Positions 1 through 64,000 of a stretch of DNA of 64,000 nucleotides are shown here, piece after piece. Position numbers and translations under genes: made by a program. Location of the stretch: contig NZ_CP071696.1 of assembly GCF_018024495.1 (NCBI RefSeq), positions 1,860,001 through 1,924,000 of the forward strand, given 5' to 3'. Under the pieces are notes generated by a model. The model was not told the origin of the DNA. It made no database searches and was given only the letters and a program-made list of their open reading frames with translations. Positions within the stretch are counted from its first letter, which is position 1; the number at the start of each line of letters is the position of its first letter. The DNA is from Agromyces archimandritae (GTDB taxonomy: Bacteria > Actinomycetota > Actinomycetes > Actinomycetales > Microbacteriaceae).

Positions 1-625
1 TGAAGAATGTGCTGCCGATGGCTGCCCCGCCGCCGCCCGCGCCGACCGTTGCGGTCACTTCGCCGCCGGTGATGCGGATATCGGGGGAATTGATGCCGGC
101 GCGGAAGCCGCCGTTCGCGTGCACCGTGCCGCCCGCGATGAGGATCGACCCCTCGGCCGGCTTCAGGATGAGCGGATCGCCGATGGCAGCCCCGTTTTCG
201 CTGCCGGTGGCGATCACGTCGCCGCTCTCGATGACGATGTGGCCTCCACCGGCCCGGCCCGTGCCGTCGCCGATGCCGGCACCCGCGTCGGTGCCGCTCG
301 CGTCGGCGATGAGGGTGCCGGGGCCGGCCACGGTGATGCGATCACTGCCGCTGATCTGGAGGGCACTGCCGTTCACGGCTGCCGAGACGAGCTGCAGGGT
401 GTGGCCGGCGAGGTCGAGCCGCACGTCGCCGACGACGGTCGCCGTCGGGCAGTCTCCGGCCGGGGTGCCGATGTCGGCGCCGAGCAGCACATCCTCCCCC
501 GCGCCGAGCGCGGCGACGAGGCCGTCGCAGTCCGTCACCGTTGTGGCCGCGTTCGCCGGAGCGAGCGGCATCAGTACGAGGCCTCCAGCGGCGAGCATCG
601 CCGCTCCGGCTTTCCAGACACGCAT
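1..625 (-). CDS. Secreted protein, N-terminal part (runs off window)
   Basis: The reading frame starts with ATG at 625 and is still open at base 1, so the C-terminus lies outside the window. The first ~26 residues form a signal peptide (MRVWKAGAAMLAAGG, hydrophobic core, cleavage near NANAA inferred as PANAA). The mature part is rich in Gly, Asp, Ile and Thr with repeated short strands of the type GxGTLIADASG and GGxxxIESGDVIATG, which resembles right-handed parallel beta-helix or pectate-lyase-like surface proteins. Two Cys (in TDCDG and GDCPT) could form a disulphide. The purine run GGGGGAACC precedes the ATG. Function unknown; export is well supported, the beta-helix fold is inference. Confidence 0.7.
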   Translation of the reverse strand, partial: MRVWKAGAAMLAAGGLVLMPLAPANAATTVTDCDGLVAALGAGEDVLLGADIGTPAGDCPTATVVGDVRLDLAGHTLQLVSAAVNGSALQISGSDRITVAGPGTLIADASGTDAGAGIGDGTGRAGGGHIVIESGDVIATGSENGAAIGDPLILKPAEGSILIAGGTVHANGGFRAGINSPDIRITGGEVTATVGAGGGGAAIGSTFF

Positions 626-701
626 GGTTCCCCCAACCGTCCGTCGTCGTCAGGGTAGCGGTTCGGCGCGGCGCCGGCCGGAGGATTGCGCACGCTCGAT
701 G

Positions 702-718
702 AATCAGATAATCTGATT
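702..718. promoter_or_regulatory. Palindromic operator overlapping the -10 box of the phd-vapC operon
   Basis: AATCAGAT and ATCTGATT form a perfect 8-bp inverted repeat around one central base. TAATCT at 709-714 fits a -10 box and lies 6 nt before the antitoxin ATG, which would give a leaderless mRNA. Autorepression by the Phd-type antitoxin bound here is the usual arrangement in this family; the role here is inferred. Confidence 0.65.
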
Positions 719-720
719 CG

Positions 721-972
721 ATGAAAGTGATGAGTGCAACCGAGGCGAGCCGCTCGTTCGCGGCACTGCTCGACGGGGTCGAGCAGGGGGAGTCCGTGAT
801 CGTCACCCGGGCGGGGCGGCGGATCGCGGAGATCCGCCCGGCGGGGGCGGGCAACGGGCGCGTCTTCGCCGATTTCCTGTGGAGCACGGGCGTCGACCTC
901 GAGTTCGCATCGGACGTCCGCGCGGCCCGTGAGGCGGTCCGACTCGACGAGCCGGCATGGCCCGCAGACTGA
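721..972 (+). CDS. Type II antitoxin, Phd/YefM family
   Basis: An 83-residue protein with the Phd/YefM N-terminal fold: MKVMSATEASRSFAALLDGV, then GESVIVTRAGRRIAEIRPA, the hallmark of prevent-host-death antitoxins. The N-terminal part should dimerise and bind the palindrome that ends 2 bp upstream; the C-terminal ~35 residues should wrap and inhibit the toxin. The toxin gene overlaps the end by 16 bp, so the two are translationally coupled. There is no Shine-Dalgarno sequence before the ATG, consistent with a leaderless start. Family assignment is firm from the motif; partner identity follows from adjacency. Confidence 0.88.
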   Translation: MKVMSATEASRSFAALLDGVEQGESVIVTRAGRRIAEIRPAGAGNGRVFADFLWSTGVDLEFASDVRAAREAVRLDEPAWPAD

Positions 973-1364
973 TCGTCGACACCGGCGTGCTCATCGCGTC
1001 GGAGCGCGAGCGTCGGGCGATCGGGTCGTTCATCGAGCCCGACGACGACGTGGCGGTCGCCGCCGTCACCGTCGCCGAACTGCATACCGGCGTCGAGCTC
1101 GCCGCCGAACCCCGGCGCGCGTCACGGCTGGAGTTCGTGCGTGCGGCCCTCGAACTCCTGCCGGTCGAGGTGTACGACACGAAGGTCGCCGAAGCGCACG
1201 CCCGCCTGCTCGCCCACGTCCACCGGGCCGGTCGCCCCCGTGGCGCCCACGATCTCCTCATCGCCGCGACCGCGGTCGCCACCGATCGCACCGTGCTCAC
1301 CACCGATCGCGCGGCGGGATTCGACGAGCTGCCGGGTGTGACGTGCCTCTTCGGGGGCGTGTGA
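957..1364 (+). CDS. vapC: VapC-type PIN-domain ribonuclease toxin
   Basis: A 135-residue PIN-domain protein. The four expected acidic residues for metal-dependent RNA cleavage are visible: D8 in LIVDTG, E41 in VAELHTG, D99 in GAHDLLIAA and D117 in LTTDRAAGF. PIN toxins of the VapC family cleave tRNA or rRNA when released from the antitoxin. The ATG at 957 lies inside the antitoxin gene. The cognate antitoxin is of Phd type, a common combination in actinobacteria. The RNA target cannot be read from the sequence. Confidence 0.9.
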   Translation: MARRLIVDTGVLIASERERRAIGSFIEPDDDVAVAAVTVAELHTGVELAAEPRRASRLEFVRAALELLPVEVYDTKVAEAHARLLAHVHRAGRPRGAHDLLIAATAVATDRTVLTTDRAAGFDELPGVTCLFGGV

Positions 1365-1494
1365 GGCGGGCGAGGTGCCGGCACGCGCGTCGAGACCCCC
1401 GAACGGGGGCGGCTGCGTCCAGGTGATTCGCAAGGTCTCCGGCTTGCATGTGGCTCAGGGTGCGCATGCGGCATCCACTCGGGGGATACGAGGG

Positions 1495-1520
1495 GGAATA
1501 TCGGGGGTCTCGACAGAGTT
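1495..1520 (+). promoter_or_regulatory. SigH/SigR-type promoter candidate for dnaK
   Basis: GGAAT at 1495-1499 is followed after exactly 18 bases by GTT at 1518-1520, matching the GGAAT-N18-GTT consensus of actinobacterial SigR/SigH ECF sigma factors that respond to heat and thiol stress. The -10 GTT is also the left edge of the first HAIR site, so HspR binding would block it. The match is to a short consensus and no transcript data are available. Confidence 0.45.
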
Positions 1521-1538
1521 GAGTCAAGTACACTGAAG
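1518..1538. promoter_or_regulatory. HAIR operator 1 (HspR binding site)
   Basis: GTTGAGT, seven bases, ACTGAAG: two mismatches to the HAIR consensus CTTGAGT-N7-ACTCAAG. HspR, encoded at the end of this operon, is the expected ligand, making an autoregulatory loop. Confidence 0.7.
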
Positions 1539-1580
1539 TTTCGAGGAGCGAGTTTGACACTCGAATGAGCGCCTGAAAAG

Positions 1581-1601
1581 CTTGAGCCGTCAGGGCTCAA
1601 C
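1581..1601. promoter_or_regulatory. HAIR operator 2 (HspR binding site)
   Basis: CTTGAGC, seven bases, GCTCAAC: a second close match to the HAIR consensus, centred 63 bp downstream of the first. Two HAIR sites about six helical turns apart would allow cooperative HspR-DnaK repression. Confidence 0.75.
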
Positions 1602-1703
1602 TCTGACGGGCACGACTTTTCGGCTGCGGGTCGGGTACAGGCCGGGCCACACGCCGATGCGGTGCCGAACGGGCGAACGCATCGGAAAGAAGGAGAAACA
1701 CAC

Positions 1704-3575
<1,872 letters not shown>

Positions 3576-3579
3576 GGCC

Positions 3580-4245
3580 ATGACCGACGAGAACACCAAC
3601 CCCGAAGAGCCGGTGATCCGCCCTGAGCCCTCTGAGGGTGCTGGGCGGCGCATCGACCCCGAGACGGGCGAGGTTCGTCAGCCTGCCGCCCCGGGTGCCG
3701 ATGCGGCGCCCGGGGCCGCCCCGGATTCGGGTGCGGATGCCGCGGCACCGGATGCCGAGGGTGCGGATGCCGATGAGGCGCCCCTCACCGTCGAAGACAT
3801 CCTGAACGCGGCCGATGCCGAGACGGCCGAGCCGAACGACGAGCACCTCGCCGATCTCAAGCGGGTCACCGCCGAGTATGCGAACTACCGCAAGCGCACC
3901 GAGGCGAACCGAGAGGTCGAACGCGAGCGTGCGGTCGGCTCCGCCGTCGCCGTGCTGCTGCCGGTGCTCGACGACCTCGACCGGGCCGAGAAGCACGGCG
4001 ACCTCGAGGGCGACGCCCCGTTCGCGACGATCGCGGCGAAGCTGCGCGCGGCGGTCGGCAAGCTCGGGCTCGAGCCGTTCGGCGAGCCCGGCGAGCCCTT
4101 CGACCCGACCAGGCACGAGGCGATCTTCCAGCAGCCCTCGTCCGACGTCGAGGTCGACACCGTCGCCGAGGTGGTCGAGACGGGCTACACGCTCGGTTCG
4201 ACGCTGCTTCGGGCGGCGAAGGTCGTCGTCAAGACGCCCGCGTAA
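3580..4245 (+). CDS. grpE: Nucleotide exchange factor GrpE
   Basis: A 221-residue GrpE that exchanges ADP for ATP on DnaK. The first ~80 residues are a low-complexity acidic Ala/Pro/Asp extension (repeats of ADAAPGAA type), longer than in E. coli. The conserved core follows: [21 protein letters not shown] (dimerising long helix), [17 protein letters not shown], and the beta-wing [20 protein letters not shown] ending with [20 protein letters not shown]. The gene starts 4 nt after the dnaK stop, so it is co-transcribed and probably coupled. Confidence 0.97.
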
Positions 4246-4260
4246 CCGCATCCCCTCCCG

Positions 4261-4386
4261 CCGGTCGAGGAGCGACCTCCGCCGGTCGAGTAGCGACCTC
4301 CGCCGGTCGAGTAGCGACCTCCGCCGGTCGAGTAGCGACCTCCGCCGGTCGAGTAGCGACCTCCGCCGGTCGAGTAGCGACGAAGG
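4261..4386. repeat. Six 21-bp tandem repeats in the grpE-dnaJ gap
   Basis: Six head-to-tail copies, each 21 bp, of CCGGTCGAGTAGCGACCTCC plus G; the first copy has GAGG for GAGT. They are followed by GGAGCGTATCGAGACC at 4385-4400, so the array belongs to the same TCGAGTAG/CGTATCGAGACC family as the arrays at 15.6 and 47.7 kb. The whole 232-base gap holds no convincing gene. The dnaJ ribosome binding site (AAGGGGG at 4466-4472) follows. Confidence 0.9.
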
Positions 4387-4477
4387 AGCGTATCGAGACC
4401 CCCTTTCCAGGGTCCCGCCCCACTTTCGCTCCTCGACCGGCGTCCACATACCAACGAACACACAGAAGGGGGTGCCG

Positions 4478-5479
4478 ATGGCCAGCCAGGACTGGTTCGA
4501 CAAGGACTTCTACCAGGTGCTCGGCGTCTCCAAAGACGCGAGCGACGCCGACATCAAGAAGGCGTACCGCAAACTCGCGCGCAAATACCACCCCGACCAG
4601 AACCCAGGCGATACGGCCGCCGAGGCGAAGTTCAAGGAGATCAGCGAGGCGAACTCGGTGCTCTCCGACGCCGAGCAGCGCAAGGAGTACGACCAGATCC
4701 GTGCCATGGGCTCGGGGGCGCGCTTCACCGCGCCCGGCGGCGGCGCCGGTGGGGCCGGCGGCTTCGAAGACGTCTTCGGCGGCATGTTCAACCAGGGCGG
4801 CGGCGGTCAGCGCTTCACCTTCCAGCAGGGCGGCGGCGGCGCCGACTACGACGACCTCTTCGGCGGCCTGTTCGGTTCGGGTCGCTTCGGCCAGTCCACC
4901 GGCGGCTACCGCGGTGCGGGCGGGCCGACCCCCGGCCGCGACGTCGCGGCGACCACGACGCTCGACTTCATCACCGCCACCAAGGGCGACCAGATCACCC
5001 TGCAGACCCCCGAGGGCAAGCCGATCACCGTGCGCATCCCCGCCGGCGTCGCCGACGGGCAGAAGATCCGCCTGCGCGGCAAGGGCCACCCCTCGCCCGA
5101 CGGCGGCGCGAACGGCGACCTCGTGCTCACCGTCTCGGTGCGCAAGCACCCCGTCTTCGAACGCGACGGACTGAACCTCCGCGTGACGGTTCCGGTCACC
5201 TTCGCCGAGGCGGTGCTCGGCGCGACCATCCGCGTGCCGACCCTCGGCGGCGACCCGGTGAAGCTGAAGGTCGCCGCCGGCACCCCGAGCGGCCGCGTGC
5301 TGCGGGTCAAGGGTCGCGGCGTGAAGACCCAGAAGGGCACCGGCGACCTCCTCGCCGAGGTGCAGGTTGCGGTGCCGTCGCATCTGTCGAAGGATGCCGA
5401 GGAGAAGCTTCGCGCGTTCGACGCGGAACTGCCCGAGGAAGACCCGCGCGCCGAGCTGCTCGAGCGGGCCGAGGACTGA
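4478..5479 (+). CDS. dnaJ: DnaJ/CbpA-type Hsp40 co-chaperone without zinc finger
   Basis: A 333-residue J-protein that stimulates DnaK ATP hydrolysis. The J-domain is at residues ~9-70 with the HPD motif at 38-40 ([10 protein letters not shown]). A Gly/Phe-rich linker ([17 protein letters not shown], repeated GGG) spans ~85-150, followed by two C-terminal beta-domains ([12 protein letters not shown]... to [14 protein letters not shown]). The four CxxCxGxG zinc-finger repeats of classical DnaJ are absent; there is no Cys at all. It is therefore a class B (CbpA/DnaJ2-like) protein occupying the dnaJ position of the dnaK operon. ATG at 4478 is preceded by AAGGGGG. Confidence 0.93.
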
Positions 5480-5574
5480 GCCGGCGGATGCCGGGCGGCG
5501 ATGACTGCCGGACGGTACCCGCCGAGCGACGGCGCCGCTGAAGAACGGCGGCAACGAGAAGAACGGAGGACGAC

Positions 5575-5997
5575 ATGGATCGCGCAAGCCCCGTGTTCGT
5601 GATCTCCGTCGCCGCGGAACTCGCCGGCATGCACCCGCAGACGCTCCGCCAGTACGACCGGCTCGGGCTCGTCTCGCCGCGGCGCACCGCGGGCCGCTCC
5701 CGCCGTTACTCGATGCGCGACGTCGAACAACTCCGCGAGATCGCGCAGCTCTCCGCCGACGGCGTCGGCCTCGAGGGCATCCGCCGCGTGCTCGGCCTCG
5801 AAGACCGGGTCTCCGAGCTCGAAGCACGGGTGCGGGAACTCGAATCGGCGCTCGCCGACGAGATGCTGAACCGCCCCGGCCGGCGTGTCTTCGCGGCCGG
5901 AACCGAGGGCGAGGTCATCACGCTCCGCGCCGGCACCCGCACCCGCCGCGAGACCGCAGTCGTCGTCTGGCGGCCCCTCGAACGCGGCGACGACTGA
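5575..5997 (+). CDS. hspR: Heat shock repressor HspR (MerR family)
   Basis: A 140-residue MerR-family repressor. The N-terminal winged helix is clear (FVISVAAELAGMHPQTLRQY, DRLGLVSPRRTAGRSRRYS), followed by a coiled coil (GLEDRVSELEARVRELESAL) and a basic, hydrophobic tail. HspR binds HAIR sites, two of which precede dnaK, and needs DnaK as co-repressor in Streptomyces and Mycobacterium. The ATG is set by a strong GGAGGA at 5565-5570. It closes the operon, 95 nt after dnaJ. Confidence 0.95.
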   Translation: MDRASPVFVISVAAELAGMHPQTLRQYDRLGLVSPRRTAGRSRRYSMRDVEQLREIAQLSADGVGLEGIRRVLGLEDRVSELEARVRELESALADEMLNRPGRRVFAAGTEGEVITLRAGTRTRRETAVVVWRPLERGDD

Positions 5998-6035
5998 GCT
6001 GCGGCGCGCCGGGGCATCCACACTCGGCAACGCCA

Positions 6036-6065
6036 CAGGGGGCCGGCCCGAAGGCCGACCCCCTG
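6036..6065 (+). terminator. Hairpin between hspR and the convergent transporter gene
   Basis: CAGGGGGCCGGCC and GGCCGACCCCCTG pair around a CGAA loop with one mismatch. There is no U tract, as is usual in high-GC actinobacteria. It lies between two convergent genes and could serve both. Confidence 0.6.
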
Positions 6066-6081
6066 CGAGGTGCGAGAGAGG

Positions 6082-7779
6082 TTACTTCTCCCAGCCCACG
6101 TTCTCCACGGGCTGGCGGCCGAAGCCGTCGAGACCGGTGTAGAACTCGGGCGTCAGGTTGGCCAGGCCCTCCTTGACCGTGAAGATCGAGGGGCCGGCGT
6201 ACAGCGGGAAGATACCCCAGGTCTCGGCGAACGCCTCGGCCTCGAGCTTGTTGCCCTCCGCGATCTGCTCGGCGGGGTCGCCGATGGCCTCGAGCGCGTG
6301 GATCTTCTCGTCGAGCTCAGGCGTGCCGGAACCCGAGAGGTTCAGACCCGAGTCGGAGCACCACAGCTGGCAGAAGTACGCGAAGCCGAACGGGTCGGAC
6401 GAGCTGAAGCCCAGCATCATGACGTCCCAGTTCTTCGAGCTGTAGTCGGTCGAGAAGTCCGACGACGGGCGCACGTCGATCTTGATGTCGACGCCGATCT
6501 CCTTGAGGAGCGCGTTGATGACCTTGCCGCGGGCTTCCACGATGGGGTCGTCGCCGAAGAGCGGCAGCGTGAGGGAGAGCTTCTCGCCGTCCTTCTCGCG
6601 GATGCCGTCTTCGCCCTCTTCCCAGCCGGCGTCCTCGAGGAGCTTCGCAGCAGCCTCGGGGTCGTACGACCAGCCGGCGGCGTCGAGGTTGTTCTCATAG
6701 CCCTCCTGGAAGGGGAACAGCGTGAACGAACCGGCCGGCTCCTCGCTGTAGTCGAGGCCGTCCCAGACGACCTCCTTCAGCGCGTCGCGGTCGATGCCCA
6801 TGAAGATCGCCTTGCGGACGTCGAGGTCCGACAGCAGCGGGTTCTCGGCGTCGAGCGTGAAGAGGTTCGTCGCCGTGCGCATGGCGCGGTAGGTGACGAC
6901 GCCGTCGAGGTCTTCGACCTGCGCGAGGCGGTCCTTCGTGCCCGTCGCGGCCATGTCGACCTCGCCGTTCTTGAAGGCGTTGATCTCGGCGGTGTCGTCG
7001 AGCATGCGGAAGGTGACCTTGTCGAGCAGGCCCTTCTCACCCCACCACTCGGGGTTCTGCACGAAGGTGATCGTGCCGCCCTTCGAGTCGAACTTGTCGA
7101 TCGTGTACGGCCCGGCGCCCCACTGCTCGTTCGGCGTGTTCAGGTAGCCGGTGTTGTACACCTCGGGCGAGTTCACGGCCGGGTGCAGGATGTTGTTGAA
7201 GAGACCCTCGGGCCAGGCGTACTCCTGGCCGAAGGTGACGACGGCCTGCTTGTCGTCGGCGCCGGCCGCGACCGACTCGATCAGCTTGTAGCCGTCGGTC
7301 GAGGAGGCCTGGTAGGCCTCGTTCGTCGCGTTGCTGGCCTTCCACGTCGTGTCGATCGCGGTCCAGTCGATCGGCGTGCCGTCGTTGTAGTGCGCGTCGG
7401 GGTTGAACGTGAAGGTGACGACGGTCTTGCCGTCCTCGGTCTCGATGTCCCATCCGTCGAGGTAGGCGTCGTTCTTGTACGCCTCGCCCTCGGGGGTGAA
7501 GAGGATGAGCTGCGGGTTGTACCAGTCCCACAGGGTCGAGGTGTCGACCGAACCGTCCGCCTGGAACGGGTTCATCTGCGGCGGGATCTCGCCGATCGGG
7601 AAGGTGACCTCGCCGCCCTCCTGCAGCGCGTCGCGCTCCTGGGGGTTGTAGTCGGCGGTCTTCGTCTCGGCCGGGGCCTTGGACTCGGTGGCCTCGTTGC
7701 CGCCACCGCTGCTGCACGCGCTGACGGTGAGCACGAGTGCCGCGCCCGCCGCGATCGCGGCCAGATTCTTGAGCTTCAT
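6082..7779 (-). CDS. ABC transporter peptide-binding lipoprotein (SBP_bac_5)
   Basis: A 565-residue extracellular solute-binding protein. Residues 1-22 are a lipoprotein signal ending in a lipobox (VLTVSAC, Cys22), followed by a Ser/Gly/Thr linker. The mature protein has family 5 features: GGEVTFPIGEIPPQMNPF near the N-terminus, YNDGTPIDWTAID, GAGPYTIDKFD, and the domain-crossing RKAIFMGIDRDAL and LLEDAGW segments. Family 5 proteins bind oligopeptides, dipeptides or other small solutes; the ligand is not predictable here. The start has GAAAGGAAC upstream. It is the last gene of a minus-strand set dppB-dppC-dppDF-SBP, 140 nt from dppDF, a gap that probably carries its own promoter. Confidence 0.93.
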   Translation of the reverse strand: MKLKNLAAIAAGAALVLTVSACSSGGGNEATESKAPAETKTADYNPQERDALQEGGEVTFPIGEIPPQMNPFQADGSVDTSTLWDWYNPQLILFTPEGEAYKNDAYLDGWDIETEDGKTVVTFTFNPDAHYNDGTPIDWTAIDTTWKASNATNEAYQASSTDGYKLIESVAAGADDKQAVVTFGQEYAWPEGLFNNILHPAVNSPEVYNTGYLNTPNEQWGAGPYTIDKFDSKGGTITFVQNPEWWGEKGLLDKVTFRMLDDTAEINAFKNGEVDMAATGTKDRLAQVEDLDGVVTYRAMRTATNLFTLDAENPLLSDLDVRKAIFMGIDRDALKEVVWDGLDYSEEPAGSFTLFPFQEGYENNLDAAGWSYDPEAAAKLLEDAGWEEGEDGIREKDGEKLSLTLPLFGDDPIVEARGKVINALLKEIGVDIKIDVRPSSDFSTDYSSKNWDVMMLGFSSSDPFGFAYFCQLWCSDSGLNLSGSGTPELDEKIHALEAIGDPAEQIAEGNKLEAEAFAETWGIFPLYAGPSIFTVKEGLANLTPEFYTGLDGFGRQPVENVGWEK

Positions 7780-7919
7780 GATGTTCCTTTCACGCCTCGT
7801 GGGCGCTCCGGTTGGAATGGAATGTGTTGTCAGTGGGTCACGCTCAATGCTCTTCGCTCGTGCTCCTCTCGGGGGGAATGCCAGTGCAGGGGGTTCGCGG
7901 AGTGGATGCCCGGCGCCCG

Positions 7920-9992
7920 TCACCTCCAGTGACAGGCGTTCGTGTGCACCCCCTCCGCGCCGGTCAGTGCCGGGGTCTCGGTCTCGCAGCGCGCCTTCCG
8001 CGCGTCGTCGAGGGTCTGGTACAGCGGGCACCGGCTGACGAACTTGCAGCCGGGGCTGTCGTCGGTCGGGCTCGGCAGGTCGCCGGTGAGCACGATGCGC
8101 TCGCGCCCGCGTTCCGCGACCGGATCGGGGATCGGGATCGCCGAGAGCAGCGCCTCGGTGTACGGGTGCTGCGGGTTGTCGAATACGGCGTCGACATCGC
8201 CGTATTCGACGAAGGAGCCGAGGTACATGACCGCGACCCGGTCGGCGATGTGCCTGACGACGGAGAGGTCGTGGGCGACGAAGAGATAGGAGAGGCCGAG
8301 TTTGACCTTCAGCTCGTCGAGCAGGTTGATGACGCCGGCCTGGATCGACACGTCCAGCGCCGAGACCGGCTCGTCGAGCACGACGATCTTCGGTTCGCTC
8401 GCAAGCGCACGGGCGATGCCGATGCGCTGGCGCTGCCCGCCCGAGAACGCGGCCGGGAACCGGTCGGCGTGATCGGGGTTCAGGCCCACGAGCTCCATGA
8501 GCTCGTCGACGCGGCGCCCGGCCGGGTCGGTCTTCATCCCGATGGTCCGCAGCGGTTCGGCGATGACGTCGCCGACGGTCATGCGCGGGTCGAGCGCGCC
8601 CATCGGATCCTGGAAGACGATCTGCAGGTCGCGGCGCAGCTTGCGCTCGGCCGAACGGCTCTTCAGATCGGCGACGCTCACGCCGCCGATCTTGATGTCG
8701 CCGTGCTGCTGCTTGGCGAGATCCATGATCTCCAGCAGCGTCGTCGTCTTGCCCGAACCCGACTCGCCGACGATCGCCATCGTCTCGCCCTGGCGCACGT
8801 CGAAATCGAGCCCGTTGACCGCGTAGACCGTGCCGACGCGGCGCTTCAGGAACGCGCCCTTCAGCAGCGGGAACTCCTTGCGGAGGTTCTTCACCTCGAG
8901 GGTGATCGGGCGCTCCTCGCGGGGCGTGCGGGTCAGCTTGGACTCGGGGATCTCGGGCACCGGGAAGACCGGCTCGCCGTCGATGAGGCCGTCTTCGATG
9001 CCCGCGACGCGGATGCAGGCCGCCTTGTGGTCGGCGACGTGCGTGCCGGCCTCGACGAGCGAGGGCACCGGCAGCAGTTCGGGCTCGGCCTCGCGGCATG
9101 CGTCGATCGCGATCGGGCAGCGCGGGGCGAACGGGCAGCCCTTCGGCAGCTCGACGAGCGAGGGCGGGTTGCCCTTGATCGGCACGAGCGGGGTCTTCTC
9201 GGACTTGTCGACGCGCGGGATCGCGGCGAGCAGACCGATCGAATACGGCATCCGCGTGTGGGCGAACAGTTCGCCGACCGGGGCCTGCTCGACGGGCTTG
9301 CCCGCATACATGACGAGCACGTCGTCGGCGATGTTCGCGACGACGCCCATGTCGTGGGTGATCATGACGACCGCGGCACCGGTCTCCCGCTGCGCGGTGC
9401 GCAGCAGGTCGAGGATCTGGGCCTGGATGGTGACGTCGAGGGCCGTCGTCGGTTCGTCGGCGATGATGAGCTTCGGGTCGTTGGCCATCGCGATCGCGAT
9501 GACGACGCGCTGGCGCATGCCGCCGGAGAACTCGTGCGGAAACGACTTCACGCGCTTGGATGCGTTCGGGATGCCGACGAGCTCGAGCAGTTCGATCGCA
9601 CGCGCCCACGCCTGCCGCTTCGACATGCCCTTGTGGATGGTGAGGGCCTCGACGAGCTGGTCGCCGACCGTGAACACGGGGGTGAGCGAGGTCAGCGGAT
9701 CCTGGAACACCATCGACATGCCGTTGCCGCGGATGCGCGACATCTGCTGGTCGGTGAGGCCGATGAGCTCTTTGCCGTCGAAGCGCACCGAACCCTCGAC
9801 GTGGGCGGTGTCTGCGAGCAGGCCCATGATCGCGAGCGACGTGACCGACTTGCCGGAGCCCGACTCGCCGACGATGCCGAGCGTTCGCCCGGCCTCGAGG
9901 TCGAAGGAGACGCCGCGGACGGCATCCACCCGCCCCGCTTCGGAGGGGAAGGTGACCTGCAGGTCGCGGACGGAGAGGACGGGGGCGGTCAT
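7920..9992 (-). CDS. Fused dipeptide ABC transporter ATPase (DppD-DppF type)
   Basis: A single 690-residue protein carries two complete ATP-binding cassettes that are separate DppD and DppF proteins in many bacteria. The first half has Walker A GESGSGKS (42-49), signature FSGGMRQRV, Walker B KLIIADEPT and an oligopeptide C-terminal Cys-containing domain (PKGCPFAPRCP). The second half has GESGSGKTT, FSGGQRQRI, KIVVLDEPV and its own C-terminal motif (SPGCKFVSRCPLY). It energises peptide import through the two neighbouring permeases. The start overlaps the dppC stop by 4 nt (ATGA). Fused forms are common in actinobacteria. Confidence 0.95.
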   Translation of the reverse strand: MTAPVLSVRDLQVTFPSEAGRVDAVRGVSFDLEAGRTLGIVGESGSGKSVTSLAIMGLLADTAHVEGSVRFDGKELIGLTDQQMSRIRGNGMSMVFQDPLTSLTPVFTVGDQLVEALTIHKGMSKRQAWARAIELLELVGIPNASKRVKSFPHEFSGGMRQRVVIAIAMANDPKLIIADEPTTALDVTIQAQILDLLRTAQRETGAAVVMITHDMGVVANIADDVLVMYAGKPVEQAPVGELFAHTRMPYSIGLLAAIPRVDKSEKTPLVPIKGNPPSLVELPKGCPFAPRCPIAIDACREAEPELLPVPSLVEAGTHVADHKAACIRVAGIEDGLIDGEPVFPVPEIPESKLTRTPREERPITLEVKNLRKEFPLLKGAFLKRRVGTVYAVNGLDFDVRQGETMAIVGESGSGKTTTLLEIMDLAKQQHGDIKIGGVSVADLKSRSAERKLRRDLQIVFQDPMGALDPRMTVGDVIAEPLRTIGMKTDPAGRRVDELMELVGLNPDHADRFPAAFSGGQRQRIGIARALASEPKIVVLDEPVSALDVSIQAGVINLLDELKVKLGLSYLFVAHDLSVVRHIADRVAVMYLGSFVEYGDVDAVFDNPQHPYTEALLSAIPIPDPVAERGRERIVLTGDLPSPTDDSPGCKFVSRCPLYQTLDDARKARCETETPALTGAEGVHTNACHWR

Positions 9993-10936
9993 GCGCGACC
10001 TCCAGCCGCGGAGGTCGGGTCGAGGGCGTCGCGCAGGCCGTCGGCGACGAGCGCCATCGAGACGGTCAGCAGGGTCAGCACGCCGGCGGGGAAGTAGAAC
10101 AGCCACGGCGAACTCGTGATCGAGCTCGCGCCGAGGCCGATGAGGGAGCCGAGCGAGACGTCGGGGGTCTTCACGCCGAAGCCGATGAACGACAGGCCCG
10201 TCTCGGTCATGACGGCGCTGACGACGCCGAGCGTGAACTGGATGACGAGGAGGGAGCCGATGTTCGGCAGCATGTGCCGCATGACGATCTTGAACCCGCC
10301 GACCCCGGTGTATCGGGCGGCGGCGATGTAGTCGCGTTCGCGGATCGACAGCGACAGCGTCCAGATCGTGCGGGCCGGGAAGAACCAGCCGATGATGATC
10401 AGCGCGAACGCGATCACCCGCCAGTCGCCGCCCGAGTCGTTCGAGATCATCGACAGCAGCAGGAAGGTCGGGATGACCATCAGGAAGTGGATGAGCAGCA
10501 GCATCGCCCGCTCGTACACCCCGCCGAAGAACGCGGCCGAGGCGCCGATGATCGCCGAGATCACGGTCGTGCCGATCGAGACGATGAGGGCGATCATGAG
10601 CGAGCGCTGCAGACCGTGCACGACCTGCGCGAAGGTGTCGTTGCCGACGTCGTTCGTGCCGAACCAGTGCTCGGCCGACGGCGGCTTCGAGATCGAGAGG
10701 AAGTCGAGATCCTGGTACGGGTACCGCGCGATGAGGTCGCCGAAGATCGCGAACAGGGCGATGATCACGAAGATGATCGCGCCGGCGACGGCGGGCCGGT
10801 TCCGCATGAAACGGCGCGTGTACAGCCGCCATTTCGACATGCGCTTGCGGGGGGACGGGCCGCCCTCGCCGAGCGGCTGGACCGCCGCGACGTCGGTGTC
10901 GCCGTGCTGCAGGGGATCGGTGGTCATATCGGACAT
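9989..10936 (-). CDS. Peptide ABC transporter permease, DppC type
   Basis: A 315-residue inner-membrane permease. A cytoplasmic N-terminus (~45 residues) leads to the first membrane helix (AVAGAIIFVIIALFAIFGDL), a periplasmic loop with HWFGTNDVGNDTFAQ, and the five-helix BPD_transp_1 core. The EAA loop that contacts the ATPase is visible as IAAARYTGVGGFKIVMRHMLPN. The C-terminus ends LVADGLRDALDP, typical of DppC/OppC. It starts 1 nt after the dppB stop and overlaps dppDF by 4 nt, so all three are one operon. Confidence 0.95.
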   Translation of the reverse strand: MSDMTTDPLQHGDTDVAAVQPLGEGGPSPRKRMSKWRLYTRRFMRNRPAVAGAIIFVIIALFAIFGDLIARYPYQDLDFLSISKPPSAEHWFGTNDVGNDTFAQVVHGLQRSLMIALIVSIGTTVISAIIGASAAFFGGVYERAMLLLIHFLMVIPTFLLLSMISNDSGGDWRVIAFALIIIGWFFPARTIWTLSLSIRERDYIAAARYTGVGGFKIVMRHMLPNIGSLLVIQFTLGVVSAVMTETGLSFIGFGVKTPDVSLGSLIGLGASSITSSPWLFYFPAGVLTLLTVSMALVADGLRDALDPTSAAGGRA

Positions 10937-10937
10937 G

Positions 10938-11921
10938 TCAGCTCACCCGCACTCGAGGATCGAGGATGACGACCGCGATGTCGGCGAGCAGGGCGCCGAT
11001 CGCGGTGAGCACCGCGCCGAAGGCCGCGACGGCCACGACGCCGTGGACGTCGTTCGTCGCGATGGTCGTGATGAAGTAGCGACCCATGCCGTTCCAGCCG
11101 AAGATCGATTCGGTCAGGATCGCGCCCGTGAAGATCGCCGGGATCGAGAAGGCGACCTGCGTGGCGACCGGGATGAGCGAGGTGCGCAGCGCGTGCTTGC
11201 GGATCGCCTGCTGCTTCGTCAGGCCCTTGGCGCGGGCCGTGCGCACGTAGTCGGCGTTGATGTTGTCGAGCAGGAGCGAGCGCTGCAGGAAGTGCGTCGC
11301 CGCGTAGCCGGTGAGGACGAGCGCGAGCGTGGGCAGGATCAGGTGTTGCAGGACGTCGATGAGGGCGGGGAAGAAGCCGGTGATCTCGGGGTTCGCCGAC
11401 CCGGTCACGTAGAAGATGCGGGTGCCGACTGCCTGGTTGATGTCGATCGCGATGATGACGATCGCGAGGGCGGCGACGATGATCGGGATGTTCATCGTGA
11501 TGATCGAGGTCGCCTGGCCGATGCGGTCGGCGAGCTTGTACTGCCGCGAGGCGGTGTAGACGCCGAGGCCGATGCCGAGCACCGTCATGATGATCGTCGC
11601 CCCGAGCATGAGCTCGGCGCTGACCCACATGCGGTAGGCGATCTGGTCGTTCACGGAGTCGCCGACGGCGCTGACGCCCCAGTCCCACCGCAGGAAGATG
11701 CCGGTCAGCCACGTCCACCAGCGTTCGGCGAGGGGCACGGCGTCGCTCAGGTTGTGCGGTTCGAGCATCGCGGAGATCTGGTCGTAGCTGAGCGGGGGGC
11801 GCCGGCCGACGTAGTTGCTCCGCGGATCGAGGAATCCCCAGGCCAGGAAATACGTGACGTTGGTCGCGACGAAGATCAGCAGCAGCCAGCTGACCGTGCG
11901 TCGCAACAGGTACTTGATCAC
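10938..11921 (-). CDS. Peptide ABC transporter permease, DppB type
   Basis: A 327-residue permease, the first gene of the transporter operon. It has an N-terminal helix (YLLRRTVSWLLLIFVATNVTYF), the large extracytoplasmic loop typical of DppB, and a core with the EAA loop ADYVRTARAKGLTKQQAIRKHALR. The C-terminus ends DIAVVILDPRVRVS. The start is GTG at 11921, preceded by a long G run. It pairs with the DppC-type permease to form the peptide channel. Confidence 0.95.
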   Translation of the reverse strand: MIKYLLRRTVSWLLLIFVATNVTYFLAWGFLDPRSNYVGRRPPLSYDQISAMLEPHNLSDAVPLAERWWTWLTGIFLRWDWGVSAVGDSVNDQIAYRMWVSAELMLGATIIMTVLGIGLGVYTASRQYKLADRIGQATSIITMNIPIIVAALAIVIIAIDINQAVGTRIFYVTGSANPEITGFFPALIDVLQHLILPTLALVLTGYAATHFLQRSLLLDNINADYVRTARAKGLTKQQAIRKHALRTSLIPVATQVAFSIPAIFTGAILTESIFGWNGMGRYFITTIATNDVHGVVAVAAFGAVLTAIGALLADIAVVILDPRVRVS

Positions 11922-12237
11922 AGCCCGGGTACCCCCCTTTAGGGATCGCAGTGATGAATGTGTCGGGTTCCTGCGTCACGGCAGGATGAATCGGAGTCTA
12001 ACCACACGTGGCGAGGATGTGCGATTCCTTCGCAAGATCGTGATCGAATCGCGTTTCCGACACGTTTCCGGCGCAATAATCTGCAGCACGGCGTGCGAGA
12101 GCGCGACTCATCGCCGCCAAAGCGAGTGGATCGGTGTCGCAATCACGCCACGATGTTCCGGGGTGGATGCGGTATGGTTCGCGCCCGCGCGTACGGCGCG
12201 TGGGGCATCCACTCGGGGATGCGGAACGCGCCGGGGC
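11922..12237. other. Gap upstream of the peptide transporter operon
   Basis: 316 bases with no convincing coding sequence. It must contain the dppB promoter on the minus strand; TAGACT (minus strand, 11996-12001) is a possible -10 but no matching -35 is seen. AT content is somewhat higher than in neighbouring genes. Confidence 0.4.
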
Positions 12238-12654
12238 TCAGCCCCAGGCTTCGGCCGGCGCGGTCACGACCGGCACCGGCGTCGTCGACCAGTGCGTGCC
12301 GTTGCCGTAGTGGCTCGACGCCCACGGCGAGGCCCAGATCGCCGCCGCCGTGGCATCCGCGTCGTCGCCGTGTTCGAGGCCTGCGACGATGTCGGTATAG
12401 AAGGAACGCGCCTTCAGGTTGTCGGCGGCGTACCGGGCGGCATCCACCAGGGTGCCGTAGCTGCCCAGGCCCGAACCGCCGCCCGAACCGTAGCCGTTGT
12501 TCAACGGGTTGTTGCGGTTCCACCAGTTGTCGGGGCCGTTCTCCTGCCGCATCCACCGGGTGATCACCGCGACGTTCTCCTCGGTGACCGGCCAGCCGCC
12601 GTCGACGAGCACGAGCTTGGCCCAATCGTGGTTCGTGCCGCCTGCGCCCCCCAT
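12238..12654 (-). CDS. Probable remnant of a secreted cell-wall protein (C-terminal domain only)
   Basis: A 138-residue domain. Conserved-looking blocks are NHDWAKLVLVDGGWPVT, ITRWMRQENGPDNWWNRNNP, LNNGYGSGGGSG and AIWASPWASSHYGNGTHWS. From memory this type of domain occurs in exported actinobacterial proteins after a signal peptide; here no signal peptide or upstream domain is found, and the frame is preceded within 40 bp by a palindromic repeat. The glutamate in RQENG with the NNPLNNG motif recalls lysozyme-like muramidases, but that is inference. MGGAGG at 12654 is the only reasonable start. It may be a truncated, non-exported remnant. Confidence 0.55.
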   Translation of the reverse strand: MGGAGGTNHDWAKLVLVDGGWPVTEENVAVITRWMRQENGPDNWWNRNNPLNNGYGSGGGSGLGSYGTLVDAARYAADNLKARSFYTDIVAGLEHGDDADATAAAIWASPWASSHYGNGTHWSTTPVPVVTAPAEAWG

Positions 12655-12690
12655 GCTGTGCGCCCCCCATGCTGTGCGCCTCCATACCCC

Positions 12691-12778
12691 CTGCGCAATG
12701 CAGGAGTGCGCGCGTGTCGCGGCCCCGTCTCCCGCATGGGCGCCGCGACACGCCGTGCGCGATCCTGCATTGCGCAGA
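12691..12778. repeat. 88-bp palindromic repeat, copy 1 (CTGCGCAATGCAGGA family)
   Basis: Outer arms CTGCGCAATGCAGGA (12691-12705) and TCCTGCATTGCGCAG (12763-12777) are exact inverted repeats. Inside them GTGTCGCGG and CCGCGACAC extend the stem. A second copy with the same arms lies at 14541-14636, and the two flank the methyltransferase gene. Confidence 0.85.
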
Positions 12779-12843
12779 GATTCCGGCGCCGAGGGTGGGG
12801 CGGAGCCTCGAGCGCCGTGACGACCCCGCGGGCAGCGTGCGAT

Positions 12844-12849
12844 TACGGT
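12844..12849 (+). promoter_or_regulatory. -10 box of the 12856 methyltransferase gene
   Basis: TACGGT ends 6 nt before the GTG start, consistent with a leaderless transcript. No clear -35. Confidence 0.4.
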
Positions 12850-12855
12850 CGGAGG

Positions 12856-14376
12856 GTGGACTTCGATCGACTGCGGCGGTGGCCCGACCCCGAGGGTGAG
12901 GGGCTGCGGGCCTGGGATGCCGCCGACGCGCTCATCCTGGACGAGGCCGCGCCGTGGCTCGCGGAGGCTGCGCCGGACGAGGTCGTGACCCTCGACGATG
13001 CATACGGCGCGCTCACGATCGGCGCCGTCGAGGCGGTGGCGGCGGATGCCGCGGGTGCGGTGGATGCCGCGGATGCGGCGGCGATGGGTGCGGCGGGGGC
13101 GGATGCTGCGCGTGCTGCGGGCGCAGCGGCGGCGGATGCCGCGGGTGCGGCGGGGGCGGATGCCGCGGGTGCGGCGGCGATGGGCGCGGCGGGTGCTGCG
13201 GCGCGCCACGGCATCCACTCGGGGCAGGGGGTTCGCGCGCATACCGACGCGATCACGGGGGAGCGGGCCATCGCGGCGAACGCCGAACGGGTCGGTGCTC
13301 GCGGCATCCGCACCCTGCCGCTCGGCCCCGAGCTGCTCGCCGGCGCGCGCCTCGTGCTGCTCCGGCTGCCGCGTTCCCTCGACCGCCTCGACGAGCTCGC
13401 CGCCCTCATCGCCCGCCATGCCGACCCCGGCGTCGCGGTCGTCGCCGGCGGTCGCCTCAAGCACATGACGACGGCGATGAACGAGGTGCTCGGCCGGCAC
13501 TTCCGGCGCCTGGACGTCAGCCTCGCCCGGCAGAAATCGCGCGTGCTCATCGCGCGCGAGCCCGTGCCGGGCGCCGTGGCCTGGCCGAAGCGGAGCCGCG
13601 ACGACGCCCTCGGCCTCGAGATCGTCGCCCACGGCGGCGTGTTCGCGGGCGCGTCCGTCGACATCGGCACGCGGTTCCTGCTCGAGCAGCTCGATGCCGC
13701 AGTGGATGCCGGGGCGCTCTCGCCCGGCCCGGCGCCGGATGCCGGGGCGCTTTCGCCCGGCCCGGCACCCGCTGCCGCAGGAGACACCGGGGGGCCGCCA
13801 CCGATTCGGAGATCGCCACGGATTCGGATGAATGGGGCTGAATCCATCCGAATCGGTGGCGATCTCCGAAATGGTGGCGATCTCGGGAATGGTGGCGACG
13901 AGGCAGGGCGCGCGGACGGCCGCCGGGACGCGATGGATGCCGGGGCACGGCCCTGCCCCGCCGTCGACCTCGCCTGCGGCACCGGAATCGTCGCCGCATG
14001 GCTCGCCCGCCGCGGGTTCGACGTCGTCGCCGGCGATCGCTCGGCCGCCGCCGCCGCATCCGCCCGCGAGACCGCCGCCGCGAACGGAGTCGAGGTGCAG
14101 GTGCACCGCGCCGACGGGCTCGAGTTCCTGTCCGACGGCGCGGCCGGGCTCGTCGTGCTGAACCCGCCCTTCCACTCCGGCGCCGCCCTCAGCGAGGGGA
14201 TCGCCGAGCACCTCTTCGCCGAAGCCGCCCGTGCCCTCGCGCCCGGCGCCGAGCTCTGGTGCGTCTGGAACTCGCACCTCCGCTACCGCGGCCGGCTCGA
14301 ACGCATCGTGGGCCCCACCCGCCAGATCGCGCGCAACGCGAAGTTCACCGTCACCGCCTCGACGCGCGCTCGCTGA
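12856..14376 (+). CDS. RsmC/RlmG-like class I methyltransferase with two low-complexity insertions
   Basis: A 506-residue protein related to the rRNA guanine-N2 methyltransferases RsmC/RlmG, which consist of a degenerate N-terminal and a catalytic C-terminal Rossmann domain. The C-terminal half has the SAM motif VDLACGTGIVAAWLA and the catalytic NPPFHSGA (NPPF/Y motif). Two stretches interrupt the normal sequence: an Ala/Asp/Gly run at residues ~60-117 made of GCGGATGCC-type repeats, and residues ~283-365, which contain two SPGPAPDAGAL repeats and a coding copy of an 80-bp palindromic element. Both keep the frame. Usual family length is ~330-380 residues. The start is GTG at 12856; the RNA target is inferred from family. 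Confidence 0.8.
   Translation: MDFDRLRRWPDPEGEGLRAWDAADALILDEAAPWLAEAAPDEVVTLDDAYGALTIGAVEAVAADAAGAVDAADAAAMGAAGADAARAAGAAAADAAGAAGADAAGAAAMGAAGAAARHGIHSGQGVRAHTDAITGERAIAANAERVGARGIRTLPLGPELLAGARLVLLRLPRSLDRLDELAALIARHADPGVAVVAGGRLKHMTTAMNEVLGRHFRRLDVSLARQKSRVLIAREPVPGAVAWPKRSRDDALGLEIVAHGGVFAGASVDIGTRFLLEQLDAAVDAGALSPGPAPDAGALSPGPAPAAAGDTGGPPPIRRSPRIRMNGAESIRIGGDLRNGGDLGNGGDEAGRADGRRDAMDAGARPCPAVDLACGTGIVAAWLARRGFDVVAGDRSAAAAASARETAAANGVEVQVHRADGLEFLSDGAAGLVVLNPPFHSGAALSEGIAEHLFAEAARALAPGAELWCVWNSHLRYRGRLERIVGPTRQIARNAKFTVTASTRAR
13798..13880. repeat. 80-bp nested palindrome (GATTCGGAGATCGCCAC family), copy A, inside the 12856 gene
   Basis: The left arm CCGATTCGGAGATCGCCAC pairs with GTGGCGATCTCCGAA; an inner stem GATTCGGATG/CATCCGAATC lies between. 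It is read in frame as [14 protein letters not shown] and following residues. A further partial right arm (GGTGGCGATCTCGGGAATGG) extends to ~13897. Confidence 0.88.
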
Positions 14377-14540
14377 GGGGGCCCGGGGCTCGCCGCGCCC
14401 CGGGCATCCGCGCCGTGCCCCGGCATCGCCCCGGGCATCGCCCCCGGCATCCTCACTGTGCCTCGGCATCCGCACTGTCGCCCGGGCATCCGCGCCGTGC
14501 CCCGGCATCCGCACCGCGCCCCGGCATCCACCCCCGCCTG

Positions 14541-14636
14541 CTCTCTGCGCAATGCAGGAAGCCGCACGGCGTGTCGCCTCCCGGTATGCGGCAGAACCGC
14601 TCGCGACACGTGTGCGCTCCTGCATTGCGCAGAGAG
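14541..14636. repeat. 96-bp palindromic repeat, copy 2 (CTGCGCAATGCAGGA family)
   Basis: TCTCTGCGCAATGCAGGA (14542-14559) and its exact reverse complement (14618-14635) bound a ~58-base interior that again contains GTGTCGC and GCGACAC. It sits in the 389-base gap 14377-14765, whose first part (14390-14540) is a degenerate tandem series of GCATCCGCACCGTGCCCCG-like units. No gene is visible in the gap. Confidence 0.85.
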
Positions 14637-14765
14637 ACGGGAGGGAGCAGATGGGGAGGGAGCAGGCGAGGCGCGGCGGGGAGGCGCAGCGCGGGGAGGC
14701 TGGGAAAAGGGGGAAGAGGGGCGGCAAAGGCTCCCCGGCGCGGGGAATCGTGTCAATCTGGAAGG

Positions 14766-15056
14766 GTGACCGACACGCTCGAAGCCGTGGAGACGGAGGC
14801 CGAGGCATCCGCCCGCCGCGCCGTGCCGTGGAACGTCGTCGTCTGGGACGATCCGGTCAACCTCATGACCTACGTCTCCTATGTCTTCCGCAGCTACTTC
14901 GGATTCGGCGCCGACGAAGCCGAACGCCTCATGCTGTGCGTGCATCACGAGGGCCGCGCCGTCGTCGCCACCGGCGCCCGCGAGGCCATGGAACGCCACG
15001 TCGAGGCCATGCACGGCTACGGCCTGCAGGCCACCCTGCAGCGGAGCGGATCATGA
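14766..15056 (+). CDS. clpS: ATP-dependent Clp protease adaptor ClpS
   Basis: A 96-residue ClpS. The core PWNVVVWDDPVNLMTYVSYV holds the conserved DDP-N motif of the N-degron pocket, and LCVHHEGRAVVATG carries the second conserved block with the paired histidines. ClpS delivers substrates with destabilising N-terminal residues to ClpAP or ClpCP. The GTG at 14766 is chosen because GGAAGG lies just upstream. The gene overlaps the next one by 4 nt. Confidence 0.95.
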   Translation: MTDTLEAVETEAEASARRAVPWNVVVWDDPVNLMTYVSYVFRSYFGFGADEAERLMLCVHHEGRAVVATGAREAMERHVEAMHGYGLQATLQRSGS

Positions 15057-15550
15057 TCGTCGCCACGCGCCCCGGAGGCGAGGGCGTCAAGCTCGTCCTC
15101 GAATCCGAAGAGGCGCTGCTGCTGTCGGAACTCGCCGACCAGGTCGACTCGGTGCTGCTGCTCGGCGCCGAAGACGACCCCGCCCTCGGCCGGCTGCTGC
15201 CGAACGCCTACCCGGACGACCGCGAGGCCGCCGCCGAGTTCGCCCGGTACACGCGCGACGGGCTCCTCGACGGCAAACGCCAGGCGGCGCAGGCGGTGCG
15301 GGATGCGACCTCGCTCGACGAGGAGGCCGACGGCGTCGAGATCGTGCTCGACGAATCGCAGGCATGGGGTTGGCTGACCTTCCTCACCGACCTGCGCCTC
15401 ATCCTCGCCGAACGCGTCGGACTCGACGAAGACACGGTCGTGGCCATCGACGGCGACACTCGCCGCGACGACTATCTGCGCGCCGCCTACGAGTGGGCCG
15501 GGTTCGTGCAGGGCTCGATGCTCGAGGTGCTCGACCCGACCGACGGGTAG
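15053..15550 (+). CDS. DUF2017 family protein
   Basis: A 165-residue acidic, mostly helical protein of the actinobacterial DUF2017 family, which is regularly found immediately after clpS. Visible features are LESEEALLLSELADQV near the start, PNAYPDDREAAAEFARYTR and a C-terminal AYEWAGFVQGSMLEVL. The function is unknown; ATGA overlap with clpS indicates translational coupling, suggesting a role in N-degron proteolysis. Confidence 0.9.
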   Translation: MIVATRPGGEGVKLVLESEEALLLSELADQVDSVLLLGAEDDPALGRLLPNAYPDDREAAAEFARYTRDGLLDGKRQAAQAVRDATSLDEEADGVEIVLDESQAWGWLTFLTDLRLILAERVGLDEDTVVAIDGDTRRDDYLRAAYEWAGFVQGSMLEVLDPTDG

Positions 15551-15588
15551 GCGCGGGCGGCGAGTGGATGCCGTGGGGCCGCGGCAGC

Positions 15589-15845
15589 CGGTCTCGATAC
15601 GCTCGCTGGCGCTCGCTACTCGACCGACGATCGCGTCGCTTGCGCTCGCTACTCGACCGACGACCGCCGGTCGAGTAGGCCGCTCGCGGCCGTATCGAGA
15701 CCCGCCGACGACCGCACTGCCGGGTCTCGATACGCTCGCTGGCGCTCGCTACTCGACCGACGGCACCGCCGGGTCTCGATACGCCGCTACTCGACCGACG
15801 ACCGCCGGTCGAGTAGGCCGCTCGCGGCCGTATCGAGACCCAGGC
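15589..15845. repeat. TCGAGTAG/CGTATCGAGACC repeat cluster
   Basis: Several direct and inverted copies of two linked motifs: GGTCTCGATACGCTCG or its complement CGTATCGAGACC, and GCTCGCTACTCGACC or its complement GGTCGAGTAG. Pairs face each other, so long hairpins can form. It fills the gap between convergent genes (DUF2017 and the membrane protein at 15870) and may also act as terminator. No gene is seen. Confidence 0.85.
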
Positions 15846-15869
15846 CGCCGTGCGGCAGCGCCCGCGGCC

Positions 15870-16274
15870 TCAGGCCGGCGTGCCCGTGCGCCTGAGGGCG
15901 TGCGCCTTGATCGAGGCGAACTCCTCGGGTGTGATCGTTCCGGCATCCAGCAGCGATTTGGCCTTGGCGATCTCGTCCGACGGGCTCGATCCGGCGACGT
16001 CGCGAATGTAGTCGTCGGTCGCCTTCTGCGCCTGACCGGCCTCTTTCGCGCTGCGCTCGGCCATGCCGGATCCGCGCGCGATGAGGTAGACGAGCACCGT
16101 GAGGAAGGGCACGAAGATCAGGAAGATGATCCACACGGCCTTCCACCACCCGTTCAATTTCTGATCGCGGAACAGGTCGATGATGACCGCGAACAGGGCG
16201 AACAGGTAGGCGATGAAGACGAACGCCCACAGGAACCACCAGATGACGTCCCAGAAACTCTGCCAGAAGCTCAT
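15870..16274 (-). CDS. Small membrane protein with PLDc_N and SHOCT domains
   Basis: A 134-residue protein. Two N-terminal membrane helices (WDVIWWFLWAFVFIAYLFALFAVI and WWKAVWIIFLIFVPFLTVLVYLIA) with the connecting DLFRDQKLNGWWKA match the PLDc_N (phospholipase D nuclease N-terminal-like) module. The cytoplasmic C-terminus ends in a SHOCT motif: EIAKAKSLLDAGTITPEEF followed by ASIKAHAL. SHOCT domains are thought to mediate oligomerisation. A GGGGGGAGAG run precedes the ATG. The role is unknown; such proteins are widespread in Microbacteriaceae. Confidence 0.88.
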   Translation of the reverse strand: MSFWQSFWDVIWWFLWAFVFIAYLFALFAVIIDLFRDQKLNGWWKAVWIIFLIFVPFLTVLVYLIARGSGMAERSAKEAGQAQKATDDYIRDVAGSSPSDEIAKAKSLLDAGTITPEEFASIKAHALRRTGTPA

Positions 16275-16381
16275 GGTGCTCTCCCCCCGTGCGGAGCCGG
16301 GCTCCGCGTGCGCTCCCCCGAGCGCTCACTCGCGAATCTAGTGCAACGCCCGGCCCGGGTCCAGGGGGTGCGGCGGGGCGC

Positions 16382-17437
16382 TCAGCCCGAGAACGGCTGC
16401 GTCGAGACCGGCGGGGGTGCGGATGCCGGTGCGGATGCCGGCGCGGCCGCCGCGGGCGGGCCGGCCGGCCGGTGCGGCGCGCGGTGCTCGCGCGCGTACT
16501 CGGTTTCGTACCCGTGCGCGCCCCGGAGGTCGGCGTGGGCGGCGACGGCGCGGGCGGTGAAGCGCGCCTCGGGGTCGTCGATGCGCCATTCGGGGGCGTC
16601 GATCGTGCCCGGGCCGAAGAAGTCCACGTTGTAGTCGTGGGCGTGGATGCCGGGTGCCCATGCGTCCTGCACGGCGGTCTCGACCGCGAAGCGGCCCGCC
16701 TCGGCGCCGGCGATGAGGAATCGGCGCGTCGGCGCATCCAGCTGCGGGAACGGCGAGTCGGCATCGACCAGCCCGAGGTCGGCGAACGCCAGCGCGTACT
16801 CGACGTCGTGCTCGGCCGGCGGGTAGGCGAGCGACCAGCAGCGCGCCTGCTCCCAGAAGGTGAGCTCGGCATCCACCTCCTCGGGCAGGGCGATGCCTGC
16901 CGCCGGGGCGAAGCTCTCGCGCAGCTGCGAGAGCACGAGCTGCTCCTGCAGTGCGTGCACGGCCGGCAGGTCGGCGGGGCCGTCGCACGCGTATCGGCCG
17001 ACGATCGAGACGATGCCGGTGGATGCCGGGATGACGATCGCATCGGCCGGGGCGCCGGCCGGCAGCGGCCCGGTGCGGCCGGGCGGCAGGATGACGGCGC
17101 TCACGGCATCCGCACCCGAACTCCTGGTGCCGAGGTAGGCGATGTCGTTCGTCCAGGCGTCGACGAATTGCAGTACGAAATAGCGGTCGCCGGCGGCGGG
17201 CACGTCGAGCAGCAGCGGGCCGACGGAGAGGTCGAGCTGCGCCATCGAGCGCGGGGTGTCGTCGGCGGGGCCGGCGAGCCCGCGCGCGTGCGAGAAGGCG
17301 TTGAAGCGGGCCGGCGGCATGGCGTCGAGCCCCGTGGTCACGAAGCGCTCGACCTGCCCGAGGTTGCGCACGAGCGGGAAATAGTAGCGGTAGGCGTTCG
17401 TCGCGAGCGCCTCTCCACTCGAGATGCCCTGGGCCAT
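16382..17437 (-). CDS. DUF1254 protein, apparently C-terminally truncated
   Basis: A 351-residue protein. Residues ~1-230 match the DUF1254 module (ATNAYRYYFPLVRNLGQVER, RFNAFSHARGLAG, DTPRSMAQLDLSVGPLLLDV, RYFVLQFVDAWTNDIAYLGT). Full-length relatives continue into a DUF1214 domain of ~110 residues. Here only its beginning is present (FTARAVAAHADLRGAHGYET) and the chain ends in a Pro/Ala-rich tail ([20 protein letters not shown]). No frame on this strand restores the missing domain downstream, so this looks like a real truncation or replacement. The function of the family is not established. Confidence 0.75.
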   Translation of the reverse strand: MAQGISSGEALATNAYRYYFPLVRNLGQVERFVTTGLDAMPPARFNAFSHARGLAGPADDTPRSMAQLDLSVGPLLLDVPAAGDRYFVLQFVDAWTNDIAYLGTRSSGADAVSAVILPPGRTGPLPAGAPADAIVIPASTGIVSIVGRYACDGPADLPAVHALQEQLVLSQLRESFAPAAGIALPEEVDAELTFWEQARCWSLAYPPAEHDVEYALAFADLGLVDADSPFPQLDAPTRRFLIAGAEAGRFAVETAVQDAWAPGIHAHDYNVDFFGPGTIDAPEWRIDDPEARFTARAVAAHADLRGAHGYETEYAREHRAPHRPAGPPAAAAPASAPASAPPPVSTQPFSG

Positions 17438-17501
17438 CGTCCCCCCTCGGTCGGCGCCCCCACGCCGTCGTTCTCAGGTAACCGGGTGGGGCGGTGGCGC
17501 G

Positions 17502-18758
17502 TCAAGAGGGGAGGGGTTCCCAGAGGGCCGAGACGGGCAATCCCCAGAGCCGTTCGGCGAAGCGGTACCCGGTCCTGCCGGTGTTCAGCACGATTCCCCC
17601 GGCGAAGCGATCGCCGAGCCGGTCGCGCAGCGTTCTCAGTCCCGAGAAGTGGTCGGGCCGGAACGTCTCGCCCGCCTTCACCTCGAGACCGAGGATCTGC
17701 CCGTCGGCGAACTCGAGCACGAGATCGACTTCATGACCGTCGCGGGTTCGGTAATGCGAGAGCTCGTACTCCTCGCTCGACCACGACCGTTGCTTCAGGA
17801 GCTCCCCGACGACGAACCCTTCGAGGAGGCCGCCCAGATGGTTCGCGGTGCCGTCGATCGGGAGCAGCTGTGCCGCGGTGACGTGCGAGAGGCGGGCGGC
17901 AAGTCCCGAATCCGCGACCGACGCCTTCACTCGGCCGACTTCACGGCTCGTCAGGTTCGCGGTGAACGGGCGAAGCACGTCTATGAGATAGAGGGTCTGG
18001 ATCGCATCGAGGTACGCCGTGATCGAGGTCGGAGGGATGCCGGCCGCCCGCGCGAGGCGAGCCTTCACGAGTTCGCCGGCCTGGTTCGCGGCGAGGAGAC
18101 GGAGCAGGGAGCCGAGTCGGCTCGGATCGGTGATGCCGGCGACTTCGGGGGCGTCGCGGGTCGCGAGCCGTTCCGCGTACGCATCGAACCAGGCGCCGCG
18201 GAGTTTCAGGGTGAGCCCCTGGACGTTCGCGTAACCGCCGGTGACGATCATCTGCGCGTATGCGGCGCGGTCGACTTCCGTCGTCACGTCGGAGAACGGG
18301 ATGCCCGCGCGGAAGCGTGCGGCGAAATCATCGTGGACGCCGCGGATCTCGCCTTGCGAGAACGGTCGGAGGCGAACGGTGACCGCCCGACCCGCGAGAC
18401 TGTCGCTCTGGCCGGCGAGTCGGAGGAGGTCGCTCGAGCCGGTGAGCAGAAAACGCCCCGGCCTGCGGTCGCGATCGATGGCGGCCTTGATCGAGAGGGT
18501 CAGGGATGGCAGGCGCTGCACCTCGTCGATGACGGTGAGGCCGTCGGGGTGCTGATTGACGAACCCTTCCGGGTCTTCGACGGCGGCGGCCCGGGTCCGT
18601 TCATCGTCGAGGGTGAAGAACCGGGCGTTGCGGGTGGCGCCGAGCTCCGCGGCGAGCGTCGACTTGCCGACCTGGCGTGCGCCCTGGATGACGGTTGCCG
18701 GGAAGGCGTCGAGGACCTCCTCGGCGAAGCCGGTGATGTGGCGCTTGATGAGCTCCAT
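17502..18758 (-). CDS. AAA_14/DUF4143 family ATPase
   Basis: A 418-residue protein of a large prokaryotic family. The N-terminal P-loop ATPase has Walker A GARQVGKST (26-34), Walker B LTVIDEVQR and sensor FLLTGSSDLL. The C-terminal DUF4143 region has a PD-(D/E)XK-like core: HEVDLVLEF followed by LGLEVKAG, with the D, E and K of the fold present. The family is often found near toxin-antitoxin modules, and hicAB lies next door in the opposite direction; the biological role is unproven. TAGGGT 6 nt before the ATG (minus strand) suggests leaderless transcription. Confidence 0.88.
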   Translation of the reverse strand: MELIKRHITGFAEEVLDAFPATVIQGARQVGKSTLAAELGATRNARFFTLDDERTRAAAVEDPEGFVNQHPDGLTVIDEVQRLPSLTLSIKAAIDRDRRPGRFLLTGSSDLLRLAGQSDSLAGRAVTVRLRPFSQGEIRGVHDDFAARFRAGIPFSDVTTEVDRAAYAQMIVTGGYANVQGLTLKLRGAWFDAYAERLATRDAPEVAGITDPSRLGSLLRLLAANQAGELVKARLARAAGIPPTSITAYLDAIQTLYLIDVLRPFTANLTSREVGRVKASVADSGLAARLSHVTAAQLLPIDGTANHLGGLLEGFVVGELLKQRSWSSEEYELSHYRTRDGHEVDLVLEFADGQILGLEVKAGETFRPDHFSGLRTLRDRLGDRFAGGIVLNTGRTGYRFAERLWGLPVSALWEPLPS

Positions 18759-18764
18759 GGGGCC

Positions 18765-18770
18765 ACCCTA
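18765..18770 (-). promoter_or_regulatory. -10 box of the DUF4143 ATPase gene
   Basis: TAGGGT on the minus strand ends 6 nt before the ATG at 18758, giving a likely leaderless mRNA. Confidence 0.4.
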
Positions 18771-18775
18771 TCCGC

Positions 18776-18857
18776 CCGTCGTAGTTTCGCGGGGCGTCCG
18801 TCGTAGATTTGCCAGGGGGTGTTCGGTAGGTTCGCGGAGTGTTCGTCGTAGCTTTGC
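18776..18857. repeat. CGTCGTAG repeat cluster, left of hicAB
   Basis: Four degenerate direct repeats of ~20-25 bp: CGTCGTAG then TTTCGCGGGG, CGTCGTAG then ATTTGCCAGGGGG, CGGTAGGTTCGCGGAG, and CGTCGTAG then CTTTGCCAGGGGG. The same two-unit pattern recurs to the right of hicAB at 19505-19549, so the toxin-antitoxin pair is bracketed by direct repeats. Confidence 0.8.
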
Positions 18858-18879
18858 CAGGGGGTGATCCCGATTGCAG

Positions 18880-18897
18880 TATCAATAGTGATATCAT
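18880..18897. promoter_or_regulatory. Inverted repeats and -10 box at the hicAB promoter
   Basis: TATCA-ATAG-TGATA (18880-18893) and the overlapping perfect palindrome TGATATCA (18889-18896) form a probable HicB operator. TATCAT (18892-18897) fits a -10 box 6 nt before the hicA ATG, so the transcript may be leaderless. Confidence 0.6.
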
Positions 18898-18903
18898 CTT
18901 TGC

Positions 18904-19155
18904 ATGCCGGGGATTGCGACGCTGCTGAGCAAGATGCGGAACAGTCCGAAGGGAATCCGGTTCGCGGACCTCGCGAAGGTATGCGATCACTACTTCGGAG
19001 AACCCCGGCAGCAGGGCACCTCGCATCGCGTGTATCGGATGCCGTGGAGAGGCGACCCGCGAGTGAACATCCAGAACGACCACGGATCGGCGAAGCCTTA
19101 CCAGGTACGGCAGGTGCTCGCCGCGATCGACAAGCTGGAAGGAGAGGCATCGTGA
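18904..19155 (+). CDS. hicA: HicA-family mRNA interferase toxin
   Basis: An 83-residue protein with the double-stranded RNA-binding-like HicA fold. The pattern RFADLAKVCDHYFGEPRQ, then GTSHRVYRMPWRGDPRVNI and KPYQVRQVLAAIDKLE is typical, with the catalytic His in GTSHRVYR. HicA degrades mRNA and is neutralised by HicB. It overlaps the following hicB by 4 nt (GTGA). The gene order toxin before antitoxin is standard for hicAB. Confidence 0.9.
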   Translation: MPGIATLLSKMRNSPKGIRFADLAKVCDHYFGEPRQQGTSHRVYRMPWRGDPRVNIQNDHGSAKPYQVRQVLAAIDKLEGEAS

Positions 19156-19475
19156 ACGCAGATCACTACACCTACCGGGTGCGCTGGTCGGCCGAGGACG
19201 ACGAGTTCGTCGGCACGGTCGCCGAATTCCCCTCGCTGTCCTGGCTCGCCGAGGATCAGGCAGAAGCGTTCCAGGGCATCCGGGACCTCGTGGCGGAAGT
19301 GCTCGACGACATGCGCGACTCGGGGGAGATGCCGCCCGAGGCGCTGGCGGATCGTTCCTACTCGGGCAAGTTCATGGTGCGCGTGCCCCCCGAGGTGCAC
19401 CGGCGGCTCGCGATCGATGCGGCCGAGCAGCAGGTCTCGCTCAATCGGCTCGCGGCGAGCCGGCTCGCGGGGTGA
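19152..19475 (+). CDS. hicB: HicB-family antitoxin
   Basis: A 107-residue antitoxin. The N-terminal RNase H-like HicB fold is visible as YTYRVRWSAEDDEFVGTVAE, FPSLSWLAEDQAEAFQGIRD, and the C-terminal ribbon-helix-helix segment as KFMVRVPPEVHRRLAIDAAE, QQVSLNRLAASRLAG. The latter should bind the palindromes before hicA. Start is GTG at 19152 inside hicA, giving translational coupling. Confidence 0.92.
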   Translation: MNADHYTYRVRWSAEDDEFVGTVAEFPSLSWLAEDQAEAFQGIRDLVAEVLDDMRDSGEMPPEALADRSYSGKFMVRVPPEVHRRLAIDAAEQQVSLNRLAASRLAG

Positions 19476-19504
19476 GTCGGCGCGTCGTGCTCGCGGCGCC
19501 GATG

Positions 19505-19549
19505 CGAGCCCGTCGTAGGTTCGCGGGGCGTTCGTCGTAGATTTGCCAG
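19505..19549. repeat. CGTCGTAG repeat cluster, right of hicAB
   Basis: CCGTCGTAGGTTCGCGGGG followed by CGTTCGTCGTAGATTTGCCAGG, matching the two unit types on the left side of hicAB. The remaining part of the 256-base gap holds only the promoter of the next operon. Confidence 0.78.
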
Positions 19550-19672
19550 GCTGCGGAGCAGGCGGGTCAGCGGCCGGCGGCGGCCTCGCCGGTGAGGGCG
19601 GGGGCGGATGCCGGGCGGGCGCTGCGCTTGCGGCGGAGTTCACGGCGGCGGCCTCATCGTGCTCGCAATCCA

Positions 19673-19701
19673 TTGACCGCCCACCCCGTCCGGGGTACGT
19701 T
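19673..19701 (+). promoter_or_regulatory. Promoter of the polyketide operon
   Basis: TTGACC (-35, 19673-19678) and TACGTT (-10, 19696-19701) are separated by 17 bp, a good housekeeping promoter. The start site would be near 19708, leaving a ~24-nt leader with the ribosome binding site GGGGGG (19721-19726) before the GTG at 19732. Confidence 0.65.
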
Positions 19702-19731
19702 CCAGACAGGCGCACGAGTCGGGGGGACCAC

Positions 19732-21215
19732 GTGAGCGAACAGACGGCGACGGCGAAACGGAACGCCATGGGGGCGCTCATCGCGACGTGCATCTCGGCG
19801 CTCGTCGTGAACGCCAACACCTCGGCGGTGGCCATCCTCATCCCCGCGATCGCCGACGACACCGGCACCCCGGCGACCACCCTGCAATGGGCCGTCACCG
19901 GCTACTCCCTCGTCGGCGCCGCCGTCATCGTGACCGCCGGATCCCTCGGCGACGTCTTCGGCCGCCGCAAGATCTTCCTCGGCGGGCTCGTGCTCTTCGT
20001 CGGCTCCTGCGTGCTCATCGCCCTCGCCCAGGACGGCATCACCGTCATCGCCGGCCGCTGCATCCAGGGCGCCGCCGGCGCCACGATCCTCGCCTGCGGC
20101 ATGAGCCTCATCTCCGCGGCGAACACCGGCAAAGCCCAACTGCGCGCCGTGACCCTCTGGGGTGCGGCCTCGGCCGTCGGCGCGGCCGCAGGCCCCCTCG
20201 TCGGCGGCCTGCTGGCATCCACCCTCGGCTGGCAGGGACTGTTCTGGATCGACGCCGCCATCGGCGCCGCCTGCATCCCCGTCGCCCTCGCCGCCGTCGC
20301 CGAATCCAACGACCCCGACCGGCCCCGATCCATCGACTTCGCCGGCTCCGTGCTCATCGCCGCCGTGCTCGCTCCGCTCATCTTCGCCCTCACCAACGGC
20401 GACGTGTGGGGCTGGCTGTCGCTGCCGACGCTGCTCTGCTTCGCGATCACCGTCGCCGCCGCCATCGGATTCGTGCTCGTCGAACGACGCGTGAAGGCCC
20501 CGCTCATCGACCTGAAACTGCTGAAGAACCGGGTGCTCGTCGGCGCGACCCTGTCGATCCTGCTCGGCGCCGGCACCATCAACGCGATCATGTACGTCGT
20601 CAGCCGTACTTCCAAGACCCCGACGCGCTCGGCATGGACTCCTTCCAGGCGGGCCTGGCGACCCTGCCCGTCGCGGCCGCCGCCGTAGTGCTCTCGCCGC
20701 TCATCACCCCGATCGTCGCCAAGATCGGGGCACGCACCACGATCGGCGTCGGGTTCGTCATCATGACGGCAGCGTGCATCGTGCTCGCCTTCGTGCACGC
20801 CGGTTGGGGGTACGCCCTCTTCGTCGTGCCCCTCATCGCGCTCGCCGTCGGCATGAGCCTGCAGAACGGACCGTGCTCGTCGATCTCGACCTCCTGCGTC
20901 GAACCCCGCCAGGTCGCCGCCGCCTCCGGCATCTCGAACATGGCCCGCTACGTCGGCTCGGCCGTGATGACCGCCATCATCGCCTCCGTGTACGCCGGCG
21001 TCGACATGCGCCGCACGAATGCCGGCTGGGCCGACGCCGACGCGCTCGCCGCCGCATTCTCCTGGTCGATGATCTCGATGGGCATCTGGTGCGCCCTCGG
21101 CATCACCATGGTCTGGCTCTTCGGCCGCCTCAAGCCGAAGGCGCCCACCGAACTCGTGGTCGTGCAGGCGGCCGCCGGCACCACGCACACGATCACCCCG
21201 CCGGAGGGGCGCTGA
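19732..21215 (+). pseudogene. MFS exporter (DHA2/EmrB-QacA type), frameshifted
   Basis: An approximately 495-residue 14-helix drug/metabolite exporter split over two frames. The first part (GTG 19732 to ~20606) has LQWAVTGYSLVGAAVIVTAG, SLGDVFGRRKIFLGG (motif A) and AGRCIQGAAGATILACG. At ~20605-20606 one base is missing: the continuation [20 protein letters not shown] is in the next frame (TAC at 20607), running to the stop at 21213. As given, the first frame would end at 20688 after 32 unrelated residues. Either an indel in the sequence or a broken gene. It would export the product of the adjoining polyketide pathway; its stop overlaps the PKS start by 1 nt. Confidence 0.85.
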
Positions 21216-22448
21216 TGGCCGCACTGCTCCGAGGCATCGCCACCGTCGTCCCGCCGACGGTGCTCGTGCAGGACGAGGTGCGCGATGTGTTCCGCGACCA
21301 GCCGGGCCTCGGGCGCCTCGCCCAGCGCATCGTGACGACCGCGTTCGACGCCTCCGGCATCCGCACCCGCCGCACCGTGCTCGCCGAACTCGGCGGCGAG
21401 GCGCCGGGCGAACCCCTCTTCTTCGATCGCGCAATCGGGCTGCTGCTCTCGCCCGGAACCGCCGCCCGCAACGACCTCTACGCCGAACACGCGACCCGGA
21501 TGTACGCGGACGCCGCGCGGGCCGCGATCGCGGCGACCCCCGGCATCCACCCGGGCGATCTGACCCACATCATCACCGTGTCGTGCACCGGCTTCTATGC
21601 GCCCGGCCCCGACTTCATGCTCGTGCGGGAGCTCGGGCTGGACTCCTCGGTGCAGCGCTTCCACCTCGGATTCATGGGCTGCTACGCGTCGATGCCCGCC
21701 CTCCGGCTCGCCGCGCAGCTCGTCGCCGCAGACCCCGACGCCGTCGTCCTCGTCGCGAGCGCCGAACTCTGCACCCTGCACCTGCGCAGCTCCGAGGACC
21801 CCGACTCGATCGTCGCCGCATCCCTCTTCGCCGACGGGGCCGCGGCCGGCATCGTCACCGCCCGCCCGCCGGAACCCGGCGAGAAAGCCCTGCAGCTCGA
21901 CCGCTTCGAGACCCGCATCACGCCCGTCGGCGAGGGCGACATGGCCTGGCGCATCGGCGACCACGGCTTCGAGATGGTGCTCTCGAACGCGGTGCCGGCG
22001 ATCATCGACGAATACATCACCCCCGCCCTCGAACCGCTGTTCGCCGGCGAACCGGCGCTCGCCGCGGCCCTCGCCGACACGCGTGCGGCCGACGAGGTGC
22101 GGCACTGGGCGATCCACCCCGGCGGGCGCAGCATCCTCGACCGCGTCGAGTCGACGCTCGCGCTGCGGCCCGAGCAGCTCGCACCGCCGCGCGCGGTGCT
22201 GCGCGACTACGGCAACATGTCGAGCGCGACCGTGCTCTTCGTGCTGCGGGCGGTGCTCGACGGGAGCGGCGGCGGCGAGGGCTCGGGTGCGGTGGATGCC
22301 GCGGGCGACCGCGGGTGCGGATGCCGGGGCGGCGCCCGACGCCGCCGTGCCGCGGGCGCGCCCCGTCGCCGACGGCGACCGCGTGGCGGCGATGGCCTTC
22401 GGGCCGGGTCTCACCGTCGAGACGGGGCTCATGACGGTGCGGGCGTGA
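21215..22448 (+). pseudogene. Type III polyketide synthase, frameshifted near its C-terminus
   Basis: A chalcone-synthase-like enzyme that extends an acyl-CoA starter with malonyl-CoA. The Cys-His-Asn triad is intact: Cys in [15 protein letters not shown], His in [11 protein letters not shown], Asn in [11 protein letters not shown]. Around 22308-22311 an extra base shifts the frame. The true end, [20 protein letters not shown] then MTVRA, is in the +1 frame and stops at 22448, whereas the original frame runs on into the methyltransferase gene as a spurious fusion. Active-site residues all precede the lesion, but the C-terminal strands that close the thiolase fold would be lost. Substrate and product are unknown. 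Confidence 0.88.
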
Positions 22449-23692
22449 GCGAGCCGGCGGGGCGGCGGCGGCCGGGCGCATCCGCCGGCCGCCTCGCCCG
22501 CACGGCGAGTCTCGCAATGCGGGCCGTGGATGCCGTGTGGCCGCCGCTCCGCACGCGCGACGCCGACGCGGTCGAACTCATGGACGCGGCCGACGCCGAT
22601 CCGGCCGCCCTCGAACGCACCTACGCGCGCTTCGGCCTCGTCAACGCGTTCGTCTCCGGCTGGGGCGCCGTGTACCGGCGGGAGATCCGCCCCCGGCTCG
22701 CGGCGCGCCAGGGCATCCGCCCGGCGCAGCCCGCGCGCGGCATCCACCCGGCGCACCCCGCGCGGCCGCCGCACCACGCGCACCCGGCACACCCCGCGCA
22801 CTCGGCGCACCACGGTTCCGGAGATCGCCACGGTTCCGGATGGATGCCGCTCGATTCATCCGAATCTGTGGCGATCTCCGAATCGGTGGCGGCCCGAGGG
22901 CCGGGCCGGCCAGGCCGGTCTGGTCCGAGCGTCGGTCAGGCGGTGCCCGACGGCATCCATCCCGCGCACCCCGTGCTCGGCATCCACCCCGCGGACCCCG
23001 CGCACCCGGCGCACCCGGCGCACCACGGTTCCGGAGATCGCCACGGTTCCGGATGGATACCGCTCGATTCATCCGAATCCGTGGCGATCTCCGAATCGGC
23101 GGCGGGGCGGGATCGCCCGTCGAACCCATCGGCGTGCCAGGGCATCCACCCGGGCACGACGCCCCTGCGACTGCTCGACATCGGCACCGGCGGCGGCGAC
23201 CTGCCCCGCGTTCTTGCCCGGCGCGCAGCCGCCGACGGATTCGCCCTCGATATCGTCGCCGCGGACCCCGACTCGCGTGCGATCGCCTGGGCTGAACGGC
23301 ATCCGGCGCCCGGCGTCGCCTACCGCCGCGTCACGAGCCGCGAGCTCGCCGACGCCGGCGAAACCTTCGACATCGTCATCTCGAACCATGTGCTGCACCA
23401 CCTCGACGCGGCCGCGCTCGGGGCGCTGCTCGCCGAATCCGAGCGCCTCGTGCGCCCCGGCGGCGTGATCGTGCACGCCGACATCGCCCGCAGCCGCTGG
23501 GGGCACCTCGCGTTCGCGGCGGCGACGGCCCCGTTCGAGGCGACGCTGCTCGCGGGCTCGTTCATCCGCGCCGACGGGCTCACCTCCATCCGGCGCAGCT
23601 TCACTCCCGCCGAGCTCGCCGCCGTGCTGCCGGCGGGCTGGCGGGTCCGGGCCGGGTTCCCGTCACGGCTCGAGGCGGTGCGGGATGCCTGA
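22445..23692 (+). CDS. Class I SAM-dependent methyltransferase with two palindromic-element insertions
   Basis: A 415-residue protein. The N-terminal helix-rich part (residues 1-90: [34 protein letters not shown]) and the C-terminal Rossmann domain ([38 protein letters not shown]) are those of a methyltransferase of ~265 residues that accompanies type III PKS genes. Between them ~148 residues (90-237) are inserted, rich in HPAHPAH and containing two near-identical copies of [10 protein letters not shown] and [10 protein letters not shown], which are translated copies of the 80-bp palindromic element. The frame is preserved. Start GTG at 22445 overlaps the PKS stop by 4 nt. It probably methylates the polyketide. 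Confidence 0.82.
22810..22892. repeat. 80-bp nested palindrome, copy B, inside the 22445 gene
   Basis: CCACGGTTCCGGAGATCGCC and GGCGATCTCCGAATCGGTGG form the outer arms; the inner pair is TTCCGGATGG and TCATCCGAATC. Nearly identical to copy C 213 bp downstream. Confidence 0.88.
23023..23104. repeat. 80-bp nested palindrome, copy C, inside the 22445 gene
   Basis: Same arms as copy B, including the CGCTCGATTCATCCGAATC right inner arm. B and C lie in a ~213-bp imperfect tandem duplication that also carries the GGCATCCACCC/CGCACCCGG-rich flank. Confidence 0.88.
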
Positions 23693-24811
23693 GCCGGGCC
23701 CGAGCTGCGACGTCGCGATCGTCGGCGGCGGGCCGGTCGGGCTGCTCGCCGGCTGCCTGCTCGCCGGGCACGGCCTCGAGATCGCCGTCATCGAACGCCG
23801 CACGACGCTGAGCCCGCACTCGCGTGCGATCGGCATCCACCCGCCGGGGTTCGCCGCGCTCGCCGCCGTCGGCCTCGGCGAGGCGGTGGATGCCGCAGCA
23901 GCCCCCATCCGCTCCGGCGCCGTCGTCTGCCGCGGTCGGCGCCTCGGCGGCATCGGCTTCTCCGGACCCGTGCGGTCGCTGCCGCAACGCGAAACCGAAC
24001 GCCTGCTCGCCGAACGCCTCGCCGACATCGCCCCGGGCGCCCTGCGCCGCGGCCACGACGTCAGGCTCGTGCGGGAACGCGGTGCCGGCGTCGTGCTCGC
24101 CGGCACCGGCGGGCTCCACCTCGGCGCCCGCTACGCGGTGATCGCCGACGGAGTCCGCAGCCGCTCGCGGGCGCAGCTCGGCATCGGCTGGCGCCGTCGC
24201 CCCGGCTCCGGGCACTACGTCATGGCCGACGGGCCCGACCTCGGCAGCGTGCGCGAGGAGGCGATCATCGCCCTCGAACCCGACGGCGTCGTCGAATCGT
24301 TCCCGCTGCCCGGGGGCCGGCGCCGCTGGGTCGTCCGGCTCGACGCGCCGTGGGCGGGCGGCGAGGGAGGGCGGGTGCGGATGCCCTGGCACGCCTCGTC
24401 CGGGAGCGAACCGGCATCCACCCGCACCTCGACGAACCGAGCGCCTTCACCGTCCACCAGCACCTCGCCGCCGGCTTCGCGCGCGGCCGCATCGCCCTCC
24501 TCGGCGACGCCGCGCACGAGCTCAGCCCCATCGGCGGGCAGGGCATGAACCTCGGGTGGATGGATGCCCTGGCGCTCTGCCGCGCCGTGCTCGACGGCCT
24601 CGCTACGGCCGACCCCGAACCCTTCGGCGTCTCTGCGCGCGCCCGCCGCGCCGCCGCCGCCCGGGCGATCCGGCAGGCGGCGTTCAACACCGCGATGGGC
24701 GCTCCCGTGCACGGGGCGGCGCTGCACGCCCGGAACGCGCTCGTGCGCGCGCTCGCCGCCCCCGGTGCGCGCAGCCGCCTCGCCGACACCTTCGCGATGC
24801 GGCGCCTGTAG
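23685..24811 (+). pseudogene. FAD-dependent monooxygenase/oxidoreductase, frameshifted
   Basis: A flavoprotein of the PHBH/UbiH class (~375 residues when repaired). The Rossmann motif is CDVAIVGGGPVGLLAGCLL; the second FAD motif ALLGDAAHELSPIGGQGMNL is in another frame. The shift lies in a G-rich stretch at ~24361-24375 where one base is missing: the frame from 23685 would end at 24548 with unrelated sequence, while GADALARLVRERTGIHPHLD onward is read from the neighbouring frame to the stop at 24811. It overlaps the methyltransferase by 8 nt. It presumably hydroxylates or oxidises the polyketide. Confidence 0.83.
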
Positions 24812-24938
24812 CGCGGGCGGCACCGCGCGTGCAGCCTCGCCGCGGGTGCGGACCCCGGGCGGCACCGCCCCCGGGCATCCATCGACCCGCCGCACGCGCT
24901 TCGCTAGGCTGACCGTGACGGAACGATCTGGGGGGATC

Positions 24939-25340
24939 ATGTTCGGATCAGGGCAGCCGGGGCGCCGCGCCGGCATCCGCACCGCCGCCGTGCTGGCCGG
25001 GGCGTTCGCGCTCGCCGGCCTCGCCGGTTGCGCGGCGGAGTCGCAGCAGCACAACGTCGATCCGCCGGTCATCGTCGATCTCAACGAGGTCGACGGCACG
25101 ACCGTCGAGGTGCAGCGGGGCGGCGCCGTCGACCTCATCGGCGACGACGAAACGTACACCGCCTGGGAGGCCGACATCGCCGACCCCGCGATCGTGACGT
25201 TCCTGCCCGGCCGCGACGACGGCAGCGCGCAGTACAACCCGGGCCTCACGGCCGAGTCCGTCGGCACGACCGACGTCACCCTCGACAACGCCGACTCGGG
25301 CGAGACGGTGACGTTCACGGTCGAGGTCACCGAGCACTGA
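24939..25340 (+). CDS. Small lipoprotein with Ig-like fold
   Basis: A 133-residue lipoprotein: signal sequence with lipobox LAGLAGC (Cys near residue 28), then ~100 acidic residues with alternating strands (VIVDLNEVDGTTVEVQRGGA, DVTLDNADSGETVTFTVEVT) resembling a bacterial Ig-like domain. TAGGCT at 24904-24909 may be the -10 box and GGGGGG precedes the ATG. No family name can be assigned with certainty; location outside the membrane is well supported. Confidence 0.75.
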   Translation: MFGSGQPGRRAGIRTAAVLAGAFALAGLAGCAAESQQHNVDPPVIVDLNEVDGTTVEVQRGGAVDLIGDDETYTAWEADIADPAIVTFLPGRDDGSAQYNPGLTAESVGTTDVTLDNADSGETVTFTVEVTEH

Positions 25341-25365
25341 CGGCGAGTGGATGCCGCGGGGCGCC

Positions 25366-26097
25366 CTACGCGCCGGCGGCGGCCCCCGGCACGGTGCGCC
25401 GGGCGCCCGGGTGCGAGGCGGCATCCACACCCGAGGTCAGCATTGCAGCGAGCTCGTCGACCGTATCGGCCACGGCGATCGCGTCATGCGCCTCGATCGG
25501 CGACCCGTACCCCCACGCGACGAGGATCGTCGGAACCTCGTTCGCGGATGCGCCGACGACGTCGTACCCGCGGTCGCCGACCATGACCGGCCGGCTCGTG
25601 TCGACCTTCGCGGCGCGCAGCCGGGCGAGGGCGTCGGAGACGATGTCGGCTTTCGTGGAGCGCGTCTCGTCCTCGCTCGCACCCGCGATCACGGCGAACC
25701 GCGACGCCAGGCCGAGGTGTTCGAGGATGCGCCGCGCCATCGGCTCGGGCTTGCTCGTGGCGACCGCGAGCGGAATGCCGGCGTCGGCGAGCGCCCCGAG
25801 CAGCTCCGGCAGGCCCGCGAACGCCGGAGCATGCATCGCGACCTCGCCGTAGTGGTCGCGGTAGATGCTGAGCGCGTTCCAGGCATCCACATCGGTGAAG
25901 CCGCCCTGCATGCGCAGCGCCTCCAGCAGCGGCGGCCCGACGTACGAGCGCAGGATCTCCTCCGACGGAACCGCCGCCCCCATCGCCTCGAAGGTGTGCG
26001 CGAGCGACTCGACGATGCCCGCAGCCGAATCGACGATCGTGCCGTCGAGGTCGAAGAGGACGACGCTCCACGCGCGGCCGGGTCCGAGGGGCTTCAC
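25366..26097 (-). CDS. HAD-superfamily hydrolase (phosphoglycolate phosphatase-like)
   Basis: A 243-residue HAD subfamily IA phosphatase. Motif I is VVLFDLDGTIVDS (nucleophile D16, acid D18), motif II the Ser/Thr of LAVATSKPEP, motif III K in STKADIVSDAL and motif IV MVGDRGYDVVGA. The helical cap (residues ~30-95) is of the Gph type. The likely substrate class is small phosphorylated metabolites. Start is GTG at 26097; TACGAT 7 nt before it (minus strand) suggests a leaderless mRNA. The C-terminal ~20 residues are low-complexity. Confidence 0.88.
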   Translation of the reverse strand: MKPLGPGRAWSVVLFDLDGTIVDSAAGIVESLAHTFEAMGAAVPSEEILRSYVGPPLLEALRMQGGFTDVDAWNALSIYRDHYGEVAMHAPAFAGLPELLGALADAGIPLAVATSKPEPMARRILEHLGLASRFAVIAGASEDETRSTKADIVSDALARLRAAKVDTSRPVMVGDRGYDVVGASANEVPTILVAWGYGSPIEAHDAIAVADTVDELAAMLTSGVDAASHPGARRTVPGAAAGA

Positions 26098-26104
26098 GCC
26101 CCCA

Positions 26105-26110
26105 ATCGTA
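26105..26110 (-). promoter_or_regulatory. -10 box of the HAD phosphatase gene
   Basis: TACGAT on the minus strand ends 7 nt before the GTG start at 26097. Confidence 0.38.
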
Positions 26111-26170
26111 GGCGTTGCTGGACGGGGAGGGCCGTGGAGCAGGTGCGTGGATGCTTCGGGGCGGCCGCGT

Positions 26171-26286
26171 GGCCGGGGGTGGAGTCGCGTGCGCGGTTCG
26201 CCGGGGACGCCGCGAAACGCGACGCGCCGCCCGGCTGGGGCTGCCGCCTTTCGCGAGGACGCGTGTCGCGGGGCGCCACGCGGACC
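26171..26286. repeat. ~116-bp dispersed repeat, copy 1
   Basis: Begins GGCCGGGGGTGGAGTCGCGT and contains CGCCCGGCTGGGGCTGCCGC and GGACGCGTGTCGCGGGG, ending at GCGGACC. A second copy with the same order of blocks is at 30124-30239, on the same strand. No gene is visible here (gap 26098-26389). Confidence 0.78.
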
Positions 26287-26389
26287 TCGCGCACGACGCT
26301 CCACGAGGCGGCGACTCGCTCGCCGCCGAACCCGGCCATCCACCCGGCCGACCGCGATGCGCTGGGCCGGGACCGGCGCAACAGTCAAC

Positions 26390-27085
26390 TCAGAACAGCG
26401 TCGGCACCCCGCTGTCGACGCCGCGCATGTCGTCGTAGTCGAGGACGACGCAGCGGATGCCGCGGTCTTCGGCGAGGGTGCGGGCCTGCGGTTTGATCTC
26501 CTGCGCGGCGAAGACGCCCTGCACCGGGGCGAGCAGGGGGTCGCGGTTCATGAGTTCGAGGTAGCGGGTGAGCTGTTCGACGCCGTCGATGTCGCCGCGG
26601 CGTTTCAGTTCGACGGCGACGCTGGCGCCGTCGGCATCGGTCGCGAGGATGTCGACGGGACCGATGGCGGTCATGTATTCGCGGCGCACGAGACGGTAGC
26701 CGTCGCCGAGGCGTTCGATCTGCTCGGCGAGCAGCTTCTGCAGATGCGACTCGACGCCGTCCTTCTGCAGCCCGGGGTCGACGCCGAGTTCGTGCTCGGA
26801 ATCGTGCAGCACCTCGTGGATCGAGACGGTGAGCCGGTCGGCGGTCTTCTTGTGGGTCACGGTCCACACGGCATCCACACCCGCCTCCCGGGCGTCGTCA
26901 TCGGGGACGCCGACCTCGAGGGTGCAGGGCGGGCTCATCCAGTTCAGCGGCTTGTAACTGCCGCCGTCGGAGTGGATGAGGAGGCTGCCGTCGCCCTTGA
27001 CCATGAGCAGGCGGGTCGCGAGCGGCAGGTGCGCCGACAGCCGGCCGGCGTAGTCGACGGAGCAACGGGCGATGACGAGACGCAC
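26390..27085 (-). CDS. nucS: Mismatch-specific endonuclease NucS
   Basis: A 231-residue NucS (EndoMS), the enzyme of the non-canonical mismatch repair found in actinobacteria and archaea that lack MutS/MutL. The N-terminal DNA-binding domain ([40 protein letters not shown]) and the C-terminal RecB-like nuclease are both complete; the catalytic signature is [20 protein letters not shown] with D and E-x-K. Length agrees with the mycobacterial protein. It ends with LF, preceded by GVDSGVPT, reminiscent of the C-terminal beta-clamp-binding tail. GTG start; TACACT lies 6 nt upstream. Confidence 0.96.
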
Positions 27086-27091
27086 CGTTCG

Positions 27092-27097
27092 AGTGTA
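27092..27097 (-). promoter_or_regulatory. -10 box of nucS
   Basis: TACACT on the minus strand ends 6 nt before the GTG start at 27085; leaderless transcription is likely. Confidence 0.4.
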
Positions 27098-27132
27098 GTT
27101 GCCGCGACGAGTGGATGCCGTGGGGCGGCGGA

Positions 27133-28365
27133 TCAGCGCGCGGCGCGTTCCCGGGTCGCCGGTGCGGCCAGCCCGGCCAGCACCATGAGGCCGAGGATGA
27201 CGAGCAGGGCGTTCAGGATGCCGAAGTGCTCGCCGAGGAAGCCGAGCAGCGGCGGGCCCGCGAGGAACGCGAAATAGCCGATGATCGCGACCGCGCTCAC
27301 GCGCGCCGCCGAGTCCTTCGGGTCGTCGGCCGCGGCCGACATGCCGACGGGGAAGCCGAGCGAGGCGCCGAGGCCCCACAGCACGATCCCGACGACGGCG
27401 AGCCACACGGCCCCCGGCACGAGGCTCGGCCCCCAGATGAACAGGGAGAGGCCGATGATGCCGAGCACCGCCGAGATCTGCAGGATCCGCACCCTCCCGA
27501 AGCGGTCGATCACCGGGCCGCCGGCGACGCGTCCGACGGTCATCGCGGTGACGAACACCCCGAACATGACGGCGCCTTCGGTGTTCGACAGGCCGTGCCC
27601 GTCGACGGCGGCGAGGGCGATCCAGTCGTTCGCGGAGCCTTCGGCGAACGCCATCCCGAGCATGACGACGCCGATGAGCAGCAGTCGCACGTCGCCCCAG
27701 ACGCGCAGGCCGTCGACGAAGCGTCGGCGCCACGGCTTGCGGGGCGAACCGGCATCCACTTCGTCGCCGACGGCCGCGCGAAGCGGCACGAACCGCACCG
27801 CGACGACGATGCCGGCCACGATGAGCACGGCGATCGCCGAGGCATGCCAGAGCACCGGGATGCCGGCAGCCGACGCGCCGGCGCCGACGGCGGCGCCCGT
27901 GACCGTGCCGAGGCTGAAGAAGGCGTGCATGAGCGGCATCAGCGTTTTGCCGATCTCGCGCTCGGCGGCCGCGCCTTCGACGTTCATCATGACGTCGACG
28001 GCGCCGTTGCCGAAGCCGAACGCGGCCATGCCGACGATGAGCACGGCCACCGAACCGAACACGGTCGAGCCCACGCCGACGACGACGAGCCCGCAGGCGA
28101 CGAGGATGAGGCAGAGGACCATGCCGCGGTGCGCGCCGACGCGCGCGAGGAGCCAGGGGGCGGCGATGAGGCCGAGCACCGAGCCGGCCGACATGCCGAG
28201 GATGACGATGCCGACGACGTCGAGGGCGAGGCCGGCGTCGTCGCGGACGGCGGGGATCCGCGACACCCAGGTGGCCATGCTGAGCCCGCTGAGGAAGAAG
28301 ATCGCGAACACGGCGTTGCGCCACGAGGTCAGCTCGCGTCGTGCGCGGGTGGGGGTGTCGGTCAT
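27133..28365 (-). CDS. Major facilitator superfamily transporter
   Basis: A 410-residue, 12-helix MFS protein. It opens with [20 protein letters not shown] and has [37 protein letters not shown] and a central cytoplasmic loop after residue ~195. The pattern GNGAxDVxMN with HAxxSLGxxxG resembles the FucP/YbjJ-like subfamily of sugar or drug transporters. The substrate is unknown. The ATG follows a gap rich in palindromic repeats; no clear ribosome binding site is seen. Confidence 0.88.
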
Positions 28366-28549
28366 GAGTGGATGCCCTCGGTCGGTCGTGCTGGGCGCGC
28401 ATCGTCGGCGCGATCGCTCGACGGGCCGGCACGCCGGTGCGATCGAATCGATTCGACAACGCTATGCGATGCGCGCCGCCCGGCGCAACGGGCGCGCGGG
28501 CGGGGTCCGCATCCCGCACGCTGAACTTCGCATTCGCATCCGCCCGCCG

Positions 28550-28940
28550 CCACGGATTCGGAGATCGCCACGGTTCCGGACGTGGCACGCGTATCCATCC
28601 GATTCGGTGGCGATCTCCGGAACGGTGGCGCCGGCGCTCGGCGCGCCCGCGAGCCGGAGCACGGCAGTGCAACTGCGCCCGTCAACCACGGATCCGGAGA
28701 TCGCCACGGTTCCGGACGTGGGCACGCCTATCCATCCGATTCGGTGGCGATCTCCGGAACGGTGGCGCCGGCGCTCGGCGCGCCCGCGCGCCCGCGAGCG
28801 GCAGCGCAAACTGCGCCCACTACGATTCCGGAGCGGCAGCGCGGCTCCGCCCGCCCGCCACGGATCCGGGGATCGCCACGGTTCCGGACGTGCGCACGCG
28901 CATCCATCCGATTCGGTGGTTTTCTCCGAATCTGCGGCGG
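28550..28940. repeat. Three intergenic copies (D, E, F) of the 80-bp nested palindrome
   Basis: Copies D (28550-28630), E (28686-28767) and F (28858-28940). Each starts CCACGGATYCGG, has GATCGCCACGGTTCCGGACG and a right arm TCCATCCGATTCGGTGG. D and E are followed by the same CCGGCGCTCGGCGCGCCCGC flank, so D-E is a ~136-bp tandem duplication. F is degenerate in its right arm (GGTGGTTTTCTCCGAA). The 675-base gap 28366-29040 holds no convincing gene. Confidence 0.88.
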
Positions 28941-29040
28941 GCCGCACGGCCCACTGGCGGGCGGCACGGCCACGGGCGGGCAGTGCGGCCCCAGCGGCGG
29001 GCGCGGGGCTGCAGCCCGCCGGGCGCGGCCCCGACTGCGC

Positions 29041-29802
29041 TCAGCGCCCCTTCTCGCCGACGCGCGCCGCGAGCGTCGGCGGCAGCACCCGCGTGAGCCC
29101 GACGAGCAGCTTGTATCGCAGCGACGGAACCGACACGGGCTTGCCGCGCGCCGCATCCCGCAGCCCCTCGGCGACGACCGTTCGTGCATCCAGCCACATC
29201 CACGCGGGGATCCCCTCCTGCCCCGGCGGCAGACCGAGCCGTTCGTGGAAGTTCGTGTGCGTGTATCCCGGGCACACCGCCGTGACGGTGACGCCGCGCG
29301 GGCCGTAGTACCCGTTCGCCCAGCGGCTGAAGCCGATGAGCCACCCCTTGCAGGCGCCGTACGTCGAGCGCGGGATGAAGCCGGCGACGGAGGCGACGTT
29401 CACGATGCGGCCGCGTCCGCGCGCGAGCATCGCCCCGAGCGCGGCGTGCATGAGCCGCATGGGGGCTTCGATGTGCACGCGCAGGTGGCGCACCTCGTCG
29501 TCGATGTCGTTGGCGGCGAAGTCGAGCGGCAGCCCGAAGCCGGCGTTGTTCACGAGCAGGTCGATCGGATGCTCGCGGTCGGCGACGCGGGCTTCGACGC
29601 GGGCGAGCTCATCGGGTTTCACGAGGTCGGCCGGCAGCACTTCGGTGCGGATGCCGTGGCGCGACCGCACCTCCTCGGCGACGGCGTCGAGGGCGTCGCG
29701 GTCGCGGCCGACGAGCACGAGGTCGGCGCCGGTGGCGGCGAGGTTGCGGGCGAACTCGACGCCGAGTCCGGAACTGGCACCGGTGATGAGGGCGGTTGGC
29801 AT
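29041..29802 (-). CDS. Short-chain dehydrogenase/reductase
   Basis: A 253-residue classical SDR. Cofactor motif TGASSGLG (7-14) and NNAG (85-88), catalytic Ser138 in VNVASVAGF, Tyr148 and Lys152 in STYGACKGW. R33/D34 after beta-2 (VGRDRDAL) favours NADP(H). The helical C-terminus (LRYKLLVGLTRVLPPTLAAR) resembles SDRs that act on lipophilic substrates at the membrane (YqjQ/DltE-like). TATGCT 6 nt before the ATG suggests leaderless transcription. Substrate unknown. Confidence 0.92.
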   Translation of the reverse strand: MPTALITGASSGLGVEFARNLAATGADLVLVGRDRDALDAVAEEVRSRHGIRTEVLPADLVKPDELARVEARVADREHPIDLLVNNAGFGLPLDFAANDIDDEVRHLRVHIEAPMRLMHAALGAMLARGRGRIVNVASVAGFIPRSTYGACKGWLIGFSRWANGYYGPRGVTVTAVCPGYTHTNFHERLGLPPGQEGIPAWMWLDARTVVAEGLRDAARGKPVSVPSLRYKLLVGLTRVLPPTLAARVGEKGR

Positions 29803-29808
29803 GCGCAC

Positions 29809-29814
29809 AGCATA
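29809..29814 (-). promoter_or_regulatory. -10 box of the SDR gene
   Basis: TATGCT on the minus strand ends 6 nt before the ATG at 29802. Confidence 0.4.
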
Positions 29815-29820
29815 GGGGGC

Positions 29821-30112
29821 GGGCGCCTGGCGAGTGGATGCCGGTGGGCGCGGCCGGGGTGGGAGTGCCGGTTTCCTGTGGGAGTGCCGACTTCCCGGTA
29901 CTCCGGCGGGAGGTCGGCACTTCTCGGGTGCCGGTGCCGGGCGCGGGGTCGGGCGGGCGCCTGGCGAGTGGATGCCGGTGGGCGCGGCCGGGGTAGGAGC
30001 GCCGGTTTCCTGTGGGAGTGCCGACTTCCCGGCACTCCGGCGGGAGGTCGGCACTTCTCGGGTGCCGGTGCCGGCCGCGGGGTCGGGTGCGCGGCGAGTG
30101 GATGCCGGTGGG
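29821..30112. repeat. 134-bp tandem duplication containing GTGCCGAC hairpins
   Basis: Two near-identical units (29821-29954 and 29955-~30083) plus the beginning of a third (GCGGCGAGTGGATGCCGGTG, ~30090). Each unit contains GGCGAGTGGATGCCGGTGGG, a GGAGTGCCGGTTTCC motif and a hairpin in which GTGCCGACTTCCCGG pairs with a downstream GGAGGTCGGCAC. The AGTGCCGACTTCC motif recurs at 62.7-62.8 kb. Confidence 0.85.
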
Positions 30113-30123
30113 CGCTGGCCGGC

Positions 30124-30239
30124 GGCCCTGGGGGTGGAGCCGCGTGGGTGGTCTGCCGGGGGCGGGTGACGCGATGCGTCGCCCGGCTGGGGGTGCCGCT
30201 TTTCGGGGGACGCGTGTCGCGGGGGCGCCGCGCGGACCC
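30124..30239. repeat. ~116-bp dispersed repeat, copy 2
   Basis: Matches 26171-26286 block by block: GGGGGTGGAGCCGCGTG, then CGCCCGGCTGGGGGTGCCGC, then GGACGCGTGTCGCGGGGG and GCGCGGACC. It ends ~65 bp before the lacI-type gene, close to the TACAAT -10 candidate at 30248-30253. Confidence 0.75.
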
Positions 30240-30303
30240 CGTGCGGACCTACAATCGGCGTGTCGGCGTCCGCCGGCGGCCGTCGTCCGAGGAGCGCCCG
30301 AGC

Positions 30304-31542
30304 ATGTGCCCAGCGTCCGCGCCCCGCCACCCGACGCTCGCCGACGTCGCCGCCCGCGCCGGGGTATCCGCCTCCACCGCGTCGCTCGCGTTCAGCGGCT
30401 CGGGTCCGGTCAGCGATGCGACGAAGGAACGGGTGCTCGCCGCCGCCGAGGAGCTCGGCTACGCCGGGCCGGATCCGCGCGCCCGGTCGCTCCGCCGCGG
30501 CCGCAGCGGCATCGTCGGCGTCGTGCTCGAAGAACGCGTGCGCGACGCCTTCCTCGACCCGGTGAAGATCCGGATGCTCGACGGGATCGCCGAGGGCATC
30601 GCCCCGCTCGGCGCCGGTCTGCTGCTCCTGCCGGACACCGGCAACACCGCCGCCGGCAACACGGACACCGGCAACACCGCCGCCGGCAACACGGCCGCCG
30701 GCAACACGGCCGCCGGCGACACGGCCACCGGCAACACCGCCACCGGCAACACGGCCACCGGCAACACGGCCGCCGGCAACACCGCCGCCGGCGACACCGG
30801 AACGGCCAAGGCCGGCATCGCGGGCCTCGACGCCGCAGTCTCGGTCGAGGACGCCCCGGTCGACGCGGTCGTCCTCATCGGCTGCAGCCCCCGGCTCGGC
30901 GACACGGTCGCCGCTCTGGCCAGACGCGGCATCCCGACGGTCGCCGTCGAGGGGGCGGCGGGCGCCGGCATCCCCGAGATCTCGCTCGACAACCGCGACG
31001 CCACTCGCCGCGGCGCCGAGCATCTGCGGGGGCTCGGGCACGAACGGGTCGCGACGGTGACCCTGCCGATGGATGCCGCACGCACCCGCGGCCCGGTGAC
31101 GCCCGAGACCGTGGCCGCCGCCACGGGCGACACGGCACGCGAACGTCTCCTCGGCGCCCGCGACGTGTATCCGGAGATCGGCGGCCGCATCGCCGCCGCC
31201 AGCTCGATCGAAGAGGGCATCCTGGCCGGCCGGGAACTCCTCGCCGACCCCGCCGAGCGCCCGACGGCGATCATCGCGCAGAGCGATCTGCTCGCCGCCG
31301 GCGTCATCATGGCGGCCGAGGAGCTCGGCCTGTCCGTTCCGGGCGAGCTCAGCGTCCTCGGATTCGACGGCATCCGCGTCGACGGTCTGCAGCACGATCT
31401 CACGACGCTCGTGCAGCCGAGCGTCGCCAAGGGGCGGGCGGCCGGCGAGTGCGTGGTGCGGATGCTCGGCGGCGAGGAGCCGGAGTCGGTGCGGTTCACG
31501 AGCGTGCTGCACATCGGCGACACGACGGCCCCCGCCCGGTAG
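30304..31542 (+). CDS. LacI-family transcriptional regulator with pentapeptide minisatellite
   Basis: A 412-residue regulator. The N-terminal helix-turn-helix and hinge are canonical (TLADVAARAGVSASTASLAF, RARSLRRGRSGIVGVV), followed by a periplasmic-binding-like ligand domain with SVLGFDGIRVDGL and LTTLVQPSVAKGRAAGE. Residues 111-165 are eleven consecutive XXGNT-type pentapeptides (AAGNT, ATGNT, DTGNT, AAGDT) inserted after the first beta-alpha unit of the ligand domain; normal length would be ~345-355. TACAAT at 30248-30253 is the best -10. No target operon is obvious next to it; the MATE gene is convergent. The ligand is unknown. Confidence 0.88.
   Translation: MCPASAPRHPTLADVAARAGVSASTASLAFSGSGPVSDATKERVLAAAEELGYAGPDPRARSLRRGRSGIVGVVLEERVRDAFLDPVKIRMLDGIAEGIAPLGAGLLLLPDTGNTAAGNTDTGNTAAGNTAAGNTAAGDTATGNTATGNTATGNTAAGNTAAGDTGTAKAGIAGLDAAVSVEDAPVDAVVLIGCSPRLGDTVAALARRGIPTVAVEGAAGAGIPEISLDNRDATRRGAEHLRGLGHERVATVTLPMDAARTRGPVTPETVAAATGDTARERLLGARDVYPEIGGRIAAASSIEEGILAGRELLADPAERPTAIIAQSDLLAAGVIMAAEELGLSVPGELSVLGFDGIRVDGLQHDLTTLVQPSVAKGRAAGECVVRMLGGEEPESVRFTSVLHIGDTTAPAR
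30634..30798. repeat. 15-bp coding minisatellite, 11 units
   Basis: Eleven in-frame units of GCCGCCGGCAACACG type with GCC/ACC and AAC/GAC variants inside the LacI-family gene. Being a multiple of three, copy-number change would alter length without breaking the frame. Confidence 0.92.
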
Positions 31543-31550
31543 GCGCGCGT

Positions 31551-31650
31551 CACGACCGGCTCGGCACGGGGCCCGACCACCCGGGCCGGTCACGACCGGC
31601 TCGGCTGGGCCCGACCACCCGGGCCGGTCACGACCGGCACGGAGCCGACC
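31551..31650. repeat. ~39-bp direct repeats between lacI-type and MATE genes
   Basis: GTCACGACCGGCTCGGC followed by GGGCCCGACCACCCGGGCCG occurs twice, with a third shortened copy (GGTCACGACCGGCACGGAGC). CCCGACCACCCGGG and GGCCGGTCACGACCGG contain short dyads, so the array may also act as a terminator for the two convergent genes. Confidence 0.78.
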
Positions 31651-31668
31651 GCCCCGGCTCCCGCCCCT

Positions 31669-33021
31669 CTACCGCACCGCCCCCGTCACGATCCATCGCG
31701 AGCCGCGGGCGCGGAGGCCGAGTGTGACCGCGCGCGCCCCCAGGTACCCGAGTGCGAACGCGGCCATGAGCCATCCGAGGGCGGCGGCCCCGTCGGCGTC
31801 TCTCGCCGCCAACGCGACGGCGAGGGCGAGCGGCACGAAGACGGCGAGGTTCACGACCCCAGTCCAGGCGAGGTAGCGGGCGTCGCCGGCGCCGATGAGC
31901 ACGCCGTCGAGCACGAACACGAGCCCGCCGAGCGGGGCGGAGATGCCGAGGACGACGAGTGCGGGCGGCAGCAGCCCGGCGACGTCGGCGGAGGAGGTGA
32001 ACAGCGACGGCAGCACCCAGGCGAGGCCGGCGACGATCGCGCCGAGCACGACCCCGGCGCCCACGCCCCACAGCAGGCAGCGCCGCAGCACGAGCTGCAC
32101 CCGTTCGACGTCGCCCGCGCCGAGCCATCGGCCGATCAGCGCCTGCGCGGCGATCGCGAGCGCGTCGAGGGCGAAACCGAGGGTCATGTACAGCGACATC
32201 GCGATCTGGAAGGCGGCGAGTTCGGCCGAGCCGAGCACGGTCGCCGACCAGGTCGCGAGCAGGAACGCGGCGCGCAGGCTCGCCGTGCGCAGGAACAGCC
32301 AGCCGCCCGAGTGGATGCCGCGGAGCACCCCCGCGTGATGCGGCATCCACGATGCGCCCGCCGCCGCCGCATGCCGCCCGATCACGACGAGGTAGACGGC
32401 GACCATGCCCCACTGGGCGACGACGGTGCCGATGGCCGAGCCGCCGATGCCGAGCCCGAGCACGTAGATGAAGAGGTAGTTGAGCAGGATGTTCGCGCCG
32501 AAGCCGCCGCCGGCGACGAAGAGCGGCGTGCGCGTGTCCTGCAGCCCGCGCAGGAGGCCGGTGGCGGCGAAGACGATGAGCATCGCCGGAAGCCCCGCCA
32601 TCGAGATCGTCAGGTAGGTGCCCGCTTCGGCGGCGACGTCCGCGGCGGGGCCGAAGGCATCCACGAGCCACGGTGCGGCCGCCCACCCGGCCAGCCCGAG
32701 CACGACGCCGATGCCGAGGGCGAGCCAGAGCCCGTCGATGCCGGAGGAGATCGCGCCGCGACGGTCGCCGGCGCCGAGCAGCCGTGCGACCGCGGGGGTG
32801 GTCGAGTAGGCGAGGAACACCATGAGCCCGATGATGGTCTGCAGCACGGCGCTCGCGAGGCCGAGGCCGGCCAGTTGCGCGGTGCCGAGGTGGCCGACCA
32901 TCGCGGTGTCGGCGAGGAGGAACAGGGGTTCGGCGACGAGCGCGCCGAACGCCGGCAGCGCCAGGCGCAGGATCTCGCGATCCACGCCGCGGCGCAGGGT
33001 CTGGTCGGCAGGGGTACTCAT
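31669..33021 (-). CDS. MATE family efflux transporter (DinF-like)
   Basis: A 450-residue, 12-helix protein. The two homologous halves begin ILRLALPAFGALVAEPLFLL, ADTAMVGHLGTAQLAGLGLA and, in the second half, AFLLATWSATVLGSAELAAF. AFQIAMSLYMTLGFALDALA and QALIGRWLGAG are typical of the DinF branch of MATE exporters, which use Na+ or H+ to extrude cationic drugs or metabolites. The substrate is not predictable. The start ATG at 33021 gives the usual length. Confidence 0.93.
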   Translation of the reverse strand: MSTPADQTLRRGVDREILRLALPAFGALVAEPLFLLADTAMVGHLGTAQLAGLGLASAVLQTIIGLMVFLAYSTTPAVARLLGAGDRRGAISSGIDGLWLALGIGVVLGLAGWAAAPWLVDAFGPAADVAAEAGTYLTISMAGLPAMLIVFAATGLLRGLQDTRTPLFVAGGGFGANILLNYLFIYVLGLGIGGSAIGTVVAQWGMVAVYLVVIGRHAAAAGASWMPHHAGVLRGIHSGGWLFLRTASLRAAFLLATWSATVLGSAELAAFQIAMSLYMTLGFALDALAIAAQALIGRWLGAGDVERVQLVLRRCLLWGVGAGVVLGAIVAGLAWVLPSLFTSSADVAGLLPPALVVLGISAPLGGLVFVLDGVLIGAGDARYLAWTGVVNLAVFVPLALAVALAARDADGAAALGWLMAAFALGYLGARAVTLGLRARGSRWIVTGAVR

Positions 33022-33158
33022 GGGCGGGATCAACGGTAGGTCATGCCGCCGACATGGGGCCGGGATCGCCGTGGACGTCGAGGCGGACGTCTGCGCGTTC
33101 ACGGCGGACACGGAGGAGTCCGTCGCCGGATCCCTCACGCGATGTCGGCGGCGCGCCA

Positions 33159-33164
33159 TAGGCT
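33159..33164 (+). promoter_or_regulatory. -10 box of the M13 peptidase gene
   Basis: TAGGCT ends 7 nt before the ATG at 33172; a leaderless transcript is likely. Confidence 0.42.
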
Positions 33165-33171
33165 GGTGCCC

Positions 33172-35166
33172 ATGACCAACGCCCCCCTCGCCTCCGGCAT
33201 CGACCTCGACGAACTCGACCCGGCGGTCCGCCCGCAGGACGACCTGTTCCGGCATGTCAACGGCCGCTGGATCGCGCGCACCGAGATCCCGTCCGACAAG
33301 GCCCGCTACGGCTCCTTCATCATCCTGCACGAGGAGGCCGAGCAGGCCGTGCAGGACATCATCGTGGAGGCGCAGGGCGCCGAGCCGGGCACGGAGACGC
33401 GCAAGGTCGGCGACCTGTATGCGAGCTTCATGAACGTCGAGCGGATCGAGCTGCTCGGCAAGGCACCGCTGGCCGGTCAGCTCATCGAGGCCTCGCTGGC
33501 CGATTCGATCCCCGAGCTGCTCGCCGCCGTGGGCGGGCTCGAGCGGCAGGGCGTGCCGGGCTTCTTCGGCCTCTTCGTCGACAACGACCCGGGCGACCCG
33601 GAGCGCTACATCGTCCTCGTCGAGCAGGCCGGCATCGGGCTGCCGGATGAGAGCTACTACCGCGAGGAGCGCTTCGCGGAGATCCGTGCCGCGTACCAGG
33701 TGCACCTGGAGCGGATGCTCGGCCTCGCCGACCTCGACGACGCCGCGGTTCGCTCCGAGCGCGTCTTCGAGCTCGAGACGGCGATCGCGAACGTCCATTG
33801 GGACAATGTGGCCAGCCGTGACAGCACGAAGACGTACAACCTGCGTTCGTGGGCGGATGCCGCCGCGGCCTTCGCCGGCGACGACGCGGCCGGCCCCGAG
33901 CTCGCCGTGTGGCGTGATGCCCTCGGTGCCCCCGAGGGCGCGCTCGACGAGCTCGTGGTGCGCCAGCCCTCCTTCCTCGCGGGCCTCGGGCGGCTGCTCA
34001 CCGAAGAGCGCCTGCAGGCGTGGAAGGACTGGCTGGCCTGGCAGGTCGTCCGCGCGAACGCGCCGTATCTCACCGAGGAGTTCGTGCAGGCGAACTTCGA
34101 CTTCTACGGGCGCACGCTCACGGGCACGCCCGAGATCCGCGAACGGTGGAAGCGCGGGGTCTCCCTCGTCGAGGGCGCGATGGGCGAGGCCGTCGGCCGC
34201 GTGTACGTCGAACGGCACTTCCCGCCGCAGTCGAAGGATGCGATGGACGAGCTCGTCGGCAACCTCGTCGAGGCGTACCGTCAGTCGATCTCCGAGCTCG
34301 ACTGGATGGGTGCCGAGACGCGGGCGAAGGCCCTCGACAAGCTTGCGAAGTTCACGCCGAAGATCGGCTACCCGGTGAAATGGCGCGACTATTCGGCGCT
34401 CGAGATCGACGCCGCGGACCTCGTCGGCAACGTGCGCCGCACGGCGGCGTTCGAGATGGATCGCGAGCTCGGCAAGATCGGCAAGCCGCTCGACCGCGAC
34501 GAGTGGTTCATGACGCCGCAGACGATCAACGCGTACTACAACCCGGGGTTCAACGAGATCGTGTTCCCCGCGGCGATCCTGCAGTTCCCCTTCTTCACGC
34601 CCGATCGCGATCCGGCGGCGAACTACGGCGCGATCGGTGCCGTCATCGGGCATGAGATCGGGCACGGTTTCGATGACCAGGGTTCGAAGTACGACGGCGA
34701 CGGCCGCCTCACCGACTGGTGGACGGAGGCCGACCGGGCCGCGTTCGAGGAGCGAACGGGTTCGCTCATCGCCCAGTACGACGCCCTCGTGCCCGAGCAG
34801 CTCGCGGCCGTGGCCGGCGGCGAGCACCATGTCAACGGCGCCCTCACGATCGGCGAGAACATCGGCGACCTCGGCGGACTCGCGATCGCCTGGAAGGCGT
34901 ACCTGATCTCGCTGAACGGCGCCGAGCCGCCGGTCGTCGACGGGCTCACGGCGGCCCGCCGCTTCTTCCTGTCGTGGGCGCAGGCCTGGCAGCAGAAGGG
35001 CCGCGACGAAGAGATCATCAGGCTGCTGGCGATCGACCCGCACTCGCCGAACGAGTTCCGCTGCAACCAGATCGTGCGCAACATCGACGCGTTCTACGAG
35101 GCGTTCGGTGTGGCCGAGGGCGATGCGGCCTGGCTCGACGCGGAGGAGCGCGTCACGATCTGGTGA
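33172..35166 (+). CDS. M13 family zinc metallopeptidase (PepO/neprilysin-like)
   Basis: A 664-residue M13 peptidase. The zinc motif is GHEIGHGFDDQG with H494, E495 and H498; the third ligand is E562 in LTIGENIGDLGGLA; the substrate-binding NAYYNPGFNEIVFP precedes them. The N-terminal M13_N domain starts DDLFRHVNGRWIARTEIPSD. There is no signal peptide or membrane anchor, so like PepO it should be an intracellular oligopeptidase. The C-terminus ends CNQIVRNIDAFYEAFGV, as in the family (NxDxFxxAF). The ATG is placed 7 nt after a TAGGCT -10 box. Confidence 0.96.
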   Translation: MTNAPLASGIDLDELDPAVRPQDDLFRHVNGRWIARTEIPSDKARYGSFIILHEEAEQAVQDIIVEAQGAEPGTETRKVGDLYASFMNVERIELLGKAPLAGQLIEASLADSIPELLAAVGGLERQGVPGFFGLFVDNDPGDPERYIVLVEQAGIGLPDESYYREERFAEIRAAYQVHLERMLGLADLDDAAVRSERVFELETAIANVHWDNVASRDSTKTYNLRSWADAAAAFAGDDAAGPELAVWRDALGAPEGALDELVVRQPSFLAGLGRLLTEERLQAWKDWLAWQVVRANAPYLTEEFVQANFDFYGRTLTGTPEIRERWKRGVSLVEGAMGEAVGRVYVERHFPPQSKDAMDELVGNLVEAYRQSISELDWMGAETRAKALDKLAKFTPKIGYPVKWRDYSALEIDAADLVGNVRRTAAFEMDRELGKIGKPLDRDEWFMTPQTINAYYNPGFNEIVFPAAILQFPFFTPDRDPAANYGAIGAVIGHEIGHGFDDQGSKYDGDGRLTDWWTEADRAAFEERTGSLIAQYDALVPEQLAAVAGGEHHVNGALTIGENIGDLGGLAIAWKAYLISLNGAEPPVVDGLTAARRFFLSWAQAWQQKGRDEEIIRLLAIDPHSPNEFRCNQIVRNIDAFYEAFGVAEGDAAWLDAEERVTIW

Positions 35167-35310
35167 CGTTGCGCCGGCCTGGCCCGGCCGGCGGCCGAGG
35201 CGGCTACGATGGCGGGAGTGCTCGGCGCCGGGGTGGATGCCACGGCGACGGGTGAGAACGCCGTCGGGGGCCGGCCGGAGAGCAGAATCAGAAGGACCGG
35301 ATCCGAATTG

Positions 35311-36213
35311 GTGACGTCGCAGGAGTCTGAGCGCCGCGCGCGGCATGCCCTCCTGCGCCGCGGCCGACGTCAGGCCGACGATCCCTACGAGAACTTCGAG
35401 CGCGGGTTCCACGCTCTCGGCGAGCTCGCTCTCGCGGGCGTGCAGGTGTCGGCGCGTGCGACGGATCTGGCCAGCGGCCGCGTGCTGTTCTCGGTCGACG
35501 ACCATGTGGTGATGCCGATGGCATCCATCGGCAAGGTGCTGCTGCTCGTCGAGGTCGCCGCGCGTCTCGTGGAGCCGTCGAGCGATGCGTTCGCGACGTT
35601 CGAGCGTGCGCCGCGGGATGCCGTGGGCGATTCGGGGGTCTGGCAGCATCTGCAGACGGCGTCGTTGCCGATGGCCGACCTCGCCGCGCTCGTCGGGGCG
35701 ACGAGCGACAATCTGGCGACGAACGTGCTGATCCGCACGATCGGCCTCGAGGCGGTCCGCGCCCGCACCGAGGCGCTCGGCCTGACCCGCACCGCCTTGC
35801 TCGACCTGGTGCGAGACCATCGCGGGCCCGACGATGCCCCGCAGCTCTCGATCGGTTCGGCGAAGGAGCTGACCTGGCTGTTCGCGTCCCTCGCACGCGG
35901 CGAGATCGTCAGCCCGGAGGTGTCGCAGCGGGTCGTGGGCTGGCTGTCGCTGAACATGGATCTCTCGATGGTGGCGAGCGCGTTCGGGCTGGATCCGCTG
36001 GCCCACCGGCAACCCGATCACAGCGTGCTGCTGATGAACAAGACGGGCACCGACGGCGGGGTGCGCAGCGAGGTCGGGGTGCTCCGCGGCCCGAGGGCGA
36101 GCGTCTCGTATGCGGTGTCGATGTATTTCGCCGACACCTCGATGCCGGCGCGTCTGGCCGTGCTCGACGGGATGCGTCAGGTCGGCATCGACCTGCTCGA
36201 ATACGTGCACTGA
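35311..36213 (+). CDS. Serine beta-lactamase-like (class A fold) protein
   Basis: A 300-residue protein with the class A beta-lactamase/PBP-like fold: SxxK as SIGK in MPMASIGKVLL, SDN as GATSDNLATNV, and KTG as MNKTGTDGG. The residue corresponding to the omega-loop Glu166 is not evident, so it may be a transpeptidase- or esterase-like relative rather than an antibiotic hydrolase. No signal peptide is seen, which is unusual for this fold. The start is uncertain: GTG 35311 (with AGAAGGA upstream) is used here, but the frame is open from ATG 35209, and a TACGAT -10 at 35205-35210 would suit a leaderless GTG at 35218. Confidence 0.75.
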   Translation: MTSQESERRARHALLRRGRRQADDPYENFERGFHALGELALAGVQVSARATDLASGRVLFSVDDHVVMPMASIGKVLLLVEVAARLVEPSSDAFATFERAPRDAVGDSGVWQHLQTASLPMADLAALVGATSDNLATNVLIRTIGLEAVRARTEALGLTRTALLDLVRDHRGPDDAPQLSIGSAKELTWLFASLARGEIVSPEVSQRVVGWLSLNMDLSMVASAFGLDPLAHRQPDHSVLLMNKTGTDGGVRSEVGVLRGPRASVSYAVSMYFADTSMPARLAVLDGMRQVGIDLLEYVH

Positions 36214-36421
36214 CCGGCATCCGCCGCAGCACGGGCGAGCCGGCTGCCGAACGCCGCCGACGGCATCCATCCCGCTTTCAGGGGGCGCTCGGCGAAGTCC
36301 CGGGATGCGGTGAAGCCTCGCGTTCGGGGTAGGGTATCTGAGTTCCCCGCACGCATTCGAGGTTTCCTCATGCCTGCGTGCGCTGGGAGATCCACCCCGA
36401 AACAACCCGACAGGAGTACGC

Positions 36422-37684
36422 GTGACGACGACGTCGACAGCGGTCGAAACCCCGAAATGGAAGATCATCGGGCCGGGCCTCGTAGTAGCGGCCACCGGCG
36501 TCGGCTCGGCCGACATGGTGGCCACCCTCGTCGCCGGCTCGAACTACGGATACGCCCTGTTGTGGGCCGTCGTGCTCGGCGTCATCCTGAAGATCGTGCT
36601 CGTCGAAGGCGCCGGACGGTACACCGTCGCCACCGGCAAGACGATCTTCGAGGGCTGGCGCTCGCTCGGCCGCTGGCCGGTCTGGTACTTCGCCCCCTAC
36701 ATCGTGATCTGGGGCTTCGTCTACGCCGCCTCGGCGATGAGCTCGACGGCACTGCCGCTCGTCGCGCTCTTCGGCGGGGAAACCTGGATGTGGGCCGTCG
36801 GCACGGGCCTCGTCGCCTTCGTGCTCATCTGGTTCGGCCGCTACAAGATCTTCGAGAAGATCACCGCCCTGCTCGTGGGCCTCATGTTCGTCACGATCGT
36901 CGTGCTGGCCGTCATCGCCGCACCGAACGTGTGGAACGTCTTCACCGGCCTCGTGCCGCTCATCCCCGAGGGGGCGAACGGCATGTTCTACACGCTCGCC
37001 CTCGCGGGCGGCGTCGGCGGCACCATCACCCTCGCCGCGTACGGCTACTGGCTGCGCGAGAAGGGCTGGGACAAGCCGCAGTTCATGCGCGTCATGCGCA
37101 TCGACAACACCGTCGCCTACATCGTCACCGGCGTTTTCGTCATCTCGATGCTCATCGTCGGCGTCGAGGTCGTGCAGGCGGCCGGCGTCGCGCTCTCCTC
37201 GGGCGACCAGGGTCTCCTCGACCTCGACCGCGTGCTGCGCGAGCGCTACGGCGACTTCGTCGGCGTCTGGTTCCTCGTCGGCTTCTGGGCTGCCGGCTTC
37301 TCGTCGGTGCTCGGCGTGTGGAACGGCGTCTCGCTCATGTTCGCCGACTTCATGGGCAACATCACCGGCAAGGGCAGCGACCACCCCGACTCGAAGGGCC
37401 ACGGCAAGTGGTTCAAGGTCTACGTGCTCTGGCTGACCTTCCCGCCGATGCTCATGCTCTTCCTCGACCAGCCGATCTTCCTGGTTCTGCTGTACGGGTT
37501 CCTCGGGGCGCTGTTCATGCCGTTCCTGGCGATCACGCTGCTGCCGATCCTGAACACGGACCGGGTGCCGAAGGAGTTCCGCAACCGCTGGCACACGAAC
37601 ACGGCGCTCGTGATCACGGCGGTGCTGTTCATCGTGCTCGGCATCTACCAGGCGTGGAACGCGATCTCGAAGCTGTTCATGTAA
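36422..37684 (+). CDS. Nramp-family-like membrane transporter lacking the DPGN metal motif
   Basis: A 420-residue, ~11-helix protein of the Nramp/LeuT fold (KWKIIGPGLVVAATGVGSAD at helix 1; FYTLALAGGVGGTITLAAYG at helix 6). Canonical Nramp importers have DPGN in helix 1 and an MPH motif in helix 6 to bind Mn2+ or Fe2+; here they read GVGSADM and AGGVGGTITLAA, so the known metal ligands are absent. The protein may move a different substrate. Start GTG at 36422. The 208-base upstream gap holds no gene; TAGGGT at ~36333 is a possible -10 box. Confidence 0.8.
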   Translation: MTTTSTAVETPKWKIIGPGLVVAATGVGSADMVATLVAGSNYGYALLWAVVLGVILKIVLVEGAGRYTVATGKTIFEGWRSLGRWPVWYFAPYIVIWGFVYAASAMSSTALPLVALFGGETWMWAVGTGLVAFVLIWFGRYKIFEKITALLVGLMFVTIVVLAVIAAPNVWNVFTGLVPLIPEGANGMFYTLALAGGVGGTITLAAYGYWLREKGWDKPQFMRVMRIDNTVAYIVTGVFVISMLIVGVEVVQAAGVALSSGDQGLLDLDRVLRERYGDFVGVWFLVGFWAAGFSSVLGVWNGVSLMFADFMGNITGKGSDHPDSKGHGKWFKVYVLWLTFPPMLMLFLDQPIFLVLLYGFLGALFMPFLAITLLPILNTDRVPKEFRNRWHTNTALVITAVLFIVLGIYQAWNAISKLFM

Positions 37685-37748
37685 CGAACGGCCGAGGGTG
37701 GCGGGCGGATCGGGTCACCGGTCCGCCCGCCGTCGTCCGTGCGTACGG

Positions 37749-37754
37749 TAGGTT
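37749..37754 (+). promoter_or_regulatory. -10 box of the alcohol dehydrogenase gene
   Basis: TAGGTT ends 8 nt before the ATG at 37763. Confidence 0.38.
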
Positions 37755-37762
37755 CGGGTGCC

Positions 37763-38869
37763 ATGCTGATCCGTGGTGCCGTCCTGGAAGAGATCGGCCG
37801 TGAGCGCCCGTTCGGGCAGTCGCGTCCGATCACCGTCACCGAGCTCGAGCTCGACCCCCCGGGGCCCGGTGAGCTGCTCGTGCGCATCGAGGCGGCCGGC
37901 GTGTGCCATTCGGACCTCTCGGTCGTCGACGGGCATCGTGTGCGCCCGGTTCCGATGCTGCTCGGCCATGAGGCCGCCGGGATCGTCGAGGCGGTCGGCG
38001 AGGGCGTGGACGATATCGCGGTCGGGGCGCGGGTGGTGATGGCGTTCCTGCCGCGCTGCGGGGAGTGCGCCGGGTGCCGCACCGACGGCCGTCTGCCGTG
38101 CGAGCCGGGCACGCGCGCCAACAACGAGGGTGTGCTGATGTCGGGTGCGACCCGCCTGCATCGCGGCGGCGAACCCGTGCACCACCATCTCGGGGTGTCG
38201 GGTTTCGCCACGCATGCGGTCGTCGACCGGCGCTCGGCGGTCGAGGTGGGTCTCGACGTGCCGCCGGATGTCGCGGCGGTGCTCGGCTGCGCGGTGCTCA
38301 CGGGCGGCGGGGCGGTGCTGAACGCGGGCCGGGCCGACCCGGACGACGACATCGCGATCGTCGGCCTCGGCGGGGTCGGGATGGCGGCCCTGATCACGGC
38401 GGTCGCGCGCCGGGACGGCGGCCGGGTGATCGGTGTGGATGCCGTGCCGGCCAAACTCGAGGCGGCCCGCGAGGCGGGGGCGGATGCCGTGTACACGCCC
38501 GATGAGGCCGTCGCGGCCGGCATCCGCACCCCCGTCGTGGTCGAGGCCGCGGGGCATCCGCGCGCCTTCGAGACGGCCTTCGCGCTCACCGCGCCCGGCG
38601 GCCGCACGGTCACCGTCGGACTGCCGGGGCCCGACGCCCGCTCGTCGATCTCGCCGCTGACGGTGACCGCCGAGGCCCGCACCGTCATCGGCAGTTACCT
38701 CGGCTCGGCGGTGCCGGCCCGCGACATCCCGGTGTACGCGGAGCTGTGGCGCGAGGGCCGTCTGCCGGTGGAGCGGCTCATCTCGGCCCATATCGGCCTC
38801 GACGAAGTGAACGAGGCGATGGATGCCCTCGCCGACGGGTCCGCGCTGCGCCAGATCATCGTGTTCTGA
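37763..38869 (+). CDS. Zinc-dependent alcohol dehydrogenase
   Basis: A 368-residue medium-chain dehydrogenase of the class III/AdhC-like group. Catalytic zinc ligands are in AAGVCHSDLSVVDG and LLGHEAAGIVE; structural zinc ligands in LPRCGECAGCRTDGRLPCE. The NAD-binding motif is IAIVGLGGVGMAALITA, with D in GVDAVPAKLEAA favouring NAD. The C-terminus (ISAHIGLDEVNEAMDALADG) is typical. The substrate alcohol or aldehyde is not determined. The stop overlaps the next start by 1 nt (TGATG), so the two genes form an operon. Confidence 0.93.
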   Translation: MLIRGAVLEEIGRERPFGQSRPITVTELELDPPGPGELLVRIEAAGVCHSDLSVVDGHRVRPVPMLLGHEAAGIVEAVGEGVDDIAVGARVVMAFLPRCGECAGCRTDGRLPCEPGTRANNEGVLMSGATRLHRGGEPVHHHLGVSGFATHAVVDRRSAVEVGLDVPPDVAAVLGCAVLTGGGAVLNAGRADPDDDIAIVGLGGVGMAALITAVARRDGGRVIGVDAVPAKLEAAREAGADAVYTPDEAVAAGIRTPVVVEAAGHPRAFETAFALTAPGGRTVTVGLPGPDARSSISPLTVTAEARTVIGSYLGSAVPARDIPVYAELWREGRLPVERLISAHIGLDEVNEAMDALADGSALRQIIVF

Positions 38870-39843
38870 TGCCCGCGGCCCTCGCGTTCGTCATCGGTCT
38901 GGTCGGCGTGATCGTGGGCGCCGAGTTCGTCGCGCGCGGCGGGGCCCGGTTCGCGGCGGGCCTCGGCATCCCGCCGCTGATCATCGGGGCGACGATCGTG
39001 GCGATCGGCACGAGCTTTCCCGAGCTGGCGATCGGCATCGAGGCGGCGCTCGCCGGCCACGCCGATCTCGCGGTGGCGAACATCGCGGGCACGAACACGC
39101 TGAACATCCTGTTGATCCTGGGGCTCGTGGCGGTGATGCGGCCGCTGCAACTCGGCCCGCACACCATCCGGCTCGACCTCGGCTCGATCGTCATCGCCTC
39201 GCTGCTGCTCGTCGTGCTGTGCCTCGACGGGGAGCTCAGCGTGTTCGACTCGTTCGTGCTGGTGGCGGCCGGCCTCGTCTATCTGGTCGTGCTCGTGCGT
39301 GCTGCGCGGCGGGAGCGGTCCGCGGTCATCGCGGAGGCCGCGGGGGAGTACCCGGAGCCCAAGCGCGACGGCAAGGTCGGCCCGATCCTGATCTCGGCGC
39401 TCGTGCTCGTGGCGGGTCTGGCGATCATCCTCCTCGGCGCCGACCTGCTCGTCGACGGCGCGGTCGGCATCGCGAGCGCGCTCGGCGTCTCGGAGGCGAT
39501 CATCGGCCTCACGATCGTCGCGATCGGCACGTCGGCGCCCGAGCTGGCGACGGCGATCGTGTCGACGCTGCGCGGCCATCGCGATATCGCCGTCGGCAAC
39601 CTCATCGGGTCTTCGGTGTTCAACATCGTCTTCATCCTGGGCATCACGGGGCTGGCGACGCCGGGGTCGTTCGAGATCCCGCCCGAGATCGTGTGGATCG
39701 ACCTGCCGGTGATGCTGGCGGCGGCGCTCGTGTGCGTGCCGATCTTCCTGACGGGCCGGAACATCGTGCGCCGCTGGGAGGGGGCGCTGATGATGGCCCT
39801 GTACCTCGGCTATCTCACGACGATCGTGGTGCTGCGCACCTGA
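38869..39843 (+). CDS. Calcium/sodium antiporter (YrbG/CaCA family)
   Basis: A 324-residue membrane protein with the two inverted alpha-repeats of cation/Ca2+ exchangers: IIGATIVAIGTSFPELAIGI in the first half and IIGLTIVAIGTSAPELATAI in the second, each with the ion-binding Glu, followed by NIAGTNTLNILLILGL and NLIGSSVFNIVFILGI. Ten helices are expected. It would extrude Ca2+ in exchange for Na+ or H+. It is translationally coupled to the alcohol dehydrogenase, an unusual partner. Confidence 0.95.
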   Translation: MPAALAFVIGLVGVIVGAEFVARGGARFAAGLGIPPLIIGATIVAIGTSFPELAIGIEAALAGHADLAVANIAGTNTLNILLILGLVAVMRPLQLGPHTIRLDLGSIVIASLLLVVLCLDGELSVFDSFVLVAAGLVYLVVLVRAARRERSAVIAEAAGEYPEPKRDGKVGPILISALVLVAGLAIILLGADLLVDGAVGIASALGVSEAIIGLTIVAIGTSAPELATAIVSTLRGHRDIAVGNLIGSSVFNIVFILGITGLATPGSFEIPPEIVWIDLPVMLAAALVCVPIFLTGRNIVRRWEGALMMALYLGYLTTIVVLRT

Positions 39844-39910
39844 GGGGCGCGGTGGATGCCGGGGCGCGCCGCGGCATCCGCACCCGGGAATGCCGGTACT
39901 CGATGCTTGA

Positions 39911-39974
39911 CTTTCCTCGCGGGCAAGTCGTAGTCTTTCCTCAACGGAAAGTTACATCTTTCCTCAAGGGAAAA
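39911..39974. promoter_or_regulatory. Three operator-like CTTTCC sites at the promoter of the 39991 operon
   Basis: CTTTCCTCGCGGGCAAG (39911-39927), CTTTCCTCAACGGAAAG (39935-39951, perfect arms) and CTTTCCTCAAGGGAAAA (39958-39974), spaced 23-24 bp. TTGACT (39907-39912) and TAGTCT (39931-39936) can serve as -35 and -10 (18-bp spacing), so the sites cover the promoter. The winged-helix regulator of the same operon is the likely ligand. AGGGGG (39981-39986) is the ribosome binding site. Confidence 0.7.
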
Positions 39975-39990
39975 CACCGAAGGGGGCACC

Positions 39991-40464
39991 ATGGAAATGA
40001 CACCGGACGAAGCGCGACGCGCGCTCGCCGACACCGAAGCCGCACAACGCACCGTCGCCGTCGAGGTCGGCGCGCCGGCCGCCTACTGGTGGGGGCTCGG
40101 CATCGCCTGGGTCGCACTCGGCGCCATCGCCGACCTCGGCAACGCCTGGCTCACCGTCATCCTCACGTTCGCGATCGGCCTCGCCCATGCGATCGTCGGC
40201 GGCCGGCTCATGGGAGGCCGTCACCGCAGCGGCCGCGTGCAGCCGAGCGCCGCCACCGCCGGCCGCGACACCGGCCTCGTGGTCTGGATCTTCCTCGTCG
40301 TCCTCGTGCTCGTCACGGTCGGCCTGGCCCTGCTCCTGAACGCCGACGGAGCCGGCCACCCCGCGCTGTTCGCGAGCCTCGCGCCCGCGACGCTCCTCGT
40401 CGCCGGCGGTCCCCGCATCGCCATGTGGGCCTCGCAGCGCGCCGCCCGGAGGGCCGCCGCATGA
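39991..40464 (+). CDS. Four-helix membrane protein of unknown function
   Basis: A 157-residue protein. A short charged N-terminus (MTPDEARRALADTEAAQRTV) leads to four predicted membrane helices in two pairs (YWWGLGIAWVALGAIADLG, WLTVILTFAIGLAHAIVGG; VVWIFLVVLVLVTVGLALLL, LFASLAPATLLVAGGPRIAM) separated by a basic loop. It overlaps the regulator gene by 4 nt. Such two-gene units (membrane protein plus HTH_34-type regulator) are common in actinobacteria; the role is unknown. Confidence 0.82.
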   Translation: MEMTPDEARRALADTEAAQRTVAVEVGAPAAYWWGLGIAWVALGAIADLGNAWLTVILTFAIGLAHAIVGGRLMGGRHRSGRVQPSAATAGRDTGLVVWIFLVVLVLVTVGLALLLNADGAGHPALFASLAPATLLVAGGPRIAMWASQRAARRAAA

Positions 40465-40769
40465 GCCCCGCCGACATCGCCGGCGGGGCATCCACCCCGG
40501 ACGAGGTGCTCCAGCCGGGCACGCGCCTCTCGGTCCTCGCCCTGCTCGCCGCCGCCGACTGGGCCGAGTTCGCGTTCATCCGCGATCGCCTCGGGCTCTC
40601 GGACTCGGCCCTCTCGAAGCAGCTGACCGCCCTCGAGACCGCCGGCTACGTCGTCACCGAACGCCGCAGCGTCGACAGCCGCCGGCGCATGCGCGCCCGC
40701 CTCACCGAAACCGGCCGCACCGCCCTGCAGGACTACGTCGACTCCCTCCGCGCGATCATCGCCGGGTAA
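40461..40769 (+). CDS. Winged-helix transcriptional regulator (HTH_34/MarR-like)
   Basis: A 102-residue DNA-binding protein. The fold is visible as RLSVLALLAAADWAEFAFIR, DRLGLSDSALSKQLTALETA (recognition helix), GYVVTERRSVDSRRRMRARL (wing) and a final dimerising helix. It is coupled to the membrane protein gene (ATGA) and probably represses the operon at the three CTTTCC sites. No effector domain is present; any signal would have to act on this single domain. Confidence 0.88.
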   Translation: MSPADIAGGASTPDEVLQPGTRLSVLALLAAADWAEFAFIRDRLGLSDSALSKQLTALETAGYVVTERRSVDSRRRMRARLTETGRTALQDYVDSLRAIIAG

Positions 40770-40779
40770 CCGGACGGGT

Positions 40780-40812
40780 GGATGCCGTGCCGGCCGGGCC
40801 GGGCGGCATCCC
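40780..40812. terminator. GGATGCC-type hairpin between convergent genes, copy 1
   Basis: GGATGCCGTGCCGGCC pairs with GGCCGGGCGGCATCC. Located between the regulator and the convergent Nudix gene. The same hairpin sequence with small changes recurs at 42325-42361. Confidence 0.6.
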
Positions 40813-40848
40813 CCCGGGGCGCATCCCGCCGCGCCCTCCGATCGGGCT

Positions 40849-41253
40849 TCAGTCGATGAGGTCGGCGGCGACGAGCCGGCGCAGCACGTCGACGCCGGCG
40901 GGCGGGCAGCGGCCGGCGTCGACGGAGCTCGCCCAGTGCAGCGCCTCGACCTCGGCGGCCGGCGCGGGTTCGTCGTCGGTGGATGCCCGGAACACCGCCA
41001 TCCGCACGATCCGCCCCTCGGGCTCGCCGTGAGCCTGCACGGCGACGTCGAAGAGGAACTCGAGGGCATCGGGGTCGAGCTCGAGCGAGACCTCCTCGCG
41101 GGCTTCGCGTGCGGCGGCTTCGGCAGGCGTCTCGCCGGGGTCGATCTTGCCGCCCGGCATGAAGTAGACGTCGCGGCCGCGCGCGGTGACCATGAGCACG
41201 CGCCGGTCGCGCACGAGCGCGATGGCGGCGGTGTGGATGTCGGGGAGCGTCAC
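40849..41253 (-). CDS. Nudix hydrolase
   Basis: A 134-residue Nudix protein. The Nudix box is complete: GGKIDPGETPAEAAAREA then REEVSLEL, fitting GX5EX7REUXEEXGU except that the final Gly-U is SL. It opens DIHTAAIALVRDRRVLMVTA, as in MutT-like enzymes that cleave nucleoside diphosphate derivatives. The exact substrate is not known. GTG start; TAGGCT lies 6 nt upstream. Confidence 0.9.
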   Translation of the reverse strand: MTLPDIHTAAIALVRDRRVLMVTARGRDVYFMPGGKIDPGETPAEAAAREAREEVSLELDPDALEFLFDVAVQAHGEPEGRIVRMAVFRASTDDEPAPAAEVEALHWASSVDAGRCPPAGVDVLRRLVAADLID

Positions 41254-41259
41254 CGTCCG

Positions 41260-41265
41260 AGCCTA
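41260..41265 (-). promoter_or_regulatory. -10 box of the Nudix gene
   Basis: TAGGCT on the minus strand ends 6 nt before the GTG start at 41253. Confidence 0.42.
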
Positions 41266-41423
41266 CGCCCGGCATCCCGACCCTGACGCTCCGCCGCCGG
41301 CGGCCCGGCTGAAGAGCCTCGGCTTTCGCCTGGCCCGCGAACGGGGGATACCCCGGGTCATACGGATCGCATAGCTTTCAATCGCGCCATCCGCGCATCC
41401 CCGACCCGAAAGGCCCTTTCCCC

Positions 41424-42284
41424 GTGCCACTGACCCTGCCAGGGCGCCGTTTCGGGGCCCTCGCGGCGGCCGCGACCATCGCCCTGTTCGCGTTCTCCGC
41501 CGCACCCGCTTCCGCCGAGGAGCCGTCTATCGTCGAGACGTTCTCCGAGCCGGGCGACCCGAACGATACGGTCGACCCGCCCGTCGACGAGGATGAGTAC
41601 GATATGGGCGACCCGAACGACACGCCCGATTTCCCGCCGGCTCCCGGCGGAGAGCCGGGCGACACCGATTACGACGTCGAGGAGAACGGCGACCCGGTCG
41701 AACCGGGCGAGGAGGAGCCGGTCGAACAGATCCCCGTGTTCCCGCCGCCGGTCATCGAGGTGGGCGTCACCGAGTTCGTCGAGGGCGGATGGGGAGACGG
41801 CATTCCCGTCCGCGGCAGCGGGTTCAACCCGGCGATCCCGGATGTGGCCGTGCAGATCTCGGCCGGCCAGGGAACGGTCGGCCTGTACTGGTTCCCGGTG
41901 GAGCCGGACGGCACGATCGATGTCGTCGTGCATCCTGTCGACCCGCTGTACGCGTTCCCGGGCATGCCGCGGATCGAACTCAGGGCTTGGCAGCCCTATC
42001 CCGACTGGAGCACCGTCTATTCGGACGCCGTCGAGCTGACGATTCTGCCTGCCGGGCTGACCAACCCCGATACCGGATCGACGTCGTCGCCGACACCGGC
42101 CGCACCCGCGGCACCGACCGCACCGGCTGAAACGCCGAAGGCGCCGGCTGCTGCCGTTGCGAAGACCGCATCCGGCCTCCCCGAGACGGGCATCGACACC
42201 GGCATCGGCGGTGTCGCGTTCGCGCTGCTCGTCTCCGGCGCGTTCGTGCTGCTGGCTGCCCGCCGGCGGGCGTCCGCCAGCTGA
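41424..42284 (+). CDS. LPXTG-anchored cell-wall surface protein
   Basis: A 286-residue sortase substrate. Signal peptide at ~1-32 (FGALAAAATIALFAFSAAPASA). Then a very acidic Pro/Asp/Glu-rich stretch (~33-110), a compact strand-rich domain (~112-215: VGVTEFVEGGWGDGIPVRGS, VAVQISAGQGTVGLYWFPVE), an Ala/Pro/Thr stalk, and the sorting signal LPETG near residue 252 followed by a hydrophobic helix and RRRASAS. Start is GTG at 41424 with GAAAGG upstream. The acidic region may bind cations; the adhesive or structural role is unknown. Confidence 0.9.
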   Translation: MPLTLPGRRFGALAAAATIALFAFSAAPASAEEPSIVETFSEPGDPNDTVDPPVDEDEYDMGDPNDTPDFPPAPGGEPGDTDYDVEENGDPVEPGEEEPVEQIPVFPPPVIEVGVTEFVEGGWGDGIPVRGSGFNPAIPDVAVQISAGQGTVGLYWFPVEPDGTIDVVVHPVDPLYAFPGMPRIELRAWQPYPDWSTVYSDAVELTILPAGLTNPDTGSTSSPTPAAPAAPTAPAETPKAPAAAVAKTASGLPETGIDTGIGGVAFALLVSGAFVLLAARRRASAS

Positions 42285-42324
42285 TGCGCGGGCCCGCGCG
42301 CGGCGCGGGGCCGACGTAGGATGG

Positions 42325-42361
42325 GTGGATGCCGTGCCGGCCCGCGCCGGGCGGCATCCAT
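42325..42361. terminator. GGATGCC-type hairpin, copy 2
   Basis: GGTGGATGCCGTGCCGG pairs with CCGGGCGGCATCCATC around CCCGCG. Nearly the same sequence as 40780-40812. It lies between the LPXTG gene and glyS, both on the plus strand, so it may end the former's transcript. Confidence 0.58.
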
Positions 42362-42410
42362 CCGGGGCGCGCCCCGGCATCCACCCGCCAGCTGCACCAT
42401 TGGAGCCACC

Positions 42411-43796
42411 GTGGCCGCACCCAGCCGTCTCGACGCCGTCATCGCCCTCGCCCAGCACCGGGGCTTCGTCTTCCAGGCCGGCGAGATCTACGGCGGATCC
42501 CGCTCCGCGTGGGACTACGGCCCCCTGGGCGTCGAGCTCAAGGAGAACATCAAGCGGCAGTGGTGGAAGTACATGGTCACCCGCCGCGACGACGTCGTCG
42601 GTCTCGACTCGAGCGTCATCCTGCCGAAGCAGGTGTGGGTCGCCTCGGGCCACGTCGGCGTCTTCACCGACCCGCTCGTCGAGTGCCTGCACTGCCACAA
42701 GCGCTTCCGCGAAGACCACATGATCGAGGCCTTCGAGGAGAAGAAGGGCCGCGCGCCCGAGAACGGCATGGCCGACATCGTCTGCCCGAACTGCGGCACC
42801 CGCGGTCAGTGGACCCCGCCGCGCGACTTCAACATGATGTTGCAGACCTACCTCGGCCCGGTCCAGGACGAGTCCGGCCTGCACTACCTGCGCCCCGAGA
42901 CCGCGCAGGGCATCTTCACGAACTTCGCGAACGTGCTGCAGGCGGCGCGGATGAAGCCGCCGTTCGGCATCGGTCAGATCGGCAAGTCGTTCCGCAACGA
43001 GATCACGCCGGGCAACTTCATCTTCCGCACGCGCGAGTTCGAGCAGATGGAGCTCGAGTTCTTCGTGGAGCCCGGCACGGACGACGAATGGTTCCAGTAC
43101 TGGGTCGACTACCGCTGGAACTGGTACACCGGCCTTGGCGTCGACCCCGAGAACCTCCGGCTCTACGAGCACCCGGAGGAGAAGCTCTCGCACTACTCGA
43201 AGCGCACCATCGACATCGAGTACCGCTTCGGCTTCACCGGCGGCGAATGGGGCGAGCTTGAGGGCGTCGCCAACCGCACCGACTTCGACCTGAAGACCCA
43301 CTCGGAGCACTCCGGCAAGGAGCTGTCGTACTTCGACCAGGCCAAGAACGAACGCTGGATCCCCTATGTCATCGAGCCGGCGGCCGGTCTGACCCGCTCG
43401 CTCATGGCGTTCCTGGTGGATGCCTACCACGTCGAGCAGGTGCCGAACGCGAAGGGCGGCGTCGACGAGCGCACCGTGCTGAAGCTCGATCCGCGCCTGT
43501 CGCCGGTGAAGGCGGCCGTGCTGCCCCTCAGCCGCAACGAGAAGCTCTCCCCGATGGCGCGCGAGCTCGCCGCCAAACTCCGCGGCAACTGGAACGTGGA
43601 CTTCGACGACGCCGGCGCGATCGGCCGCCGCTACCGCCGCCAGGACGAGATCGGTACGCCGTACTGCATCACGGTCGACTTCGATTCGCTCGACGACCAG
43701 GCCGTGACGGTGCGCGACCGCGACACCATGCAGCAGGAGCGCGTCCCGCTCGCCGAGATCGAGGGCTACCTGGCCCAGCGCCTCCTCGGCGCGTAA
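42411..43796 (+). CDS. glyS: Glycyl-tRNA synthetase (class II, dimeric type)
   Basis: A 461-residue alpha2-type GlyRS that attaches glycine to tRNA-Gly. Class II motifs are present: [38 protein letters not shown] (motif 2) and [20 protein letters not shown] (motif 3). A zinc ribbon follows motif 1 (CLHCHKRF and CPNCGTRG). The anticodon-binding C-terminal domain includes [15 protein letters not shown] and ends [12 protein letters not shown] at 42411 with TTGGAGCC upstream gives the standard length; the longer in-frame opening at 42321 is repeat sequence. Confidence 0.97.
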
Positions 43797-43799
43797 GCG

Positions 43800-44582
43800 C
43801 TACTCGGCGGCCGGGGCTGCCGCCGCGAAGGCGCGGCGTTCGGCGAGGGTGGGGCGCTGCCCCTTGATGATCGGGATCGGCGCCGTGATCGGTGCGACCT
43901 GCAGCGCCTCCTCCCAGGCGAGACCGCCGGCGACGAGGTGTGCGCGCTGCTTCGCCTTGAAGGCGCGCACGACCTGGAAGAACGCCTCCCCGCGCAGCGG
44001 TATCGCGCTCGCACGCGCGTGCGAGGCGAGCAGCACCGGCAGTTCCAGGCTCGCGCCGGCGTGCCGCACGCGCAGCAGCATCACCGGCACCGAACGGTCG
44101 CCGATCGCCATGGTGTCGCTGCGGATGGTGCGCACCTCGTCCCACGGAACGAGCAGCAGGCGCTTGGGCTTGCGCCCGCCGGCCCAGAAGCCGACGCCCT
44201 CGGCTTCGGCACGCAGCACGAAGCGGATGCCGATGCGCACGCCGAGCGCCTTCGCGTCCCCGCCGTAGAGCTCCGACACGGCCGCGAGCAGCGAACGGGT
44301 GCGACGCGCTCCCGCCGTCACGCCGCCGCCGGCCCGTTCCAGCGTCCGGAACGCGGCGGCGCTGCGGCCGAGGCGGCCGAGGCGGATGAAGAACACGAGC
44401 GGCACGAGCACGACGACGAGGGCGATGATCGCCGGGCCGGCGTACGGCGAGCCGCCCGGATCGGGCAGCCGGACGAGCACGCGCGCGATCGCATCGGGGA
44501 ACAGGGCGATGGCGGCGATCACGGCGAGGCCTGCCGCCACGAAGAAGGTTTTCAGGGCACGGTCGCGGACGGTTCGGGACAC
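43800..44582 (-). CDS. Membrane protein of unknown function
   Basis: A 260-residue protein. Two membrane helices near the N-terminus (ALKTFFVAAGLAVIAAIALF and AGPAIIALVVVLVPLVFFIR) precede a cytoplasmic strand-rich domain with KPKRLLLVPWDEVRTIRSD and VPVMLLRVRHAGASLELPVL, which resembles a bacterial PH-like domain; this is inference. The GTG at 44582 gives a short N-terminus, but the frame is open further upstream to 44681. It converges on glyS with a 3-nt gap and no hairpin. Function unknown. Confidence 0.75.
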   Translation of the reverse strand: MSRTVRDRALKTFFVAAGLAVIAAIALFPDAIARVLVRLPDPGGSPYAGPAIIALVVVLVPLVFFIRLGRLGRSAAAFRTLERAGGGVTAGARRTRSLLAAVSELYGGDAKALGVRIGIRFVLRAEAEGVGFWAGGRKPKRLLLVPWDEVRTIRSDTMAIGDRSVPVMLLRVRHAGASLELPVLLASHARASAIPLRGEAFFQVVRAFKAKQRAHLVAGGLAWEEALQVAPITAPIPIIKGQRPTLAERRAFAAAAPAAE

Positions 44583-44725
44583 GTCGACTCCAACGTCGGG
44601 GAGCGCGGCTGGGGCGGCCGCGCGGTCGCGCCGGGCAACGCGACGATCGCGAGTGTACTCCGCGCGGGCCTGTGCGAACACCCCGAAGGGTGCGAGATCC
44701 CGTCGACAACAGGGAGAATCGAGGG

Positions 44726-46282
44726 ATGGACGTCGAACGCCCCGAAATCGAGCCGCGACGGCTCTCCGCCGACGTCGTCGTGATCGGCGGCGGCGTCGCC
44801 GGGCTCGTCGCGGCGCGCGAGTGCGCGAAGGTCGGCCTGTCGACGGTGATCGTCGAACGGCACCAGGGCGTCGGCGGATGCATGCGCCGCGTCGAGGTCG
44901 CCGAGCTCGCCGTCGACGGCGGAGCGACCTCGTTCCGGGCCGGCGTCGCCGGGCTCGCCGAACTCCTCGAAGAGCTCGGGCTCGACGACGATGCGGTGCG
45001 GCCGGCCGACGGCCGCGCGTGGATCGGCGGGGGCGACGCCCCGGTGCGGATGCCGGCCGACACCCTCTTCGGTGTGCCGGCGAATCCGCTCGCCGAAGAC
45101 GTCCGCGAGGTCATCGGCGGCCGCGGCACGGTGCGCGCCTGGAGCGACCGCGTCCGCCCGATCCTCCGCATCGGCCCCGCCCGCAACTTCGGCGACCTGG
45201 TGCGCTCCCGCATGGGCGACGCCGTGCTCGACCGGCTCGTCGCCCCGGTCATCCGCGGCGCCTACCGCACCGACCCCGACCGTATCGACCTCGACGCCCT
45301 CGTCCCGGGCCTGAACCAGACGATGACGCGCACCGGTTCCCTCTCGGGCGGGGTCGCGCAGTACCTCCACGAGGGCCGCGAGCCCGAGCGCGCGAGCCTC
45401 CGCGGCGGCATGTCGCGCCTCGTCGACGCCCTCGTCGCCGACCTCGCGCGGCTGGGTGCGCGCCTGTTCCTCGAGCATCCCGTCGCGAGCCTCGAACGCG
45501 CGGTGGATGCCGGAGGCTCGCCGAGATGGCTGGTGCGCGCCGACTTCGAAGGCGCCATCGAGGTGCCCGGGCAGGGCGAAGTCGAGCCCGAACCGGCGAC
45601 GGGGCCGACGGCATCCGCACCCCTCGAAGCTCCCGCCGACCCGCGCCTCGGTCCGCTCGAGGTCGAGGCGCGCTACGCGATCGTCGCCGCCGACGCCCGC
45701 ACCGCGGTGCCGCTGCTCGAGCACGCCGACGAAGCCTGGCAGGCGCTGGCCGCCGAAACGTTCGAGACCGACGCCGTCGAGACGGTCGTGCTCGTCTGCG
45801 ATGCGCCGGCACTGGATGCGGAACCGAAGGGCGTCGTCTTCGCCGCGCACGGTTCGCCCGTGCGGGCCTCGCTGCTCGTCGACGAGTCGGTGCGATGGGC
45901 GTGGCTCGGCGAGCAGGCCGGCCCCGGCATCCACGTGCTGCGCCTCTCCTACGACGTCGCCGCACAGCCCGATCTCGCCGAGCTCGACGACGATGCGTTG
46001 CTCGAACTCGCGTTCGGCGACGCCGAGGCGATGCTCGGGGCATCCATCGACCGGGCGAAGCTGCTCGGCTGGAGCCGCACCGCCGTCGGCGACAGTGCGA
46101 GCGAGCTGCTCCTCGGCGTCCGCGAACGCAACGAGCGGCTGCGGAGCATGTTCGAACTCGATCCGACGCTCGCCGTCACGGGTTCGTGGCTGGCCGGAAC
46201 GGGCCTCGCCCGGGTCGTGCCCGACGCGCAGGCGGCCGCACATCGCATCCGCCGCGACGCCTTCCGGGTCGCGCCGGCCTGA
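44726..46282 (+). CDS. Protoporphyrinogen/coproporphyrinogen oxidase-like FAD protein (paralogue 1)
   Basis: A 518-residue flavoprotein of the HemY/CgoX family. The dinucleotide motif is ADVVVIGGGVAGLVAAREC, followed by GGCMRRVEVAELAVDGGATS, LVAPVIRGAYRTDPDRIDLD and the C-terminal GSWLAGTGLARVVPDA. It is ~37 residues longer than its neighbour at 49350 because of a Glu/Pro-rich insertion (VPGQGEVEPEPATGPTASAP). It is a diverged second copy; it may be the functional CgoX, a backup, or have another substrate. It is divergent from hemA's stop side and has no operon partner. GAGGG precedes the ATG. Confidence 0.82.
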   Translation: MDVERPEIEPRRLSADVVVIGGGVAGLVAARECAKVGLSTVIVERHQGVGGCMRRVEVAELAVDGGATSFRAGVAGLAELLEELGLDDDAVRPADGRAWIGGGDAPVRMPADTLFGVPANPLAEDVREVIGGRGTVRAWSDRVRPILRIGPARNFGDLVRSRMGDAVLDRLVAPVIRGAYRTDPDRIDLDALVPGLNQTMTRTGSLSGGVAQYLHEGREPERASLRGGMSRLVDALVADLARLGARLFLEHPVASLERAVDAGGSPRWLVRADFEGAIEVPGQGEVEPEPATGPTASAPLEAPADPRLGPLEVEARYAIVAADARTAVPLLEHADEAWQALAAETFETDAVETVVLVCDAPALDAEPKGVVFAAHGSPVRASLLVDESVRWAWLGEQAGPGIHVLRLSYDVAAQPDLAELDDDALLELAFGDAEAMLGASIDRAKLLGWSRTAVGDSASELLLGVRERNERLRSMFELDPTLAVTGSWLAGTGLARVVPDAQAAAHRIRRDAFRVAPA

Positions 46283-46320
46283 GGCGGTCGCCGAACGGCC
46301 GGGCGAGCGAAGCGCCGGTC

Positions 46321-47670
46321 TCAGGCGCTCGCCGCGGGCCGCTCCTCGTCGTCCGCCTCGGAGGCGGCGGCATCCGCCGGCCGGTCGCCTGCGGCATCCG
46401 CCCGCACCCCGAAGAGCGCTTCGAGGCCCTCGACCCAGGCGCGGGCCTCGCCGCGGCGCACGTACTCGCGCGAACGGGCCATCGGAGTGTGCAGCAGCAC
46501 GCCGGCCATGTGGCGCAGCGCCGCCTCGGCGGTGCCGTCGTCGCCGCGCGAACGGGCGCGGTCGATCTCGGCGTCGAGGATGTCGAAGACGTGGGAGCGC
46601 AAGGCGACGAGGGCCGGCGCGAGGTCGAGCTCCTCGGCGACCTCGCCGAAGGTGCGGGCGGCACGATGCACGATCTGGCGCGCGGCGTCGGCCTGGTCGA
46701 AGTCGCCGAGCGGCGCGTGCACCTTGATGGTCTCCAGGTCCAGCAGTTCGACGCCGGGCAGGTCGGCGACGGCCGGATCGATGTTCCGCGGCAGGCCGAG
46801 GTCGAGCAGCAGCCGGCGGTCGGCGACCCCTTCGCCGACCGCGTGCAGACCCGAGTGGATGCCGGCCGCGCGCCCGGTCTCGAGGAGCGCGGCATCCACC
46901 ACGAAACGGTCGACCGTCGAGCAGGCGACGATGAGCTCGGCGGCGGCGGCCTCGGCGGCATAGTCGCCGCGGGCGACGGCCGGCAGTTCGTGCGAGGCGG
47001 CGAACTTCGCGCCGCGGCCGGAGGGGGAGTACACGCGAACGTCGGTGACCCCGCGTTCGCGGAGGGCGGCGAGGGAGGCGCCCGCGAAGCGGCCGGTGCC
47101 GACGAGGAGGACGCGGACGGCGGCCCAGTCGTCGATGCGGCTCTCGGCGAGGTCGAGGGCGAGGCGCACGAGCGAACGCCCTTCGCCGCCGAGCGCGGTC
47201 TCGTTCTTCACGCGGCGGGAGGTCTGCGAGGCGCGCTGGAAGAGGCGTTCGAGTTCGGGGCTCGTGGTGCCCTCGGCGCGGGCGGCTTCGAGCGATCGAC
47301 GCACCTGCCCGGCGATCTCGCCCTCGCCGACGACGACGGATTCGAGGCCGGCGGCGACCGAGAAGAGGTGCTCGGCGACGGCGTTGCCGTGCTGGAAGCC
47401 GAAGGTGGCCCGCAGCTCGTCGGGGGTGAGGCCGGCGGCGTCTCCGACGACGCCGATCGCGGCGTGCACGGCGGGGACGGGGGAGGCGCCCTCGGGCGCG
47501 GGCAGGTCGAGGTAGGCCTCGAAACGGTTGCACGTGGCGACGACGACGGCCCCGTCGAAGGCGGGGTGGCGGTCGAGGATGCCGCGCGCGGCACCGCCGG
47601 AAGCGGCCTGCAGCTTCTCGAGCATGTCGAATCCGGCGTTCTGGTGGCTCGCGGTCAAGCAGATGAGCAC
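46321..47670 (-). CDS. hemA: Glutamyl-tRNA reductase
   Basis: A 449-residue HemA, which reduces glutamyl-tRNA to glutamate-1-semialdehyde, the first committed step of haem synthesis. The catalytic Cys47 is in VVATCNRFEAYLDL. The NADPH domain has VRVLLVGTGRFAGASLAAL and the tRNA-contact region HGNAVAEHLFSVAAGLESVV, GEGEIAGQVRRSLE. The dimerisation helix domain is at the C-terminus, followed by an Ala/Asp-rich tail. GTG start at 47670; TAGAAT lies 6 nt upstream. It is divergent from hemE across a 540-bp repeat region. Confidence 0.97.
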   Translation of the reverse strand: MLICLTASHQNAGFDMLEKLQAASGGAARGILDRHPAFDGAVVVATCNRFEAYLDLPAPEGASPVPAVHAAIGVVGDAAGLTPDELRATFGFQHGNAVAEHLFSVAAGLESVVVGEGEIAGQVRRSLEAARAEGTTSPELERLFQRASQTSRRVKNETALGGEGRSLVRLALDLAESRIDDWAAVRVLLVGTGRFAGASLAALRERGVTDVRVYSPSGRGAKFAASHELPAVARGDYAAEAAAAELIVACSTVDRFVVDAALLETGRAAGIHSGLHAVGEGVADRRLLLDLGLPRNIDPAVADLPGVELLDLETIKVHAPLGDFDQADAARQIVHRAARTFGEVAEELDLAPALVALRSHVFDILDAEIDRARSRGDDGTAEAALRHMAGVLLHTPMARSREYVRRGEARAWVEGLEALFGVRADAAGDRPADAAASEADDEERPAASA

Positions 47671-47676
47671 CGGATG

Positions 47677-47682
47677 ATTCTA
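47677..47682 (-). promoter_or_regulatory. -10 box of hemA
   Basis: TAGAAT on the minus strand ends 6 nt before the GTG at 47670; a leaderless transcript is likely. Confidence 0.45.
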
Positions 47683-47728
47683 CCGGCCGTCGAAGGCGAG
47701 TCTGCGAAGACGCCCAGAGCGCCTCCAC

Positions 47729-48189
47729 CCACGTCGGTCGAGTAGGCGCGGAGCGCCCCCTCCGTCGGTCGAGTAGGCGCGGAGCGCCGTATCGAGACCA
47801 GGCCCCGGGGTTTCGATACGGCGCCAACGGCGCCTACTCAACCGGCGACGCCGCCCACGTCGGTCGAGTAGGCGCGCAGCACCCCGTCGGTCGAGTAGGC
47901 GCGGAGCGCCGTATCGAGACCAGGCCCCGGGGTTTCGATACGGCGCCAACGGCGCCTACTCAACCGGCGACGCCGCCCACGTCGGTCGAGTAGGCGCGCA
48001 GCGCCCCCTCCGTCGGTCGAGTAGGCGCGCAGCGCCGTATCGAGACCATGCCGGGGTTTCGATACGGCGCCAACGGCGCCTACTCAACCGGCGACGCCGC
48101 CCACGTCGGTCGAGTAGGCGCGCAGCGCCGTATCGAGACCAGGCCGGGTTTCGATACGGCGCCAACGGCGCCTACTCAACCGGCGACTC
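47729..48189. repeat. Four-unit TCGAGTAG/TATCGAGACC array between hemA and hemE
   Basis: About four head-to-tail units of 85-128 bp. Each contains GTCGGTCGAGTAGGCGCGGA (or CGCGCA), GCGCCGTATCGAGACC, a short GC spacer, then the inverted partner TTTCGATACGGCGCCAACGG and CGCCTACTCAACCGGCGACG. Every unit can fold into a long hairpin. Units 1-3 start with an extra half arm. The array fills the promoter region shared by the two divergent haem genes. Confidence 0.9.
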
Positions 48190-48210
48190 CGCCAGGCATC
48201 GCACAGCGGC

Positions 48211-49353
48211 ATGCGCGAGAATATCCCCGTGCGCCTCCCCACCGATCATCCGCTCGCCTCAGGCTCCACCGACCGCTCGCGTCTCATCCGCGCCTACCGC
48301 GGCGAGCGGGCCGACACCCTGCCCGTGTGGTTCATGCGGCAGGCGGGCCGTTCGCTGCCCGAGTACCGGGAGCTGCGCGTCGGCACGCGGATGCTGGACG
48401 CCTGCCTCGATCCGGCGCTCGCGAGCGAGATCACGATGCAGCCGGTGCGGCGGCACAAGGTGGATGCGGGCATCTTCTTCAGCGACATCGTCGTTCCCTT
48501 GAAGCTCCTCGGCGTCCCGGTCGAGATCCAGCCGGGCCGTGGGCCCGTGTTCGAGCGCGCGTACGGCGACTCCGTCGGCGTCGCCCGCCTCACCGAGCTC
48601 GACCCCGCCCGGCTCGACGAGGCCGCAGAACCCATCCGCGAGGCGGTGCGCCGCACGGTCGCCGAGCTCGCCGGCATCCCGAACGGCGAGGCGTCCGCGA
48701 CCCCCCTGATCGGCTTCGCAGGCGCTCCGTTCACCCTCGCCGCCTACCTCGCCGAGGGCGGCCCCTCCAAGGACCACCTCGCCGCCCGCACCCTCATGCA
48801 CACCGATTCGGGGGCATGGTCGGCGCTCATGGAGTGGACGGCCGAGGTCACCGGTCGGTTCCTGCGCACGCAGGTGCTCGCCGGCGCCTCGGCGGCGCAG
48901 CTGTTCGACTCGTGGGCCGGGGCGCTCTCGCTCGCCGACTACGAGCGTTTCGTGGCCCCCGCCTCGGCGCGGGCCCTCGCGCACGTCCGCGACCTCGAGT
49001 ACGAGTCGGCCGACGGCATCCGCCGCGTGCCCGTCGTGCACTTCGGCGTCGGCACGGGCGAGCTGCTGCGCGAGATGCACGAGGTGGGTGCGGATGCCGT
49101 GGGCGTCGACTACCGGATCCCGCTCGACGTCGCCGCCGCCCGCATCGGCGAGGCGGTGCCGCTGCAGGGCAACCTCGACCCCGCCTATCTCGGGGCGCCG
49201 TGGTGGGCCCTCGAGCAGGCCGCGCGCGAGGTCGTCGAGGCCGGGCGGGCCGCGCCGGCGCACGTCTTCAACCTGGGGCACGGGGTGCCGCCGGCGACGG
49301 ATGCGTCGGTGCTGACCCGCCTCGTCCGTCTCGTGCACGAACTCGGCGCATGA
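48211..49353 (+). CDS. hemE: Uroporphyrinogen decarboxylase
   Basis: A 380-residue HemE that converts uroporphyrinogen III to coproporphyrinogen III. The signature RADTLPVWFMRQAGRSLPEY is present, with the active-site Asp in GIFFSDIVVPLKLLGVPVE, and GFAGAPFTLAAYLAEGG, LFDSWAGALSLADYERF and PLQGNLDPAYL. It overlaps the following cgoX by 4 nt (ATGA). The start at 48211 is chosen; a GTG at 48229 is an alternative. No Shine-Dalgarno is obvious. Confidence 0.97.
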   Translation: MRENIPVRLPTDHPLASGSTDRSRLIRAYRGERADTLPVWFMRQAGRSLPEYRELRVGTRMLDACLDPALASEITMQPVRRHKVDAGIFFSDIVVPLKLLGVPVEIQPGRGPVFERAYGDSVGVARLTELDPARLDEAAEPIREAVRRTVAELAGIPNGEASATPLIGFAGAPFTLAAYLAEGGPSKDHLAARTLMHTDSGAWSALMEWTAEVTGRFLRTQVLAGASAAQLFDSWAGALSLADYERFVAPASARALAHVRDLEYESADGIRRVPVVHFGVGTGELLREMHEVGADAVGVDYRIPLDVAAARIGEAVPLQGNLDPAYLGAPWWALEQAAREVVEAGRAAPAHVFNLGHGVPPATDASVLTRLVRLVHELGA

Positions 49354-50795
49354 GCCGAGCGTCCCTTCCGGCATCCGTCGACCTCGTCGTGGCCGGCGGG
49401 GGCGTCGCGGGCCTGGTCGCCGCGGTGGATGCCGCACACGCCGGCGCCTCCGTGGCGCTGCTGGAGGCTTCCGACCGCTTCGGCGGATGCGTCGGCCGGG
49501 TGCGCCTGGGCGGCTTGACCCTCGATTCGGGGGCCGAATCGTTCGCGCTGCGCGGCGACGTCGTGCAGCCGTACCTCGAGGAGCTCGGCCTCGGGGCGGA
49601 GATCGTCGACCCGCGACCGGGCGGATCCTCGCTCGCGTTCCGCGACGCCGACGGCGCCCTGGGTGTGCGGCGGATGCCGAAGACCGGCCTCCTCGGCATC
49701 CCCGCCGATCCGCTCGCCGGCGACGTCGTCGCCCTCATCGGGGCTGAGGCCGCCGAGCGTGCGGCCGCCCTCGACGCCCGCCCGCTCGAGCTGCCCGAGG
49801 AGCCGACGGCGCTCGGCGCCCTCGTCCGGGGCCGGATGGGCGATGAGGTGCTCACCCGGCTCGTCGCGCCGATCTCCTCGGGCGTCTACTCGACCGACCC
49901 CGACGTGCTCGACGTGGATGCCGTGGCGCCCGGTCTGCCCGCCGCCGTCCGCGAGGCGGGCGCGCTCGGCCCCGCCGTCGGGCGGCTGCTCGCCGCACGG
50001 CGTGCCGGCTCGGCCGTGCGCGGCCTCCGCGGCGGCATGCACACCCTCGTCGACGCGCTCGTCGCCGAAGCGCGCCGCCTCGGCGTCGTCCTCGTGCCGG
50101 GCACGGCCGTCACGCGGCTCGACCGCGCCGGAACCGGCATCCGCGCGTCCGCCGGCAGCGCCGGCACCGTCTCCGCGCGCGCCGTCGTCCTCGCCGCGCC
50201 CGCCGCGGCATCCCGCGCCCTGCTCGCCGGTCTCGCCGAGCCTGCGGCATCCACCCCCTTCACCGAACCGTGGCCGGAGCCGGCCTCGGTCGAACTCGCG
50301 ATCCTCGCCGTCGACGCCCCCGCCCTCGACGCGGCACCGCGCGGCACGGGCCTCCTCGTCTCCCGCGACGCCCCCGGCGTCACCGCGAAGGCCCTCACCC
50401 ATGTCAGCGCGAAGTGGCCGTGGCTCGCCGAAGCGCTGCCCGCCGGCCGCCACATCGTGCGCCTCTCCTACGGCCGCGCCGGCGAAGCGAACCCGGCGGC
50501 GGACCTCGACGACGACGCGTTCACCGCGCTCGCCCTCGCCGACGCATCCGCCCTCCTCGGCGTCCGCCTCGACACCGCGGTGGATGCCGCGCGCGTCCGC
50601 TGGCGCGACGCGCTCTCCCACGCCGCGCTCGGCCAGCGCGACCGCGTCGACCGCCTGGAGCTCGCGCTCGCCGCGATGCCCGCCGCAGTGCCCGCCATCG
50701 GGGCGACGGGCTCATGGCTGGCCGGAACCGGCCTGGCCTCCGTCATCCCGCACGCCCGCGCGGCGGCCGCCCGCGCGCTCGCCGCGCTCGGCTGA
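49350..50795 (+). CDS. cgoX: Coproporphyrinogen III oxidase, FAD-dependent (HemY/CgoX, paralogue 2)
   Basis: A 481-residue flavoenzyme that oxidises coproporphyrinogen III to coproporphyrin III. FAD motif VDLVVAGGGVAGLVAAVDAA, then FGGCVGRVRLGGLTLDSGAE, TRLVAPISSGVYSTDPDVLD, LRGGMHTLVDAL and the C-terminal TGSWLAGTGLASVIPHARAA. Coupling to hemE makes this copy the best candidate for the pathway enzyme. GTG/GGATGCC-rich codon patches occur as elsewhere. Confidence 0.93.
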   Translation: MSRASLPASVDLVVAGGGVAGLVAAVDAAHAGASVALLEASDRFGGCVGRVRLGGLTLDSGAESFALRGDVVQPYLEELGLGAEIVDPRPGGSSLAFRDADGALGVRRMPKTGLLGIPADPLAGDVVALIGAEAAERAAALDARPLELPEEPTALGALVRGRMGDEVLTRLVAPISSGVYSTDPDVLDVDAVAPGLPAAVREAGALGPAVGRLLAARRAGSAVRGLRGGMHTLVDALVAEARRLGVVLVPGTAVTRLDRAGTGIRASAGSAGTVSARAVVLAAPAAASRALLAGLAEPAASTPFTEPWPEPASVELAILAVDAPALDAAPRGTGLLVSRDAPGVTAKALTHVSAKWPWLAEALPAGRHIVRLSYGRAGEANPAADLDDDAFTALALADASALLGVRLDTAVDAARVRWRDALSHAALGQRDRVDRLELALAAMPAAVPAIGATGSWLAGTGLASVIPHARAAAARALAALG

Positions 50796-50847
50796 GGCGC
50801 CGCCGCGGCAGCCGCCCGCGCCCCGGTGCCTCCGCGCCCCGCGCCCG

Positions 50848-51141
50848 TCAGCGTCGGGCGCGGTACACGCCCGCGAGCACCGCGGCCGCGACGATGCAGA
50901 GCGCGCCCTGCCAGAGTCCGGTGGGCCGCGCGGTGAGCAGCACGCCGAACAGCATGAGCGACACGCCCGCGACGAGCAGCACCGTGACGGCGGCCCAGAG
51001 GGCGGCGGTCAGCACGGCGGCGATCTCGCGGAGCGAGCGCGTCGCGGCATCCACCGCAGCCGGCCGCCCTGCCGCCCCCGGGGCGGACCGCCCCTCGGCA
51101 TCCGCACCCGTCATCGTGTCGCTCGTCCGCTCGTCCGGCAT
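50848..51141 (-). CDS. Small two-helix membrane protein
   Basis: A 97-residue protein with a ~38-residue Ala/Gly/Arg-rich cytoplasmic N-terminus and two membrane helices (AVLTAALWAAVTVLLVAGVS and TGLWQGALCIVAAAVLAGVY). GGGAGGGCGAGG precedes the ATG at 51141. No recognised family; the arrangement resembles small actinobacterial envelope proteins. The gap 51142-51334 holds divergent promoters. Confidence 0.6.
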   Translation of the reverse strand: MPDERTSDTMTGADAEGRSAPGAAGRPAAVDAATRSLREIAAVLTAALWAAVTVLLVAGVSLMLFGVLLTARPTGLWQGALCIVAAAVLAGVYRARR

Positions 51142-51276
51142 CCTCGCCCTCCCGTCGCCTGCCGCGACGTTACCGTCACGCGCCCGGCCGCGCCAGTCCC
51201 CGCCCGGCCCGCCGCGCGGCGCCCGCCGGCCGGCGCCGATCCATAGCCGCAACGGCATATTCCCCGCACGCCCCGT

Positions 51277-51304
51277 TTGCACGAGCGCATGCGAGGTCTA
51301 CGCT
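51277..51304 (+). promoter_or_regulatory. Promoter of the YtxH/holin/DUF3618 operon
   Basis: TTGCAC (51277-51282) and TACGCT (51299-51304) are separated by 16 bp; a start near 51311 gives a short leader with GAGAGGGG before the ATG at 51335. Confidence 0.5.
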
Positions 51305-51334
51305 GGGAGGACGCCAACATGGAGAGGGGTGGAC

Positions 51335-51802
51335 ATGAAGGGCAAGCTCCTCTTCGTCGTGGGGCTCGGCATCGGCTACGTGCTCGGCACGCGCGCCGGG
51401 CGGCAGCGATACGAGCAGATCGCGTCCGCGGCGAAGAACGTCTGGAACACGCCCGCGGTGCAGCAGGGCGTCGAAACCGTCAAGGATTTCGCGCTCGAAC
51501 GCGTCGGCGACGTGAGCGATTCGGTGCTCGACGGCGTCAAGCGCTTCGTCCGCAGCACCGCCGACTCCCAGCGCGACGCGAAGGCCGACGTCGGCAAGGC
51601 CGCCAAGGCCGCCAAACGTGCGGTCGACGATGCGGCCGACGAGCTCGAAGATGCGATCGACGCCGCCGCCGCATCGGCCGAGGCCGCCGCCGGCAAGGTG
51701 TCCTCGGCGGCGAAACAGGCGAAGCAGCGCTCGTCGTCCTCGAAGACGTCGTCGACGCGGGCGAAACCGGCCGGGCAGCGCGGCACGCGCAAGAACGACT
51801 GA
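51335..51802 (+). CDS. YtxH-like membrane-anchored Ala/Lys-rich protein
   Basis: A 155-residue protein. A single N-terminal glycine-rich helix (LLFVVGLGIGYVLGTRAG) is followed by RQRYEQIASAAKNVWNTPAV and a long amphipathic, Ala/Lys/Asp-rich helical region, ending in a Ser/Lys tail. This pattern (GxxxGxxxGTRAGRxRY) is common in actinobacterial proteins next to holin-like and DUF3618 genes. It is probably a membrane- or nucleoid-associated stress protein, but that is inference. It starts a three-gene operon. Confidence 0.8.
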   Translation: MKGKLLFVVGLGIGYVLGTRAGRQRYEQIASAAKNVWNTPAVQQGVETVKDFALERVGDVSDSVLDGVKRFVRSTADSQRDAKADVGKAAKAAKRAVDDAADELEDAIDAAAASAEAAAGKVSSAAKQAKQRSSSSKTSSTRAKPAGQRGTRKND

Positions 51803-51814
51803 TCGGGGGCGCGG

Positions 51815-52213
51815 ATGCCGTCAGACGAAGAACGTTCGCTCTTCACCCTCATCGGGGAGCTGCCGACGCGGGTCTCCGAACTCGTGCGCGCCGAGATCGC
51901 CCAGATCAAGGCCGAGATCAGCTACAAGGCCAAGCATTTCGGCATCGGCGCCGGGCTCATCGTCGCCGCCGCGTTCGTGGGCATCTTCCTGCTCGGCACG
52001 CTCATCGCCACGGCGATCCTCGCGCTCGCGCTCGTCATGCCCGCCTGGGCGGCGGCGCTGACCGTGAGCGGCGTGCTGCTGCTGCTCATCGCGATCCTCG
52101 TGTGGATCGCGGTCGTGAACTTCAAACGCGGCTCCGAACCGCTCGACACGATCGAATCGCTCAGGCAGGACATCGACGCCGCGAAGGGGGTGGGCGACTA
52201 TGACCGCCGCTGA
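51815..52213 (+). CDS. Actinobacterial holin-X-like membrane protein (PF07332 type)
   Basis: A 132-residue protein. An amphipathic N-terminus (SLFTLIGELPTRVSELVRAE, IAQIKAEISYKAKHFG) precedes two hydrophobic helices (AGLIVAAAFVGIFLLGTLIA and ALTVSGVLLLLIAILVWIAV). This is the layout of the Phage_holin_3_6/DUF1469 family, found in many actinobacterial chromosomes outside prophages. Lies 12 nt after the preceding gene and overlaps the next by 14 nt. Confidence 0.85.
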   Translation: MPSDEERSLFTLIGELPTRVSELVRAEIAQIKAEISYKAKHFGIGAGLIVAAAFVGIFLLGTLIATAILALALVMPAWAAALTVSGVLLLLIAILVWIAVVNFKRGSEPLDTIESLRQDIDAAKGVGDYDRR

Positions 52214-52547
52214 TCCGGGTGCGTGGGGGCAGGAGCGGGCCGCGGCATCCGCTGCCGCCCCGCATCTCTCCAAGCGCGACGCGGCGACCCGCGAGCGCAA
52301 CCTGAACCGCGCCCAGGCCCGCGCGAACGCCGAACTGGCCCGCGAGGCCTTCGCCGAGACCCTGAACGAGCTCGAAGACAAACTGAACGTGCCCAAGCAG
52401 GTGGGCATCAAGACCGAGCGGTTCCGGGCGAAGGCGCGCGCCTTCGCAGATGAGCATCCGACGGCCGTCGTCGTGATCGGTGCGGCCGCAGCGGCCGTCG
52501 TCGGCTTCGGGGTGTGGATGCTGGTGCGCCGCGCCGCCGACGACTGA
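52200..52547 (+). CDS. DUF3618 family membrane-anchored protein
   Basis: A 115-residue protein. The central part (KRDAATRERNLNRAQARANA, ELAREAFAETLNELEDKLNV) has the REELARTVDAL-like DUF3618 signature, followed by VPKQVGIKTERFRAKARAFA and one C-terminal membrane helix (AVVVIGAAAAAVVGFGVWML). It forms with the two upstream genes a conserved cell-envelope unit. Function unknown. Confidence 0.82.
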   Translation: MTAADPGAWGQERAAASAAAPHLSKRDAATRERNLNRAQARANAELAREAFAETLNELEDKLNVPKQVGIKTERFRAKARAFADEHPTAVVVIGAAAAAVVGFGVWMLVRRAADD

Positions 52548-52660
52548 CGCTCCGGCGCACCCGCCCGGCGCGCGCCGCATCCGGCACGCCGCCGCTTCGG
52601 ACTCGCTGAGAGCGGCCGCGACGTTTTGGCCGATCACGGGCACTGAGCGATCATGGAACC

Positions 52661-53407
52661 ATGACTCCCCCTCCTGCCGAATCGGCAGAGAACGTTTCTG
52701 CACGCCCCGAAACCGACGCCGCGGCTGCGCCCTCCGGCGACGGGTTCACCCTCTTCGCGGTCTTCCGCCGCGACCCCGCCCGGCCCGACGACTTCGACGG
52801 CCGCGACGTCCCCAAGATCGTCGAGGAGCTCGACGGCACCGTCGCGATCATCGAGAACGAGCAGGTCGTCGTGCGCGGCTTCTACGACGTGTCGGGCCTG
52901 CGCGCCGACGCCGACCTCATGGTCTGGCTGCACGGCCCCGACGCGCAGGGGCTGCAGTGGGCGCTTCGCGAGCTGCGCCGCACACGGCTGTTCCGGGCGC
53001 TGCTGCCGACGTGGAACGCGATGGGCGTGCACCGCGATGCCGAGTTCAACAAGGCCCACGTGCCCGGCTTCCTCCGCGGCGTCGAGCCGAAGGGGTGGCT
53101 CACGATCTACCCCTTCGTGCGCAGCTACGACTGGTACCTGCTCGACCCGGCCGAACGCAGCCGCATGCTCGCCGACCACGGCCGCAAGGGCGCGGCGTTC
53201 CGCGGGGTCGTCGCCAACACGGTCGCCGCGTTCTCGCTCGGCGACTACGAGTGGCTGCTGCCGATGGAGGCCGACCGGCTCACCGATCTCGTCGACATGA
53301 TGCGCGAGCTCCGGGCGACGGATGCCCGCATGCACGTGCGCGAGGAGGTCCCGTTCTACACGGGCCGACGCATCCAGACCGCCGAAATCGTGGAGGTATT
53401 GCAGTAA
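52661..53407 (+). CDS. chdC: Coproheme decarboxylase
   Basis: A 248-residue ChdC (HemQ) that decarboxylates coproheme to haem b in the last step of the coproporphyrin pathway. The N-terminal ~25 residues are a poorly conserved Ala/Pro extension. The chlorite-dismutase-like core includes FTLFAVFRRDPARPDDFDGR, ADLMVWLHGPDAQGLQWALR and GWLTIYPFVRSYDWYLLDPA, where the Tyr of YPFVRSYDWY is the expected catalytic tyrosine. LADHGRKGAAFRGVVANTVA follows. Its TAA overlaps the start of cpfC by 1 nt. Confidence 0.96.
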   Translation: MTPPPAESAENVSARPETDAAAAPSGDGFTLFAVFRRDPARPDDFDGRDVPKIVEELDGTVAIIENEQVVVRGFYDVSGLRADADLMVWLHGPDAQGLQWALRELRRTRLFRALLPTWNAMGVHRDAEFNKAHVPGFLRGVEPKGWLTIYPFVRSYDWYLLDPAERSRMLADHGRKGAAFRGVVANTVAAFSLGDYEWLLPMEADRLTDLVDMMRELRATDARMHVREEVPFYTGRRIQTAEIVEVLQ

Positions 53408-54486
53408 TGGCCGGGTACGACGCGATTCTGCTGTCGAGCTTCGGAGGCCCCGAGGGTCAGGACGACGTCATCCCGTTCCTGCGGAACGTGACCGCCGGAA
53501 AGGGCATCCCCGACGAGCGCCTCGAAGAGGTCGCCCACCACTACCGCCACCACGGCGGGGTCAGCCCCATCAACGAGCAGAACCGGCAGCTGAAGGCCGC
53601 CCTCGAGGCCGAGCTGGCCGCGCGCGGCATCGAGCTGCCCGTCTACTGGGGCAACCGCAACTGGGCCCCGTACTTCCCCGATGCGATCCGCCAGGCGCAC
53701 GCCGCCGGCGACCGGCGCCTGCTCGGCCTCGTCACGAGCGCGTACACCTCGTACTCCGGCGTCGGCCAGTACCGCGAGGACTTCGAGAAGGCGCTTGCGA
53801 CCACGGGCCTCGGCGGAGAGGTCGCGATCGACCGCATCCGCGAGTACTTCGACCACCCCGGTTTCATCGTGCCCCTCGTCGAGGGGGTGGATGCCGCACG
53901 CGCCGAACTGCGCGCCGAGGGCATCGAGACCGGCGAGATCCACACGATGTTCGTCACGCACTCGATCCCGAACGCGGCCGCGCAGGCCTCGGGCCCCGAG
54001 TACGGAGAGGGCGGCGCGTACGTCGCACAGCACCTCGCGGTCGCCCAGGCGATCGTCGAGCAGGCCGCGGCCGACTCGCCGTGGTCCCTCGTCTACCAGT
54101 CGCGTTCGGGCGACCCGCGCACCCCGTGGCTCGAGCCCGACATCAACGATGCGATCGCCGAGCTCGCCGCCGGCGCGCGCACGAAGGCCATCGTGATCGT
54201 GCCGATCGGCTTCGTCAGCGACCACATGGAGGTCGTCTGGGATCTCGACAACGAGGCCGTCGCCACGGCCGGAGAGCACGGCCTCGCCGTGCGCCGTGTG
54301 GCGACCCCGGGCATCCACCCCGCCTTCGTCGCGGGCCTCGTCGACCTCGTCGAAGAACGCCTGAACGAGGTGCCCGACGCCGAGCGCGCGCACCTGACGG
54401 CCCTCGGCCCGTGGCCCGACCACGAGCGCGTGGGCGCGAGCGACGCCGAGATCGACGCCGCCGGGCAGGCCGGGTCGGCGGCCTGA
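53407..54486 (+). CDS. cpfC: Coproporphyrin ferrochelatase
   Basis: A 359-residue ferrochelatase (HemH) that inserts Fe2+ into coproporphyrin III. LSSFGGPEGQDDVIPFLRNV starts the family core; HGGVSPINEQNRQLKAAL, TSAYTSYSGVGQYRED, the catalytic His in MFVTHSIPN, and VPIGFVSDHMEVVWDLD follow. No Cys occurs in the protein, so the [2Fe-2S] cluster known from several actinobacterial ferrochelatases cannot be bound. It overlaps hemC by 1 nt. Confidence 0.96.
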   Translation: MAGYDAILLSSFGGPEGQDDVIPFLRNVTAGKGIPDERLEEVAHHYRHHGGVSPINEQNRQLKAALEAELAARGIELPVYWGNRNWAPYFPDAIRQAHAAGDRRLLGLVTSAYTSYSGVGQYREDFEKALATTGLGGEVAIDRIREYFDHPGFIVPLVEGVDAARAELRAEGIETGEIHTMFVTHSIPNAAAQASGPEYGEGGAYVAQHLAVAQAIVEQAAADSPWSLVYQSRSGDPRTPWLEPDINDAIAELAAGARTKAIVIVPIGFVSDHMEVVWDLDNEAVATAGEHGLAVRRVATPGIHPAFVAGLVDLVEERLNEVPDAERAHLTALGPWPDHERVGASDAEIDAAGQAGSAA

Positions 54487-55448
54487 TGGCGGTCATCCGG
54501 GTCGGCACGCGGGGCAGCGCCCTCGCGCTCGCGCAGACCCGTCAGATCGCCGAGCGGCTCGGCAAGGCCGCAGGCGCCGACATCGAGGTGGTGCCGGTCA
54601 CCACGCACGGCGACACCTCCCGCGCCTCGCTCTCGCAGATCGGCGGCACGGGCGTGTTCGCGACGGCGCTGCGCGAGTCGCTGCTCGCCGGCGACTGCGA
54701 CGTCGTCGTGCACTCCCTGAAGGACCTGCCGACCGGCGACGCCGAGGGCCTGCGGATCGGGGCGATCCCGAAGCGGGCCGACGCGCGGGATGCCGTGTGC
54801 ACCCTCGGCGGACGCACCCTCGCCGAGCTGCCGGAGGGCGCCCGCGTCGGCACCGGGTCGCCGCGCCGCATCGCCCAGCTCGGGGCGCTGCGCCCCGACA
54901 TCCGTGCGATCGACATCCGCGGCAACGTGGACTCGCGTCTGGCCCGCCTCTCCGCCGAGGACGAGTCGGAACGGCTCGACGCCGTCATCCTCTCGGCCGC
55001 AGGCCTCGGCCGCCTCGGGCGTGCGGATGCCGCGAGCGAACTGCTGCCCCTCGAAGACTGGCCGACGGCCGCCGGGCAGGGCGCGCTCGCCCTCGAGGTG
55101 CGCGACGAACGCGGCAGCCGGGAGCTCGAACGCGGTCTCGCCGCCGTCGAGCACGCCACGACCCGCGCCTTCACGATCGCCGAACGGGGGGTGCTCGCCG
55201 GGCTCGAGGCCGGCTGCGCGGCCCCCGTGGGGGCGACGGCGTTCCTCGCCGACGAACTTCTGTTCCTCACGGCGAGCGTGTACAGTGCCGACGGGACGAC
55301 GGCGTTGACGAGCTCGCACGCCGCGACCCCGGAAAGCCGCGCGGCCGCCGACCTGGCGGATGCGGCTCGCGATGTCGCCTCGCGCGTCGTCGCGGAACTG
55401 CTCGGCAACGGCGCCGCCGACCTCGCACCTCTGGAGGAGTCGCCGTGA
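54486..55448 (+). CDS. hemC: Hydroxymethylbilane synthase (porphobilinogen deaminase)
   Basis: A 320-residue HemC that polymerises four porphobilinogens. RVGTRGSALALAQTRQIAER, VHSLKDLPTGDAEGLRIGAI (with the catalytic Asp region), RVGTGSPRRIAQLGALRPDI and the dipyrromethane-cofactor Cys in LEAGCAAPVGATAF are all present. It overlaps hemD by 4 nt (GTGA). Part of the run chdC-cpfC-hemC-hemD-hemB-hemL, all overlapping or closely spaced. Confidence 0.97.
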   Translation: MAVIRVGTRGSALALAQTRQIAERLGKAAGADIEVVPVTTHGDTSRASLSQIGGTGVFATALRESLLAGDCDVVVHSLKDLPTGDAEGLRIGAIPKRADARDAVCTLGGRTLAELPEGARVGTGSPRRIAQLGALRPDIRAIDIRGNVDSRLARLSAEDESERLDAVILSAAGLGRLGRADAASELLPLEDWPTAAGQGALALEVRDERGSRELERGLAAVEHATTRAFTIAERGVLAGLEAGCAAPVGATAFLADELLFLTASVYSADGTTALTSSHAATPESRAAADLADAARDVASRVVAELLGNGAADLAPLEESP

Positions 55449-56269
55449 GTGAATCCGAACCGATGACCGGGGCGCTCAGGCTGCCCGGATCGGGGGCCGC
55501 GAAGCCCCTGAGCGGCTGGCGCGTGCTCGTGCCGCGCGGCGGCCCCTGGGGCGACACGGTCGCGGCGAGCCTGCGCGCCCGCGGCGCCTCGCCGGTCGTT
55601 GCGCCCATGATCAACTTCGCGGCGACCGACGATGCCCCCGCCCTCGAAGCGGCCCTCGCCAAGCTCGCCGCAGGCGGCTTCGACTGGGTCACCGTGACGA
55701 GCGCGACCACCGTCGACGTGCTCTCCTCGCACGGCGCGGTCGTGCCCCCGACGACGAAGATCGCCGCCGTCGGCGAGACGACGGCATCCGCCCTGCTCGC
55801 CGCCGGCTACCACGTCGACACCGTCCCGTCGGAGGAGAACTCCGCGCAGGGCATGCTCGACGAGTGGGAGCGCGCGACCGGCGGCCAGAAGCCGCTGCGC
55901 GTGCTCGCCCTGCGCTCGGCGATCGCCAAGCAGGTGCTCTCGGTGGGCCTGGCCCGCATCGGCCACCAGGTCGAAGCCGTCGTCGCCTACCGCACTGTCG
56001 GCGTCCCCGTCGCGCAGAAGGTCGTCGACGACGTGCGCGACGGCCGCGTGCAGGCCCTCCTCGTGACCTCGGGAAGCGTCGCCGAGCAGGTGCAGAAGCA
56101 GCTCGCGCCCCTGCCCGAGTCGACCCTCATCGCCGCCATCGGCCCGCAGACCGAACAGGATGCCGCCAAGCACGGCCTGCACGTCGACGTCGTCGCCGAG
56201 GAGCGCAGCGCCGAATCCCTCATCGACGCGATCGCCAAGGTCGCCGTCGCCCGCCGCGACGCCGAGTAG
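55445..56269 (+). CDS. hemD: Uroporphyrinogen-III synthase
   Basis: A 274-residue HemD. The family has low sequence conservation but the two-domain pattern is evident: [88 protein letters not shown] and [20 protein letters not shown]. It closes and inverts ring D of hydroxymethylbilane. Position between hemC and hemB supports the call. The 87-base gap to hemB holds GGCATCC repeats and a -10 box. Confidence 0.94.
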
Positions 56270-56344
56270 GGCGCGCGGCGGCATCCACCCCCGGCATCCA
56301 CCGCGACGCCCCCGGCCGCGGGGAAACGCCCAGGCGCCCCGGCA

Positions 56345-56350
56345 TAGGCT
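56345..56350 (+). promoter_or_regulatory. -10 box of hemB
   Basis: TAGGCT ends 6 nt before the GTG at 56357, suggesting an internal leaderless promoter for hemB-hemL. Confidence 0.42.
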
Positions 56351-56356
56351 TGACGG

Positions 56357-57379
56357 GTGAGCGCACCCCTTCCGAGCACACCCCGTTCGAACACACCGCT
56401 TCCGAGCATCCGCCCCCGGCGGCTCCGCACGACCCCGGCGATGCGCCGGCTCGTCGCCGAGACCCGCCTGGCACCCGCCGACCTCGTCCTGCCGGCCTTC
56501 GTGCGCGAGGGCGCGGCCGAGCCCGTGCCGATCGCATCCATGCCGGGTGTCGTGCAGCACAGCCTCGACACCCTCCGCCGCGCCGCCGCCGAAGCGGCCG
56601 AGCTCGGCCTCGGCGGCATCATGCTCTTCGGCGTGCCGCTCGTCCGCGACGCGACCGGCTCGCAGGCGACCGACCCGGCCGGCATCCTCAACGTCGCGAC
56701 CCGTGCCGTTCGCGAGGAGGTCGGCGACGCCCTCGTCGTCCAGACCGACCTGTGCCTCGACGAATTCACCGACCACGGCCACTGCGGCGTGCTCGACGAC
56801 CGCGGCATGGTCGACAACGACGCCACCCTCGAGCGCTACCGCGAGATGGCGCTCGCGCAGGCCGAGGCCGGCTCCGAGATCCTCGGCCTCTCGGGGATGA
56901 TGGACGGCCAGGTCGCCGCCGTGCGCGACGCCCTCGACGCCGAAGGCCGCACCGACACCGCGGTGGTCGCCTACTCGGCGAAGTACGCGAGCGCCTTCTA
57001 CGGGCCGTTCCGCGACGCGGTCGAGTCGACCCTGCAGGGCGACCGCCGCAGCTACCAGCTCGACCCCGGCAACCGCCGCGAGGGCCTCCGCGAGGCGCTC
57101 ATCGACATCGCCGAGGGCGCCGACGCCGTCATGGTCAAGCCCGCCGGTTCGTACCTCGACGTGCTCGCCGACGTCGCGGCCGCCAGCGAGGTGCCCGTGT
57201 GGGCCTACCAGGTCTCGGGGGAGTACGCGATGATCGAGGCGGCCGCCGCCCACGGGTGGATCGACCGCGACCGGGCCGTCGCGGAATCCGTGCTCGCCAT
57301 CAAGCGTGCGGGTGCGGATGCCGTGCTCACCTACTGGGCGGCCGAACTGGCCGCACGCATCCGACGCGGGGAGGCATGA
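56357..57379 (+). CDS. hemB: Delta-aminolevulinic acid dehydratase
   Basis: A 340-residue porphobilinogen synthase. Schiff-base lysines are in [17 protein letters not shown] and [14 protein letters not shown]. The metal site reads [15 protein letters not shown]: two of the Zn-type cysteines remain and the middle one is Asp, a mixed Zn/Mg-type site seen in some actinobacteria. The first ~20 residues are Ser/Pro-rich. It overlaps hemL by 4 nt. Confidence 0.96.
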
Positions 57380-58701
57380 TGGGCGACACGAACGCCGCAG
57401 AATTCGACCGGGCGCGCGCCGCGATCCCGGGCGGGGTGAACTCCCCGGTGCGCGCGTACGGCTCCGTCGGGGGCACGCCCCGCTTCCTCACCGCCGCCCG
57501 CGGCGCCTACGTCACCGACGTCGAGGGGCGCGAATACGTCGACCTCGTCGCCTCGTGGGGCCCGGCGATCCTCGGGCATGCCGACGGGCGCGTCGTCCGG
57601 GCGGTGGTGGATGCCGCCGGCCGCGGCCTCTCCTTCGGCGCCTCCACCCCCACGGAGACCGAGCTCGCCGAGCTCGTCGAACAGCGCATCGGCCCCGTCG
57701 AACGCCTCCGGCTCGTCTCGACCGGCACGGAGGCGACGATGAGCGCGATCCGCCTCGCCCGCGGCTACACGGGCCGCGACGTGCTCGTGAAGTTCGCCGG
57801 GCACTACCACGGCCACTCCGACGGACTGCTCGCCGAAGCGGGATCGGGGCTGGCGACCTTCGCGCTCCCGGGATCGGCCGGGGTCCCGGCATCCATCGCG
57901 GCCCTCACCCTCGTCGTGCCCTACAACGACCCGGACGCGCTCCGCGCCGTGTTCGCGAGCCACGGCGACCGCATCGCCGCCGTCATCATGGAGGCCGCCG
58001 CCGCGAACATGGGCGTCGTCGCCCCCGACACCGGCTTCAACCGCGCCGTCGTCGACCTCGCCCACGAACACGGGGCCCTCGTCATCAGCGACGAGGTCCT
58101 CACCGGCTTCCGCGTCGGCCCCGCAGGCTGGTGGGGCCTCGAAGACGGCACCGAGACCGCCTACACCCCCGACCTCATGACCTTCGGCAAGGTCATCGGC
58201 GGCGGCATGCCCGTCGCCGCCCTCGGCGGGCGCGCCGACATCATGGATCGCCTCGCACCGCTCGGCCCCGTGTACCAGGCCGGCACGCTCTCCGGCAATC
58301 CCGTCGCCGTCGCCGCCGGCATCGCGACGCTCGGCGCCCTCGACTCGAGCGTCTACCGGCGCCTCGAGGAGGCCTCGCGCCACATCTCCGAGGGCGTCTC
58401 GGCGGCGCTCGCCGAGGCCGGCGTGCCGCACGCCGTGCAGCGCGCGGGCAACCTGTTCAGCTTCGTCTTCGGCGACGAGGTGCGCGCCGGCGTCCGCGAC
58501 TACGCGGGCGCGCAGAGCCAGGAGGCGTGGCGCTACCCGCCGTTCTTCCACGCCATGCTGGATGCCGGGGTGTCGCTGCCGCCGAGCGTCTTCGAGGCCT
58601 GGTTCGTCACCGCCGCCCACGACGAGGCCGCCATCGACCGCGTCTTCGCCGCCCTGCCGGCCGCGGCGCGCGCCGCAGCGGAGGCCCGCCCTCCGGCGTG
58701 A
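57376..58701 (+). CDS. hemL: Glutamate-1-semialdehyde 2,1-aminomutase
   Basis: A 441-residue PLP enzyme that forms 5-aminolevulinate. [75 protein letters not shown] and the PLP lysine in [19 protein letters not shown] are all canonical. ATGATG allows a start at 57376 or 57379; the first gives the ATGA overlap with hemB. It ends the haem operon. Confidence 0.97.
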
Positions 58702-58796
58702 CCCGCCGGCCGCTGTGGATCCCCGACGACGGGGTCGTTACGGCTTCGTGGCCTGGCATGCCCCCTCGGGGGTACAGGGTCGGGCAGACTTGAGAC

Positions 58797-59171
58797 ATGG
58801 CGAATCTGCGGGTGCATGCGGATCGGCTCGAGGTGGAACTCACCGGGGCCGAGAAGACGCTCGCGTTCCGCGGCGGCGACCTCGTCGTGCAGCGCGACGA
58901 CATCCGCTCGGCGACCATCACCGACGACCCGTGGATCTGGATCCGGGGCATCCGCACGCGCGGCACCGAGATCCCGCTCGTCGTCGCCGCCGGCGTCTGG
59001 AAATACCACGGCGGCAGCGACTTCGTCCTCGTGAAGGGCAAGCGCCAGGCCATCGTGCTCGACCTGTCGGCCGGAGAGTTCGCCCGCCTCATCCTCACCA
59101 CCAACCACGCCGCAGAACTCGTCGAGCGGTTGCGGGTCGCCGCAGCCCCCGAGCCCGACGGCGACGCGTAG
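58797..59171 (+). CDS. Conserved hypothetical small protein (PH-like)
   Basis: A 124-residue, strand-rich soluble protein (LRVHADRLEVELTGAEKTLA, FRGGDLVVQRDDIRSATITD, IWIRGIRTRGTEIPLVVAAG, FVLVKGKRQAIVLDLS) ending in a helix. The strand pattern resembles a bacterial PH-like domain; this is inference. A CCCCCTCGGGGG hairpin at 58760-58771 precedes it and may end hemL transcription. Function unknown. Confidence 0.7.
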   Translation: MANLRVHADRLEVELTGAEKTLAFRGGDLVVQRDDIRSATITDDPWIWIRGIRTRGTEIPLVVAAGVWKYHGGSDFVLVKGKRQAIVLDLSAGEFARLILTTNHAAELVERLRVAAAPEPDGDA

Positions 59172-59237
59172 CCGCCGGGCGGCGGCAGCGGGCGGCACCG
59201 GCAGCGGGCGGATGCGCCGTTGCGAGTGTCGCGCGGC

Positions 59238-60053
59238 TCAGGTGATGTCGCGGCGCCAGCTCGTGAAGGAGCCGATGGCGGTGAGGACGATCGCGATCGC
59301 CGCGAGGACGAGGCCGCCGATCCACCACTCGAGGGGTTCGGACTGGCCCATGCCGGCGATCGAGTAGAAGCTCGGCCCGACGAGGGCGTCGCTCGCGGCG
59401 CCCGGCAGGAAGCGTCCGATGACGGCCGTCACGTCGTTCAGCGAGAACACGAGTCTGAGGATCGGTTCGAGGAACTGGGTGAACGCGATCACGATCACGA
59501 TCGCCGCGACCTGGTTCGGCACGAGCACGCCGAGGCCGACGCCGATCGCCGCCCACAACGCCATCGCGAGCACGCCGCGCGCCGCCATCGCCCACGTCTC
59601 GGAGTCGCCGAAGCCGGGGTCGATGCCGAAGGCCGCGAGGGCGCCGCCGCCTGCGCCCATCGTCGCCGCGAACGCCGCGACGCCGAAGACCGCACCGAAG
59701 GCGATGAGCACCCCGAACTTCGCCCACAGCACCGTCGCGCGGTTGGGCGTCGCGAGGAACGTCGGCGTGAGGGTGGCGTGCCGGAACTCGCCGGTGACCG
59801 CGAGCGCCCCGAGCAGGAACGGGAAGACGAAGCCGATCGAGCTCGCGAAGGCGTACACGAGCGGCGCCGGATCGAGCCCAGACGGCATCTGCGTGCTCGC
59901 GCCCGCCGCCGCTCCGGGGTTCTCGGCGGCCCAGCCGAGGAAGGCGCCGAATCCGCCGGCCAGCAGCCCGACATAGGCGACGAGCAGGACGAGCATGATC
60001 CACCACGCGCGGGTCGTGACGACCTTCAGGTATTCGGAGGCGAGGGCGCGCAT
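59238..60053 (-). CDS. ABC-2 type transporter permease
   Basis: A 271-residue protein with six predicted helices, typical of ABC-2 exporters. It opens MRALASEYLKVVTTRAWWIM and has FPFLLGALAVTGEFRHATLT, TFLATPNRATVLWAKFGVLI, the coupling region of this family. Its ATG overlaps the stop of the ATPase gene (TGATG), so both form one exporter. Substrate unknown; this subfamily often handles peptides or bacitracin-like drugs. Confidence 0.9.
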   Translation of the reverse strand: MRALASEYLKVVTTRAWWIMLVLLVAYVGLLAGGFGAFLGWAAENPGAAAGASTQMPSGLDPAPLVYAFASSIGFVFPFLLGALAVTGEFRHATLTPTFLATPNRATVLWAKFGVLIAFGAVFGVAAFAATMGAGGGALAAFGIDPGFGDSETWAMAARGVLAMALWAAIGVGLGVLVPNQVAAIVIVIAFTQFLEPILRLVFSLNDVTAVIGRFLPGAASDALVGPSFYSIAGMGQSEPLEWWIGGLVLAAIAIVLTAIGSFTSWRRDIT

Positions 60054-61135
60054 CAGCGTTCGCCTCCTTCCGGGGTGTCGTCCGAGTCGGCCGCGGCGCC
60101 GGGGCCGTCCGGTTCGTCGGCGCCCGGGGCGGGTTCGCCCGCGGGAGCTCCCGGTTCGTCGGCGTCGCCGCCCTCGGCTGCCGCTCCGGCCTCCGGCCGG
60201 TCCGCATCCGCCGCCTGCACCGAGGGCATGCCCGCCGGGACCTCCGGATGCTCGCCGACGAGGGCGAGGAACGATTCCTCGAGGCCCGAGCGCAGCCGGT
60301 AGAGCGCGGCCAGTTCGACGCCGGCGACGAACGCGGCATGACCGACGGCCGCCGGGTCGGGTTCGTCGACGATGAGGCCGTTGCGGCCGGCCGTGTGCGA
60401 GAGCCCCGCGGCATCCATCGCGGCCGACAGGGCGGCCCGGTCGGGCGAGTCGACGATCGTCTGCGGGGCGACGTCGAGTTCGAGGCTCGCGAGGGTGCCT
60501 GTGCGCACGAGGCGGCCCTTCGAGATGATGACGACGTCGTCGACCGACTGCTGCACCTCGCTCAGCAGGTGCGAGCTCACGAGCACCGTGCGGCCCTCGG
60601 CGGCCAGCTGCCTGAGGAAGCCGCGGATCCACTTGATGCCTTCGGGGTCGAGGCCGTTGATCGGCTCGTCGAGCACGAGCACGCCGGGGTCGCCGAGCAT
60701 CGTGTACGAGAGGCCGAGGCGCTGGCGCATGCCGAGCGAGAAGCCGCCGACGCGGCGATCCGCGAAGGCGTGGATGCCCGTGGCCTCGAGCACTTCGTCG
60801 ACGCGCGTCTTCGGGATTCCGGCCGCGGCCGCGGTGACCGCCAGGTGGTTGCGCGCCGTCCGCCCGGGGTGGAACGCCGTCTCGAGGGAGGCGCCGACCG
60901 ACCGCAGCGGGTCGGCGAGCGATGCGTACGGCACGCCCGCGAACGTCGCCGAGCCGCTCGTGGGGCGGACGAGCCCGAGCAGCATGCGCAATGTCGTCGT
61001 CTTACCGGCGCCGTTCGGGCCGAGGAAGCCGGTGACCCGGCCCGGTTGCACGGTGAACGTCAGCCGCTCCACCGCGGTCACGGGCCCGAATTGCTTCGAT
61101 AGCCGCTTGATCTCGATCGGCACACCGGTCGGCAT
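60053..61135 (-). CDS. ABC transporter ATP-binding protein
   Basis: A 360-residue ATPase of the ABC-2 (drug/BcrA-like) class. Walker A GPNGAGKTT, signature FSLGMRQRLGLSYTM, Walker B LVLDEPINGLDPEG, H-loop SSHLLSEVQQ. The C-terminal ~60 residues are a Pro/Ala/Asp/Glu-rich extension (GAPAGEPAPGADEPDGPGA). ATG 61135 (MPTGVPIEIKRLSKQFG) is used; an upstream in-frame ATG at 61162 is possible. It powers the permease encoded next. Confidence 0.93.
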   Translation of the reverse strand: MPTGVPIEIKRLSKQFGPVTAVERLTFTVQPGRVTGFLGPNGAGKTTTLRMLLGLVRPTSGSATFAGVPYASLADPLRSVGASLETAFHPGRTARNHLAVTAAAAGIPKTRVDEVLEATGIHAFADRRVGGFSLGMRQRLGLSYTMLGDPGVLVLDEPINGLDPEGIKWIRGFLRQLAAEGRTVLVSSHLLSEVQQSVDDVVIISKGRLVRTGTLASLELDVAPQTIVDSPDRAALSAAMDAAGLSHTAGRNGLIVDEPDPAAVGHAAFVAGVELAALYRLRSGLEESFLALVGEHPEVPAGMPSVQAADADRPEAGAAAEGGDADEPGAPAGEPAPGADEPDGPGAAADSDDTPEGGER

Positions 61136-61320
61136 CGCGAGCGCCCCTCTCGTCGTCCTCACCCTATCGGCCGATTGCTCCGGATCCGCGGAACCGTGCG
61201 AATTCGACCTGCTATCCCAGCCTGATGCGGAGCCCCTCGGCGCGGGCCGTCTCCGCCTGCCGCTCGTCGTACCTCACGAGGGCCTCGGCGCCGGCTGTGA
61301 GCGCTGTCGGCGGCCGGCGG

Positions 61321-61326
61321 TAGCCT
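61321..61326 (+). promoter_or_regulatory. -10 box of the DUF1905 gene
   Basis: TAGCCT ends 6 nt before the ATG at 61333. Confidence 0.4.
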
Positions 61327-61332
61327 CGCGAC

Positions 61333-61620
61333 ATGCGTATCCGCTTCACCGCCGAGGTCTACGAGTGGGCGGCGCGACCCAACTGGTTCTTCGTGGACGT
61401 GCCCTCCGAGCCGAGCGCCGACATCGCCGACCGCCCCCGCATGCCGCGCGGCTTCGGCGCCGTGCGCGTGACGGCGACCATCGGGGCGACGACGTGGTCG
61501 ACGTCGATCTTCCCCGGCGGCGAGACCTACGCCCTGCCGCTGAAGCGCGCCGTGCTGCGGGCCGAGGGGCTCGAAGCGGGATCGACGGCGCGCGTCGAGC
61601 TCGAGGTGCACGACGGGTGA
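61333..61620 (+). CDS. DUF1905 domain protein
   Basis: A 95-residue single-domain protein. The DUF1905 pattern is clear: RIRFTAEVYEWAARPNWFFV near the start, then RGFGAVRVTATIGATTWSTS, IFPGGETYALPLKRAVLRAE and a last strand TARVELEV. The fold is a small beta-barrel; function unknown. Often found with YdeI/OmpD-like proteins, which are absent here. Confidence 0.9.
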   Translation: MRIRFTAEVYEWAARPNWFFVDVPSEPSADIADRPRMPRGFGAVRVTATIGATTWSTSIFPGGETYALPLKRAVLRAEGLEAGSTARVELEVHDG

Positions 61621-61650
61621 GGATGCGCGGGAGCATCCGCACCCGACGGA

Positions 61651-62418
61651 TCAATGCGGGGCGTGGTAGCCGGCGTCGCCGCGCTTCCAGTACCCCTTGA
61701 CGATCGTCTGCGCGGGCTCGAGCGCCCAGCGCTCGTGCAGCAGGGCGCGGCCCGGCTTCACGATGGCCTGCTCGGCCGCGATGAATCCGAAGACCTCGCC
61801 GGCGGGGCGGTCGGCCGGGGTCAGGGCCTCGATGAGGGGTGCGAGCCCGCCCGCATCGCGGTGCGCGCGCACGAGGCTGATGCCCGCGGGCACCTCGAGC
61901 GGCAGTTCGCCGGCCGCATCGGCCGACTCGAGGATGACGGTGCCCGCGGCATCCGCACCCGCGAGCTCGACGTAGCGCCGGATCGCCGGCATCGCCGTCT
62001 CGTCGCCCGCGAGGAACCAGGCGTCGGGCGTGCCGACGACGTGCATGGAGCCGCGCGGCCCGCCGACGGCCACCGGTGCGCCGACGGGTGCGGATGCCGC
62101 CCACGATGCCCCCGGCCCGTCGCCGTGCAGCAGGAACTCGAGCTCGAGCGCCGCATCGCCCCAGGCGACCGGGGTGTACTCACGGCTGCCGTGCTCGCGG
62201 AACTCGTCGGAGCTCGGCAGCTCGGCGCCGGACGGCAGCCCGCCGTCGGGGCCGAAGAAGACGCGGATGTGGTCGTCGGCGCCGGGGGAGTCGAAGCCGG
62301 TGAACTCCTCGCCCTCGATGCGGACACGCACGTAACCGGGCGCGAGTTCGGTGCGGGCGGCGAGGCGGCCGCGGCGGAACACGAGCTCGCGCGGGCGGCG
62401 TTCGAGGGTGAAGGTCAT
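61651..62418 (-). CDS. Siderophore-interacting protein (FAD-binding reductase)
   Basis: A 255-residue SIP-type ferric-siderophore reductase. FAD-binding part: YVRVRIEGEEFTGFDSPGAD, REYTPVAWG (RxYTxR-like motif) and GPGASWAASAPVGAPVAVGG. NAD(P)H part: WFLAGDETAMPAIRRYVELA and FGFIAAEQAIVKPGRALLHE, ending VKGYWKRGDAGYH. It releases iron from imported ferric siderophores. A DtxR/IdeR-type iron box just upstream indicates repression in iron-replete cells. Confidence 0.95.
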   Translation of the reverse strand: MTFTLERRPRELVFRRGRLAARTELAPGYVRVRIEGEEFTGFDSPGADDHIRVFFGPDGGLPSGAELPSSDEFREHGSREYTPVAWGDAALELEFLLHGDGPGASWAASAPVGAPVAVGGPRGSMHVVGTPDAWFLAGDETAMPAIRRYVELAGADAAGTVILESADAAGELPLEVPAGISLVRAHRDAGGLAPLIEALTPADRPAGEVFGFIAAEQAIVKPGRALLHERWALEPAQTIVKGYWKRGDAGYHAPH

Positions 62419-62447
62419 GGGGGCGACTCCAGGATCGGGACTTCAGC

Positions 62448-62461
62448 TTAGGCTACCCTAA
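62448..62461. promoter_or_regulatory. DtxR/IdeR iron box
   Basis: TTAGGCTACCCTAA: perfect 5-bp arms (TTAGG/CCTAA) as in the DtxR/IdeR/DmdR consensus TTAGGTTAGSCTAACCTAA. It lies 30 bp upstream of the siderophore-interacting protein start. Confidence 0.8.
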
Positions 62462-62498
62462 GTTCGCGCCGGGCCTCCCGGGAGTGTCGATCTCCCCG

Positions 62499-62830
62499 CC
62501 GGAGCGCGGATCTCCCGCAGCGCCCTCCTATAGGAGTGCGGATCTCCTGCAGCGCCCTCCTATAGGAGTGCGGATCTCCTGCAGCGCCCGCCCGTAGGAG
62601 TGCGGATCTCCTGCAGCGTCCTCCCGTAGGAGTGCGGATCTCCCGCAGCGTCCTCCCATAGGAGTGCGGATCTCCCGCAGCGCCCTCCCGTAGGAGTGCC
62701 GAATTCCCGCCGGAGTGCCGAATTCCCGCCGGAGTGCCGCTCTCCCGCAGGAACCCCCTCAGGAGTGCCGGTTTCCTGCCGAAGTGCCGACTTCCCGGCA
62801 CTCCCACGGGAGATCGGCACTTCTGCGAGT
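62499..62830. repeat. 32-bp tandem array grading into GTGCCGAC-type hairpins
   Basis: From 62499 to ~62692 six to seven head-to-tail units of 32 bp, AGGAGTGCGGATCTCC then YGCAGCGYCCTCCYRT, with few variants. From ~62693 to 62826 the unit changes to AGTGCCGAATTCCCGCCGG, GTGCCGGTTTCCTGCC and a terminal hairpin GAAGTGCCGACTTCCCGG with GGAGATCGGCACTTC, the same motif as in the 29.8-30.1 kb duplication. No spacers, no cas genes, no gene in the gap 62462-62956. Confidence 0.88.
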
Positions 62831-62944
62831 CCGCGGCGAGCGTGCCGCAGTTCGGGGGCGCCCCGCGGCGAGCGGGCTGCGGCTCGCGGCCTGCGCGGCG
62901 GGCGGGCTGCAGCTCGGGGGCGCTCCGGCATCCACACCCGTCGA

Positions 62945-62950
62945 TACGAT
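62945..62950 (+). promoter_or_regulatory. -10 box of the LssY_C gene
   Basis: TACGAT ends 6 nt before the ATG at 62957. Confidence 0.4.
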
Positions 62951-62956
62951 CGAGAC

Positions 62957-64000
62957 ATGGGGGAGACCGGGCCGCGGCCCGCGCGCGGCCGCACACGGCG
63001 GGCGCCCGGCGTGCGGCGCTGGCCCGTGCGCACGGCGCTCGACGGCTTCTTCTTCGGCTATGCGGGGCTCGCGGCGATCTGGCTCGCGGTGCTGCTGCTC
63101 GGCGAGACGTTCCACTGGGGCTGGGTCGGCATCCTCCTCTTCGTCGCGTTCTGGATCGTGCTCGCCTATCTCGTGCTGCCGCGGCTGCACCGCATCCTCA
63201 CGACGATCTACGTGCCCGACTACTTCATGGGCCGCGCCCGCACGAGCGACGGGTTGCTCGGCGACCCGGTGAACCTCGCCCTGCAGGGCGGCGAGGCCGA
63301 ACTGCATCGGGCGATGCGCGAGGCGGGGTGGACCCGCGCCGACGACGTCACCCCGGCATCCACCTGGCGCATCGTGGTCTCGACCCTGAGCCGCCGCAGC
63401 TACGACGAAGCGCCGGTCAGCCCCCTGTTCCTCTTCGGCCGCCGGCAGGATTTCGCCTACCAGCAGGAGGTCGCCGGCAACCCCGCCAGGCGCCACCACG
63501 TGCGGTTCTGGCGCACGCCCGACGGCTGGCTGCTGCCCGGCGGGCACCGCGTCGGCTGGCTCGCCGCCGGCACCTTCGACCGGCGGGTCGGGCTGTCGCT
63601 GTTCACCCTGCAGATCACGCACAAGATCGACGCCGACATCGACATCGAACGCGACCACATCGTCGAGACCCTGCGCGGGGTACCCGGGGTCGAGGTCGGG
63701 GTGCTGCGCGATTTCTCGACCGGATACCACTCCCGCAACGGCGGCGGCGACTCGATCCGCACGGACGGAGACCTGCCCGTGATCGACCTGCGCGGTCTCG
63801 GCGAGCCCGATGGAGGTCGCTTCTCCCGTTGGAGGTCGCGGATTCCATACCTCCAACGGGAGACGCGACTTCCATCGAGCGGGAGCAGGCGCGGGACCGG
63901 GAGCGGGGCAGGAGGGCGGCGACAGGCCAAAGCGGCGGCGGATGCCCGCAAGCGCACCGCCTTCGAACCGCCCACCGCACTCGTCGACGAGCAGGCGCCG
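62957..64000 (+). CDS. LssY C-terminal domain membrane protein (runs off window)
   Basis: At least 348 residues, open at the right edge. Two N-terminal helices (ALDGFFFGYAGLAAIWLAVL and WVGILLFVAFWIVLAYLVLP) follow a basic tail. Then an LssY_C-like domain: GDPVNLALQGGEAELHRAMR, GWTRADDVTPASTW, FLFGRRQDFAYQQEV, RHHVRFWRTP, GTFDRRVGLSLFTLQITHKI and DIERDHIVETLRGV. The domain is of unknown function in lipid-phosphatase-related proteins. At 63809-63876 a hairpin element is read in frame (EPDGGRFSRWRSRIPYLQRE), followed by Gly/Arg-rich sequence. Confidence 0.82.
   Translation, partial: MGETGPRPARGRTRRAPGVRRWPVRTALDGFFFGYAGLAAIWLAVLLLGETFHWGWVGILLFVAFWIVLAYLVLPRLHRILTTIYVPDYFMGRARTSDGLLGDPVNLALQGGEAELHRAMREAGWTRADDVTPASTWRIVVSTLSRRSYDEAPVSPLFLFGRRQDFAYQQEVAGNPARRHHVRFWRTPDGWLLPGGHRVGWLAAGTFDRRVGLSLFTLQITHKIDADIDIERDHIVETLRGVPGVEVGVLRDFSTGYHSRNGGGDSIRTDGDLPVIDLRGLGEPDGGRFSRWRSRIPYLQRETRLPSSGSRRGTGSGAGGRRQAKAAADARKRTAFEPPTALVDEQAP
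63809..63876. repeat. 68-bp hairpin element inside the LssY_C gene
   Basis: GATGGAGGTCGCTTCTCCCG and TTGGAGGT (63809-63836) pair almost perfectly with ACCTCCAACGGGAGACGC and GACTTCCATC (63849-63876) around a 12-base loop. The arms are read without a frame break in the coding strand. Confidence 0.88.

Follow-up and report, generated by a model that had tools for sequence, protein, structure and literature searches.

Palindromic elements in the window

The window, a 64,000-nt stretch of the Agromyces archimandritae chromosome, carries six copies of an 84-bp palindrome, all given on the + strand. Copy A (nt 13796–13879) lies in a methyltransferase ORF (nt 12856–14376, + strand) and has one additional right-hand unit 3′ of the element, to about nt 13903. 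Copies B (nt 22808–22891) and C (nt 23021–23104) are in frame within the ORF of nt 21215–23692; their spacing is 213 bp, and C is a tandem duplicate. Copies D (nt 28548–28630), E (nt 28684–28767) and F (nt 28856–28939) are extragenic, and the right arm of F has partly decayed. The original prediction had described six copies, three of them inside genes. All six were found, with an offset of 1–2 bases and in one common 84-bp layout, and A does lie in one ORF and B and C in another. When folded as single strands, five of the six copies fold much better than shuffled sequence (z −4.1 to −8.1), and copy F with its decayed arm does not (z −1.3). A known RNA family was rejected, as a scan of nt 12000–32000 with the Rfam 15 covariance models gave a single sub-threshold match (E 0.66).

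The element, termed T1, is built of four 18–20-nt units placed around a short loop, one pair direct and the other inverted. Its layout is CGCCAC-box-CGGAGAT / CGCCAC-box-CGGATGGAT, followed by the loop and the mirror image. In the A. archimandritae genome the unit reads CGCCAC, a 5-nt box and CGGA.., and the length of the element is near-constant at 83–85 nt. GTGG is found at the outer end of the T1 copies of this genome, and it is not constant across the T1 family or in other palindrome types; REP palindromes are described with an adjoining GT(A/G)G head in the available part of PMC2817692.

T1 family across the genome

A covariance model built from 24 copies locates T1 at 42 places in the 3.45-Mb genome (150 first-look candidates scored), 41 of them strong (best E no higher than 5e-10) and the last one weak. 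A blastn search with a hand-typed mixture agrees with this result, and a local search added one further degenerate copy. The 42 places form 19 clusters, none of which falls in the first 1.06 Mb (C1:1-1065000, 31%) of the chromosome. The family is thus dispersed, and absence from the rest of the genome, which had been named beforehand as a reason to give up the idea of a mobile element, was not observed.

The same architecture is present in other Agromyces, in Microbacterium and in Leucobacter. In data with one genome per species the T1 core pattern occurs at 120 loci at least, and those with names are almost all from these three genera; a number of the remaining rows are probably chance matches or contaminants. 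Hits in G015 and G027 likewise have the look of chance palindromes. Loci L096, L097, L113, L133 and L163 were excluded from the counts of box similarity, placement and stop distance given below, and the contigs named Stenotrophomonas (L120, L123, L179, L195) were retained in them.

In the A. archimandritae genome, loop identity is 0.82 within clusters versus 0.54 between clusters (39 copies of exactly 84 nt), and between clusters the arms, at 0.81, are more conserved than the loops, at 0.54. The likeness of loops within clusters indicates that tandem duplication made the local sets B–C and D–E–F, and that the dispersal is older. From the higher conservation of the arms, individual copies would seem to be under maintenance or of great age and not to be recent duplicates. 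Simple local duplication, the other explanation foreseen at the outset, accounts for B–C and D–E–F, which are local duplicates; it is not the whole story for a family spread over 19 clusters, and a purely local origin was rejected on the 42 places found genome-wide.

Copies within reading frames

The ORF around copy A encodes a 506-residue protein resembling the 16S rRNA guanine-1207 methyltransferase. Its homologues have 372–402 residues among the 120 matches listed, compared with 506 here, and the segment containing copy A is absent from all ten homologues that were aligned.

The ORF around copies B and C (nt 21215–23692) joins a type III PKS and a class I methyltransferase in one frame of 825 residues, with no intervening stop. 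In the methyltransferase part (nt 22490–23692, + strand), residues 77–221 approximately are unmatched in orthologues. The insert, which comprises B, C and the spacer repeats, covers about 148 codons (approximately nt 22712–23155, + strand, both limits being set by where orthologue matches end). The host protein has a match in 59 of the 60 genomes of the genus, A. archimandritae included. In the other 58, the matches listed either start no earlier than query residue 222 or stop no later than residue 76, and in the orthologues with both parts listed the two parts are at most 16 bases apart. The translations from L320, L322, L326, L328 and L330 give the uninterrupted protein. Both inserts, that with A and that with B and C, directly precede the glycine-rich motif of the methyltransferase domain.

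The comparison of homologues with and without the element, which the original prediction had proposed, therefore places A, B and C as in-frame inserts missing from homologues. The opposite expectation, that orthologues would hold the same segment as ancestral protein sequence, was rejected, since the homologues of both host genes are without the insert.

Genomic placement and pairing of the arms

Among 164 T1 copies from this genome and the pattern loci, 13 lie within called genes, the coding fraction being 0.854. There are 57 in convergent gaps, 77 in same-direction gaps, eight in divergent gaps and nine at locus edges. Genes were called with a plain codon-score script, so a single gene or gap assignment behind these counts can be wrong. 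Divergent gaps make up the largest share of sequence among the gap classes, yet contain only these eight of the 164 copies. The distance to the stop codon peaks at 0–25 nt (65 of 211).

The preference for sites just 3′ of stop codons (the 65 of 211) and for convergent gaps is what would be seen if the palindromes were transcription terminators or mRNA 3′-end stabilisers spread by local tandem duplication. We regard such a role as highly improbable: the variable boxes of this genome pair less than shuffled ones, some copies sit inside reading frames, the length is near-constant at 83–85 nt with sequence conserved on both arms, and the elements are linked to a protein gene (see below).

The boxes of opposite arms pair more rarely in the A. 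archimandritae genome than after shuffling among copies, and with one copy taken per cluster a pairing as low was reached in 14 of 2000 shuffles. This contradicts the earlier impression that the variation of the loop often keeps pairing. At box columns 7–11 and 25–29 the copies look as if perfect palindromes were avoided. Across species the two arms do covary; for 73 diverse elements the covariation score was reached in 0 of 500 shuffles, and the count of arm pairs changed on both sides in 37 of 500. An RNA hairpin kept by pairing in this genome was rejected, covariation being seen across species only. The four boxes of one element are also mutually alike in all six pairings (z 9.4–13.7 against dealt-out boxes; 127 elements), a likeness that is largely a species-consensus effect. 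Direct box pairs are alike as well, which base pairing does not explain and which points to repeated recognition by a protein.

A companion gene between ctaB and ctaA

Clustering of the genes next to T1 elements, carried out with no prior functional idea, yielded one family in 16 element-bearing loci, located no more than 400 bp from an element in 15 of them. Under the strict pattern, elements are present on both sides of this companion gene in L079, L087, L108, L123 and L142. Taken alone the clustering is a lead, because the loci had been chosen for carrying elements. In A. archimandritae the gene is at C1:3399244-3400071, between ctaB and ctaA, with two T1 copies on each side, and the DUF559/AbiEi-like gene at L079:4245-5072 is flanked by four T1 copies. 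The relative orientation of flanking copies is hardly meaningful, since the copies are near-symmetric. The neighbouring genes were named from the heme o synthase (ctaB) and COX15-CtaA (ctaA) models, both above cut-off. The companion occupies the ctaB–ctaA position in six other T1 Agromyces genomes examined (in G002 as a remnant) and also in another six loci whose stretch includes one cta gene or more. Besides the ctaB–ctaA region, no second gene family was found to recur close to elements at many loci, most neighbours being unannotated.

Four contigs assigned to Stenotrophomonas maltophilia P13 (L120, L123, L179 and L195) are short and carry Microbacterium-like elements, L123 with ctaA/ctaB and the companion gene as well. 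They are probably contamination of that assembly.

The companion protein has about 275 residues, with an AbiEi-like winged helix at the N-terminus and DUF559 at the C-terminus. Among five companions, Pfam DUF559 (PF04480) is above cut-off in all five, and AbiEi_4 is above it in one and below it in two. Among ten diverse members, DUF559 is above cut-off in seven and AbiEi_4 in three. A profile of 33 companion sequences matches the solved structures 3r3p (E 0.0027) and 3hrl (E 5.7e-5). The former, a mobile intron protein, belongs to the EDxHD class, and the nuclease domain of the companion is of the Vsr/DUF559 PD-(D/E)XK type. In 20 aligned members E179, D205, D217 and D229 are invariant and position 215 is E or Q, with Q in the nine T1, T3a, T5a and T13 proteins and E in the other 11. 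The Q for E in the T1-type proteins makes their predicted cutting activity uncertain.

Between L201–L204, the companion shows 63–67% identity compared with 75–78% for ctaB/ctaA and so diverges faster than its neighbours; L206 goes against this trend, with 68% for the aligned part of the companion and 62% for ctaA. A search with one query gives at least 1709 homologues of the protein at E ≤ 1e-20.

AbiEi-like and restriction-type nuclease domains are found in conflict systems. A role in defence or self-marking, in which the palindromes would either protect DNA from the nuclease or mark it for cutting, finds some backing in PADLOC, where companions hit AbiEi models and, weakly, a homing-endonuclease model (L211 hits none), and in the several divergent gene–palindrome pairs per genome. 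This reading is very unlikely. The companion is fixed between ctaB and ctaA in T1 loci, and the scarcity of recurring neighbours noted above also argues against it. One T1 pattern gave 0 matches in viral contigs, a weak test with a single pattern, on which phage carriage of that pattern was rejected.

The companion is not the enzyme that had been expected. The original prediction likened the element to RAYT-mobilised REP sequences, and REP-type repeats are common in bacterial genomes. A flanked gene, repeat–protein coevolution and dispersed extragenic palindromes make up a syndrome like that in the available text of PMC2817692, which would suit classic REP/REPIN elements with a RAYT (Y1 HUH transposase) that had escaped detection. 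The search for PF01797, the RAYT/Y1 transposase, gave 0 matches in the A. archimandritae genome, while the control was positive in 5 of 14 genomes. The transposase was therefore rejected for this genome, and as the flanked gene is DUF559/AbiEi-like, the chance of classic REP elements is close to negligible.

Palindrome types and their cognate genes

Companion-like proteins have matches in 55 of the 60 genomes of the genus, often several per genome. From the matches listed, 87 genes were taken, 27 from loci (30 in all, less three that were partial) and 60 from further stretches; the 143 control genes are all from the A. archimandritae genome, at repeat-rich loci. A repeat common to the left and right flanks (score ≥ 30) was found at 54 of the 87 companion-type genes versus 9 of the 143 controls (p 2e-20), and palindromes on both sides (score ≥ 14) at 28 versus 6 (p 1e-8). 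A palindrome score of at least 12 on at least one side, reached by 70 of 87 companion-type genes and 69 of 143 controls, is less telling.

Different companion genes carry different palindromes. Fifteen palindrome types were distinguished by hand-made patterns drawn up after viewing the flanks. They label 59 of the 87 genes, the other 28 having no recognisable type, and 32 genes have the identical type on both sides. On the protein tree the labels require 18 changes, compared with 45.6 when shuffled, a value as low being reached in 0 of 200 shuffles (87 rows). T1, T2, T3a, T4, T10 and T3b each fall on one side of a branch, and the other eight type groups with more than one row do not. Such clustering is partly expected, since gene and flank are linked. 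Judged by these sequences, the palindrome and the companion protein co-diversify.

Beyond the genus, a class-wide search found the related protein in 40 of 118 genomes. The two flanks share a repeat (score ≥ 30) at 19 of 45 of these genes, a proportion that stands without matched controls, and clear pairs on both sides were seen at L359, L363, L364, L370, L375 and L379.

Dispersal offers a test free of the linkage between gene and flank, and dispersed copies are largely concentrated in genomes that have the cognate gene. With both strands counted and at most 75 candidates scored per genome, the six genomes with the T1 gene show 16–75 T1 matches. G020 was counted among them by protein and synteny, its flanks being unlabelled. 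Of the 54 genomes without the T1 gene, one, G072, reaches 16 matches, with 22, and seven (G002, G004, G013, G032, G033, G069 and G077) hold 4–11. The sole exception accounted for is G002, in which a remnant of the gene stands between two T1 copies.

T2, a palindrome of 65–67 bp, occurs at 72 places in 13 of the 60 genomes, the reversed-pattern control giving 0. Of the 72 places, 62 belong to the seven genomes in which a T2-flanked gene is present, and 51 of these are away from the gene. Six of the seven have copies beyond the flanking pair, the exception being G075 with its two flanking copies alone; the remaining ten places are spread over six genomes in which no gene carries the T2 label. 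In G035 the loops of T2 copies come close to randomness (0.35 versus 0.31), which points, as the T1 arms do, to copies that are kept or very old. A T2 palindrome was also seen directly upstream of the orthologue of the B/C host gene at G035:C23:371684, G017:C2:1282840 and G062:C1:2948036. The G010 palindrome (T3a) is present at about ten places in G010 and at eight in G077, two of each adjoining the gene, and three more genomes hold four places between them. Among the eight genomes that have a T3a-labelled gene, five are without a match to the G010 element.

The A. archimandritae genome also has a second palindrome family, TGCGCAATGCAGGA.., unrelated to T1. Its copies in the window (nt 12691–12778, − strand, and nt 14544–14632, + strand) stand on either side of the ORF that hosts copy A. 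This family occupies at least 59 places in the genome, five of the 59 listed lying in C1:1-1065000 (at 0.47, at 0.92 and three near 1.05 Mb), and its own DUF559/AbiEi gene (C1:2290770-2291546) lies between two copies. The genome therefore holds at least two protein–palindrome pairs, with about 42 and at least 59 copies. A third DUF559/AbiEi-like gene, L317 (C1:1087341-1088159), has no clear flanking palindrome type and is the sole tested member above the REase_MTES_1575 cut-off.

Interpretation and relation to known systems

The T1 family is real, extends genome-wide and has a companion protein newly recognised here; it behaves like REP/RAYT without the defining enzyme that was tested for. In the reading that we consider probable, T1 elements are dispersed non-autonomous palindromes, REP/RAYT-like, mobilised by an unrelated cognate protein with a winged helix and a nuclease domain. 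Binding, cleavage and mobilisation by the companion are what we infer from the findings above. The winged helix would read the repeated units of the palindrome, and the nuclease domain would cut or nick DNA at the palindrome. Repair or replication could then leave new copies elsewhere, and also in tandem nearby. Extragenic sites 3′ of genes would tolerate copies best, and occasional in-frame insertions would survive.

A search for target-site duplication found none at offsets −4 to +2 and k 2–8, with one copy taken from each of 19 clusters. The largest z was 2.6 among 42 tests, and target-site duplication was rejected in the absence of a consistent excess of flank identity in these clusters. 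This result, the arms being more conserved than the loops, and the Q for E in the nuclease motif leave room for a role as regulator or chromosome site, the main rival. The palindromes would then be binding sites kept for a regulator with a nuclease-like domain, serving as operators, as roadblocks or in organising the chromosome, with no movement and with copies left by old, ordinary duplication. The four similar units per element, the AbiEi-like winged helix and the one conserved place of the gene would also suit a regulator. It remains an unlikely reading, as the sites, unlike operators, are located 3′ of genes and keep away from divergent promoter gaps (eight copies, compared with 57 in convergent gaps), as copy number varies widely among species of the genus, and as two clusters stand inside reading frames whose homologues are without them. 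The recurrence of gene flanking on both sides with many palindrome types likewise argues against it.

The likeness to REP/RAYT and to Rickettsia palindromic elements (RPE) that was first noted stands in so far as the copies are dispersed, mostly extragenic and sometimes in frame; it fails on the RAYT, which was not found, another companion standing in its place. In the available excerpts of PMC2817692 and PMC3116915, REP/RAYT systems have a flanked gene, repeat–protein coevolution and copies abundant where the cognate gene is present, and the RAYT gene is kept in place and evolves faster than its neighbours. T1 resembles them in being made of short palindromes, mostly extragenic and some clustered, in having a gene flanked by inverted copies, in repeat–protein coevolution, in copies that largely track the gene, and in a gene that is fixed and faster evolving than its neighbours. 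It differs in its companion, an AbiEi-like winged helix with a Vsr/DUF559-type domain in place of a Y1 HUH transposase, and in size. The elements here are about 58–85 bp, with two units or long single arms, compared with 20–40 or 20–60 bp for REPs in the parts available of PMC3733652 and PMC3116915. With RPE, as far as the available text of PMC10969869 describes them, T1 shares a palindromic repeat able to sit in frame within genes. Unlike RPE it is mainly extragenic (13 of 164 in called genes), so that the in-frame state is not the common one, it measures 84 bp versus about 150 bp (PMC10969869), and a cognate gene is present.

The nuclease domain is distantly related to that of EDxHD/Vsr-like homing endonucleases (3r3p) and of DUF559 proteins (3hrl). 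In contrast to the EDxHD homing endonucleases, no intron or intein was seen, dispersed palindromes flank the gene, and there is an extra AbiEi-like N-terminal domain. Like MITEs, the elements are short, multicopy stretches of inverted-repeat DNA that encode no gene of their own; unlike MITEs, the linked gene is outside the transposase families by Pfam, and target-site duplication was not found.

The pairing of palindrome and nuclease appears to represent a type of genomic repeat system not described before. A description of DUF559 proteins with palindromic or mobile elements was not found in openly licensed PubMed Central text, and an earlier description elsewhere may exist. The wider reading, held with a little less assurance than the one for T1 but still thought likelier than its opposite, is that actinomycetes harbor a large unrecognised class of REP-like mobile palindromes, every family with a nuclease of its own to run it, and with several independent pairs of winged-helix/PD-(D/E)XK nuclease and palindrome per genome that co-diversify. 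The described REP movers, as far as the available sources go, are one enzyme class. If the present reading is true, a second, unrelated protein class with the REP syndrome would represent a convergent solution, and a role would be suggested for many of the proteins that currently go under the names DUF559 or AbiEi antitoxin. The many natural protein–palindrome pairs would also be useful for reading DNA recognition by the winged helix and the nuclease.

The window contains other repeats besides these. Palindromes of the form GGTCGAGTAG..GTATCGAGACC and tandem arrays are found at nt 4237–4402, 15590–15763 and 47719–48193, and tandem and palindromic repeats of the GGAGTGCCG type, with 32-nt and 134-nt units, at nt 29817–30084 and 62463–62824.
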